From positions 3,755,442-3,819,441 of the forward strand of contig ML133454.1 of the NCBI GenBank assembly GCA_003864495.1: 64,000 nucleotides of DNA, given 5' to 3'. The position numbers and the translations under genes are program-made. The notes under the pieces are model-generated. The model had not been told where the DNA came from and ran no database searches. It saw nothing but the letters and a program-made list of their open reading frames with translations. Source of the DNA: Nemopilema nomurai. Its lineage: Eukaryota; Cnidaria; Scyphozoa; Rhizostomeae; Rhizostomatidae. Positions 1 to 64,000 of the stretch are shown here, piece by piece (positions within the stretch are counted from its first letter, which is position 1; each line of letters begins with the position of its first letter).

Positions 1-66
1 TGGCTGCATGAATTGCACGACGCGATAGTGCTCAGATGGCAGAACACAAATGGCAGGTTTGGTTAC

Positions 67-293
67 CTGATGGTCTCAGATCTGCCAAAAATGGTTGAAA
101 ATTGGATGGGCGTTTGTCCGGCAGCTGACTTTAGAGTGACATCCGCCCCGTAGTCAATCAGGAGCTTTGTGAATAGGTACCCGGCCGGGTTGGCCAGTCC
201 GGCCGCGAAGTGAATAGCTGCGGAACCATCGACCAGGTCGTTTGGATTGGCTCCTCGCTTGAGCAGGCTAACAATGCGCCTAGGGATGGACAT
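67..293 (-). CDS. ANKLE1: ANKLE1-like ankyrin-repeat exon (partial gene)
   Basis: Single exon read on the minus strand, ending in a donor (CAG followed by GTAACC at 66-61); the rest of the gene lies beyond the window start. The ~75 residues form two ankyrin repeats: VSLLKRGANPNDLVDG, then AIHFAAGL, then KLLIDYGADVTLKSAAGQTP. The order 'GANPN..DGSAAIHFAAGLANPAG' resembles the N-terminal ankyrin region of ANKLE1, a LEM-domain and GIY-YIG endonuclease protein that cuts DNA bridges; that match is from memory. No LEM or GIY-YIG domain is visible because the sequence stops. The exon may begin at an acceptor (ACCAG) directly before the ATG at 293, so the ATG need not be the true start. Another ankyrin protein cannot be excluded. 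Confidence 0.55.
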
Positions 294-967
294 CTGGTCT
301 TAGAATCATCCCAATTCGAAAACATGGGAATCGTTGTAGTGCTCTATGCTAGTTAAATTCAAAACCAGGACGTTTCAGGTCAATAATACTCAACTAAAGA
401 ATATGAATACTAGAAGTTGAGCACCTCAAAGTTGAGCATCTCAAAGTTGAGCACCTCAAAGTTGAGCATCTCAAAGTTGAGCATCTCAAAGTTGAGCATC
501 TCAAAGTTGAGCACCTCAAAGTTGAGCATCTCAAAGTTGAGCATCTCAAAGTTGAGCATCTCAAAGTTGAGCACCTCAAAGTTGAGCACCTCAAAGTTGA
601 GCACCTCAAAGTTGAGCATCTCAAAGTTGAGCATCTCAAAGTTGAGCATCTCAAAGTTGAGCACCTCAAAGTTGAGCATCTCAAAGTTGAGCATCTCAAA
701 GTTGAGCATCTCAAAGTTGAGCATCTCAAAGTTGAGTACCTCAAAGTTATACAGCTTGCAACTTGATCTCCAGCTCATTTAACGCATCTTTCAAAGTTTT
801 TTTATTTTCTTTCATTCGTTCATGTCTTTTCAAAGATGCATATCTTCATCTTTCTATTCTTCATATTTTTATAATTATGATCACATTCAAAGTTATTACT
901 GGTAGCGTAAAAGTCTCGAATTGGCACAATTTATAGCATAATTTAATCGTTTCGTTTTGTTGACATA
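294..967. other. Spacer between ANKLE1-like exon and USP-like gene
   Basis: Contains the 15-bp minisatellite (412-748) and, beyond it, AT-rich sequence without a supported exon. A TTTAAT at about 942-947 reads as ATTAAA on the minus strand, shortly after the USP-like stop codon, and is a candidate polyadenylation signal for that gene. Confidence 0.5.
412..748. repeat. 15-bp minisatellite, about 22 copies
   Basis: Head-to-tail array of TCAAAGTTGAGCATC with a C/T variant (GCACC or GCATC). Because the unit is 15 bp, several frames stay open on both strands and give false low-complexity ORFs. It lies upstream of the ANKLE1-like exon and downstream of the USP-like stop, so it is either intergenic or in the 5' intron of the ankyrin gene. 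Confidence 0.95.
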
Positions 968-3900
968 CTAATGGCCGAGTGATTCTAACTCGAAATGGAT
1001 CACGTGAGCATGATTGCGTAGGCGCACCCGCAGCCTCACCTCAGGTCCTGCTTGAACAATGCTCTCTGCAACTGGATCGTCAAGTTGGGCAACGGTGAGA
1101 GGTTCCTGCTGACGAACAGAAATGCAAATTAATGATCTATGGAACTGCATCGTTAAAAACTGAGCAGTTCGGCTAGCTCAAAGCTCATCATAACGAGAAT
1201 GCTGAAGTTGAAACCTCACCCACCCTCTCGATGTGTGCAGCTCACCATCCTTTTTAATCTTGTCGATTCCAGTAAAGGAGTTTCTGCGAATCTGAAAAAT
1301 GTGGCCACAGTTTAGTTATGTTCAAAGTAGGCCAGTACAATGGGCCAAAAGGATCATCTGCTTGTATCATTGTCGAGGAAATGCTTTGAACGTCTTCCGT
1401 GGAATCAGAAGGGCTTATTTTAAGTAGAAATACATGTCCTTGACATGCCCCCTATCGCAACCCCGTCCCTCCCCCTTTCCTGCCGACCAATGCAGTTTGA
1501 TTACCTGTTCAGAGCATTGTTGCCAGCAGTGACATTGTGAGCAGTTGCATGTCGAAACAGTTTCGTCATCCTTGATCTTGTCTTTTTCGAAATCATCTGC
1601 AAAAAGTCGACACTTCTTATCTACAAGCTGTTGTAATTTCCCTGCTTATATAGACCTTAACTAGAGGCAGAGTAAATAACCAATAACCAAATTCTTTCTA
1701 GCAAATGTTCTTGGCTTTAGCCGGGTACTAATAGGTAATTATCATGCCTCGATCAGCGGTATGACATCTCGTATGCTTCTAGTATGTGGCGAATGGCTTA
1801 CTGCAAATGCCTTACTTATGATTCATCACGTGTTCCACTTTCCATGTTTCCATGAATCATGTTGTGCTCAGTACAAACTTCAATGAAAGCTTATTCACAC
1901 ACTCAAGAATTACAATGACTAATAACGCAATACCAACTACAAATAGAATGCTAGCAGTTGTTTGGACTAGGCATACCTTTGTATTCACTGTTGTCCAACG
2001 GATTCGGCTTTATCTTTGGGTAGGCCTACAACACAAATCTGATGATTAGGTGAGCACATCGGCACAATCTCTTCGAATCAACTGCGCAAGGAAAACAAAG
2101 CCTTAGGCCTCTGTTTTTTTTCAAATTTATTTAAAGAGTAAACAATGCTTGGTGAATTCCGTCTGCTCGGTTTGACCACATTCTCTTCAAGTTATGCGAG
2201 CGCTTGTTTCTGTTTTATGGCTTTCAATGCTCTAAATTCCTTTCTTTAGAGCATTATTCAAGCTACTTCAATGTATTTGCTTCGACTAAACAAGCAACGA
2301 TCTTGAAACGCAGTCTTCCTCAACTTTCAGCTGGTCGAATGATGCAAATAATGTAAAAGAATTGTGGCGAAATTTGCAAGACCAAAATATATTTATACCA
2401 GCTTTGGCTTTAATTTCAATTCTTCTTAACTTAGTTGCATAAAGTTTAGATAGGCATATCGGCTTTTAGCAATAGATTGCACGCCTTCCTGAACAACAAG
2501 ACACTATTTTAGTTTCCAAAATTAATCCCATTTTCCTCATTGCTTCAATGCATGTTTGGTGCATTGTTTTCCCTAATAATTGCCAGCCTCGCGCATAATC
2601 AATGATGCTCTGGCTTCTCTCTCATCCGCTCTAACATTGCAAAAAAGCCCACCTCATCAACTCTACCATTTATCGTCTGCCTCAATTTTCTTTTCTTGCT
2701 TGTGGCGGCAACTGCCTTCTTTATGTTCTTCCTCTCTATTCATATAAAAAGTGTGCATTATTTTCTTGAAGTGTAATAGCGTCTTCGCCAGAGGACTTAA
2801 GCTAAGCTTGCAATATGTGTTCTTACTGCTTGCTTGCTTTCTATACCTTTCACGGAGCAAGAGCAGTGTTTATGCTTCTTTCAAACGCTTCATTTGAGCG
2901 CACACTCCTGCCACACGGCAAGAAAAAGAAAGAAAGGAAGAAGTGTAAGCCAAAGTGCATTAGTAGACATGTTGTACCAATAGATGATGCTTCTGCTCTA
3001 GCCTTCACCAAAGAGGCTATGCGCGGAAAGCAAATGGCCCTCACCGTCATGTTGGTTGTTGATGTAAATCAGGATTTCTATCCTCTTCTTGGATTTTGGC
3101 TTCTCTTGCTCCTGCAGAAGAGTTTCTGTATTATAGAATTCAATTTAATGTCTTTGAGACAGGTCTTCCTCAAAGAAGCTAACGGTAAATATGTTAAGCA
3201 GTGCCAGGGCCATGACACCTAGAAGCAGTCTTTTGCTGGGTGTCTTGGTATGCTTCATAGGTTGATCTACTCTCCAAAGATTGAAAGTGAAGTCTCTAAT
3301 TGCAGGTCTATCATGTGACTATCGCTAATTGCGATTAAAAGGAGTGAGGAAGTAGGACTGAGCTGCCTCGCAATTGTGGAGGCGCTTCAAGCTTCACTTA
3401 GGGGGCAGGTCTAAGGAATTCACAATCACGATGATCTTATGAATAATTCCAACAAACTCGAGAAAATAAAGAGAAGCATTACGTGTTGTGCAGCAGAGAT
3501 GTAAGCGACTTCTGTTTTCTTGTTGCATCCTGCAAGAAAACCAGCGTTATTCCAAATATGCTGCATGGAAACATTTCGACTAGCCAGATTACACTGAGGA
3601 ATTACACATTACACATAAACCACAACCTAGCCGATCCACCCAGCTAAAGGCACAAGACAGCAAATCCAGTATAGACAGTATCAATTTATCAATTTACTTC
3701 GAGAATGTAATGTCAATTTAACATCAAACAAGAAAAATCCCCATTTAGTAGGAAAAAGGGCACTAACATCTGCAACATTTTTAACAACGAAGAAATCTCT
3801 GAAAAGCGTTTTCCTTTCTATAGAAACCAGCCAAGCAGATTGTTGATTTATAACTCATTATAACAAGCAGATTGTTGATTTTACCCTCGGCATAGCTGAT

Positions 3901-6900
3901 AAGACCACACAGGTCGTAGCGTTTCCTGTTTTTGCTTGACTTCGAGAGGCAAGGCGAGAAGTCCAGACTTGGAAACAGAAGTTCCTTGCTCAACCCAAAG
4001 TTGCTGCAATCAAAAGACTCGATGACAATTGCTCATACTAACAAACTCAATGAGCATAAATGAGTATTGTCATGTGTTTCCTATCTATGCGGTGATCGGA
4101 ACACAATGACTTGATGACTGGATCACATTAAAGTTTAACTATTCATTGGTGAAAATCATTATTTTTAACTACCAGTTAAAATGACTAAATGTGATCTTCT
4201 ATTTGTTGGTTGATGACTTATTACTGAATGCCCAAAGCAACAGTTTGCGATTGCCCCTCCGCTCTGTCATCCCACAAGAACAGCAAATTAGACACAAGAT
4301 GAAACTATAGGAATGTCATGTTCTGCTGCTTTTCATTCCTCTCATTGTCTTCTCCTTCAAAGACAAAGGTCAGGAGGTTTTTCATTTACTTTTTTCATCT
4401 AAAGGGGCCTCTTTCTTTACAACCGACCAATAAAGCACACAGCGGCATTATGATCTCATACCTGTTGTTGGTCAATACCAGAAAGTCAGGGTACGAAATC
4501 ACAGTTCTTGTGCTTTCCATATTTCTCTCTACGCCACAGCGGTTGCATGCGACTTTGTTCTCCCTTTTGAAAAATTGACAGCTATTAGGGTCCTTGATCC
4601 CTTGCAATATTAGGAAAGCCATTTATTTTATTTTATTCTATCCAGAAGGGTCTAGCCAAAGAGCTAGTTGCCTAGCAACTTACCCGCGTCGGAAACCAGC
4701 GAGTCCTTCAGAAACCGTGTAGACTTTGGCAGGGACCCCCCTGGCAAAACTCTCGTGCTCCAACACTGTTGATTGCTGCAACAGGGAATCAAAATGTAAA
4801 AAACTTCTCTATTAACAAATTAAACATTACTACTTGGAAGTGTATTTTCTTTCTGTTAGATTTAATGGCTTCCAAAGGCTTGTTTTGGAGTTTTTTCTTT
4901 ATACCAAACATTGATTGTGTGTAAGTCTCAATGCTGTTGCAACAATCATTTAACGGTACCTTAAGCCTCATGACAGGTGGTATGAAGATGACAATCTTGC
5001 AATCTCTGTCCAATGAAAATTCTTTGCTTGATGTCACGTGACAGCCAGAACAGTTTTGCTCATTGCAAACAGCGCAGGCATTGTCCTAAATGGAAATGAG
5101 TCATTAATTTCCTCGAAAACACTTGAGGACTCAAAATTTTGCAGCAGAGAGATTCAAGAGCTCCAGGTTTAATCCCGCCCTCTTAGTCCCGCGTTTGCGC
5201 TGACGTGATATGCAGAGAATAATGTCACATGTCTTCTCCTATGCACTGTTTGTTCATTAGCTCATCTTCTTTCCTTCTATCTCCCGCTTTCCTAACAACA
5301 CTGAGGGGTCTCCTCTGCATGACCTGTCATTTCCAAACACTTACCAGTGACAGCTCTACGGTGTCTGGGCAAGGAACACACCCAAGATCTGACATAACCT
5401 TTACGATTTAGCCATATAAACCGAGTGACATATAAACCGCAGATTTCCTTATTCCTTTTGTGGGATCATATCTTTAACTCCTTTCGCATTATTCTGGTCA
5501 AAATTTGCTGTAACGACGTTTTCGTTAGCGGAAAGCCGAGAGGGTGGAGGTCGATATGTTCTTTGTAATATTATTTCTACGGTTGTACTGTCCAAAATCA
5601 ATGCGTATCGTTCGTATTAATGTTAAAATGCTTCATCAGTGATGCCTTGTCTAAAAATGCAGAAATGAAATAAGGCGAATCCTTGAGACCCCGAATAGTC
5701 AGCGTATCAGAATTTCATCAGAGTAGGAATTCTTCGTAGGTGGTTTTCATTTCTAATGGGGAATTTCATCAATCAAGTGAACCAACCGATATCCTTAGAA
5801 CAACGATGAAAATTCTTTTGCATTCATCTTCAGTTGCTCCAAGAAGGTACTTAGGAATTCTGGCGACGACGTCCCCCTCAATTGTCTTTCGAATTTGGAT
5901 GAAGGCCGGAGGGACTTGGTTTCTACCACAACGCTCCTAAATCATGGAAGAGGAAGGTCTTGTCATCGTAGCACTTCGTAACAAACAGTTCTAAACTGAA
6001 TTTCTTTAATGGCGTTTGACGAATACAGCGGCTTGCAACTTAGAGTTACTTAGGTCAGGTGGAATAATCAATGGGGGTAGGAAACTTGTGGGGGTGATTG
6101 TCTTGTAAGTAATCTTTGGTACCCTAGTTGCGTTGCTTTAGTCAGTTAAATCAGCACACGAAAGCTACTTTTGATTTTTTACACTCTTGTCAAATAACAA
6201 TCTAAATGCAAGGCCATTTATATTTTACTTTCTTGCCAGAGGGACAAGTACGCTACCGAGGTACAAAATCTTTGAGTGATACTCACAAATCCATCGTCTT
6301 GGAAAACAACAGGAACTGTTATTACTTCACCTCTCTTCGGGTTTACACTCTCCTTCCCATGACTCTTTCCTTCTTCCTCAGCAAAATCTATAGGAGCTGG
6401 TGTGCTGGTGAATGGATACGAGTCTCCATCGGCCTCGGAATCATGAGCGGTTCCTTTAGGCCGCTTGCGGATTATCTGAAATGCTTGCAGCTCACCATCC
6501 TCGCACATAGCTTCGAAAGCCGTTGTTGTTGCCCTCTAGAAACGATTCAAAGCTTATAAATTATTTTTCTCTTTATATGAATATAGATTTTAATCGTGCA
6601 GAGGACTGAAAATGGGGAACAATGTGCCACCAAAAAGCCTTCTATTCCAGTGCCTAGCCCTATATATGAAAATGGACCCTTACTTAGTGATAGTAGAGTA
6701 CTCTTTTTGCATTTTCGATCGCTATAAAATCTTTGAACTCAAGATTTTATAGCTTAAAAATCTTGGCTTTCACAGCAAGTGAATCGATACTAAAAATGGT
6801 GGATCTAGAACTCAAGTCTATTTGCCAAAAGCCTTCTCTAGGCACCTCCCACCGTTGTTAGGTACAGACGCACGAAGAACAAGAATACCTGCTATTCTAA

Positions 6901-9900
6901 TGATTCATTTGACTGTGAACAGGGCCTCGAACGGTAGGTGTCGAAATCTGGCCTATGTCACAGTCGCAATGGCATCCAAAACCGTTTATTTTGCTGTCCA
7001 ATAACAAGAAAGCTTTCTGGCCTTCGGCGTTGGAAAAGCAACTCACGTGGACCACCATGACGTCATTGTTCTTCACTGAAGCGATAACGAGGTCAGACGG
7101 GTCGAAGCTGCTAATCTGCGACAGTTTGCATCTGATATCGTCTATGTAGGTGTGTTGGTTTAGCTGAACTAAATATCTGGATAGAAATAGGGCGTGTTAG
7201 CTGTTCAAACAAACCTAGCGCAGTTCCAGAGTGACTACAAACTGCTGTTTAAACACATTAAAATCGCATTATGTGGCCACTGTCAAGCGAACGAAGACCG
7301 AAACACAGACAGCGCAGGACCGATGACCCGCAATGACCAATGGATTAGGCCTTAGACATACCTAACAACCCGGAACGTCTTATCCTTCCCTCTTGTGTTA
7401 ACTGCAATCACTGTGGAAAGGAGAACCAAGCTCTACAAATGCGAAGAAGCAGCTAAAAAGCATTTAAAGATTATCTAAGAAGTTTATAATTGTTTATGAG
7501 TGCAGAAAGAGTTTGATCGCACAAGCTATGCGATGGTGGGTGCAGCCATTGAGCATGCGCAAAGAAGGCCATAGTACTCTCTATCAATCTCACCAAGTGT
7601 TTTTTCGTCCAGCGCCGATGAGAAAAGCGGAATCGATGTAAAGGGTTCATGCGAAATGTTTTGATATCCACACGGGCATAGGTCCTGCAAGTCAAGAGAA
7701 TGCTAAATCCATTCATTGCAAGTGTAGATACAATCATACACTAATGATTGAATGCATTGATTCGAGCAATGTCTAGAAGAATTCTCCGTGGTGAATTATT
7801 AAGAAATACCCGTGCCGTGTTTCATTGTTTTGGCGTATTAACCTGCTGTTGGTTTGGCATTAACAGCTGACAGTGCTTTGTGCTTCGGTGAACATTAAAA
7901 GATACAATGACAAGTTACACAGGGCTTTATTAGCAACCTCTAACAAACTGTCTTCTTATACAGAAGTGAGGCGTGTTATCAAAACTGCCTGTATAATAGC
8001 TGTGAAGTGATTAGACTTGCAGGCTCGATATGAAAAGAGAAGGAACACGACAAAGCCATCTGCTTGTTATTGAATGGTTTTGAGATAAAAATGCCACGTT
8101 GGTTTTATCTGTGTGTCAAGGGCAAGGGCGCCTGGACGTCCCTCTTTTCGCAGCCGTATTTACAAAGCACAAACAATAACATAGACTCTTTCATATTCCA
8201 AGTCAAACAAGAGCAACCGAATCGATATTAACGATAAACAGTACTTGCCTGTTTCTTGAGATGTCCTCGAAATAAGTGGCTGATGATGGAATGATTGCTG
8301 CGATTTGATTGCCTAAGGTCGAATTTGGAGTTGATTGGGTGAAGAGAAGGCGTACATGTTCATTCAATCGAAGGTTAATAAAGTGTTCAGCAATGCTGTT
8401 ACTAAGTGTTGCACCAAGTCTGTACTTATTCGTCGTACCTGCATTTCCTTAGGCAGGTTCGCTTGAGATTCCCGTTGTTCTTTGCCAGAATGATTTCTTC
8501 ATGAAGTTTCCCTAGCATTCCCTTTAATGTCTCAAAACATGTCTGAAAGGTACAAACGCCCTTTAGTCTAAAATCAGTTGATTCAATGTCCTTTATAGGG
8601 AGTGACCATGAAATATGCTGTTGCATTCAAAGAATCTAACAGGGTACAACCAGTCAACCAATCAGATGTGCCTGAAAATCAACTAGGAGATAGATGATGA
8701 TACCTCTGCAATCAACAGCTCCATTTGAAATTCAGCAGCCAGCCTGGATATTTCTTTCTGCTTCTCCTCTTCCTGCATACGTCGGGTCTTTCGGAAAACT
8801 TTTATCACATACTCAAGAGTTGCACTTTTTTGCTGAAGAACAGAAGTCACATTCACATAAATGAAGGGCAGGAAATGAGTTAAGTGCTAGCTAAATTTGA
8901 TTGATGGCTAATTTTTACCATAATGATTATTGTATCCATATCGTGACACGGTTTATATACCATCGTAATAACCACCCTTAATGGCCTAGCTAGATGTCTA
9001 AGTAGTGACAACACCCATTGCTGTAGTAGGCCTTTCATAATTTGCAGCAACAGCAAAGGTGATACTTGCTTCATGTGAACAAGCATGTACCTTGTGTACC
9101 TGTGAGTGCTCTACGCAGCCAGCTTGATATTCGCCTTGCTCTTGAACCACATCATGATAAATGACTCCTAGAACATGACATAATAGCATTACTCTTCCGA
9201 ATTGGTGAAGACAAAGTGCCAACCCGTAAGGGCATCAAAATATACTCTGCGCATTTATCTGATGCCGTCTGTTTCTCTTGCAAAGTTGACGTCAAAAGAC
9301 ATTCCATATGAAAATCACAGCTTTCAACTGTGCTGCAAAGTGCCTATTGCCTTAGAAAAAGAGAGCTGATATCGTCCTGCTTGTTGGCTGCAAAAATCAT
9401 GGTCTGGATGGTGCAACATGCGTGTGCGTGATACATCAACTCAATTTACCCCTGAAGCATTCGGAGCATTCATTTGAAAGAAGGTCTTAAAGATGATTAA
9501 GCATAAAACGGTTGCTGTTTCGAAAGCGTACCTCTGAAATACCTCTGAAAAGGCTCGATTGCAAGGAGGCAACAGACAGCAGCAATCAGCCTTGAATTTT
9601 CCTCCTCAGAGTCAAAGCATTGTCCTTCAATCTCTAACGTGAAACCGAACATATCACAAGCTTAAAGAGATCCCTCGAATGGGAATGAATCGTAATCAAA
9701 ATGCAAGTTTATATTAAAGAAAGGCATCCTGAGAGTGTTGGAAGAAGGTAAATCCTGTATTCGTTTTGTGCACTGCATAATTGGGAATTCTTGCTTTCCT
9801 TGGGTAAAGTGGACTAGCAAAATTTAACATGCCTTGTATTGGCCATGAAACAACGCCATGTCTTGTAAAACGATGATTAATCATTTCCCCCTTCTCTAGT

Positions 9901-11923
9901 GACACTAAGCTACCCCATTCCCTCCCCCGGTAGAACAGAAAGCATTTTAAAGCATGGAAAAGTAATAGTTGGTAGAATAACTGACAACCAAATGTGTGAA
10001 AAGAGGAGTTAGCTAAATGTGTGCTAATCATTTTTGTGATCGAATATTGGTCACTCACCGGTGTTTGCTAGAGTAACTTCATCTAGGTCACTTTTCAAAA
10101 TTTTATCAGGCTCATCGTTCCCTTCATTTCTAAACCCGAAAGGAAACAAGAGTCATTTCAAGGTAATAAAAACTGGGTGGTATTTCAAAGCTTTTAAAGC
10201 TCTACTCTAGCTGACTAGGGATTTTGAATTAGCTTTGAGCACACAATCTACAATGAGAACATAGTTACTAGGAATTGAGCATGGTCTGGACAAAAGCCGG
10301 TGGAAGGAGATCTTCTGTCTTTTAAACTAGATGTGCACTAAGGATCAAATTTAGTTAGAAGAGATCACTGATGCTTATTACAAAATAGTCAGAAGAAAAA
10401 AGGCAAGCAATTTACGTTTCTTCTGCAAATCTCCTTTGACCAAACCAATGTCGTATCATTGATGTCTATCAGAAAGAATTCAAGATTTTAGAAAGTGCCT
10501 CCTAGCACTAATTTGTAGATGAGAAAGAAAACTTTGGGCATCATGTGCTAATGTAATGCATTGTGGATTGCATAATGTATTGAAGTATTAAAGTAAAAAG
10601 CGAGTTGGCAGGAAATGATGTTACTACTGGTGGAAAAGTCATAGCAAGTGAAATTCTTGTTTGCACCTCTCTGTGATAATCGACGCCTTCAACCCGCACT
10701 TCGTCTTCTTGTCGAATAACTGGTAGGGATGATCGCGCTGTATCCAGACAGGATTCTGTTGAACAAAGAGGAGTTAATGGCCATAAATGCAAGAGGAGTT
10801 AATGGCCATAAATGCTTGCTGACAATGCTTTCTGATCCCTAAACACAACACAATCACCTACAGTCGTTGTTGTGGCCTTTTGCTTGAATTGGGAATCTTT
10901 CTACTTGGGCAGAACTTTTAGCTATGGTAGTTTTCCTGCAAAGCCAAAAGTTTGATAAATGATGGCATTTTGACGGAATTGTGGAAGTGTACACAATTAT
11001 CAAATGTAAAGCTGCTTACCGTATTTGGACACCGATCCATCGTCACCAAGGGAAAGTTGATGACACGCAGTATGTCCACAGGATATGGCTGATTCGCTAG
11101 AAGAATCAAATCCTGATTAGTTAGTTTTGGTCTAGACCTGTTCAAAAGGACTCCAGAAAAAAAACGGTCTCTGATCAGACATGAAGGGGAAAGGGACACG
11201 AAATGGTCTCACCTGTCGTGCAGGTCATATAAAGACGTGCAACGAGCCTCCTCTTCATGAGCATCAGTGTGAGGCACCACATACTGCTCTTGGAATTCCT
11301 AAAAGCATAGTCAAGAGCATTTATTATGAACTTAGAAGTACTTCCTACAATATCAATATGCCTGACAATAAAGTGGCTCATGAAAACTCTTTTTAGTTTC
11401 AGAAACAGCAATAGGTGTAGGGGCAAGCACCCCCCCCCCCCGAATTTGCAAGCGAGCTTTTGGCTAAGTTGTCCAATTTAATATCTAGCTATTCTTTATT
11501 AGTCTTTGAGTCATGAATATATGATATCTCTTTTTAAATCCCCGAGCACCGGTGAGTATATGTGTTTCCTTATTTGCAAGCATTTCCTAAAAATGCTGTT
11601 AGAGGGTTAACAAAAGCAACATGAATAATTTTTGCCTGGAAGACATTGAATATTATGTTCTTAGACAGCATCAAATATTTTGGATTTTATTGCAGAATTG
11701 AAGTGTCGTGGTAGTTGTTGTCGAGGAAGCACTGCGGATAAACATCGTGTAACCTTTAATTCCAGGTCATTCGTGCATATTTTGCCCAAATCTATCGTCT
11801 CAATCACAAGCTGCAAGTTACCATCGCAAATTATATTCAAAATACCTTTAAATTCGCTCTTTCTTTCTTCCAAGACTCAAAAATCCTCCAATTCTCACCA
11901 CTTAATCTCCTCGCTGGGCTCAT
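968..11923 (-). CDS. Divergent USP-fold (ubiquitin-specific protease-like) protein, probably inactive
   Basis: Twenty-five exons (high to low): 11926-11846, 11810-11754, 11298-11213, 11096-11020, 10755-10667, 10465-10416, 10129-10059, 9633-9532, 9167-9100, 8832-8704, 8542-8439, 8312-8249, 7684-7594, 7410-7362, 7176-7047, 6535-6287, 5936-5787, 5398-5345, 5085-4960, 4775-4684, 4581-4462, 4003-3885, 1596-1505, 1291-1220, 1108-968. All phases match; 819 residues from the ATG at 11923. USP-like landmarks: AIEPFQRYF (~195), HLFRGHLKKQDLCPCGYQ (~315-333), CAVCNEQNCSGC (~570), VLEHESFARG (~613), ACNRCGVE (~650), DFLVLTNN, RYDLCGLISYAE (~707). In USPs the two Cys pairs hold one zinc ion. The GNTCxxNS Cys box and GHY His box are not visible, so catalysis is doubtful. 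The N-terminal 170 residues are unrecognised. Donors at 5781-5786 and the start are the weakest calls. Confidence 0.75.
7047..7410 (-). other. Ubl-like insert of the USP-like protein (two exons)
   Basis: Exons 7410-7362 and 7176-7047 encode VIAVNTRGKDKTFRVVR followed by YLVQLNQHTYIDDIRCKLSQ and SDLVIASVKNNDVMVVH. A short beta-hairpin, a helix containing 'DDIRCKLSQISSF' and a 'LVIASV' strand resemble the ubiquitin-like insert found after the first zinc-ribbon pair in USP4/11/15-type catalytic domains. The assignment rests on pattern and position, not on an alignment. Confidence 0.5.
8243..8248 (-). other. GC-AG intron donor
   Basis: Reading the minus strand, the exon ends AAACAG and the intron starts GCAAGT instead of GTAAGT. 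The intron closes at 7685 with a normal CAG. The reading frame (LKKQ then DLCPCG) continues correctly across it. GC-AG introns are a known minority class with strong flanking donor bases, as here. Confidence 0.7.
10774..10816. repeat. Short tandem duplication in a USP-like intron
   Basis: The string AGAGGAGTTAATGGCCATAA occurs twice back to back upstream of the acceptor for exon 10755-10667. It is a small local duplication with no evident function. Confidence 0.8.
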
Positions 11924-11926
11924 GAT

Positions 11927-14900
11927 CTGCAATCAAAACTTAGCTTTCGAAAACTATTGAAAGCAAATTTTTGAGCTAGGAATAAACGCTCCCAATAAAC
12001 GCATCGTTTTAAATACTCGCTCGATTCTTTATGCACACTTAGTTGATCTATAAGAATTTGAGAAACTCTCAGCACTTCAGGCAAGTTGTTCATGCAACAC
12101 TTTTCAAACCTCAACCTTCACAGCTCGCGATATTAAGCTCAATTGTTGTTCAAGACGTATTTATACTCATTGCCTGAAATTTTCGAGAAGTCGCTGTAGA
12201 TATACTTCTGCATTTATGACCGCAGTGCAATATACACAAACCACACCTTTGAAGAGGTTTTTGATTGCAAAAGAATAACTAACGTACGCTAGAAAGATTT
12301 CAGCATTTCTAAGGCTTCAAACTTGAAGCAACGGTTGGAATTTGTTGTGCATGATGTATCCATGATGTACGTTAAATTCAATAAAAGCTAGTGCAAATAA
12401 TCTTGGATGAAAGTTTATTCGACTTTTAAGTTACAGTCTTTAATTGCGAGCGAAGTATAAAGAATTAGCATTCACCTCATCCATCTTTTCTGTGAAATGG
12501 TTGGAGATTGTTTCAGCAAGAATTTATTTACACTGAAACAAAAATTTTTGATGTAACAATTCTTTTACAGTATGAATACTACACAATAAATGCAGCTTAA
12601 AGTTCTGTGTACGGGCAAAACAAGGTTGATGAATTCATTTTGATTGTAAAAAAAATTAGCTTTAGCCTAAAGTTGGTCGATGGTTTTTTAAATCGATTTA
12701 AATCGATAAGTTGATCGATTGCTCTGTAAAAATATTTTTCATTGCCTCCTGTCCACATCACAAATTAGTCAGTTAATATTTACAAGCGTAATATTTACAT
12801 AATTGCTCAGTTCACAAATGCAGGCAACTAACCTATAAGTTAAGAAATATTTCGCTTTCAAGACGATAGCAACTTACCATTTAAATAGGAGATTCAATGA
12901 CGCACGAAATTTAATTTTTTAACAATTGTTTTCAAAATATATTTGAACTGTTTTTAGAATAATCGAAATTAACAGCATTCGAATTTGGAACGGAATTCGT
13001 TTACAGTAAGCCTCGTTTTCAAAACATTTCAGCGAAAATAATTCCTTTATGGAATTCTTGCTATGCAACATTTTTATCACAAAGGGATGAGTTGTTACTA
13101 GGTGTTTTTATCATTTATATTCAACTACCCATGGAACCACGCTTTTTCTATCGTCAATTCTTCATTAAAAAAAGAGCGCAGTCAGTTAAAGCTGTGTAAA
13201 AAATTAGTTTCATAATCGATAAAGTTTGCATGGATTTTAATTAATCCTTTAGAGCAATTATTGCAATAAAGTCACGAAGTCTAACTTTTAGATAAGACAG
13301 TGAAAATCTTCTCAGTTATAATGATTTTTGTAAAAACGCTCCTGCATTTGTGAAAAGGAGTGTCTATTGTTTGGGCCTAAAAATGCGAATAATATTTTTC
13401 TCTAGACTGTATTCAATTTTGTTGCTTTTCTAAGAGAAGATTCCTTTTTCTGTTGAACACTATCACAATTTATCAGTTGGTTCCACTTTTCTCATCGTTT
13501 TGATGTCCTATCTTTCTGCATTGTTTTTAATCAAATCTTCCTTTATCATGTATAGCGTTATCACTGCATGTTGATCTACATTTTAAACTATGAAATGAAA
13601 CTTCAGTCAACTGTTTTGGCTCGCAGACAGATGTGCGTTTTTGCTGAGAAACAAGATCAATTATAAGAGAGACGTGACTGATTAACAAGGAGATGGTCTC
13701 AAAAGATCATCTCTAATCAGGCCCGGCGATTTGCATTTGAAAGTGGGGTGATCAGAGAATGAAGATTATGAACGGATTTAGTAATGAATAAAATATCAAG
13801 CAGTTATTGGTATTGGCTAGCAGATTTATAGATATTCGTCGATTGATGATGAATAAATTGATAAGAATTTATCCATCAGCACCAGCAGGGACTTGTAGTC
13901 AAATGTGAAGTGTCCGTTGCAAAATGAAGTGTCCTGAATTCTGCAATTTACTACCTCTAAGGGTAGAAAAATTTCTAAATTTGATAATACTCAGGTTGTG
14001 AAAAGTGTTTTGATTAGCTTGCCAGCTTTAGTAAAGTTTAATGACTTGAACTTTTGTTAGTATGATTCTGTAATGACAGAAATCAACCAGCTATTCACTC
14101 TCCCTGCATTATACAAGCTGAAAAACAGATCGCAAACAATTTCTGAGCAATGATTCACCACTGACCATACTTTCTCAATGCTACCTTAACCATTAGAGTA
14201 TTAAATTAAACTGTAGCACAGGTTATAGTGGATACTTACTCTTGTTGTTGCCACTAAGCCACAGAACTGTTAACCACAAAAATTACACTGCTTAGTTTCA
14301 ACTTCTTTCTTTCGATATTATGCAAAGGTAATGATTTGGAAGCTGGAGGAAACAGGCGAATCGATAATAATCCAGCATCTAATCAGTGCTAATTGCTATA
14401 TTATCCACTCTATTCATCGCTACTACGTACTGCACTATATCCCACAATGCTTTGCTTATACAGCCAGCACTGGTTAGGTGAAGCAGCATTTGCAAGCCCG
14501 AAAAGTTTGAATACATGATTAGCAAGAATTACTATATCCAATGTTAGTTTATGACTGCCAGAAGAAAAAACTTATTACTACCGTTACATGCTTCACTGCT
14601 TAGGCTAAAGACTACTACCGTTAGGGGTTTCCAATATTTTACAATAATTACGTCAGCTTGGACTACCAAGTAGCCCCACCTCCTGGACGGTTCTTCAGTT
14701 TCAAGTGCAACATGTTTGAATGGATCAAAGGAAACACGTAATTTTTACAGCACAATCGTGGCTTGGGTAAAAACGTCAAATTTAACGAACTTACGATTAC
14801 GAAGTCAAGGTTTTTAGCATAAGACTCTAGATCTACGTTCTTGTAGAAAAAGTTAGAGACAATTTAGAAAATTACTTTGGTCTTGAGTGTAATTGTTTTC

Positions 14901-15640
14901 ACGTTTGCACCTCAACTGCGATTCACATTTTAGCAACTTGAAATTCATTTCGCGTCTTCTAAATATTTTAATCATGAAATCATGGCCTACTAAACAAAAC
15001 AAATAACCGAATAAGACGTTCTTTGTCTCTACTTGTAACCTTCTTCCCGTTTCTTTCTACGTGGCCTTAAACATATTTTTTTAGGCAAAAATTTCTTCAC
15101 CTTATAGGTGACAATGTCAAGAAACCAAACGAATTTATATTTTTAAAGACAAAAAGTACTACCTTGTAAAAACACCTGCAATTAGTTTCTGAAATGCATG
15201 CTTGGTGTTAAACTCTGTTTGTACTTTTAGAATGCTGAGAAAGATTACTCTAACCGCTAGAGGAACAAAAGGCCGGTTAAAATGGTCCCTAATGTTATAA
15301 TCAATGTAATGATTTCTTGTTAACTCCGCACGTCATTGAAAGGTGATAGAGCCAATGGCTTTGCAACGGAGATCTCCCATCACCAGAAGGTTAATTCATT
15401 TCTTAGACAATTACGAGCATCGTTGTGAGCTATCATGCAAAAAGACTGCATTTTCCGGTGGGTTCTTGATCAAAGAAATTTTTTTGCAATGACAGGTCTG
15501 TTTGTGGGGGTGAACTGAGCACCTTTTGTTTGAAGTGTGTAAAATGACTGTGCTCATCACTTAACAGATGAAGTACCGAACAGACATATAGTTATCCAAA
15601 TGGAGTGGTGAGCACTGATTCTTTCCCTCGAGCCAGATCC
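11927..15640. other. Intergenic region between divergent genes
   Basis: AT-rich sequence with short open frames only. I see no exon chain, RNA gene or clear mobile element. It separates the minus-strand USP-like gene from the plus-strand ZCCHC14-like gene, so 5' untranslated exons and promoters for both could lie here. An ORF at 12114-11920 is in a different frame from the first USP-like exon and is not used. Confidence 0.5.
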
Positions 15641-15649
15641 AGCAAGGAT

Positions 15650-15711
15650 GCCGCCATTTTTGTTGCGTGACAGGGCACGTGACCAATCGTTCTAAGAACC
15701 TAATGCGCATG
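15650..15711. promoter_or_regulatory. Candidate promoter with YY1-, E-box-, CCAAT- and NRF1-like motifs
   Basis: Within 62 bp lie GCCGCCATTTT (YY1-like, 15650-15660), CACGTGAC (E-box, 15676-15683), CCAAT (15683-15687) and TGCGCATG (NRF1 half-site-like, 15704-15711). Such clusters mark TATA-less animal promoters. The position, about 750 bp before the first ZCCHC14-like coding exon, would imply either a 5' untranslated stretch or intron. It could equally serve the divergent USP-like gene. No transcription start evidence is available. Confidence 0.35.
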
Positions 15712-16460
15712 ACCGAGTTTCGGTCGTCGATGTGCGGTTGCGTTAAAAAGCATCCTTTAGACGGTATGTTTATGGTTTGACAACGTTAACAATATGATTA
15801 TGATTATAAATTCTTACTCTTATTAAAAAAGGAAATTCAATTTGAATGACTTCAAAATAAGTTTAGCTATGAATTTGAATTCAAGAACATGGCAAGTTCG
15901 ATTAAAATGTAAGGGTTGACCGGGGGCTCTGAGCAATTTACCGACAGGGTTGATTAAAGATAGTTAATCATAGCGCTAAAGCTTCACCCTCTAGTACCGT
16001 AGTGGTTCCTTTGTGTCTAAGCTGGATATAACAAAAGTACAAATCTAACTCTTCCCCAAAATACCGACACGCTGTTATAGTTGTTTCAACATTTACCGAC
16101 AGGCAAAAAATTACCGACGGCTTCTACAAAAAGTGTGACATCCCCCCCTCCCTTGTTTATTTCACTTTCAAGTTGCAAATGTTTGAAATAGGAGAAATGA
16201 TGAACTAGCGTTATGATGATTATGAATGCTTTCGTGTCTGCTTTCGCGTCGCATGATGGGATTGCAACTCTTGCCCATGGCAAATTTGGTCGATTGGGCC
16301 TATGTGCTTTAGTACTGATAATTAGAGCAATCCAGTATAGTGCAGAGAAGGTGTAATGTTAACAGTTTTATGCTTGGAGTATAAACATTTTACTGAGAAC
16401 CCATACATTTGGACTTGCTTTTTATGACAAATATAGCATTTTGAAGATGGTAAAAATAGA

Positions 16461-19400
16461 TTGAATCGTCGCCAGTGTCACAGTGCTGCTTGCGTCGCCT
16501 TGAAGATGGTTTGTAAAGAAGGAGTTGTTATATGGTTTAGGGGCCTGCAAGGAGACGAACGGATCGATCTAATGTGTAGCTTGTTAGATTGCTGTGTTCC
16601 ATTAGAACTCCGATTCCTTGGCACATATATTGAGTTTGCTGCGAGTAAACACTACTCAAACTTACAGAAATACGAGAAAACGGTGAACGAAAGTTCCTTT
16701 GGTGAGCTTAGAGACCTTTACGATGCAAGGATTAGGCGAAAATTTCTTATCTATCTCGCACTTTTGTATTCTTATAATAAAAAAGCTGCAACTGATATGT
16801 TCAAATATTTAGAAGATTTTGAATTACCTAGTGAAAAACAGAATTCAAAGAACGATAATTTGTCATTGAATGGAGAAGCTGGTTCTGACGAAGAGACTTG
16901 CTTGGATGAAATTAAGTTGCTGTTGTCGATGGCCTCCTATCACCCCGCTTTTACATTTCACCAAAAGCAGACCATACGAAACAAGCTCGTAAGTATATTC
17001 AACTGATTGCCTCAAGTAGTAAAGATCTTTATTAACAGCTACGATATTGGCTAGTCAAAGGCTTCGCTTCTTTTAAGCTTTCCCTGAAGTCTCGAACACG
17101 TTGCATGCTCATCAGTTGACTGAAAATGCATGATGCAGAAATTGCAAAGTGCTTTTCCAAACCTTATAGACAATCCTGCAATGAAATTTATTTAGAATTA
17201 AAGACTGTTCTCCATAGTTCGCTCTACAGATAGATATTTTGATAGTTGAGCTCACAAGTATGATGGAAGGGAAGCCAGACATTATTCACCTTGCCCAAAT
17301 AAGTTGCCATACTTTATACAAATATGATTGCCACTATATGTTGTTGCCACTAATGGGTTTATTTATTGTGAGTCTTGTTCACTTTGTAGCCCCATTTACC
17401 AACTTATTATGGCTTTAAATTTCACCAAATCTTAGGTTTCCCAAAATGTAAATTTCCTGGAAATTCTTCTTTGATATACCTAAACAGACCTTTAACTACT
17501 ATGATTATTGACTTTTTCAGTAGAAAATCTTGTGTTTCTGTAGTGTATTTTTCAATGACAAATTTGCAGTCTGGTTTTAGAGAAATGGAAAAGTTGATGA
17601 TTCTCCATCACTATTTGGCTCAGTACTCTCTTAACAAGTGAATTTCCATGACGTTCTATGCATAGAAATGTGTATATATATTATTTGACAGAATGTAGCG
17701 ATAGGTTTTTTATGGCTGAAACACATACCAGTTTCTATGTACATTTGAATGTTTGAATGAATAGCACCTAAAATAACTGATGCTCGAAGCTTCATTCCGC
17801 AGAAGAAATAATCAATGATACTTAGTTTTGCCAACCTTAGACCATGCATTAGTTTCGTTTTCTTTGTTTTGGTATAAGGGCATTTTGATTTTCCTGTTAG
17901 TTATTTTAAGGTTGTGCAGATAGCCTTCTGCAATGCTTCATTTATCCAGCTGTTTGCTCATTTTTCATTTGTTTGCTTTTTTCAATGTCCAAATGACCTA
18001 AAAAACTGGGTGAAAGTACTTTTCAAACAATGTAAGGCATGTCTCTTGTACTATGGTTAACATTTTATCCTAGGATAATGACTTATTAGAAACTTTGAGG
18101 AATTTAGATTGTAAAAGTTTTGAAAACCATACAATTTTCATTGAATGTATGAACCCAAAGATAAACAATGGCAGGTTTTAGCAAATACTTTTTTTTGTTA
18201 AATCTTCTTTTCTCAATCCCAATATCCATGGTAATAGCAGGTATCCTTCTTGATAAGAGTTTTGCCTCATCAATTGTAAAGATGGTCTAGCACAAGTTTC
18301 AAGTATTCATTTAGAAAAAAATAAATTCCTACAACACTTTTTGTTTTGGTGCTTTGATTCTTTGCCAAATAGTTCAATGACTTACAGCCAACCATTTATG
18401 AAGTTGTTTTGTAAATGAACTACACATCTAAATTCTGGCAGGAAAAGTTGTTTTTTAGCTATTCAGTAATATTTCCCAGTAGTGACTTTTAATTTTTTAG
18501 CATGGGTATTTTGATTTGTGGTGTTATTGAAATTAAGCTGATTTTGCATTTCCTTTGTTTTGGTTTTGAAATTGCATTTGTTAGATTTGGTTCTCCTAAA
18601 ACTTTAATACTGATACTTAATTACATCTAAAGTCTCTTGTGGGATGATTATTTTACCCTGTGGCTACAACTTTTGTGGATGTTTGATACCAACACTTGTG
18701 AATAATGACTCTGCAAAATGAACTGTAACATCAATAGTTATGTTTTATTAATAACCTTGTAGGATTTTCCACAAAAGCCAACACAATCAACAAGCACCAT
18801 CCAACAAAAAGAAGCTCCGACTGAGTCAATAAGGAAAAGTCCACAAGTCTGTTCTAATCTCAACGAACTTGTTTATGTCCGGACTGACATTTCAAACATT
18901 TCATTATCAAGTGGTAAGTTTATATTTACTTTAAGTTAGATAGAGAATAACATTTCTTCAGATTTTTTCATTTCTTGTCTTGATCCTGGAGTGGCTTTTC
19001 TCCAAAGAGGTTATGTTTAAAGTCAATTTGATTTGTTTAATGTAGCTCATAAAATCTCATTCAATTGCCAATGAAAGCTCTGAAATCTTCTGTAACATAT
19101 AATCATTTGCTGGGTTACTTTATACACTATCTCTTATTTTATAACTAGTTATAATATAAATTTATGTTTACAAACTGTTGGCTTCCCACCTATGTTTGTC
19201 TCCTTAAACAGTTTATCTGTTATTGTGTCCCTTTATTAAGCTCTCAAACATGTGCAAAACTTCCTCTACCTTGTAAAATGATTTTAAAATTTTAAAAATT
19301 TGCAGTGCAACAGTCATTCTTTAGCAATGGCTGCTATTTGGCTGGTAGGGTTATTACTGATATCTGCTTGAAATTTTCAAGCCATTCAGATTTCGATTTC

Positions 19401-22400
19401 TTAGAACAAGCTATGTTTGAACTGAGGAGAGCATATGTTTGTTCTCTACCTTGCTTTATTGGGTTTAATCTGAATATCTTCTATTATCTTGCCCTATATT
19501 CATTTTACAGAACACGAATGATAACTGTATGCTTGCTGTACTGATAGGGAGTCCCTCTATATAACTTCATGAATTACTATCTTCATTATCTGCTACTTTC
19601 TGTGGCTTTCATCATAACTGCATTTTGGTTTAGTGTCTGTTTGACTTTTTTATCTCTTCATTCATTTTAAAAGTAAGGCAAAGCATCAGCCTGTTAACTT
19701 AATAGTGAAAATGCTTCTAAGAAGAAGTGGCTTTGAAATGTTTTTGGAGGCTCCTAGTTTTTTCTTTAAGAAAACAATATTGGAAGGCATGACCTGGAAC
19801 GATATAGCAGAATTAGATGCCCCTTCTTTATCCAGAAACTTATTCATTTCGATTCAGACAATTTATTCCAGGGTTAAGATCAATTTTCTGAGCTTTCGGT
19901 CATTTCAGAACCATGCCCGATTGTTAGTGAATTCTTCATTTGTTAACAAAATCCGTGTCACGGATGTTAAGTTCACAAAGAGAGGCAGATAGCACTGTGT
20001 CTTTACCGGCATCCTTTCCCTTAAGTGCTGCGCTTGCAACTGCTTTGTTGCTTATGAATGCAGAATCATGTAGCTTTCCATCATTGTTCAAGAACTCGAG
20101 TTTGACCCAAAATGTCCCTTGTTGTGACCCTTTGGCAAAGTCGCCAAGGCCTTGTGTTGGAAACATCAAACGTCGCTTCGACGCTTTTTTAGTTTACCTG
20201 CTGTGTTTCAATTTGAAAGTGGGATGGTTTGTGTAGGGCTTTCGAAGAAGGTTTTAATCATGTGGGAGTAGTGAAGGGAAATAGGCAACCCACGTGTGTT
20301 GAGTCAACAAACATCTTCACAGTTTGCGAGCTCAGTAAAGTATGTGCCTTCCTCGGCATTTGCAATCTAGAGTGTTTGCGCAGTGGCTGGTCTGACCTGT
20401 TTTGAATAATCTTGATTCTTGAGGGTTATCGTCTTTGACCATGGTCGTTATGCTTCCACAAAACTTGAGCGATACTTTGCTATTTTGCAACTCGCGATTA
20501 AGATTTGTGGTGGTAGAAATCAGGCAGATGCATCTCCTGGTCAAGTTTGCCTGGAAATTCTCGACTTGTTTGCTTCTTTAAAGTGTTTGCTTCTTTATGG
20601 GCAATTTTCATGTCTGTAAAGTGTTTTCAGTGCGTTGCTTTTTGGGATTCTCCCTACCTTTCTCGTTGGAGCATATTTCAGAGTGCTTCGCTAAAGCACC
20701 CTGTCATTAGCTACCAGCTGAAGAAGTCAATGGCTCACCGGCACAAATGCTGGTATCAAGTGCGCACATGGGTTCTCCGGCACTAGATGTATCTACTTCG
20801 TTCCTGGAAAATGTCTTTTGCGGCTAGTGTAACCGCAATCTATAGATACACCCAAAGCCTTCATTTCTATTGACCCGTTCACTGGAAGCCTGTCTGGAGT
20901 TGTTTCCTCTTTGCGAAACCAGACGCTTGTTGATTGGCCTATCTTGTTAATAGCTTTCAATGGACGCTCTTAAACCGTGACGCGTCTGGTCCAGAGTCCT
21001 TTCGATGGAATCCGGCAATCTTGAATTGCATAACAGCACCACTCGCCTGCTAAGCTGTGTGGAGGAGAGCAAATTAGAGAAAGGCTGGCTGTGCGGGGGG
21101 GGGGGGGGGACAAATTAGTGAGAATCCTGCTGTGCTGCGTGGAGGAGGGCTAATTAGAGAAAGGCTGGCTGTGCTGTGTGGAGGTGGGCTGAGTGGGAAT
21201 ATAGAGGTGAAAAATGACGGAGCAGCTGGTTGTATAGTTTGAAGAAGAGAAAGCAGAAGTCGGATATTTTTAACTTGATAATGCTTCCGGCTTAATCTCA
21301 ACTTAGAAGAACACTGTAGTTGATTGCGCAAATATGGATAACAGTGTGAAATATTTCCCGGCTGAAATTAGCACTTCGGCAGTATACTATTTCCTGGACG
21401 AGTAGTAAATTTTTTTATGTGTTACCCTTAGGAAATAAGGTGCAATGACATTGTTGAAAGCTCACTCTTCTCCTTGTGTGGCTGTTGTAGAGATGACACT
21501 AGCTGGTTAACTGAAAGCACCTTTGTTTGCTCTGTTTCGGATTTCTAAACTTTTAAGATCTGTTTGAGATCTGTTTGAGATCTGTTTGAGATCTGTTTGA
21601 GATCTGTTTGAGATTTGTTTGAGATCTGTTTGAGGTCTGTTTGATGCTTAAAGTCGATGGCTATGATTCTTAAACTTGATGGCTATGATGCTTAAACTTG
21701 ATGGCTATGATTCTTAAACTTGATGGCTATGATTCTTAAACCTGATGGCTATGATTCTTAAACTTGATGGCTATGATTCTTAAACTGATGGCTATGATTC
21801 TTAAACTTGATGGCTATGATTCTTAAACTTGATGGCTATGATTCTTAAACTTGATGGCTATGATTCTTAAACTGATGGCTATGATTCTTAAACTTGATGG
21901 CTATGATTCTTAAACTTGATGGCTATGATTCTTAAACTTGATGGCTATGATTCTTAAACTTGATGGCTATGATTCTTAAACTTGATGGCTATGATTCTTA
22001 AACTGATGGCTATGATTCTTAAACTTGATGGCTATGATTCTTAAACTTGATGGCTATGATCTTAAACTTGATGGCTATGATCTTAAACTTGATGGCTATG
22101 ATTCTTAAACTTGATGGCTATGATTCTTAAACTTGATGGCTATGATTCTTAAACTTGATGGCTATGATTCTTAAACTTGATGGCTATGATTCTTAAACCT
22201 GATGGCTATGATTCTTAAACTTGATGGCTATGATCTTAAACTGATGGCTATGATTCTTAAACTTGATGGCTATGATGCTTAAACTTGATGGCTATGATTC
22301 TTAAACTTGATGGCTATGATTCTTAAACTTGATGGCTATGATTCTTAAACCTGATGGCTATGATTCTTAAACTTGATGGCTATGATCTTAAACTTGATGG

Positions 22401-25400
22401 CTATGATCTTAAACTTGATGGCTATGATTCTTAAACTTGATGGCTATGATTCTTAAACCTGATGGCTATGATTCTTAAACTTGAGGCTATGATCTTAAAC
22501 TTGATGGCTATGATTCTTAAACTGATGGCTATGATTCTTAAACTGATGGCTATGATTCTTAAACTGATGGCTATGATTCTTAAACTTGATGGCTATGATC
22601 TTAAACTTGATGGCTATGATTCTTAAACTTGATGGCTATGATTCTTAAACTTGATGGCTATGATTCTTAAACTTGATGGCTATGATTCTTAAACTTGATG
22701 GCTATGATGTCTGTTTTAGGTATCACATCGGGAACAAGACTGCAGTCTCCGCTGGACAACCGATTGCCCACCCGATACCAAGCCGTGCCCTTCGCCCCCC
22801 TGTTCTCGCAGGCACCGGCCATACCCACAACTCCATTTCAAAGCATTCCAGTATGCAATATTGGGAGCATGCACGCTATTCCCGGCCCGATCACTGTTTA
22901 CCCAACCAACCCCCATACTCAAGTACCGCCGACCTTACAACCAATGTTGGTTAAGCCCAGTTCAGTTGGAAAAAGCGGGGGGTTAGCGCAAGGACCGAAT
23001 GGAGTCATTCACACAATTTATCCAGCACCAGTATTCGGTGAGTAGCGCACAGCCTAAAGTTTGGTTTTCCTGTTTCAATGACCTTCTCATCGTCAATCGA
23101 CAGCTTTATTGCAGGGGGTGATTTTGCTTGTCACTCGAAGTTCTTAGGCTTTATAACACTGATGCAACACAACAACAACAATCACAACAACAACAATCAC
23201 AACAAAAACACCTGGCTCTCAGCGGCCTAGCCCTCGGCAGGTGATTCTTTTGAAAAACTGCTCTTGATTTTAGTCTTGGAGCTAACTGTAGCGTCGAGTT
23301 CCCTGGTCGATTAATTATCGTCTAGACCCCGTCTTTCAGATAAGACTGCCTACGGCCTAGTCAAAACCTTTCTTTGAAAATCCTTAAGTCTCGCAAAGCC
23401 TATATATAATTTTCCTAAGTACTTAAGATTGCCAAATGATTTTCACAAGCATTTTCAAATAATGATTTCCGCTCTAACGTTTGGGGTTTTTCTCAAAATT
23501 AAAGGTAAAAGACTTGAAATTGAAATTTGGTCAAGTTTGAAATTTAAAATTTTTGTGTCAAAGGCCGCTTCATCCTGAAACGTGGAGTTTCATAATTAGG
23601 CAGCTTGAAAAGGATACGCTTATGGTCCGACCGGGATTCAACTTGAAGCCCATTTAGGAGTCGTTAGGGTGGTGGGGTGCAATTGATAGCTTCATTTGTT
23701 GGCGGCGCTTTATTGGATCCATTTGGCCATATCCTGTTACAGGCAGATCGCCAATACTGGATCTCTTCCCTTCTTTTACTTTAGTTGACTGGAAGAATTC
23801 GACTTTGATGATATCGTCTTGATCGGGTACAATTCAGGGGATCTCTATTTGCTACCACCTCTATCTAGTCTTTGCGGTCCACATCTCTGAACCTAGAACA
23901 CAATGCAGTGTATCTGTTGACCATAAATTGCTGTTTGCCCAAGCGAATAAGGCTACTCTGGAGCGTTGTCCTAAGCTGCAATACAAATGGGATTGGTATG
24001 GCTTCATTACCAAAAGGACATTAAGAGGACGAAATAACTGCGAATCGATTCTAGAGCACGCTAAGCCAAAGTCCATTGTGTACTTTGTTTTGATCCCTTT
24101 GTTGCTAAGGGTAAGGAGGGGCAATAGATTGATTTTAGAGAATTTTCTGGCAAATCAATTATATGCCGTCCTAAGCTTTTTTGTGGGGATGTCCCGTTTT
24201 GGCTCGAGATCAACCCAACTGCCATCAGTGAAGGGGATTTTGACAGGGAATCTCCACGTCACGAGGGTTCTCACCAGTTAACATCACACCAGCGAATTTC
24301 CTCGTTTGTTAGCAAGGTTCTTGTGCTACTCGTTGTATTTAGCTAAAAAAATTATAGTCTTGTGCCCGTCCAATTTCTTAGTTTTATAATCATACTCGTA
24401 AAAGACGGCCATTCGAAGGCTAAACACATTACCCAAGACCTTGTCTGCATCTTTGTTGACTTTAATTAAAATTATTAAGAATTCTTATCCGAACATATTG
24501 TCGAGAAGTTGCTGCCAGCTAAGGTCTCGTCGATCTTTGTTGAATCCAGAGTAAGGTTTCTTATGATTTTTTCCTAGACTTTTGTTATTTTGTCAAGAGA
24601 CTGAAGCCCATGCTAAGCGTACCTCTTGATATTTCTGTATTGTTGTTCCAAATTGAGAAGAATCTTGATTGTCAGTCAGCCACGTGGTGAATCCGGTGAC
24701 GGGGCGTAATTCTGAGACCGTCTTGTGATCCGTTTGACCCTGTTGCATTGGTCCTCTGCCTCCTGCGCTTGTTTGGTTGGCCAAGAAGGTTTCTGGTTTT
24801 GCCACCCACCTTGTCTTACGTTATCGTCGCGCGAAGAACTTCTCAATCAGCCCTCCTTCTGATGGTTGATTGTTGCTATCAGAGTTTGTGAAGTAGCAAG
24901 TGATTGTGTGCAAAGCAGTGTTGCGAGAATCTCAATGTGGATGTAGCCATGTTTCCATTTGAAATAAAAGAATCAGTCTAATACACAGATCCCCAGCTAT
25001 CTTCTAGACACGTCCAATGTGTCTCATATGACAACTTTTCTTTTTTTACTTCCATTTGCACTTTCATTGGTTACTGGTTATTGGTTTCGACCATTCGATA
25101 TCATTCTGTATGTGCTAATTAAGCTTTGACTTATTTAATCTTTTTTATGTCTGTGTAAATCAATTCTGAATAGATGCAAGATACACAAAGTGAATACAAG
25201 CGATATCTGCTCAGGCTCGGCCCATTTGATGGCTGTTCCCCATCCGAAAAAGAGCCTCCAAAACTTTGCATCTGTTCCATCCTTGTTTAGGTTCCCCCAA
25301 AACTACCCGTCCTTCGTTGAGTTTCATTCACAAACCACTAACTGCTTGGTGTTTTGTTTTTCAGCAGCCAATCCAAGTCCGACGTCGTCTTCGGTGGTCA

Positions 25401-28400
25401 CGTGCACACCAAGTGAATACCGATTCGCCAGTGCGCCGATTCCCGTCAGACCAACCAGAATGTATGGTCCTGTCAATCAACCCAGCTTCAATCCTGCGCA
25501 ACAACATCAACAACAGCAAAAGTTCTTCAGTTTTGGCATGTCCCCTTACCAATCACCCATGGACTCCCCTTTGACCTCTCCATTCACATCACCCTCGCCA
25601 TCCCCAAAGTCTTCCCCTTTGCCGTCACCTAGACTGTCGCCTTTTCCATCCCCAGTCGAAAGTCCGATGTTCCGAAAAAAGTTCGGCAGCGACCGACTTT
25701 CCGGGCGCCGGAATTCCGACCAATTTGCTTCGGTTTATGATTGGTTAAGGAGCCTGCGATTGCACAAGTATTCGGAAACTTTTAAAGATTATACTTTTGA
25801 TCAAGTGAGTGTCTTTTCACATGACTTTTCAATGATTTTCTTGTCAGTCAGTCGTCATGGTGATGCAAATATCGCTGACCCTTCATTCATCCTTTCTCGA
25901 TTGTTCTTACATTTAAGCAATTCGTTCATCAACCAAATTGTTAAACAATCAGCCATCTTGTAGTCATTGTTGCTATTTTCTCGTCTTGAGAAATGTTTTT
26001 CTGTTAGCTTCCTTGCTGTTTTTAATTTCAAATTCCAATGATAGACTTTCTATACTTTCTCCTGGTTCTCTTTAATTTTTATTAATTGCTCTTTTGCTTC
26101 ATTTTTAGATGAAAGACCTAAAAGACGACGATCTTGCCAAACTTGGACTGACGCAAGGTGCTAGGAAGAAGTTCAGATTAAACATCAATGCCCTTCTGTG
26201 AGTTTTTTTCGTCTCACTTCTATTTATTGTAGTCATTCCTTGTTTCCACATTACACACTATAAATGTTACTCCATACATTACTTCATACATATATATATT
26301 GTTTAATATTTGCAATTGTTTTGTTCTTGTCCTCGTGTCTATAACACCTCGTCTTTATCACCTCATTGTAGATAAGCTTCAAAGCGTATGACGGTACGGC
26401 TTTCTGGTGATTCTAAAGTTTCCACCACCATATGTGTTGATGCCTTCTGATTTCACAGTCAACTTTTTTGTGCAGTAAAGGCACCTTTGCGTTTTGCGAT
26501 TTGAATCTTCTAGAATTCTTGTTTTTCTTCTTCTTATCTGGCTGTCTGTTGCTTGCATTTAAAGCCGAGGAACTGCCATGGCCTCCGTCAAAAGATCAAT
26601 CACTTTAAATTGACGAAAGCACGATTTAAGAATACCACACAGTTTAGAAGCAATCGTTTTCCCTTTTGATTTACGTTCAGATTTTCTTTAAGAGTTGGTA
26701 CTCTTGAAGACATTTTCCAGTTTGCTAGTACTTTGTCATGTTATTCATATCTCGAAACTGCCCTCAGAACGTGACTGCTACTTTTGAAGATACTCGTTGA
26801 TCTAGAAATGCGAAAGTTTCATTTAATGGCTCTAGTTTCACGGCTGCTTTTGACTTTTGAATCGCATTCCGGTTCATAGTCCACAGTCATGCTCCAAAAA
26901 GATCTTGTCTTTTGGTTTGTGCTGTGATCCCGATTTTCCGTTACTCTCATTATTTCTACTCTCCAGAATGCCGGGCGAGAGAGTACTTGAATCTGTTTTG
27001 AGGTGCTCCCACCCATACTATCACCCTATGTGTTAGATCGTTTTGTAAACACGCCTGGGCCGTTCGTTCACATGAACTGTCTCTTCTTCCAGCGAAAAAG
27101 GGTTCAGGGGTTTCGGGCTGCACAGCAACAGCTTGCCCGACCCCGCAAGGCCAGGGCAAGCAGGTAACCAGCTGGACACGCCCCCTCGAAGGAAGACGTC
27201 CAGCGCGTCCGATTCGAAGCCTGTGTCCGGAAGTGCATCGGGCGAGCTGCGAAGGCAGAGCTCGACTGGTGCCGCAACGGAGGCGAAGACAGCAAGCCAG
27301 AAAGCTGAGGATGCGTCGGCGATGAAGGACAAGGACTGCTCTGGGAAGAGTGCCACTGCGGGGGAGAGCGACGATGGAAGTCAGGATACCTCCGAGAGTT
27401 TGGAAGACTTTCTTTCCGATGATGAGGTGTGTTGGTCGTCAACATGGCTTGCGCTGTTTTTAATAATACTGATTACCGGAGTGGAAAACCTGCCAGTAAA
27501 CTCATACGAAAGAGCAAGGAGCTCTTTGCTTTGTTCGACCCTCGGGAGAACAAGCCCTTGGTCATGATTAACGTCTGCCGGATTTGTTGTTGTAGTTGTT
27601 ATGTATTCAAAAAGCAGGACTTTAATTCTTGGCTGTGTATTTGCAGGTGTTTATGACGCGGCGGCCAACTGTTATAGAAAACAAGGACTGCCAGTTCCCC
27701 ATCGTCTCGTGTTACAACTGCGGCTCAAAGGACCACTTCGGGGAACAGTGCATGAAGCAGACTATGGAGGGCGAAACATACCAAAGATACGGTGGGTTCT
27801 TTTTCGCTTTGTTTCTCTTAATCCCGCGATCAGTTTGCTTAGAGCTCGCGGCCAGAAGGCACACAGGCCGCTTTAACCAGGATTGGAAATCGCTCCCTCG
27901 CAGCTATTAGGTAAAGTAGCGGACTGCATTGCTTGCAAAAGCACGCGGAGCACCCACGCAGTTTGGGTTGTTGTTGTTGATCTTTATCTAGTCCAAACGT
28001 TAACAATGGGCTAGTCAGCTCCGCTCCTGCAAAACATTACTCGACATGCTCCTTTACTTTCAAAGCTCAAGTAAACAAAGACAACAGGAGTCGTTGAAAA
28101 GAAATGTTCAAAGGGAAGTGCTTCCGCGTTCGGTTGAAAATGCCTTCATAACATCGTGCTCCTTTTTGCATTTCAAAAGTTAAAAATGTCCGAAATATGA
28201 GCAGATGCCAGCAATGCTGGATGTTAATTTCATAAAACAGCATCATGCCTTTCTCATGAAGTTATGACAAATGAGCTAGGAAGACTAAAAGTATTTTCAG
28301 TTATTCAATCATCTGCTCACAGCTTTTATGAGATGTCTAGCCTTGCGTAGACATGTTTGCATGGTTTTATTATTGAAAGAAAATTTATGGAATGCGAAAG

Positions 28401-29965
28401 AATGGAATAGAAAACTTATGAACAGTGGCGTTAAGTGAATCGAAGCTGAGCTGTAACAAGGAAGAGTAATGTAGGTAATGCTCACGAAATGGGTCAGTCC
28501 GCGTTGAGCTGTGGTTGAGATAAAGGCTGCCGAAAGGAGAGCTGAATTTTGTTTGCAAAAAGATGCAAGCGAGGATTGCGAAATAATTCTTTTGCCTCCA
28601 ATAAATGCCGCACAGCCACAGATACAAGATATTGCTTCGTCTTTTAACTTTCCAGAAGGGCATCCAAGCTTTTGGTTACTTCCACACTCGCAATGTCATT
28701 TTGGTTATTTGCAACTTTAGCAACCCTAAAGCCGCAGAAATACGTATGATCTCACCGCGAGGGCTTTCGCTGGTCTGAATTAGCCATGTTGTTTGATAAA
28801 TCGGAAGAGTATGACATACCAACGATGATCAATCCTTTTTCGCATTCGCATGGCTATGAGGACCCTTCACCATTGCGATTTTCAACAATGTTTGCTATAG
28901 CTTCTTGTGTTGATTTTGATGTTTGCTAATTTGATTTTATGTTTGGATTGGAAAATATGTTTTCCTGCATATCCTGTCCAGATTTGCCAAAAGTCTTGTT
29001 TAAGTTTTATCCTCTTTTTAAAAGGCGACTTGTTTCTGCAAACAGCCACTTGGCTTCCGCATTTCTCAAATCCTCACAATCTTGGTTCATTAGAATAACC
29101 ACGGAAGGCTAACAATCTTGAACAAGCTGTCCCAAACCGGTCATTTCTACGCTTTGAATTTAGCTACTTGTAACATTGCAATGCGAGGATTGACAAGATG
29201 ACAATTCTGGTTTGCTCACACCGCTATCTAAGTAACGATCTGCTATACGATCTGTTAAGACGGATTTGAAACTTGCGATAGGAAGATGCAGAGTCCAGAA
29301 AATTTGACGGCTCCACGGCTAGGAGCCGGAGGAAGGTTTTGCCAGTTAATGTCGTGTTTGAAGAGGGTTTATTGGTGATTTTTACTATAAACAACGACAG
29401 TTTTTAGTTGGTGAGGAAGTGACAACGATAGTGATGAGGAAGGTTGGATTTATAGGAATCGTAGTCGTATGAAAGCCTCAACTCTGCGAAGATGGTTATT
29501 TGTCTGTTAATCAAAGTTCCTTTTTACAGTGAAATGATATCGGATCATGTGGAAATTTTGACCATCAATTATTCATATGAAGTACAACATTCGCCAATGT
29601 TGATTGATTTTTATGAAACTGAATGTGTCGTCTTGTTATTAAATTGACTTACATCATTTCAATCGCTGTAGGAAAACCTTGCCAACTCCAACTTCTTTTT
29701 GTGGCGAGATGTAAGACCTAACCCACACTATCTTTCAGTATAATGTCATAACATGAATAATATTTGTATTAAACGTTTTAAGTAAATGTTAGTGTTCTCT
29801 TTCAAAGCATTGGCTTACGTTGATGTCACATTATCTTTCATAGAAAATAAGACAAGGATGTTTTTCCTAGCCATTCCTCGTTGTCGTCTTACTAATGAAA
29901 TATTGATCTCTCTTACAGGATACCGCTTAAAATATGATGGCGAGCGACTGAAAGATGAGAGATGA
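16461..29965 (+). CDS. ZCCHC14: ZCCHC14-like SAM and CCHC zinc-knuckle RNA-binding protein
   Basis: Eight exons: 16461-16988, 18763-18913, 22720-23037, 25365-25804, 26109-26197, 27093-27426, 27647-27791, 29919-29965; phases 0,1,1,0,2,0,1 agree throughout and give 683 residues. The conserved ZCCHC2/ZCCHC14 N-terminus is clear (VIWFRGLQGDERIDLMCSLL, then CVPLELRFLGTYIE). A SAM domain (VYDWLRSLRLHKYSETF to KKFRLNINALL) spans exons 4-5 and the knuckle CYNCGSKDHFGEQC (C-x2-C-x4-H-x4-C) is in exon 7, followed by YRLKY near the C-terminus as in vertebrate relatives. The middle is low complexity, with about ten [S/T]P sites. ZCCHC14 proteins bind CNGGN-type RNA hairpins through the SAM region and recruit TENT4 poly(A) polymerases. 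Translation may instead start at the Met at 16506, which better matches family N-termini. Shorter than the human protein (~950), so exons may be missing. Confidence 0.85.
19940..21060 (-). pseudogene. Possible decayed retroelement or processed sequence in ZCCHC14-like intron 2
   Basis: Minus-strand open stretches with non-intronic composition lie here (for example GTFWVKLEFLNNDGKLHDSA at about 20100, and SRLFKTGQTSHCA near 20390), broken by stops and frame changes. Local base composition is less AT-rich than the surrounding intron. I do not recognise the family. It is reported only as a region whose protein-like content differs from its surroundings. Confidence 0.25.
21557..21647. repeat. 11-bp tandem repeat, about 8 copies
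   Basis: GATCTGTTTGA repeated, with one GATTTGTTTGA and one GGTCTGTTTGA variant. It immediately precedes the larger 21-22-bp array in ZCCHC14-like intron 2. Confidence 0.9.
21650..22706. repeat. 21-22-bp minisatellite abutting the ZCCHC14 exon 3 acceptor, about 49 copies
   Basis: Unit CTTGATGGCTATGATTCTTA plus AA, with length variants that lose TT or one T. The last copy runs straight into the acceptor: GGCTATGATGTCTGTTTTAG, then exon 3 at 22720. Each unit has a TTCTTAAAC that could act as a weak branch-point-like string, but no AG suited to 3' splicing. The array occupies the acceptor-proximal kilobase of a 3.8 kb intron. Confidence 0.95.
23167..23213. repeat. CAA-rich simple repeat
   Basis: CAACAACAACAATCA repeated, then CAACAAAAAC, in ZCCHC14-like intron 3. 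Ordinary microsatellite. Confidence 0.85.
25733..26197 (+). other. SAM domain of the ZCCHC14-like protein (exons 4-5)
   Basis: SVYDWLRSLRLHKYSETFKD is helix 1-2 and MKDLKDDDLAKLGLTQGARK followed by KFRLNINALL is the remainder, split by the 25805-26108 intron exactly after FDQ. This 'L..L.L.KY...F' and 'DL..LGL..GAR.K' pattern is the SAM signature. In Smaug-type and ZCCHC14 proteins this domain binds RNA hairpin loops; the basic GARKKFR segment fits that use. Confidence 0.85.
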
Positions 29966-32900
29966 CAGAAAGTGCTGGAAATATAATATATTAAGAGGAC
30001 TATTGTTTTTTATAGGTTTGAAATTTTTTAGGATATTATCAATGGTGCGTTTGCTGTATGAAGTGCAGCCACTCCAAGATTAGTGGATTGTATTGGAAAG
30101 TATAGCGAATTTGTCGAAAGTCGCAAGTGAACTCCAGATTATAATATAGAATCTAAGCTTTTATGGTCAGTATGGAAGGGACTTGCTTTCTCCGTTCTTT
30201 CCAGCTTTTTTACCACACTGCCGGCACTGCTGGTAGCGCTTGTCTAAGGAGTTTTCACGTATTTTATTCTTACGATTCTTTGCTAGCATATGGGGGCGTC
30301 AATATTGCATCAAAAATATGTTCAATTTTACGTCACAATGTTACGTACAATATTACGTACACAGCAGCAATAGCACACGTAAACAGATCTGACCTTCTAC
30401 CCTGTTATTTAGGCCTGGGACAGTGTAGGCTAGTCTGCATGCCTTCCTGACGTAATCATGTGACGCCTGCATTTGTAGTAACAGGTATATGGCTAATGGC
30501 GGCTCGGAATATCTTCCCAAGCTAAGCAAGAAGATGTCCCCATAGAAAAAATGTACCTCCGTGAATGTCGACTTGTGTGTCTTTACACCTAACTCCTTAT
30601 GGTACACTTCTGTCTGGGTTGGCCCAGCAACGTCCTTGAGGCGTTTAATGATGTACGTGTCACATGAACGCTGACCTCGATCCGTATTTTAAACGTTCCA
30701 TAAGATGAGGATTTGATGGGCAAAATAGGTTGGTTTTGATATAGAAAGGCGTGCAATTTTATAAACACATCGGTTAATGTTCAGTGTTAATTTGATGGTC
30801 TAGACGTTAATGGGTAGCTTAACGTCGCTTCTCTAAGCTTCCGTCTCTCATAAAACTTTTGTCCGTCGTTTACGTAACCTAGAACATTCGAAAGTTCAAG
30901 ACCAGTTAGGCTAGATGGCAGTGTTCAGGCGATACCGATGTTTGGACGGTACCGATGTTTATCAAGTACAGAGGAGGTAGTCAGTTGCCGAATCAGATGT
31001 ATGGACGCAGTCACTAGCGAAGCATTGGAAACGTAACGTTGGTTTAGCAAGAGGCCACTGTCATAAACTAATGAAACCACTCAACCCCCAACCCCCCCCC
31101 CCCATGACATTATGTCCTTCGCTGAAATGCCTTTGTCCCATGCATCCTGTCCGGTTTCTCGTTTCAAGTCCCTCCCAGATTCCATTTCAGATGCGTGTTC
31201 TCACTCCCTTGTCTGTTCTAACGAAGTAAATAAAGCTTCGTACCAGGGACATGACCCCTTCTTTTCATTCTGCAACGGAATAAACTTCCGCATGTTTCCG
31301 GCTTTAGTGGCCAATTAGAAACTTTTTAATTATATTGTAACATATGTTCAATTTAGAATTGGTGTTTGAAGATTTCTAGGTGCATTTGTGCGTGGTTCTC
31401 TCGTCTTCCCTGAATGTTCCAAAGAACTTGCGTTACTCCAATCGGGCGTAACAGACATGGAACGTAGCCAAAGAAGTCAGCGGATTCTACAGCGCCATTC
31501 ATTGGCAGCGATGTTGATGGAGCCCATGTTATATATCCGTACAAAGGAACTGATAGCACATCGGTAGATCCATAGTTCCGTCTCCAAGCATGCCTTGATG
31601 AATTAGAGATAGGCCTAAGTTTGAAATGCGAAGAAACGCATAATGTTCACAATGTCACAGATAATTCTCTCTACGAAATGAAGCTACAATAATCTTGTTC
31701 TTCAACAGTTCTTCTTCTGAGTTATACGTCAATAAGTTGAATTAATTCAATTCGCTTCTCTCCTCTTCAGCCGTGTCAACTTGCTCATTTTCTTTCATCC
31801 TTAAGAGACTTAAGAGATTCTTTATCTTCCCTTTTGAAACGGAAATACCCTTCAGCTTGAACAAACAATTTCTTCTTCATTAGCTGAAAGTGAATTATTG
31901 CAAGTCACTGAAGATATAAAGCTATTGCTAAATTTTAGCTGATCAAGTGACAATAAATAGATATTTACATGTAACCATCTATAACAGTATCTATTACAAA
32001 CGAAAGCTGTAAGACAAGCGGAAAAAACTCATTAGAGCTATCTAGCCACGTGCTCCTCTTTGACATGAATTTGTGTAGTAGAGTTTGTGCTGTGTAGTAA
32101 AATTATGAATTTGACTTAAAATGTAGGAGGTAAAAAAGAAAGATATATAATATTTATACGCTCAAAATTATTTATATTTCCACGATGATAGGTGGGTATT
32201 GACAAATTGATCAGTACAACAGGATATAACGGAGAAGAACAAAAAAAAATATTACGCTCAAAAATGAAAAGTATAGATGAATGTGAAGAGGGTATCAATT
32301 TGAAGGTGTGGATATGATGCAATAGTCTGTGCGATTAAAAGATGGTTAGGTAGCGTTTCATTTTTGTGATGAATAGCGTTTTAGTTTTCCTTATTTCAAG
32401 AGGTAAAGTGTTCTAAAATTTTAGCCTTGAAAGATTATCGATTTTTTTCTGAATTCAGTTGAGAACAAAGAAAGTTTTTCTTGCGGAATTTCTGGTGTGA
32501 AATGATGAAGAAAAGAGATTATGACAAATTTTTTATTAAATAGCTCATTATGATTTTTACTGTAGATTTCGAAAATGAATTCATATACCTCTAATTTGTG
32601 TGCAGAATCAAAAGCAAGAGTATTTAGGTTTTTGAAGAGAGTTTAGCTACAAGTTATTTTCTTTGCAAAGCAAATAGCTTTAAATGTTTTACGTAGTTTG
32701 CGTTCTTTAGGTTCCAGATTGGGATATTTTTGCCCCTATCAAAAATACCATATAGAATATGTGGCGCGTTTAAGAATTTGTCTGGGAACATCATGGCGCG
32801 TTTTGAAAGAATACCTAGGCCTTTGGCAAGTTAACATTTATTGATTTATATGTTCTTTCTAAGATAGGTGAGAATCAATTGTAACACCAAGACATTTAGT

Positions 32901-33750
32901 ATAATTTTGATGTTTTAATAGTTCTTTTTGATAGATAATTTGATGTTAGTTTTTATGAAATTAGTTTTCTTTTGTATTGGGTGTATTGTAAGAAAGTTAG
33001 ATTTGGATACATTAAGTTTATTTTCAAGGGGCCAATATGAAACATTCAATAACTCTCTATTAACCACAGTTTCGAGATGTTCTAAATCTTATTCCTGAAG
33101 ACTAGGCTCGTATCATCAACAAACAAATGGAAATCAAGTAAAGCTAAGATAGTAATGGTTAATTAATTCGTGTAAAGTAAAAATAAAGTAAAAATAGAAA
33201 GGGCCTAAAACACATGCTACAAGTACCATCGACGGCAAAGAAACCAAATGGGAATGAAGCCTAGACTGAACGGGACAGCAGAGTGGTCAGAACCCTGTGA
33301 TGCGGTGCAACCCTGACTGGTTCCCAAGCGTGGTTTGCAAACAACATAGCTGCTATCACCTCCTTTCAATTGACCTCCTCCTCTCTTGAGGCCACAACCA
33401 CATTCGCACAGATATCTTCATATTCCGGCTATTCAATAAAAACAATAGCTGTTTAAGCCTCTGTGATAAAATTTAAATCCGCTTTGGAAAACGTTTAATG
33501 GTTTTTCTGTAATCACCGGTTAGAGGTGTCTTATGGCATAATTTCATTGCGAGATGTAAAAGCAATTTGTATTGTAAAGGAATATTCGCAGTTATACCAA
33601 AAATTTCATTGATGGCTTCAGGGAAAACTATTTTCTTTCGAAATAAAAGTTACCCAGAAAGCTTTTTGCAACTTAAAATATTATTGTCGGCTTACAGATA
33701 AGACTCTCTCGGATAGATTTTTTTTATTTGGGAATCAACCATTAACATAT
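29966..33750. other. Intergenic region downstream of ZCCHC14-like gene
   Basis: AT-rich sequence with no exon chain that I can support. It includes a poly-C run near 31088-31102 and a decayed LINE reverse-transcriptase segment at about 32700-33125. The rest shows only short, unsupported open frames. Confidence 0.5.
32700..33125 (-). mobile_element. Decayed non-LTR retrotransposon (LINE) reverse-transcriptase fragment
   Basis: Reading the minus strand across frame changes and stops, one meets FVDDTSLVF (33123-33097; the catalytic 'xxDD' box of reverse transcriptases), then NVSKSNFL, then KCLGVTIDSHLS (about 32896-32862) and KEHIN, and LAKGLGILSK. The order 'FADDT ... NxxKSNxM ... YLGVxxDxxLxWxxHI' is the usual end of the RT domain in CR1/L2/Jockey-type LINEs. 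Many stops show that it is dead. Element ends were not found, so the limits are approximate. Confidence 0.65.
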
Positions 33751-33826
33751 CACGTGCACATTCGAGATGGCAGCTTGGGCCTCCCACTTCTAAGAAGTGA
33801 ACTCGCACAACCTAAGATGGCGGACG
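33751..33826 (+). promoter_or_regulatory. Candidate compact promoter / YY1-type initiator at the TDRD7-like start
   Basis: An E-box CACGTG lies at 33751-33756 and the start codon is embedded in AAGATGGCGG (33815-33824), the YY1-like motif often found at the translation start of TATA-less animal genes. The ATG context (AAGATGG) is also a good Kozak match. This supports 33817 as the start, with a very short 5' untranslated region. Confidence 0.35.
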
Positions 33827-35473
33827 AGAAGATCAAGAAGGCCACGGAAGGCCTGCTCAACTCGGTCCTAATCAGCACCAAGGGTGGTGTTCCCTTGCAC
33901 CAACTTGCAAGAGAGTATCGCGAGGTATTATTTGCCAATTTTCACGTGTCTTTTAAGGATAGAAGTGCTCGTTCTGACGCAGTCTTTTATCGTTAACACT
34001 GTTGGACGAGAAAAGCGGGTATATGAAATACCCTTAAATAATTTCGGGCTGTTAGATTAGGAAAGTTGCTACTTCATACTGTCTTTTTATGCTTTAATAC
34101 GGACATGTTTGAAATGGTTTGTAATAGTCCATTTCAATTTTGTACAAAAGTGATATATACAAATTGAAAATTGGAATAAGTATAAATAGTGCAGTACATG
34201 AAAGCAGTGGTGGATAGTATTAGTAACAAATGAGAGCTGGGGTTTCCAAACATGATTTTATTCATTTGTTCTTTTTATAAGCTATCCATATAATTTCTTT
34301 GACGTTATTTAGGTGGACTATATTTTGACATACCTTCTTTAACATCTGCAGACAATTATTATGGATGAATAAAGTTTCCATACAGAACTTCTTGTCATAA
34401 AAAGGAAAGCCTCAGCAACTGAACAAGAAAAGCACTCTTTTATTTTAATGTTTCTATGACACATCTTGACTTGCCACCATCTCAGCATTAGTGGTGGCAA
34501 ATATAGGGTTTTTCTCAATCAACTGTCAAAATGCCAAGCGGAGCAGTTATTTAGAACAATTCCAACAAATTGCTGTTCTTGCATCAAAATCTCTTTCAAA
34601 CAATAGTTTAGTTTTTTTCTTTCTTGGGTATGAAATGATTGAACAATTCATTTGTCAAGCTAACATCTTAGCATGCTTGAAAATTATGGTTTTCAAGAAA
34701 CCTTTTAGCCAAATCTACCAGCAAAGTCAAGAGAATACTATTTATGAAGTACCTAATTTTAATCTTTTAGAAAAATGGATAAAATGTTTTTTCTTGATAG
34801 GTCACAATGTCAGATATTCCTTTGGAAAAACTTGGGTTTTCAACCATCGAGTCTTACATTAGATCAATCCCACATTGTGCTTTTTTGCAAACAAGTGAAA
34901 ATGGAATGCTTATTGTAAAGGGTGTCACAAATGAAAGTAACCACCACATCGCAAAGTTAGTGTCAGGCCAGAAAAAAGGAAAGAAAAAGTCCAGCTCTGT
35001 GGTTAAAGCTGTATCCAGAGGGAGAGGCAAGTACGCAAGAGGCAATGTGTACAGAATTGCAAGCAATTTGAGAGGCAGTGGTAGCAACTATCGCCCCTCA
35101 TTTCATCAAACAACAGCCAAAAGGCCTTTTTCTGGAGCAACTTACATAAGCAAATCTGCAAGTTCCCCCAGCTTCGCCACAAAGCCAAATACCCAATTAA
35201 GTGGAAGGGCATGGGAATCTGGAAGGACTTTGCAGAATGGGAGTTCAAATTTCTGGTCACAACCAAGTTCTAATGTTCCAATGCCTCGGCCACAAATAAA
35301 TTTTAATTTGCCACCTAGAATGAAAAAATTGCAAAATACTGCAAATATTTTTAATAGAAGTGACAATAGGGCTGAAATGAGACATAATGATGCACAACCC
35401 CAGCACACTTCCAATGAAAAAGACATGAAGTTTGATGCAAGAAGTATGATAAACAAAGGACATCAGATTAAAG
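33817..35473 (+). other. LOTUS domain 1 and basic linker (TDRD7-like exons 1-2)
   Basis: VLISTKGGVPLHQLAREYRE at the end of exon 1 joins VTMSDIPLEKLGFSTIESYI and RSIPHCAFLQ in exon 2. This is the winged-helix LOTUS (OST-HTH) signature 'G.PL..L..EY....G..IP...LGF..LE.YL.SIP'. The remainder of exon 2 is a ~170-residue low-complexity linker rich in K, R, S and N, with RG/GRG spots, likely disordered and RNA-associated. Confidence 0.85.
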
Positions 35474-38400
35474 GTATTTTGTTTTTCTTGATTTTGCTTC
35501 AAATGTGCTAATGTCTCATGCAATTAGTTTTGACTGAATCAGTGGTACCCTTTTTACTTTATCAACATTATCAACACCATTGATTAAATGTGTGTGCGCA
35601 GAGAGAGTTTGGATATCTTTTTCTAGCCATATTTGGTATTTTCCTGGAACAGCCATTTGATGTTTTACAAGTTGAGAGTATGTTCTTGGTATAAAATATT
35701 CGCAAAAAGTTGACTTCTTTACTGTTGAGTGCATTTCCAACTTTGGAGCCCAGCAGACTTGACCCCTTGGGCCATAAACCTAACAGAGCTTGCATGTTAT
35801 GCAAAATGCAAAGAGAAAATTTTGGCAGACCATTTTGTGCCACTTTTTGAATCATTTTGCAAACTAGCTTATATTCCCAGACAGAACACATAATCAATAA
35901 ATTTCTCAAGACTTCATTGCTTGGGTGTCCATGTTTTTCAAGATCTAATGGAGAATGTGAAAGTTCTGGATTCTTATTTTTTGTGATAAACATAAACATA
36001 ATTGGCTCTCTTTAACATTTCCTTTTGGTTTCTTTAATTTCTGTTCTGTTGAAATAAGTTGTTTCTCTTGTCCTGACTCCTTTTGAAGTGACTTATTTTT
36101 TGGTGACTAGAAAGACTTACACTCGTTCAGGCTCCCAGGCCTCTAGGCCTATGGGCTCAAAGAATGTAGAGGCTTGGGCTCTTGGTTTCTAGATTCTGCA
36201 ATGGCTCAAGACTACTTAGCTCTAAAGTTAGGCCTTTTCATTTCTGCTTGTGCTCATGTTTCTTCTTTTTATTCTAGATGTAAGGCAGAATGTTCTCAAG
36301 GTTTGTATGAAATGCATTTGTTTTTGTTGTTTTTTCAGAAGTAAAAAATTCACATTTTATTTTCTTTATGGCACCGGTCAGAATCGCTTTCTTTGCTTCA
36401 GGTGAAAACGTGTGCGCGTTCTGTTTCGTATATTTTTCCTCGTTACAGTGCTCGTCAGTCAAGCCCAAATTGTATCAGAAATATCTGTTTGATTTTGATC
36501 CGGACCTTGGTGTATACATTAAGTGAAGCCCATACTGCCTGATGATACTCTCTTGCCCTCGAATAGAAGGTTAATTTTATTTTGTACAGCGAATGTTAAT
36601 ACGGCTAGCAGTCAAGCATAGGCTCATCTCCCTTACCAAGCTGAGGATATTTTCGTCGAATTACATTGCGGCCTCCCTCAGTACTTCGCTGAAGCCGCTG
36701 GAAGGGTGGAAGTTGCGTTGTGGGTTATGTATACACAGTAGACTCGTTTGTGATCTCTCACCCCAATCACCTTTCCAGATTCTGGATCGGTTCCCCAATG
36801 GCATTTGGCGTGGTTTCTTTTGCAACCAATACAAAGAAGAAACTGGAAGTACGCCTGACGACCTTATGAATTTTTTGAAGGTGGAAATGAAAGAAGTGGT
36901 TGAAGTGAAGAGGTAATTCCCTCTCAGGTTTTTTGTGTTATTTTCTCGTTTGGGGAAAACGAGATGATCTGAAAATAATACTCATCATAATCACTGCTTC
37001 AGCTCTATAGTTAGATGTCTGCTATGTATCGGGCCACCCCGAGAAAATTGTGGCATAGGCAAAGATGATTGTGCCACGATTGTTGTAATTGCTAAAGGCC
37101 CATGGGATTTGTCTAGTCCCAGTCCTCTCCTGTCAGCCACAGTGCGTATGATGCCTTCAAATTTTTCATTAAACATTGCACGGCCCCACGAGAGCCAGTG
37201 TGCGAGTTGGTGCATCGCGCGCAAAGCTAAGGATACCTAATTACAAATAGATTCTTCTAGCTCAATCAGTCAGCATTCTTCTATCATTCTTCTAGCTCAA
37301 TCAGTCAGCATTCTTCTATCATTCTTCTAGCTCAATCAGTCAGCATTCTTCTATCATTCTTCTAGCTCAATCAGTCAGCATTCTTCTATCATTCTTCTAG
37401 CTCAATCAGTCAGCATTCTTCTATCATTCTTCTAGCTCAATCAGTCAGCATTCTTCTATCATTCTTCTAGCTCAATCAGTCAGCATTCTTCTATCATTCT
37501 TCTAGCTCAATCAGTCAGCATTCTTCTATCATTCTTCTAGCTCAATCAGTCAGCATTCTTCTATCATTCTTCTAGCTCAATCAGTCAGCATTCTTCTATC
37601 ATTCTTCTAGCTCAATCAGTCAGCATTCTTCTATCATTCTTCTAGCTCAATCAGTCAGCATTCTTCTATCATTCTTCTAGCTCAATCAGTCAGCATTCTT
37701 CTATCATTCTTCTAGCTCAATCAGTCAGCATTCTTCTATCATTCTTCTAGCTCAATCAGTCAGCATTCTTCTGTCATTCTTCTAGCTCAATCAGTCAGCA
37801 TTCTTCTATCATTCTTCTAGCTCAATCAGTCAGCATTCTTCTATCATTCTTCTAGCTCAATCAGTCAGCATTCTTCTTCATTCTTCTAGCTCAATCAGTC
37901 AGCATTCTTCTATCATTCTTCTAGCTCAATCAGTCAGCATTCTTCTATCATTCTTCTAGCTCAATCAGTCAGCATTCTTCTATCATTCTTCTAGCTCAAT
38001 CAGTCAGCATTCTTCTATCATTCTTCTAGCTCAATCATTCAGCATTCTTCTATATTCTTCTAGCTCAATCAGTCAGCATTCTTCTATCATTTATCTAGCT
38101 CAATCAGTCAGCATTCTTCTATCATTCTTCTAGCTCAATCAGTCATTACGTGGAAGCAGTTTGTCATAACTTGGTCACGAGTTTTCATCAAGCCATCAAT
38201 CAGTTGACCAATCAGCATTTTTTACAGCAATCAACTCTTAGAACTAGTGTTGCCGCTTCCTCACTGGCCACCCTGGGGCCATACTGCTCTGGTCACCCTT
38301 CGTTGTTGTGTAATTGTGTTGCAAACTCACTTAACTGCTTCTTTTCTATGCAGCATGGTCGGCGACAACGAAATAATCTGCCTTCGAAAGGTAAAACGAG

Positions 38401-41400
38401 CCAAAGACATTATTTTCTTTTTTTTGTAAACTATACCTGTTATAGGTCATGTATTCTGTCATATCTGTTTTAGTAAATTTTGCAGCTGTCAGTTTGTTGG
38501 GAGAAGAAAAATGGTTGCGTCCTTAGAGCCAACAACACCCTTTTAGAGCACAATTGCTCCAAGTCGTGAAACATTGAACCAAGTACTAGATAAACTGTTA
38601 ATATTTTTTAAAGAGCATTTGCCACCCCTACTTGGAAATGAACTTTTTATTGGCATTAATTTTTCTTGTATCGCACCCTCGTTGGAAATTCTCGGCATAT
38701 CGTGATCAATGTAATTTTGGGTTTGCTAAATGTTACCCCATGTTTCTGTATTGCAACCTTTGTTTCTTGTCATCTCTCATATCAAGGATTTACTCCACTT
38801 AATCGATTCATCTTGCTCATTCGATGACCAACAAACAGCTCTCTCCGATCTATAACCCGGAAACTTTTATGTGTGGGCTGGCTTTAATTTAGCTGTAAAC
38901 CAAAACCATTTATACCTTCCAGCCAAAACTGCAGCAAGAAAAAGTGAAAGAGGAGAAGGGCAACGTGGAGGTGACGGTTCAAGGGGATACCAGAGGTATT
39001 GAAAAGCAGTTAATGTGACAGAAAGGCATTCTGCACCACTTTATCGTAACTCACATTTTTTTCCCTGTAGTTTGTAGAATGGGGCTTTAAAACGTCCTGT
39101 GGGAAGAATTCCTTTCTTTCGGGTATCCATTTTGAAGTATGCGATGCCTCGTGTTTCAGTCAAACCTGCAACTGTAGATCAACAGATATATATATATGTC
39201 CTATTATAAAGAACCACCCTATTTTTGATCCTTTTTCCAAAGCTTTAAACTGTACCTTTTTCTAAAGTTGATGTTGATGGTGCTGGTATTTGTACTGTCC
39301 ATCTGTAAATGCTGTCATATTGCCCAATCATATTGCCCATCATATTGCCCAATCGTATTGCCCAATCGTATTGCCCAATCGTATTGCCCAATCGTATTGC
39401 AATGTATGCCAATCGTATTGCCCAATCGTATTGCCCAATCGTATTGCCCAATCGTATTGCCCAATCGTATTGCCCAATCATATTGCCACGTAACCTTTCA
39501 AATGTTTTAGTCATAGCTGTTGCCAAAGCAACGCAAGGACACCAGACGAATGAGGCCATACCACAAGAAAAAGAACTTAACATTACACAACAAGAAGTCC
39601 CGAAAATTGGGTGAGCGCCTTTACGCGAACTGAATGCTTGTCAATTGCAATGCAACAAAAGTTTTATACTGTGGTCCATTGACACAGCAACTGCCAAGGT
39701 TTTTCAGTACAACGTCTTTTAGGTAACGCAAAATTCTGTTGGTAAGCTGATCACAAATTTGAAAATTGTATTCTTGTTCTTTCAGGGAAACCTTTTCTCT
39801 CTATGTTTGTCACGTGGATACAATTGATCGATTCTTTGCTCAAAGAAGTGATTCTGAAATCACGGATCTTTCAGAGAAAATCCAGTCACATTACGAAGTA
39901 TAGTTTTTACTAGTTTTTAATTGAGTAATTTTTTTAATTAATGTAAATCAATCAAAGTGGGAGTTAAACTTCAAAATGTTAGTCATTTTGTTGTAAGTGC
40001 CGCAATGTGTTCCAATATTATGTATTAAATATTATGTGTTTCATTGAAAGCTGTAAAATTTCTTTCTCTGACTCGGCCACACTACTTGAATTTTTCTCTA
40101 GGCAGTCCTCTTTTATTTTCAAAGCCTTTCACTGTTAGTTTTCATGACGAATTTTATTGCGTTGTCTTTTAGTCGAAAAGCAAGAGGTCAAAGTGGACGC
40201 CGAAAGTCGGAGGTGTATGCTGTGCCACTTACTTGGGACAGTGGTACAGGGCAAGGGTCATTTCGACAAAGACAACGGGACAGACGTGAGTGAATTTGGC
40301 TCTCATACAGCTTTAGAGACCCTGTTGCTAATGTCAACCGGTACTTTTTTGGTTTCATTGGTGGCCCTTTCCATTTGTCTGTTCTGTGCCACAGTTTTTT
40401 ACTTGTTATTCTTCAAGCAATGCTGAGAATTTGCGATTAATTAATGGAAAATCGATTTTAGAAATATCTATATATATCAAGCTTCAAGTCAAAGTTTGAT
40501 TATGGCCTTTATTAAGTAGGGGTTCCCGTAAATAGAGTCAAACCAAACCGACCTATACTTCAAATAAATTGGAAAAACATTTCCTGGATCATGGGTGCTA
40601 AAACATCTTTTTCAGGGCATCTGCAGCGACCAAACTAACATCTCAATCGGCCGGTCAGGTAAATCTTGTTGAAATGTTCACAACCTTTCAGTCTTGCTTG
40701 TTTTCAGAGCCACTGATTCAGCTTAAGAGATCGAAAGTCAAGAATGCTTGTATCTGAAGATCCTTCTTTAGAGTTATTCACTTTTATCATATAGTTTTGC
40801 AGAAAGCAGCGGTACACGATTGGATCTGTCCAGCGACATTGCCCCTAGAGTTTGTAACGGGGCCAGTTTTGGGGGGCTTTTAGATGGTTTGTAATAAGAA
40901 GGAATTACAAAATGAAGACAAAAGAAGAAAAATATAAAAATTCTAGAATTTCTTTCTCAAATTTAGAATACGCATGTTAATAACTGAGAACGAAAAATGC
41001 CTAAAGTGTTTGTTTGGCTTGAATATGGCTCAAGACCAGCTCTTAATATGTGCATTGGCAGAAGAGCACCAAACAACTTCACTTTAGGTGCATTTTCCTG
41101 TAGCTCATGTAGTGCATTTGCACTTGAGTCTCAGCTAGTGTCCTGCACAGTAAGACATAGTGAATACAGCTTGTGATGGCAATATTTCGATTCTGCCTTA
41201 AAGCAGACTTGGTATGTTTATGTGCTATTTGCAATTAGAGATGTTTGTCCTTCAAGGCATACACATTGAATACACAAAAATCATTGAACACATTTCTTTA
41301 GATAGAATTCAATATTTTCTATTTATGAATGCAGAAACTCTCCATGAGCAGAAAGGGCCAAGAATTATGAGAATAAAGTCAGTTGAATCGAATGGCCACA

Positions 41401-44400
41401 AGTACGGCTAACCAAAGCACCTCATCATTGTGCATTTCTTGTTCTTTGCAGAACGAAGCGAGTAATTGCGTTTACACAGTATTCTATCTAGACTTTGGGA
41501 ACTTGGAGACGGTTGGAGATGACGAAATCAGGAAACTGGAAACGGAGTTCTGTCATTTGCCTGCACAGGCTATACAATGTCGTCTTCGGGGTGTTGCATG
41601 GACGGGGGTATGTCCTTACCTGATTCCTCTGTTGTCATTACGCAACATACATTCTCCCAACGGGACAACTTTCCTAGGTTCAAATTGCTTTAGCGTAAGA
41701 ATCATCTATTCAAGGTTGATCGATTGATTGACTGATGGATTGATTGACTGGTTGATTGGTTGATTTGTTTGTTGACTGATAGATTGATTGGGACCAACCT
41801 GCCTTATCTTCATTTTCTGCTCCTCACATCCTCCCCATTGCACCATTACTTTTACTGCACCATCCCGCCCCATCTCGATGCCCCATTTCCCGCTTCTCCT
41901 TTGCCACCTCTGCCTTGGCACTTAGCTATTCTTTTTAAATAACCGTTGTGCCTATTTTTGGCATCTATTTGTCAAATTTGCTTATTTTAGGCCGAACAGG
42001 AATGGAGTTCAGAATCAATAGCGTTGTTTCGGGAGCTGACTGAGGATGTTCTCCTCAGAGCTAAAGTTGCAGACATGAGAGGTAGCATTGCATGCATTTC
42101 ACAGTGATGTTTTTCTCTAGGAACTGTTGTGCGATCACCTCCATTCTGTTCTGATCTTTTCATACGAGTCAAGAGTTCTGGTTAAAGGGGTTGCAATGAA
42201 TTTAGTGTTTGGTATCCTAACTCCTAACTGAAATTTAGGGGCGATTCCCAACAGCTACTTTTCAGATGATGCAAGGGTTACATGTAGCCCCGCCGTGTTG
42301 GGTTTTGAATCTGGAGTCAAGAATGGGGTTTTTAATTAGGCCAATGTTTATGGAAGCTCTTTTATTAATTCCTACTAACGGAGTGATGAGTGAGCCCCCC
42401 TGGCCTAAGACCTTTCCTTGTCTTGTTCAGACAATATCATCGTCATCGACCTAAGAACCCCAGAAGGCAAAAGTGTTGCCGATGCGCTGGCGGAGAAGGG
42501 CCTGGCCATATCGGAGCACAAACAGCGAACGGCATCATTACCTTTGCTGCCGATTGTGTCCACGGGGGTCTCGCCGGAGAAGGAGGAATCGCAACCAGAC
42601 GAAATATTGAGGTCAGTCTTTCTGATGTGTTTGTCGAAGGACTGTAGGAAAGGAAAGTGGTAAAGGGCTGTAGAGAGAAAGTGCGAGAGTTTATCACACT
42701 GCTAATGTTGGAAGTTGACCGTTTGGTATTGTGTTCCATACTAGAATTTGTTTCATCCATAGACTTTATCTTTTGTTCTAGCAATACGATGGTTTCTTTT
42801 AGCGAATTAACTTTTCTGGTGTGTATCATTTACTTAACGGTTTTCTCTAATGACAAACATTTCACAGTGACGAAAATGGCGGTACTTAGAGGAGGTTCAG
42901 ATTTTTAGACCAAAGGAACTCCTACCTTGGGAAAGTGTCCCAGAAATAGCATTCAAGGAAGCCGTGTCAATATGATCCGATCAGATTGCATTAAAAATGA
43001 TGAATTCATCTGCTTTTTTAATAAAATGCACATTTGAGTTTGACTTGAGTTTGGCAACAACACCGCATCTATTAAAAGGATCTGCTAAAACTTGATCAAG
43101 TGCAAACCTTTAGTCCTGATGTCCAGTCCAAACAAAGCTTGGCTCAACGAAGAGAATGAGGTCGTGTATATTCAGAGACGGTCGCGAACTCAATTTAATG
43201 TTTGTGAATTTCAGTCCAAAGCCATCGCTGTTGTATCGACTGAACAGTCTCACTTTGGATGAACAGGAGGACGCCGAGGGTGAGTGTACTCGGAAAGCGT
43301 TGGAAAAATCTAGGCCTAGGATCGCGCTTAAATTGGAATGCTATCTTTCTTCTTTTGCCAATGTACAAGGTTTCTCCTACGAAAACACCAATTCATGTTT
43401 TTATTTTGTGAAGTTTTTGATTTTCCTGTAATTTACATTCCGCATTTCGTTTGAACTCAGTGTAAGATATCTCATGTGATTCGGTGTCTCTTCGATAGCT
43501 GTATTTAGTTTTGTGTGAAGTCACACTAGCAGATTAAGTTAGGAACTAGTAACTAATAGGAATTATATTGACTCGGTGTTAGGAATTATTACTTGCCAAA
43601 AGACTCGCTTTTTAGGTATGACGTAAAGCGAACTAATTGCAGATAGAGATTGAGCCTTGAATGTTTTTACTTTAATCTTAAGTCAAAAGTTTCCTGCAAC
43701 ATAGAGGGATTTTTCGTAGGATGAAAGTATAGACATTTCATTTGTTTATCATCCTAGTTTATCTATTTTCAGACGACATATTTTGTTTGTGCAAGATAGA
43801 ATATTACTTGAATTTTGCAAGATTCAACTTTGAGTACAAATCAGGACATTCATTTTTATTTTGCTGCAATAGTGAAGCAAGTGGAGCTGCCAAAAGATGA
43901 CACATTCGACGTTCTTGTCACTGCAGTCAACTCACTCAATGAGATATCCGCTGTTTTGGTTGATGACCACTATCAGGTTAGTGGCCCTTTCATTTCCGAA
44001 CCATCCATGGAATGCAGGCCAACCTATGCTGTATAGAAGGCCTGGTAAATTCTCTCGCAAGCTCTTGTTAACATAAATCGTCACGAAGAAAGAGGCCAAA
44101 GCAATCTTGTCTCCAGAATTTATTTGCCCTTTGGATGTCGCGTTTTTGACCTGGTTCATTTGGTTGTAGGGTCGCCTGAAAGTCTTGGAAGCAGGCATGC
44201 AGATCTATTTCGACTCTGATCCATCAGGTTAGTTGTCGATTTGCATTTCATATTAGACAAAATGTGTTGTATGAGTGGATTAGTCTGAAGCAGCATGCAT
44301 GCGAGTACTTTTTAAAGTTTGTAAATAATTAGAAGGTTGGCGTAGAAGTAGAATAAGTATGTATGTTGCATATTGCGCGGCGTCTGTTGAATGTCCAATC

Positions 44401-47400
44401 CTTTATTTGCGGTAATCCCGCTAATTCTGGAACACGTATTCTTATCCAACTTGACTCGCTTTCAGATGAAAAGCTCGAAATTGAAATTGGGTGTGTTTAT
44501 GCTGCGTTCTTCGAAGAGGCCTGGTACCGAGTGAGAGTGACTGAGCTCTGGGAAGACAATGCGGAGATTCATTTTGTTGATCGCGGCGACATTGGGAAGG
44601 CGCAGATTTCGTGCATCAAGAAATTGCCCGCACAGTTCAAAGTGTTGCCGTTGCAGGTATTCGAGTTTTGCCAAACAGTTCACCTGTTTTATATTGTATT
44701 ATATATTACTACATAATATTGTATTTTATTATATTGTATATTATTACATTATATTGTATATTATTACATTATATTGTATTTTATTATATTATTTGATGTT
44801 GTATTATATATTATGCTATATAAGTATATATTATGTTTATTTTGTTTTATTAATCATGTTATATTATATTTTATTATAATGTATTATAGTATACTGAATT
44901 GTATTTTATTATATTTTATTGTATTACATTATGTTGTATTATATGATATTTTATTATATCATATTTTATTATATCATATTACATTATATCAAATTACATT
45001 ACATCATATTACATTATATCAAATTACACATCATATTACATTACATCATATTACATTATATCATATTACATATATCATAATTCATATTACATTATATCAA
45101 ATTACATTACATCATATTACATTATATCATATGCTATATAATATAATATAATATAATATAATATGCTATTACATTGTATATTACATTATATAATTCCTCG
45201 ATAGGCAATCGAATTGACCCTGGCTGAGCTGCCGGATAGTGACAACCAGAAACACATCCAAGTTCTGTGTGACGCCATTTTGGGAAAAGAATGCGTTGCT
45301 ATCGTCTATGATCGGTAAAGTTTAACCACTTTGTTTTTATAGGGAGCCAATTAAAGCTCGCTGCATATTACTCGTTTACTTCTTTTGGTTTTGTTTAGAA
45401 TGGCACTTGCACAACTGAATATTCTCCTTTTGCTTTACAGAGAGGAAGACGTGACTGTGGTGGAATTGTTGGAAGGCAGCTCTGAGGATGGCATCAGCGT
45501 CAATGTGAAGATAGCAACTGAACTGAATTTGAACGACGAGGAGATCTTCAAACAGACCCTACCCCCGGTAAATTATTCAGTGCACGTGACTTGTGTTGTG
45601 TTTGTGACGTGTCTTGACTTGATCGATGGCATATCATATTAAAAGATTATATAAGAAATCATTGTCACTATACTCCATATAAACACGGCCTTTGGGCATT
45701 CTGCAAGGGTAGAGAAATATTCCTTATTATTGTTTTTAGATTGGTGATGTTATGGATGGATTTGTCTCCAACATTTCCGAGTCTGGCGTTTTCAATGTCT
45801 CTCTCAATGGTCCAGGCATCCAGCAGCTGGACACGCTGAACGAAGAACTTCAAAAATACTACGCAAAGGTAGTTGCTAATTGCTAATACTGAATGTCAAT
45901 TGCTGGCGGATATTTATTCTATAGAGAGATTGTATTTTTTCTTTTTAAAGGCTTCAGGCTTCAATCCTTCCACGGCCAAAAAATATTGTGCAATTAAGTT
46001 TTTTTCTAAGAAATTTCCTACTTAAAGCGCAATTGAGGTGAGAGAATTCAGAATGATTATTTTGAATTCACAGAAACCAATTTTTACTTAGCATTTATTC
46101 GCCAAAAGTATTCTTTTTTGTTGCACGTGAAGGTTCTTTTTGGAAGTATGAAAATGCCAATTTTGTGTTAGCATGCGAACGGATATTTCACATTGTGCTG
46201 CACTGCACTGAGAAATGCTCTTTTCTGGCTTTCAGTAATGTATTATCTTGCCTGAATTATTCCACCAAATGACCTGGGAATGAGTTATTCGCTCTGTTTC
46301 TTGAGACCGGTGCAAGATGTGAAGGAGCTCTCCCCTGTAGTTGGCTCCTTCGTCCGTTGTGCTTTTATAGGGCATGAGTTCTCAATTTGTGACTCTTGGC
46401 TCAATTTTTCTGCAGGGATTGAAAGCAGCGGACTTCGTGAAGAGCCCAGAGACGGACCAGATCGTCTGCGTCAAACACAAAGAGGATGGGGTCTGGTGCA
46501 GAGCGTCCATAACATGCATCATGGCCCTTGAAAGAAGGTATTCTCGTCGTAACCAAGTAACAAGCTAACTTAGTCGATCGATGGCTTTATTTTCACTCGA
46601 TTGCCTTCTTAGAGTGTTAGACAGAAAGTGGATCAAAGCTGGTTAGTGCAGCTCATTTTGTTGTCATTCTGTAGAGGATGTGTTTTTGCGACTTGATTGT
46701 GGTTGTGGTCGACCTTAGTGTACGCATCAGCGGCAACACTAGCTCTATGTTTATGTCGTTCTAGGCTGAGGTCGAGTTTATGTCGTTCTAGGCTGAGGTC
46801 GAGTTTATGTCGTTCTAGGCTGAGGTCGAGTTTATGTCGTTCTAGGCTGAGGTCGAGTTTATGTCGTTCTAGGCTGAGGTCGAGTTTATGTCGTTCTAGG
46901 CTGAGGTCGAGTTTATGTCGTTCTAGGCTGAGGTCGAGTTTATGTCGTTCTAGGCTGAGGTCGAGTTTATGTCGTTCTAGGCTGAGGTCGAGTTTATTGA
47001 CTACGGAACCAGAAGCGTGATCAGCATCAGGGCGCTGCGGAAGATTCCGGAGACGCTGGAGGAGCTGCGAACCCACCCCCCTCAGGTAACGTCAAGACTA
47101 GCACGACTCTTTTCATGCCGTCGAACCTTCAGAGTCGGTGCCTTGAGCAGTTAGAGCGGGCTGGGATGGTGCTGCTAGCGTGATTTGCTAGTCGTTGATC
47201 GTCTTGTTCTTCCTTTTTATAAACGCCTTTAGCATGGACAAGTAGTCGAAATGGTAGTCAGATGCTTGACGAAAATTAATGCGACTTCCGATTCTGTGCT
47301 ATACTCGATGATGAAGACTAAGTCACTGAAATATCATCTAGAAGTTCGCTGTTTGTCCTTACGATGTTGTGTGACAAAAAAGACTAGTGGCTATCATGCT

Positions 47401-50400
47401 CAAAATTGTTTTTCAAACATTTCTTGGCTTAAATATCAATTGCCCCATTGATTCCGTTTTTGATCATTATCATATTTCAGACCGTTAGATGCCAACTTGC
47501 GGACTGCCCTGAAGAAGCTCACGTGAGTTGCGTTGCTTTTTAGAATGCTCGCTTGCTGGAGTAATCATTCTCGTACAGTCACCTATCGCGAGTGACGGTC
47601 AACTATTTGTTAAACGTAACCAGAAGATGAAAAATGACGTAAACTTCTTTTGAAATATTTGATGATCATCAGGTGTCTTAGTTTATGTCTGCAATGTGAC
47701 AATGTCATGAGAATTTTGTTCCTCACATCTTTTTCCGTTTTGTTATTTGATGAACCCGTCATTGGCGATGTTGGGTTCTGCATACACACTGTGTACTCCC
47801 ATTTCTTTTCAATTCGTGCAATTCTTCCGATAAATGGATGTTCTTACTGAGGCTTTTTCTCTTGCAAGGGCCTGTGGAAGGATGGATTGGCCGCGCGATT
47901 GCTTGCCGCTTGGAAGACGAAAACTGTCGTTATCAAGGTAACGGTTATTTTTCGTTGGATTGAAATATCTTGTTTCATTTTTTCACATGCATACTAAACG
48001 CCATTGATGAGAAGAAAGCTGATTTGATAAACCTATTCAGGTAGCCAAGCTGTTGATGTTTGAGAACTAAAGTTCTTGTTTTTGGTCGGGTCGACAGCGA
48101 TATTTATCGTGTTTGGCTGTTTTTTAAAAATCCTTTGGTCGATAAGGCAAAGCTGCTCTAATTTTGCATGCAAGTATAAAGGGCTTAAAATAGAAAAGTA
48201 AAAATAAATAAAAAGAAACAAAATAAAATAGAATAAAACAAGTTTCTTTTCAACAATACGTCAATTGTTCCAACATGCTCTAAACGTTTTTGGTCGTCAG
48301 CTTCGAAAATATTTTCCTCCATCAGCTTCGGGTGGCTTTGTTCGTTTCTCAATCCGTTTGCATAAGAGCATGCTCTACTTTGCTATATCATTCGTATCGA
48401 CTTGACTTTTTTGTATGGCAAGACTTGAATAGCGTTGCTCAACCGTTGGTTTTCAGCCTGTTAAAGAAGCCGATGATCATTCTTTGGCCTCGGTCCAACT
48501 TCTGCTATCTGACCCTATTGACGCTGCCAAGTTCACATCCATTGCTGAAGATGTTCGCGAGATTTGTTCGTCTTTAAGGTTTAAATGAAACCAATTTATT
48601 TGCTTGTATAATTCCTATTGATTCAACCGAATTGAAATTGATACAGAAACTGTTTTAGCATCTTCTTATTTTTGGAATTGATTCTAGAAAACCGCACTTA
48701 GAGTCTTCTTAACTCGCCGGCACCGCTGAAGTCATTTTGCTCTCTTTTGGAAGAATAGCTTTGACAACATCTATCGATATGCTCGATGTGTTATATTTGT
48801 TTCCATGCAGGAATGTGCACCCACCCCCTGGTGATAGGGATGACAAACAGACACAGCCGTCCGTCGAAACGAGTCCTCCAGCCCCCGTAGAGGCTGGCTT
48901 CGTGTCTGCGCAGCACCAAGATAATGGCAAGTCCGAGAATCCGCCAATTTCGAGTCAAATGTCCCATTCAAGTTCTGCCAGTGACACTCATCAAGATAGA
49001 CGGGGGTTCACTATTCGAAACGCTGTCGTTCCTTGCTTAGAGATCGAGGAATCTTTTGTTGCTGTTTATGTTTCCAACGTGCAAAGCCCATCGAACTTTC
49101 ACGTGAGCGAATTTCATTCTGTACTCCACCTGTAACGCAATCGCTATTTCGAAGTTTCTGGATTCGAGGTTGTTCTATTGGTCACCTCTCTGGCAACAGT
49201 GCATTTGAATGACGTGTTAATAAGGGGTCAGGTTTAATACTTGAATGACATCAAATGATGTTGCTGATGTTGTTGTTGTTAATATTTTCGTGCACCGTTG
49301 CTCGATGCCCTTTAGGTCACCTGCTAAGGTGCATGCATGTGTACATTTCTTTTGGGCTCTCTAGAACCCTCGCTCTTGATCCGTGCTGTTAAAGGATTCC
49401 CTCAAACGTGGTTTTACGTTTATCATTAAATTTCAGTTTTTGCTCCACAAAAATTTGTCGATATTCGCTGACATGATGGAAGAGCTGCAGAAGCATTACA
49501 AGGTATGTTCTCTTTGGGTCCTCACTAGGTATGTTCTTTTCCGATCCTTACAAAGTATGTTCTCTTCGGGTCCTTACTAGGTATGTTCTCTTTGGGTCCT
49601 TACAAGGTATGTTCTCTTTGGGTCCTTACTAGGTATGTTCTTTTCCGATCCTTACACGGTATGTTCTCTTTGGGTCCTTACACAAGGTATGTTCTCTTCC
49701 GATCCTTACTAGGTATGTTCTCTTCGGGTCCTTACACAAGGTATGTTCTCTTCCGATCCTTACTAGGTATGTTCTCTTCGGGTCCTTACACAAGGTATGT
49801 TCTCTTCCGATCCTTACTAGGTATGTTCTCTTCGGGTCCTTACTAGGTATGTTCTCTTCGGGTCCTTACACAAGGTATGTTCTCTTCCGATCCTTACTAG
49901 GTATGTTCTCTTCGGGTCCTTACTAGGTATGTTCTCTTCGGGTCCTTACTAGGTATGTTCTCTTCGGGTCCTTACACAAGGTATGTTCTCTTCCGATCCT
50001 TACTAGGTATGTTCTCTTCGGGTCCTTACACAAGGTATGTTCTCTTCCGATCCTTACTAGGTATGTTCTCTTCGGGTCCTTACTAGGTATGTTCTCTTCG
50101 GGTCCTTACTAGGTATGTTCTCTTCGGGTCCTTACACAAGGTATGTTCTCTTCCGATCCTTACTAGGTATGTTCTCTTCGGGTCCTTACTAGGTATGTTC
50201 TCTTCGGGTCCTTACTAGGTATGTTCTCTTCGGGTCCTTACTAGGTATGTTCTCTTTGGGTCCTTACAAAGTATGTTCTCTTCGGGTCCTTACACAAGGT
50301 ATGTTCTCTTCCGATCCTTACTAGGTATGTTCTCTTCGGGTCCTTACTAGGTATGTTCTCTTTGGGTCCTTACAAAGTATGTTCTCTTCGGGTCCTTACA

Positions 50401-53400
50401 CAAGGTATGTTCTCTTCCGATCCTTACTAGGTATGTTCTCTTTGGGTCCTCACTAGGTATGTTCTCTTTGGGTCCTTACAAGGTATGTTCTCTTCGGGTC
50501 CTTACAAGGTATGTTCTCTTCGGGTCCTTACAAGGTATGTTCTCTTCGGGTCCTTACTAGGTATGTTCTCTTTGGGTCCTTACAAAGTATGTTCTCTTCG
50601 GGTCCTTAACACAAGGTATGTTCTCTTCCGATCCTTACTAGGTATGTTCTCTTTGGGTCCTCACTAGGTATGTTCTCTTTGGGTCCTTACAAGGTATGTT
50701 CTCTTCGGGTCCTTACAAAGGTATGTTCTCTTCGGTCCTTACAAGGTATGTTCTCTTCGGGTCCTTACACAAGGTATGTTCTCTTCCGATCCTTACTAGG
50801 TATGTTCTCTTCGGGTCCTTACTAGGTATGTTCTCTTTGGGTCCTTACAAAGTATGTTCTCTTCGGGTCCTTACACAAGGTATGTTCTCTTCCGATCCTT
50901 ACTAGGTATGTTCTTTTGGGTCCTCACTAGGTATCTTCTCTTTGGGTCCTTACAAGGTATGTTCTCTTCGGGTCCTTACAAGGTATGTTCTCTTCGGGTC
51001 CTTACAAGGTATGTTCTCTTCGGGTCCTTACTAGGTATGTTCTCTTTGGGTCCTTACAAAGTATGTTCTCTTCGGGTCCTTACACAAGGTATGTTCTCTT
51101 CCGATCCTTACTAGGTATGTTCTCTTTGGGTCCTCACTAGGTATGTTCTCTTTGGGTCCTTACAAGGTATGTTCTCTTCGGGTCCTTACAAAGTATGTTC
51201 TCTTCGGGTCCTTACAAGGTATGTTCTCTTCGGGTCCTTACACAAGGTATGTTCTCTTCCGATCCTTACTAGGTATGTTCTCTTTGGGTCCTCACTAGGT
51301 ATGTTCTCTTTGGGTCCTTACTAGGTATGTTCTCTTCGGGTCCTTACAAGGTATGTTCTTTTCCGATCCTTACACGGTATGTTCTCTTTGGGTCCTTACA
51401 AGGTATGTTCTCTTCCAATCCTTACTAGGTATGTTCTCTTTGGGTCCTCACTAGGTATGTTCTCTTTGGGTCCTTACAAGGTATGTTCTCTTCGGGTCCT
51501 TACAAGGTATGTTCTCTTCGGGTCCTTACAAGGTATGTTCTCTTCGGGTCCTTACTAGGTATGTTCTCTTTGGGTCCTTACAAAGTATGTTCTCTTCGGG
51601 TCCTTACAAAGTATGTTCTCTTTGGGTCCTTACAAGGTATGTTCTCTTCGGGTCCTCACTAGGTATGTTCTCTTTGGGTCCTTACAAGGTATGTTCTCTT
51701 TGGGTCCTCGCTAGGTATGTTCTTTCGATCCTTACAAATATGTTCTCTTCGGGTCCTTACAAGTATGTTCTCTTCGGGTCCTTACAAGGTATGTTCTCTT
51801 CGGGTCCTTACAAGGTATGTTCTCTTCGGTCCTTACTAGGTATGTTCTCTTTGGGTCCTTACAAGGTATGTTCTCTTCGGGTCCTTACTAGGTATGTTCT
51901 TTTCCGATCCTTACACGGTATGTTCTCTTTGGGTCCTTACAAGGTATGTTCTCTTCCAATCCTTACTAGGTATGTTCTCTTTGGGTCCTCACTAGGTATG
52001 TTCTCTTTGGGTCCTTACAAGGTATGTTCTCTTCGGGCCTTACAAGGTATGTTCTCTTCCTGGTCCTTACAAGGTATGTTCTCTTTGGGTCCTTACTAGG
52101 TATGTTCTCTTTGGGTCCTTACAAGGTATGTTCTCTTCGGGTCCTTACAAGGTATGTTCTCTTCGGGTCCTTACAAGGTATGTTCTCTTCGGGTCCTTAC
52201 TAGGTATGTTCTCTTCGGGTCCTTACAAAGTATGTTCTCTTTGGGTCCTTACGTATGTTCTCTTTGGTCCTTACAAATATGTTCTCTTCGGGTCCTTACA
52301 AGTATGTTCTCTTCGGGTCCTTACAAGGTATGTTCTCTTCGGGTCCTTACAAGGTATGTTCTCTTCGGGTCCTTACAAGGTATGTTCTCTTCGGGTCCTT
52401 ACAAGGTATGTTCTCTTCGGGTCCTTACAAGGTATGTTCCTCTTCGGGTCCTTACAGGTATGTTCTCTTCGGGTCCTTACTGTGTTCTCTTCGGGTCCTT
52501 ACAAGGTATGTTTTCTCTTCGGGTCCTTAATAGGTATGTTCTCTTCGGGTCTTTACAAGGTATGTTCTCTTTGGGTCCTTACAAGGTATGTTCTCTTTGG
52601 GTCCTTAATAGGTATGTTCTCTTCGGGTCCCTTCGGCTGAAGAGAGAATGCCATTTGTTTTCTATGGAGAGGTCGCAGTTAGCAGTCCTTGATTATGTGA
52701 TCCTTTTGAACCAAAACCACAAAAACGTCGCGCGCATGACAGCTGTAGCCTCAATGCCAAAGTTATTTCTATTACTCATTATAAATATTCATGATTTTTC
52801 ATTCGATCGTCCGGCTCCATTCAAAATGTAAGTGTCTAACAACAGCTTGCTCAGGCTGAATGTTTAAGTTGATTGGATTTTGTTTGGACGTACAGCAACC
52901 TTGGGCCTTCCCCCAACTAGAAGGGCTTGGATCGCATTGAATCGCTGGGTATTAAACTCTGCTAGTTATGATAGTCAAACTTGCACGTGACTGGTCTTGT
53001 CCTCGTGGTTTCGTGCTAGCCATTGAAAGAGAGGCTACTCATGTGTCACTTGTCAATCATTTGTTGGGTACTGAGCTACAGTTCGTGAAAACGCTTCTGA
53101 GTCGGTTTTGATTTCATCGCGTATCATAAAGTCAACAGGTGTAAATAGAAGTTTTTCAATAGTAGTAGGTATGTTTCTCGATTGACCCCCAACGTCTTCC
53201 CTGCTTCCACAACTGCCTTCGTTCTCAATAGCACTCAGAAGACGCATTCGACGACTACTGCGAAGGAGACGTTTGCGCAGTTCTGACAGAAGAAGATGAA
53301 ACGTGGTACAGAGGAATCATTCGCTCAATTGACGAAATCGAGGTAGCATATTTCATTCACCTGAGTTTTTATTTTTCTATACGAGGCAAAGTGGAAATTG

Positions 53401-55104
53401 AAGTGGTCTGCATTGTCACGTGCTAGGAAGCTAGTTATAGCAGTTGCTTTGAATGGATATGCCAAAAGGAATCGAGGAAAGTAATCTTTAAAGAAGGAAA
53501 AGGCTTTTGGAAGCGGCCTATGTATTCCATTCGTTGGTTTTTATATTTACTGAACTGGAGGAATACTTTGTAAATCTGTTTGTTGATTTTATTATCCGGC
53601 CTCGCTAACAGAATTGTCGTTAGTTCAAGGTATTCAAGAAGAACTAGAAGCTTATGGCCTGTGTAAATTTTTGCATTTTAGTGCTTTGGTGATGAAATTT
53701 TTAAATGCTAAGAAAGGCAGAGGGCCTAACCCTTACCGAGCCCCTAAACCTTTTGACTTTCAGTTTTGTTTTCGGCCAAATTAATAACAGTTCGCTCCTT
53801 GGCATTTCTCGCATTGCACTTTTTTGACTGGAAGTAAACATCAACTGACCCTCGAGACTCCTTCAGTCAGCTGCGCATGTCCCACGTTGAGATAGTGTCT
53901 TGAGATATCCAGGGTTTCTGTTTTCTCACGTCCGCTTTTCTTTTTCCGCAAGGACCTACTCAGTGTGCTGTTAGCTGATGAGGGCAAAACGAGGCTGGTC
54001 CCCTCATGTGACGTCAGGCCGCTGCATCAGTCGTTTCTTTCGTTGCCGTTTCAAGCTGTCAAAGGATCATTAGCAGGTATTTTCATTGACGTCATCTAAG
54101 GGGCCTTTTACCTAAGACCCCGTCTACACGGATGCGTTTTCAAATGCGTTTTCAGATGAATGAAAACGCAACAAAAGTTTTGCGTCTACACGAGCGTTTT
54201 CACTACGTTTTCGCTACGTTTTCGTTCTTCGGTAACCACTTTGTTGTCCAAAAGTTTTGCCACCATGCAGATGTCCGACCCGGCCTAATCCAGAATCGAC
54301 GAGGTTTACGTCTACAATATCCAACAGAATTCTTGGTGTGATATGACTGGCTTTGAAGCAAAAGATTTAAAGGCTTTCTTTCCTTTGAGCTGACACAATA
54401 TGATGCAAAGATATTAAAGAAAGATTCATCTGATACAAAGCTATTAAATTTAACAACAATGAAAGAATGGCAGCTAATTTTTCCTCCATGATGAAATTTA
54501 GCGCCAACTTGAACATTGCAAATAGTTGTTGCTATTGCACCGTTTTCAAATGTTTGCGTTTTTAGTGTCTACATGGGCAAATAGCGTTTTCAAAAAGTTG
54601 CGTTTTCAAAAGATTCCACTTTGGTAAGCGTTTTCAAAAGTTTGCGTTTTCAGTCAAAGATTACCGGTGTCGTGTAGACGGGAGGTGAAAACGCAAAGAA
54701 ATTGTTGCGCTTTTGAAAACGCATCCGTGTAGACGGGGCCTAAATGTTGTCTGAGCCTGTGGCCAGACTCCGGCGAACCATATAATTTGCCTATTTTTAC
54801 TGCCTTACTGTAATGTCTTTTTTCCCCTGCCTCTGCTTGATATGAATCTGATCATTGCACGTAACTTTCCTTCGCTCTAGACGTACCGCGACCCTCTGGT
54901 GGCAAGTGGAGGAGGACAGTTTGTAAGGCGCTCGAAGACATGACGTTTGAGCACGTGTTTTACGCCAAAATTCACACGCCTGGATTGAAGTATCCTGCGA
55001 TGTATTCGCTTGCCGACCACACAACACTGGACGTAACTTTGCACTGCACTGGAGAAGCTGATCAATATGTTGTTAATACGCTCATTAGGGATCTTAAAGA
55101 GTAG
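33817..55104 (+). CDS. TDRD7: TDRD7-like LOTUS and multi-Tudor germ-granule protein
   Basis: Thirty exons, 1324 residues: 33817-33924, 34801-35473, 36278-36300, 36779-36912, 38354-38390, 38923-38995, 39511-39610, 39786-39897, 40173-40285, 40616-40658, 41452-41607, 41991-42081, 42431-42611, 43215-43279, 43822-43976, 44170-44227, 44466-44656, 45205-45314, 45441-45567, 45740-45868, 46416-46556, 46981-47085, 47481-47522, 47869-47937, 48457-48578, 48811-49102, 49437-49502, 53232-53342, 53953-54076, 54881-55104. All phases agree. Two LOTUS domains (~5-90, ~262-325) and four extended Tudor domains (~383-614, 636-850, 851-1052, 1053-1324) are present. LOTUS domains bind Vasa helicase or RNA; Tudor domains bind dimethyl-arginine of Piwi-type partners in cytoplasmic germ granules. 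Vertebrate TDRD7 has three LOTUS and three Tudor domains, so the orthology call is by architecture. Several introns carry minisatellites at splice sites. ATTAAA at 55202 may be the poly(A) signal. Confidence 0.85.
36278..38390 (+). other. LOTUS domain 2 (TDRD7-like exons 3-5, including a 23-nt microexon)
   Basis: Microexon 36278-36300 gives DVRQNVLK, exon 36779-36912 gives ILDRFPNGIWRGFFCNQYKE and then LMNFLKVEMKEVVEVK, and exon 38354-38390 gives SMVGDNEIICLRK. Together they match the LOTUS core 'ILxxxPNGIWxxxFxxxYKE..G....L...LK....V.'. The microexon is supported by its splice signals (TTCTAG, CAAGGTTTGT) and by phase (1 in, 0 out). Confidence 0.75.
37253..38140. repeat. 35-bp pyrimidine-rich minisatellite in TDRD7-like intron 4, about 25 copies
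   Basis: Unit ATTCTTCTATCATTCTTCTA followed by GCTCAATCAGTCAGC. Copies are nearly identical. Each contains a polypyrimidine run ending in TTCTAG and a CAATCAGTCAG tail, so every copy resembles a 3' splice site. The true acceptor of exon 5 (TATGCAG, 38353) lies about 210 bp after the array. Confidence 0.95.
39318..39485. repeat. 13-bp minisatellite just upstream of TDRD7-like exon 7
   Basis: CCCAATCGTATTG repeated about twelve times (early and last copies ATCATATTG), with one interrupted copy (AATGTATGCCAATC). It ends about 25 bp before the exon 7 acceptor (TTTTAG, 39510). The array carries overlapping CCAAT strings. Confidence 0.95.
39786..42611 (+). other. Tudor domain 1 of TDRD7-like protein (exons 8-13)
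   Basis: The extended Tudor starts with ETFSLYVCHVDTIDRFFAQ, continues VGGVCCATYLGQWYRARVIS, then CVYTVFYLDFGNLETVGDDE, FCHLPAQAIQCRLRGVA and DNIIVIDLRTPEGKSVAD. The core 'WYRARV' and 'VFYLDFGN' keep the aromatic cage positions (Y, F) and the Asn that binds dimethyl-arginine. Exon 10 (40616-40658) adds a 14-residue A/S/T-rich insert in the hairpin and is inferred from splice signals and phase. Confidence 0.8.
41709..41790. repeat. GATT-type degenerate simple repeat
   Basis: Reiterated TTGATTGATTGACTGATTGA-like tetranucleotides in TDRD7-like intron 11. Ordinary degenerate microsatellite. Confidence 0.85.
43822..45567 (+). other. Tudor domain 2 of TDRD7-like protein (exons 15-19), cage partly lost
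   Basis: HFYFAAIVKQVELPKDDTFD leads into GCVYAAFFEEAWYRVRVTEL, EIHFVDRGDIGKAQISCIKK and AIELTLAELPDSDNQ. The strand that normally reads F-x-D-Y-G-N here reads FVDRGD: the cage aromatic is Arg and the Asn is Asp. Dimethyl-arginine binding is therefore doubtful for this copy. The scaffold after it (VLCDAILGKECVAIVYD) is complete. Confidence 0.75.
44685..45195. repeat. AT-rich degenerate tandem repeat before TDRD7-like exon 18
   Basis: About 500 bp of TATATTGTATTATAT-like and ATCATATTACATTAT-like repeats, period drifting between about 5 and 15-20 bp. It fills almost the entire intron between exon 17 (ends 44656) and exon 18 (starts 45205). Confidence 0.9.
45740..48578 (+). other. Tudor domain 3 of TDRD7-like protein (exons 20-25)
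   Basis: IGDVMDGFVSNISESGVFNV, then KHKEDGVWCRASITCIM, AEVEFIDYGTRSVISIRALR and TVRCQLADCPEEAHGLWKDG. 'EFIDYGT' keeps the cage Tyr; the following Asn is Thr. The conserved 'EVEFIDYG' strand begins exon 22, whose first 17 bases are copied in the 27-bp minisatellite directly upstream. Confidence 0.8.
46750..46997. repeat. 27-bp minisatellite built from a 3' splice site, nine copies
   Basis: Each unit is GTCGTTCTAG (intron end) plus GCTGAGGTCGAGTTTAT (exon 22 start). The nine GTTCTAG/GCTGAGG junctions recur every 27 bp, at 46764, 46791 and so on, up to the last at 46980/46981. Only the last copy continues into the exon (TGACTACGG). In the exon frame every earlier copy reads AEVEFMSF followed by a TAG stop, so use of any upstream acceptor would truncate the Tudor domain. 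Confidence 0.95.
49496..52640. repeat. 3.1-kb minisatellite of a 5' splice site, about 120 copies of 26 bp
   Basis: The unit is TTACAAG (last seven exonic bases of TDRD7-like exon 27) followed by GTATGTTCTCTTCGGGTCC (start of the intron). The first copy is the real exon 27 donor at 49502/49503. Variants replace ACAAG by ACTAG or ACACAAG, and TTCGGG by TTTGGG or TTCCGA; some are 25, 27 or 28 bp. Copy number is estimated from length. Nearly every copy recreates AAG or TAG followed by GTATGT. Long Met-Phe-Ser-Ser-Gly-Pro-Tyr ORFs in it are by-products. Confidence 0.97.
54116..54740. mobile_element. PIF/Harbinger-like MITE in the last TDRD7-like intron
   Basis: Terminal inverted repeats of at least 26 bp: left begins GACCCCGTCTACACGG and right ends CCGTGTAGACGGGGCC, both running on into ATGCGTTTTC or its complement. 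TAA flanks both ends (54113-54115, 54741-54743), fitting the 3-bp target duplication of PIF/Harbinger elements. Internally GCGTTTTC and relatives recur many times in both orientations near the ends. No transposase is encoded. It sits about 140 bp before the final exon. Confidence 0.8.
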
Positions 55105-57533
55105 AGTATCTCAGTAGAAATATTTAGGCCATTTCTCTTGTCACTAGTTTTTGTACGGCACAGCAAATCTTTATCGAGACGCTTTGGAAAAATGCGAATT
55201 TATTAAAACGTATCTGATGTGATATTATAGTGCAAGTATCGAAGTTGCCATTTGATTGCTTGCTCTTCATTGATTAAGCAATTTGGTGAAATAACGAAGA
55301 AGAGAATATCCCATGGGTACAGGCCACTTGCATTTAGAAAATGAGTCAGGTTGCATAAGCAGATAAACCAATGCATGATCAAGAAATACGCCAACACTAG
55401 TCAATTGGATTGAAAAACCTTTGCATAGTTGAAATACTCTCGAGTTCTATTCCCCAAACATCTAAGCAGCCAATCTCTGTTTAAACTCCTTAAGAACATC
55501 CGTGTTCATAACATTAGCCAAACGAACACTTGTTCTTGGTTCCTCTAAATTTCATTTTCACTAAGAAATGGCCGAAACTTGTTTATAGTCCCAAAAGCTT
55601 CGGAATAACGGTTTATAGACATCGTTGCAATTTTTGTTCATAGAGATTTCATAATTGAGTTGATGTCTAGAAATCTTCTAAAATTGCTGCTTGCAAGATA
55701 TTTCTCCACATTGTTTTTGCGAATTTACTATTCTGGTCATAAAGACCAGCAACAACCGTAGCATTCTCAGCAGGTCAAAGTTCACTTAAAGGTATTATCA
55801 CTTAAAATCAGCAACAATGCTTTAGAAGCGCATAAGTAATCATTCGTTTCGCACCCTGCACATGTGCTAGACAGGTCCAGTCGACATGAATTTGTGCATT
55901 AGAAAATGAATCTTTCTTTGCCTTCAAATCTTGTCCTTTTCTACGCGACTTTGGAAAGCATAGCCGCCACCAAACTCAGTGCAACGTCTTAAGGTAGCAA
56001 CAGCGTTGACTCCTTCGCATGCAGTTAGGAGTTCTAATTCCGAATTTTTGATATGTCATTCAGTGGCGCACAGTATTCACAGGGGCAGGGCTTGAAAAAA
56101 GTTTTTTCTTCCTGGCAGCAAAATTAGAAATTAAGAATTTCCTGTGAAACCTTTAAATATGTCCTGCAATAGCAAGTAATATCTTAAATTGCTTAATATT
56201 TTAAATATTGTTCTAAATATTAACTGTCATACTACCAAGAAATTAATTGTCAGTCAAGTCGTTGATTTTTAATCATACCTAGAAATGGTCATATCAAGAA
56301 ATTATTTTTCGGCTTGTGTCAAAAAGCTTGAATCATTTGTTTATACTGTATTAGACGAACTTAAATAAACGGATCCACCCTTTTCTCCATAGCCACTACA
56401 CTTTTTTAACAGTTAAGCTGCCTAATATTATCAAATTGCAGTTTTAAAGTTTAGGTTTTGTTTTTCATAATTGCATGGAAGGTAGCCTTGAGTTCTCTTG
56501 AAGCAGTTTGTTTATAACTTTTGATACACCTGGTGCATCAAACGACTTTCTTTTACTGGCTTTTTTCACGAAGCGAATGCCATTCTGTCCTTTCAAATGC
56601 TTTTTCATACCTGCCATCGCAACTTTGTCACATCTACTTGGCAATGGCCCATTTACAATTTTCATCATTTCATTAAAAGCAGTTTCTTCTTTGACATTAT
56701 AAAATTTATCAGAATGAATTTCAAGTTTTGAGGTCAGTTATTCAATCACTAAGAAGAAATGTCTCGTGAAGTTTTACTTCATGATGAAAAGATAAAAACA
56801 TGCAACGTTGTTCAATTTCGGGTATTCAAGACGAGCATCTCACCAATGAGAGTCCTATGCAAGGGAAGGCGCAAAATTTGAATTTGTTTTACTTTTAACC
56901 AAAGAATTTTGGCAATTCAATCAATTGGCAAGATTTTTCCCAGCTAGTTATTTCAATCCTTCAAAAACATAGTAAAAGAAAGATGGTTTGATCCGCATCT
57001 GCCTACGGTCTCGTGATATTTGGTCTGACTTTTTGCTTGCACATTGCCATAAATCTATAATAATGGCCTGCTTATACAATGCAAATAAACGACAAACAGA
57101 AAATGAAGTGCTGGTAATACCAGATAGTTGTAATCTGAAAGCCAATCAATCAGTTAAATTTTCCAGAACAAAAATTGAATAAGAAGTGAAAGTGAGCCAT
57201 ATAAAGTCAATATCCATATTAACAACATTGGAGATTTCACCCTAAAAATTTCCTGTGAGGATTGTAACAAATTTCCTGTGAGGATTTGCTGGCAAAAATT
57301 TCCTGGCAGCGGCGCTGCCGGACACTTTCAAGCCCTGCACAGAGGTAAACAGAATTAGATTCCCTGAGTGTATGCAAGTGAATAATGTAACAACGAAGCT
57401 GTTACTCATAGAGATGATGATGCCTTTACAAGGATGCGTAAAATACTCTTTAGTCCAATTATTAAATGTCTATCTTCCGTAATGATTTATGTACAAAATA
57501 TTAACATTGCGGTTTAATTCCAAGTGAGTATTA
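55105..57533. other. Convergent intergenic region
   Basis: Separates the 3' ends of the TDRD7-like (plus) and CEP89-like (minus) genes. ATTAAA at about 55202 and its complement TTTAAT at about 57513 are candidate poly(A) signals for the two. Half the region is the hAT-like element at 56086-57337; the remainder shows nothing recognisable. Confidence 0.5.
56086..57337. mobile_element. hAT-like DNA transposon remnant, 1252 bp
   Basis: The ends are CAGGGCTTGAAA and TTTCAAGCCCTG, a perfect 12-bp inverted repeat starting with the CAGGG typical of hAT elements. The flanks are CACAGGGG (56078-56085) and CACAGAGG (57338-57345), an 8-bp target duplication with one mismatch, as expected for hAT. TTCCTGGCAGC and AATTTCCTGTGA recur at both ends as subterminal motifs. 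Internal ORFs are short (for example KHLKGQNGIRFVKKASKRKS on the minus strand near 56600), and no transposase domain is recognisable, so it is non-autonomous or decayed. Confidence 0.75.
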
Positions 57534-60500
57534 TCACTTGTCCAACGATTTTTTAAGCTGTTCGTTTTCTTCCGTTATTGACCTCCACAACTGGTCGACC
57601 TCGTTTTCAAATTGACTAGAAAGAAAGAATATCTGGTAAAAGGAAAGAATCAAGGAATGCGAGGCGCTTCTAACTGGCTCTTTCATATCAACGAAATATG
57701 AAGAGCATGGATTGCAAGTCCTTGGAACAAATCGCATTCAAAAAGGGCATTCAAATAGGATACTTCAATGTTTTCAACAAGAAGTTATTACCAGTGCAGT
57801 GGGCCACGCTGAAGGCGTAAAAACATTTCCTCCATAGAAAGCTCTCGGCTATAAACTCTGTCGCATCCGTTCTCCGCGACACTCTCCACACAGTGTGATC
57901 TACAGAATTGGTTTCACTAGGAGCACCCGAGCAATAGCGATGATGCGGTGCGCTAGAAAAGCACCAAATAAAAGCGTTTTGAGAGAGAAAGAAGCCTCAC
58001 ACACTGATTACCTGTGACCTGTTTGCGCAACATCCAACATGTTTTTTCTGCTTGCAATTATTTGCCTCAAATTATCAATTTCTTGATCATAATTGTTCTT
58101 TATGTTCAGAATCTCATTATCCTTCTCCTTAATTCTAAAAAGCAAAAATATGAAAAGTAAATCGTTGACGTGCATTTAAGAGAGCCGACTGCATGATATT
58201 TAGCAAGCAAAGCTAAGAGGAAAACTTGAGTCTGGTCATTTGAAGTAGATGTAAGAAACCAGCTATCAGACATACCTTTCGTAAACTTCGACTGTTTTCC
58301 TTTTTGCCAGATCTTTGTATTTCTGGAAAACAAGCATATTAGTTATTCAGAAAGTGCTTCCTTTGTACGTCGGGTGTGGTCGAACAGAGTTACATAAGAT
58401 TGTAACGTCGATGCAAAATGAGGACCAGGGTAGATGTTTTGCTGTGATTTGGTTAAGCAAGCAAATATCCGGCATCATCACTGCTGCAAGAGGTGTTTGG
58501 CTGCTTTCTGCTTCTTGCACTAAAGGCTTCTGCACATCATTATGGCCATGTACCACGGATTGCTACTACCAAAATTATATATTTAATGAAGACCAGTCAC
58601 AAATAGTCAAATGAAAATGGCGCCATCCTTCTGCTATCGTATTCGTTCTCTGGACATCAAGAAATCGTCAATTCGTTTGGGACGCGTTCCCACAGGAATC
58701 AACGACTACCTCGAGAAATGCAGATGCAATACAATGCTAGATACCAATACAATGCTAGATACCAATACAATGATGCTGGATGACAATACAATGCTAGATA
58801 CCAATACAATGCTAGATACCAATACAATGCTAGATACCAATACAATGATGCTGGATGACAATACAATGCTAGATACCAATACAATGCTAGATACCAATAC
58901 AATGCTAGATACCAATACAATGATGCTGGATGACAATACAATGCTAGATACCAATACAATGCTAGATGCAGATTCAACGAAAACAGGCCTTGCCTCTTAG
59001 TGCGCCCTAGAGTGAAACATTTTTATTCACCCACCTCTACTTCTTTCCTAAGATCTTCCAGTCTCCTTTCGTTGGCCATTCTTTGCTTAGTGGTTAATAT
59101 AGTTTCATTGTTTTGAGATTCGACCTAGAATTCGAGAGGTTACTATGTCATATGCATAAATCTCAGTATCAAATTTAAGAGACGAAATGAGTACAGACCA
59201 CGGATCGTTTGGATATAGGCAACAGGATGTATACAACAGGATATAGGCAACAGTCCCCGCGCATGCGTTGTTGGGGTGCTTGCCTGTATTCAGTGACCTA
59301 AATTCGAAATGAAAAGCCGTACCAACTTGGCAAAGACGTCTCTTTCCTTTGAGTTTTCTTCAGCCTAAAAGGTAAAGCTTTTCAGATGAAGCGCTTCTGG
59401 TCGAGTAGTATAAATGGAGATCATGAAACACCAGAGAAAATCTTACCAAAGCTCAAAAGGAGAAGGCACTCTTATCAAGCAAAAATTTCAAAAAGAAATA
59501 AGGTAAGAACCAGTCGCAGACACTTTTAGAAATCACCTACAGTAATCATTTCTTGAGTAGCATGAATAAAACTGGTATGTTTGATAAATCAAAGTTGATA
59601 ATCAGAAGCACAGCAAACGTGTCGAATGATATTAGAAAGAACTATATGCACTAAACAGGAGCGTAAGAAAATTGGATCATACTGACACAAATGCTGAACA
59701 TGAAAGGAAGAAAGGATCTATTGTGTTGCCAGAAATTGGAAAAAAGAAAAGTGGATATAGACTTTCAAATGCAGGTCTTTACAAGAGGAAATTGGCGTAC
59801 CACTAAGAGGACTTGCTTCAGGGTTTCCGTTGCAATCATTTCTTTCTCACTCGCGGTGCCAACTTTTCTGTCTAAGACAACTAGCTTCCTTTCAGCTTTT
59901 CTGAAAAGCAAAAGCAAATAACTTTTTGAAGCTGTACTCAGAACCCAGTATGACCAAGAAAAAGAACAAAATTCCCAGAAGTGGATAACGACAATTGATA
60001 CACAAGGCCGCTTGTAAACAAGGGAATGAAATACGAGCCAAGTCACTACTAGCTAGGAAAGATTCTTGTAAAAGACAACCTCAATGACTTCGTTAGCAGT
60101 CCCACTTCCATTTGAAGTCGTGACACCATCGAATTTGCATCTAGAATAAATGAAATAATGGAGAAACGCTCCACACTATTTTGAAACAAAAAGATAATGG
60201 AGGGAAATCAAAGTCCGTAGGTCTCTAGAAAGCACCAAGGTCTGAAGCCAATGGCATCTATGTGGCGTAAAATACATCGTTTTTTCCAGCAATGTCAAAG
60301 GAAAACTAGTATTTGCTGTTGAAGGCAGTTTATAAAAAGAGATGACAAGAAAAAGGTTTCAAATTACACGCAGAAGTGGTAAGGAAAAGGCTTCAAATTA
60401 CCACACTGGTGTAGAACTGCAAACATGACAAGACATCATAAACTGTCGGGTGCAAAGATATAAATGCCATCTTACCAGTGAGTCGGATGGCCAGCTCCTG

Positions 60501-63500
60501 TTTCTCTTTCATCACTGCCTGTAAATTTATTAGGAAAATCAAACAAACAACTCAGATAATGAATATACACAAACAGAAAATAATTCGATAATGATTAATA
60601 GTACAAAACAAAACATATGTATATATGTTTACCTTAAAGGTGAATGAAGAGTCGTCCTTGTTTCTTTTCATGTCTTCGATTGCTTGTTCGAGAGGCCTTA
60701 AACAAAGTATGAAATAGACAGAGAGCGAAAATGGTGACGAAAAATAGCCGAAAAAGCAACCTAGTTGGCAGTAAAAAGGGAAACCATCCTAATGAGAGAT
60801 GAATCGATAAAGTCAGCATGGTCTATTGCAACATTGCTCAAAGAGCTAGTATAAGTGTTCCCTCCTCATTAAAAAAAGACGAAGAAGTGAACAGGAAAAT
60901 AAGCCATTCTCACTGCCATGAAAGGGCTCCGTTAAACACTTTGCCTGTCATTAAACTCTCAAGCCATCACAAGTTCTTCGGGTACCTACCTTTGAATCTC
61001 TTCAATTCGTCGTCTGACCTCCTCCTCAGTGACTCTTTTTTCCATCTCTGCCATAGCCTCGTTGTGCCGTTTTTTCCAAGCCTCATTGTCGATTTGCATG
61101 TCGGCTTTTGTCCTTTGAAGGCTTCGCTTCTCGTTCTCCAGAACCCGAACTCTTTTTGTGAAGTTTGAAACTATCAAGAAAAAATGGACATAAAAATATT
61201 GATAAATTATGATCTTCCAAATTCTGACGGATGAGGAGAAATGCTGTAGAAAGAAAAAAGCATAGTCATCACAATAGTTGCCACTGATGATAAGAAACAA
61301 ACATTTCCAAAGATTTCTAAAGACATGTTGAAACAATGGACTACAACGTTTATGTTAGAAATAATGCACAATTCAATGCACTGTCGATACAATTTTCATC
61401 ATTATACCCCTATGTGCTTTTGCTATCAATCATTGCCATAAAAAAGCATGAAAAAGTTTTGCCTTATAAGATTGAAAATTCTGCACAAACAACTGAACTG
61501 CAAGACTCACTTTCAAGTTGATGCTCATCCTGAATTTCGGAAATCCTTCTGTCCTTCAAATCAACTTCCTGCATCAAAATTGCATTTTCGTTGACCACTA
61601 ACTTTGCCTGTTCTTGTAAAACATTCCTGCAATAGCAAAGACACAGAGGTCTTTAAATAGCTCGAGAATGAATAAATAAACCAAAAGCTCGAATTATTAA
61701 CAGAGATGGCAACATTAATGTCATCACAAAGATAGAATATAAAAACCAAAGGATACAAAATACGACCGCCAAGAGTATATAAAATGAAATGATGTGTATT
61801 ATTTGTAGACCAATACCCAGCTACCAAAACCAATACCAATACCAGAATGCTGAAAACCAGCTGGAGCCACATAATACTATCAACCAACAACGACAACAAC
61901 GCTAATATGCCTTCTTTTGAAAATAGATAGAAACAAACATCAATCATTGGTGGACACGTACCATTCGTCAACAGCAACTTCATAATCTTGTTCCGACTTT
62001 TCACTGACCATCTTCAAAAAAGGTAGCATTACTTAATCATAGGAATTGTCGTAAGAAATCCTGTTGCCTATGACCCGTACAGAAATCTATTGCACAAAAC
62101 CATTTTTCTGTAGTGCCGGATAACAAGTGGACAATACACGTGATCAACTAGCCACATTTGAAAGGCATAGGTAGATCCTGTTATCACTATAAAGTTGGTT
62201 GATCAGGAATTCACGTAACAAGGCAACAATTAAGAGAAATGAGAAACTTCGTAATCGCACAAAGGTAAGGAACTGATATCATACAAGCGAAGGAATGGTT
62301 TTGGTGTTGAAGAACCCTCCGAAACTTACCATGTGAAGTCTTTGATTTTCCTGAACGATTTCTTGCATTCTGGTTTTGAAAGAAGCTAAATGATCCTATG
62401 AGAAAAACATTTGACAGATATTTCGAGATAGAATACAACATTAAAATCTAAAATGCTAACTGCATTAAGAACTATGATTCCTTTTGCATAATGAATCACG
62501 GAAAAAAATTAGACCAAGAAGACTAACAAACCTCGTATGCACGAATGACCTCATTTTTGTCGTTAATTCTGTCATCATATGCCATTATCAGGGGTGACAA
62601 ATATTTGACATTTACCTAAGAAAAAAAAACTGACAAAATGCGAGCTACTGTTGCAAGAACCTTGAAAGCAGACTCAACGGGGAACAAAAAAGATCAAGGG
62701 AAGAAATATGGCAGTACAAGCATTCAGAAAACTTTCAATTGGAAGTTATACACCAACAACAACTTGATGAAAAGGTAAAACAGAACTTTTTTCGAGTGGC
62801 CTTATATTGCTAATTTGAAAGGGGCAAGTCTTCATTAAACTTCAAAGTGGATTTGATAATAATTAATTTCAAAGCGAGCTAGGTGAGAAAAATTAAAAAA
62901 TAAGAAGAAACACAGATTTGCTTGGTGGAACTTCCACAACGACGTAATGCATTCTCACCAGCCATTCAGGAATAGGCCCTTCTTGTGGAAGAGACAGACC
63001 TTCGATTTCCTGCAAGAATACGCAAAAAGAATAGACGGGGATTATGTTTCGAAGCCATGATGACGCTGACGTCATGTTAAACAAAGAAATAGAAACACAG
63101 AATGGCGAGTAGAGAGCAAGCAATTCAGTAAAAACAAGCAACAGCATTTGTCTAGAAAGAGAGTGGAAGTAGAAATACATCAAAGTTTGGGAGGATATGA
63201 AGCTTTAGGCTGGTTTATAAAAAGGTAAATGCAAAATTGTTACACCAATCACGAGGAGCTGGCAACATAAATGAGAGGACACTTACGTCAGTGCGAGGAG
63301 GCCTGTACTTGGCTTGGTAGCGACTCAGCTCGATGTTCAGCCGGTGAACTGACAGGAAAAAAGAGAGAAATTGAAAAGCACTGCGCATTTTGAAAGACAG
63401 ATTCACCACATCTTTAACGGCCTCAAAAATGATCTTCCGATTGGTAATGGGCCGTGCATGGTCCAAAAAACCGTTGAAGCCTACGCCTAAGCCCCTATGC

Positions 63501-63722
63501 ATACATCCACCAATCTCCACCCGCAACTTCTGCTTTAAACAGTGCATCACAGCTTTTTCAAATACTATCCCCCATTATTTAGGACAGAGATAATTTTGTC
63601 GACCATACTACAATTCAAGTTTAATCAGGTGATCACATCTTGAATCTCACCTAAAGATTTTAAATTGTTGTTGCTCTCAACAAGGTCTGAATTTTGTTTC
63701 TTGAAAATTGCTCCTGATTGAT
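57534..63722 (-). CDS. CEP89: Coiled-coil centrosomal protein, CEP89-like (3' part of gene)
   Basis: Eighteen in-phase exons (high to low): 63722-63651, 63348-63287, 63009-62959, 62615-62532, 62395-62330, 62011-61962, 61626-61511, 61170-60990, 60696-60633, 60518-60476, 60140-60080, 59900-59801, 59364-59323, 59124-59035, 58322-58276, 58134-58012, 57899-57792, 57615-57534. They encode about 480 residues, nearly all heptad-like coiled coil (for example RVLENEKRSLQRTKADMQID, EILNIKNNYDQEIDNLRQII). A non-coil landmark near the start reads VHRLNIELSRYQAKYRPPRT, GLSLPQEGPIPEWL, VKYLSPLIMAYDDRINDKNE. I associate that block with CEP89/CCDC123, a distal-appendage protein of the mother centriole needed for ciliogenesis, but from memory only. 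The N-terminal half lies beyond the window. Another ciliary coiled-coil protein is possible; the gene structure itself is well supported. Confidence 0.65.
58728..58967. repeat. 18/21-bp higher-order minisatellite in a CEP89-like intron
   Basis: Unit A is AATACAATGCTAGATACC (18 bp) and unit B is AATACAATGATGCTGGATG plus AC (21 bp). They are arranged AAB AAAB AAAB AA, so a 75-bp higher-order unit AAAB has itself been duplicated. The array lies about 60 bp inside the intron that follows exon 59124-59035. All lengths are multiples of three, which creates false ORFs on both strands. Confidence 0.95.
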
Positions 63723-64000
63723 CTAAAAATCAAGCAAAAACTCTTAACCAGTTCAAATGGAAATTTAAGTTTGAAAGGAAGTGACGGTTACCTTATGTAC
63801 TATATGATTTGAGACATACGCAAAAGGAAAAATTAAATAGTAGAAAAGAAGGCTGTAAGGAACTACGAGTAAGCAACTGGAGCTGTTCAGCAAATGGCTA
63901 GAACATCAGAAATGTGGCTAGAACAAAACTTAGTAATTAATTCTACTAATTTTCAAGAAAGGTTTTCAATAAAATCGCATAAAAACAGTTGCTAAATCGT
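63723..64000. other. Intron or upstream sequence of CEP89-like gene
   Basis: AT-rich and without a supported exon. The first exon seen starts in phase 1, so at least one further upstream exon must lie beyond the window. Confidence 0.5.

Follow-up and report, generated by a model that had tools for sequence, protein, structure and literature searches.

The window analysed here, a stretch of 64,000 nucleotides from Nemopilema nomurai (contig ML133454.1), contains a gene in which minisatellites lie over one acceptor and one donor. The original prediction termed this gene TDRD7-like; the support for that description extends as far as OST-HTH/LOTUS and Tudor domains in the encoded protein. Orthologue searches for the Tudor gene returned 2 and 1 distant matches, and no Rfam family was found within positions 33000-56000. 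The features discussed below are the following (a slash marks the exon/intron boundary):

46749..46997, + strand: boundary minisatellite over the acceptor (27-bp unit, 9.2 copies, 100% matches between units according to TRF)
46981..47085, + strand: exon after the last acceptor (AEVEFIDYG...), Tudor join 67.8 bits
48811..49102, + strand: coding exon preceding 49437-49502
49437..49502, + strand: 66-nt coding exon (FLLHKNLSIFADMMEELQKHYK), whose final 7 nt form the exonic portion of unit 1
49496..52630, + strand: 26-bp minisatellite of 120 units, consensus TTACAAGGTATGTTCTCTTCGGGTCC, comprising 7 nt of exon end and 19 nt of intron start
49503..53231, + strand: presumed intron of 3,729 nt containing the array (join tested by frame and Tudor match)
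49503..49508, + strand: first 5' splice site AAG/GTATGT, presumed true donor, the sole frame-keeping one among 116 GTATGT
49509..52617, + strand: remaining GTATGT donors (115, by motif count)
53163..53179, + strand: lone unit-like segment TAGTAGGTATGTTTCTC, some 530 bp beyond the array (spotted by eye, letters verified)
53232..53342, + strand: next coding exon (HSEDAFDDYCEGDVCAVLTEEDETWYRGIIRSIDEIE)

Structure of the donor array

Analysis of region 49496-52630 with TRF yielded a period of 26, 120.0 copies and 88% matches, and a wrap-around alignment gave the same number of units. The tandem donors proposed at the exon end are therefore real, and the proposed unit, an exon end fused to an intron start with the presumed true donor first and about 100 near-identical AG/GTATGT donors in the array, is confirmed. 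The array contains 116 GTATGT, 103 GGTATGT and 100 AGGTATGT motifs; the contexts of GTATGT are TAGGTATGT in 47 cases, AAGGTATGT in 52 (including the first donor) and AAAGTATGT in 10. The CU-rich TTCTCTT occurs in most units, and the common ones carry it together with CTTAC or CTCAC ahead of AG; a CGGG or TGGG interrupts the pyrimidine tract in the majority of units. The isolated unit-like piece beyond the array may be there by chance.

Donor strength was scored with our own consensus matrix, using a cut-off of 5 bits. On this scale the array contains 53 donor-like 9-mers (16.8/kb), compared to 3 in the remaining 18.2 kb of the gene, while 200 mononucleotide shufflings of the array gave a mean of 0.34 and a maximum of 3. 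The first donor, with 6.54 bits, is the top of 20 presumed donors in the rough gene model, most of them unproven and taken from a home-made gene finder that over-predicts and places many false exons within the array. In the alignment of units the donor hexamer exhibits no extra conservation relative to neighbouring unit positions.

Reading frame at the donor and acceptor arrays

The 66-nt exon ends in TTACAAG/GTATGT and joins exon 53232-53342 in phase 0. Joined together, 48811-49102, 49437-49502 and 53232-53342 give a continuous match to the Pfam TUDOR profile (positions 3-76, 51.6 bits), compared to 24.2 bits with read-through into the array and 24.4 bits without the 66-nt exon. Because the join to 53232 rebuilds the Tudor domain, the exon end at 49502, as originally predicted, is well supported at the level of sequence. 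The alignment of P0123 across this join is weak, with identities of 33% (72 aa aligned) and 30% (84 aa aligned) for two different Tudor domains. The frame stays open into exon 53232 from the first of the 116 GTATGT donors only, the other 115 leading to a stop in the joined exons; the reading frame thus points to the first donor as the site that is probably used.

In the acceptor array the unit comprises 16 nt of intron end and 11 nt of exon start, which generates tandem 3' splice sites TTCTAG/GCTGAGGTCGA. According to translations made for the last three of the nine acceptors, use of an upstream acceptor in 46749..46997 leads to an in-frame TAG after 8 codons. P0123 aligns through this join with 34% identity over 119 aa, i.e. 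better than across the donor join.

A second copy of the locus and other boundary arrays

We found the same locus on another contig, C37, with flanks of 99.1% and 99.6% identity over 800 and 502 bases, respectively, but with its own donor array of 129 units versus 120 here and with 19.2 copies in the acceptor array versus about 9. This copy is probably the other haplotype rather than a recent duplicate. For much of the donor array, the two copies have their units in different order. When blocks of 260 nt were compared with the other array, those at the exon end matched at 90-94% (91.9-94.2% for blocks starting at units 1-31), middle blocks reached 96.5%, and those starting at units 73, 79, 91 and 109 matched at 98.1-99.6%, with only 94.2-95.4% for blocks from units 85, 97 and 103. 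In this one pair of arrays the divergence is greatest at the exon-adjacent end and far above that of the flanks; the single pair and the uneven identities (96.5% in the middle, 94.2-95.4% in some far blocks) count against an argument from polarity. The number of GTATGT donors is nearly equal (116 here, 117 in the C37 array), while TAG/GTATGT was counted 47 times in this array of 120 units and 63 times in the one of 129 units, and AAG precedes GTATGT in 52 and 39 places, respectively.

Arrays over donors are also present in two other conserved genes. Myosin VI (MYO6) has 5 copies of CCAAG/GTGAGT, and its exon join matches MYO6_lever (41.6 bits) and PDB 3gn4. The donor of a VPS11-like RING gene has 12 copies of AATC/GTATGT in an array without AG, and the exon join gives a full RING match; at this locus gene and matched motif are on opposite strands, so the pattern hit it by luck. 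Genome-wide, a triple-donor pattern gave 160+144 matches versus 50+66 in the reversed control; at least about 100 places were located, on C1 and at the beginning of C22. A pattern in which AAGG is fixed gave 15+21 versus 1+9. The AAGG-fixed matches fall into seven places, or six loci if C37 and C88 count as one. Five of these six loci, all but C62, were inspected: three are at exon ends, and no exon is recognisable by eye at C36 or C86. Of three places on C1, two were inspected; one array begins some 100 nt beyond a presumed exon, and the other has no exon recognisable by eye. A general link between minisatellites and exon ends did not emerge, since none of 9 TRF arrays from a 200-kb sample had an exon boundary recognisable by eye.

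Relationship to known boundary minisatellites

The original prediction held that no standard feature class covers such an array, but precedents exist. Among the matches listed in our literature search, boundary-spanning minisatellites are represented only by the mirages of lancelets and by boundary repeats in human genes. PMC3087553 and PMC3902484 describe amphioxus "mirages" as tandem repeats over intron/exon boundaries of Adh3, troponin C and the globins BflGb6 and BflGb9, with imperfect ones in PGBD5; many units carry AG/GT signals, copy number varies between haplotypes, and RT-PCR suggests normal splicing, with which the repeats are reported not to interfere. The Nemopilema array likewise has a unit that covers both sides of a single boundary (7 nt of exon and 19 nt of intron, the coding side being taken from the Tudor join), repeats that carry AG/GT splice signals (the 100 motifs counted above), and instability between what are probably haplotypes (120 versus 129 units, 9 versus 19 in the acceptor array). 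It is thus a mirage-type boundary minisatellite and not a class of its own. It differs from the amphioxus examples in belonging to another phylum (Cnidaria), in that a single gene combines a donor array with an acceptor array, and in that about half of the units read TAG/GT; it comprises 120-129 copies over 3.1-3.3 kb. Amphioxus was rejected as host on protein identity: an RMC1-like protein encoded in this genome has 89% identity to an ENA protein, 59% to Hydractinia, 54% to both Hydra and Branchiostoma belcheri, and 53-55% to several stony corals, whereas a COX1 search gave no match. The Adh3 mirage is also said to be somatically unstable.

For human genes from segmental duplications, PMC2812944 reports variable internal tandem repeats, many of them polymorphic, located at exon-intron boundaries, with an average 30-bp unit repeated four times and 27 intron modifications; they occur in recently duplicated genes and are linked to novel introns and alternative splicing. 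Our array is similar in being a minisatellite at such a boundary. It is different in its copy number of more than 100, in that no recent duplication of its gene is known, and in that no new intron is seen. Intron gain via tandem duplication of AGGT segments is treated in PMC4974935 and discussed in PMC3087553. By these accounts extra donor or acceptor signals also arise by duplication over a splice signal, whereas in Nemopilema the copies remain inside the intron and a new one is not seen.

Two further comparisons concern mechanism. Hypervariable minisatellites with polar turnover exist, e.g. human MS32, and as in these one end of our array differs more between the probable alleles, but here a splice site presumed to be functional lies at the variable end. 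Each ratchet point, or recursive splice site, is a single, conserved site that has a good acceptor; some of our units similarly place AG right before GTATGT behind a pyrimidine-rich stretch, but the array sites are many and variable, about half of them without a good AG.

Probable origin and tolerance of the array

We consider it likely, with a probability of roughly 0.8, that a hypervariable minisatellite of the mirage type arose over the donor and is tolerated as the exon-adjacent site wins. A donor array without selected function is most likely, and among the three readings originally offered it is the neutral expansion that fits best. Unequal exchange or slippage would multiply the boundary segment, and selection would keep unit 1 coding as AAG, because TAG there would be a stop, while otherwise tolerating the array. 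Tolerance would follow from splicing at the exon-adjacent site and from degradation of faulty transcripts with early stops. The choice of that site may reflect exon definition of the 66-nt exon, perhaps aided by the CU-rich TTCTCTT. This scenario is favoured by the parallel arrays, one at an acceptor of this gene and others at donors in two further conserved genes, and by the amphioxus precedent, for which RT-PCR is reported to suggest normal splicing. Against it, when strong 5' splice sites are duplicated the intron-proximal (last) one is often favoured, which predicts the opposite choice. A low cost is also not obvious, because the array donors are the strongest in the rough gene model. Human boundary repeats are reported in PMC2812944 to generate alternative splicing.

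The array could instead be a costly burden, its internal donors being used often, the products removed by nonsense-mediated decay and the output falling with copy number. The stops encountered from 115 of 116 donors agree with this, but both copies retain such an array (120 and 129 units, respectively) and the accounts of amphioxus mirages report no interference with splicing (PMC3087553, PMC3902484), so that we regard it as unlikely. Many units, with a pyrimidine-rich stretch ahead of CCTTACTAG/GTATGT, might also serve as 3' splice site and donor at once, in a ratchet-like manner. After first use of a downstream donor, retained units ending in TTACTAG would then adjoin the following exon and could be spliced out in the next step to yield a correct mRNA. 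The 47 and 63 TAG/GTATGT sites and the TTCTCTT and CTTAC/CTCAC elements before AG speak for such recursion, which would account for the tolerance of so many strong donors: arrays could grow at little cost because many units would be both acceptor-like and donors, and mirages would be a natural test of spliceosome choice among more than 100 near-identical sites. However, most units have CGGG or TGGG within the pyrimidine tract, AAG, a poor acceptor, stands at 52 and 39 places, the VPS11-like array has AATC at its exon end and lacks AG, and the A/T alternation resembles ordinary array polymorphism; we find recursive self-correction quite improbable.

The suggestion that the donors collect U1 snRNP, and thereby boost transcription or prevent premature cleavage and polyadenylation, draws on the 100 AG/GTATGT sites in 3.1 kb and also predicts the near-equal donor numbers of the two copies. 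The presumed intron contains 0 AATAAA and 1 ATTAAA (10 and 12, respectively, in the entire gene), so for these two hexamers there is little to protect from; moreover, the donor hexamer is kept no better than its neighbours in the unit, and unit order is not shared by the two copies for a large part of the array. A U1 element is therefore very improbable, and U1 saturation is not required. That the array is an artefact or false expansion is hardly credible, although tandem arrays are generally error-prone in assemblies, because C37 carries the locus with its own different but related array and 99% flanks; according to PMC6441219, PacBio reads were used in what is probably this assembly.

As the most likely reading, the tolerated minisatellite adds a cnidarian case to the boundary-spanning minisatellites. 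The locus is a natural experiment, in which strong, nearly identical 5' splice sites number more than 100 in one intron, only the first of them compatible with the protein, and the same gene holds the mirror case of tandem acceptors, of which only the last is compatible. RNA usage at both arrays would reveal which of the two, exon or intron, governs the choice of site.

Structure of the donor array

The boundary minisatellite of the Tudor-domain gene (window 49496-52630; consensus unit TTACAAGGTATGTTCTCTTCGGGTCC) comprises 120 copies of a 26-bp unit, in agreement with the original prediction of tandem copies at an exon end, with a unit made of exon end and intron start. Unit 1 consists of 7 nt of coding-exon end followed by 19 nt of intron. 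Within the array GTATGT occurs 116 times, GGTATGT 103 times and AGGTATGT 100 times, and most units carry the CU-rich motif TTCTCTT. Scoring with a consensus matrix, at a threshold of 5 bits, revealed 53 donor-like sites (at least 5 bits) in the array versus 3 in the remaining 18.2 kb of the gene; shuffled arrays (n=200) contained 0.34 such sites on average. Within the unit, the GTATGT hexamer is at least as variable as the positions around it, and thus gives no sign of selection for extra donors.

Reading frame at the exon boundaries

When joined with its neighbours, the predicted exon 49437-49502 yields a continuous match to Pfam TUDOR (51.6 bits, profile positions 3-76), which drops to 24.2 bits if translation continues into the array and to 24.4 bits if this 66-nt exon is omitted. 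Just one of the 116 array donors, the first, keeps the frame open into the exon that follows; with each of the other 115 the joined exons contain a stop. AAG is required in unit 1, because TAG at this place is an in-frame stop; the TAG variant is common in later units. An OST-HTH/LOTUS domain near the gene start (26.8 bits, cut-off 23.8) led us to place the gene with the TDRD5/TDRD7 kind, to which it presumably belongs.

The same gene contains a tandem array of acceptors:

46749-46997: 27-bp repeat, 9 copies (19 in the second copy of the locus, on contig C37), spanning the 3' splice site TTCTAG|GCTGAGGTCGA at an exon start

The last acceptor of this repeat opens the frame, and the join across it falls within a 67.8-bit Tudor match. 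Translation from two of the eight upstream acceptors (the units are alike) gives AEVEFMSF and then a stop. Judged from sequence, donor and acceptor arrays are alike in that the predicted usable site adjoins the exon.

Several other repeats were noted in the window. Minisatellites 21642-22708 and 39318-39487 fall short of presumed exon starts at 22720 and 39511 by 11 and 23 nt, respectively. A 35-bp repeat at 37251-38145 (25.6 copies, 26.6 in the C37 copy; TTCTTCTAG in the consensus unit) lies ~200 bp upstream of a presumed exon, and an 18/75-bp repeat at 58727-58967 has several frames open. The neighbouring gene at ~22.7-27.8 kb includes a stretch that by eye looks SAM-domain-like and perhaps Smaug-like.

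Second copy of the locus and array turnover

BLAST pieces of C37 are collinear with the window from 36198 to 64000, and identity in the array flanks amounts to 99.1% (800 bases) and 99.6% (502 bases). Another C37 probe, 750 kb away, likewise found a 98% match on contig C92, whereas two other genes that were probed occur once. We interpret the two copies as probable haplotypes that the assembly left unmerged in places; alternatively, the C37 copy may stem from a recent duplication.

The C37 array (C37:249715-253052) has 129 units. Together the arrays contain 58 unit types, 30 in the window and 44 in C37, with 16 in common; a type with an inserted AC occurs 13 times in the window array and never in the C37 array. 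Window blocks of 260 nt that start at units 1-31 show 91.9-94.2% identity to the C37 array, middle blocks up to 96.5% and far blocks 94.2-99.6%; in the reciprocal comparison, C37 blocks that start at units 1-49 show 89.6-92.7%, and those from unit 97 onward 96.2-99.6%. Since identity is lowest near the exon, the array changed most at its exon-touching end.

Boundary arrays elsewhere in the genome

A genome-wide search for three consecutive donors had 304 matches, versus 116 in a reversed control. Among the matched places that were read, two further arrays lie at exon ends:

C22:760601-761500, - strand: myosin VI array, five CCAAG|GTGAGT donors
C77:961801-962700, - strand: VPS11-like RING array, twelve AATC|GTATGT copies after the exon, 73-bp higher-order repeat

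The myosin VI array repeats the last 28 nt of an IQ-region exon together with GTGAGT, and its join yields matches to PDB 3gn4 and to MYO6_lever in Pfam. The VPS11-like array was met via a motif on the opposite strand; its join restores a full RING match. Pep5 is among the weak PDB matches of this gene, and beyond that the name VPS11 is our assumption. The remaining donor-like arrays looked at are intronic or without a visible exon, and none of nine arrays chosen from a 200-kb sample lies at a recognisable exon. Among the many minisatellites, those at exon boundaries seem to be a minority, and we claim no preference for exon ends.

By eye, a 4.5-kb array of TAGGTGAGT/TAGGTAAGT units (C1:3895813-3900309, - strand) has no exon at either end, and a 34-bp repeat (stretch L016, 2374-3742; 40 copies, AGAGGTAACT within units) has no open exon upstream on the + strand. 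Stretch L029 carries an RMC1-like gene as a single uninterrupted 669-codon frame (3557-5563, - strand). The best matches of an RMC1-like protein of this genome have 89 to 66% identity; of those with a species name, ranked by score, Liolophura (52%, at a guess a contaminant) comes first, Hydractinia (59%) second, followed by stony corals, Hydra and others near 54%. Cnidarian origin, probably medusozoan, is well supported.

Known systems and probable mechanism

Arrays of this kind have been described in amphioxus, under the name mirages (PMC3902484). Exon-intron boundaries of human paralogs are also reported to carry variable minisatellites, with a mean of about four units of 30 bp each (PMC2812944). 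No cnidarian boundary array appeared among the listed matches from openly available papers (titles and abstract starts), which is weak evidence of absence.

TAG|GTATGT follows a CU-rich stretch 47 times in the window array and 63 times in the C37 array; such units could thus double as acceptor and donor, permitting repair in a second step. We regard a self-correcting array of this sort as improbable: about half of the units lack TAG|GTATGT, and the VPS11-like array is without this arrangement.

Choice of the exon-adjacent site, the more likely reading, is challenged by the tendency of duplicated strong donors to favour, in many cases, the last site. The human boundary repeats, reported to affect splicing (PMC2812944), likewise count against it. 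In a reporter study, the intron-proximal of competing donors was suppressed when CU-rich pieces lay between them (PMC1877881); TTCTCTT may help the choice of the exon-adjacent donor.

To the structure, frame logic and turnover observed in the array the most likely mechanism can be added, in which unequal exchange or slippage would expand the segment, splicing would use the exon-adjacent site, and misspliced RNA would be eliminated.
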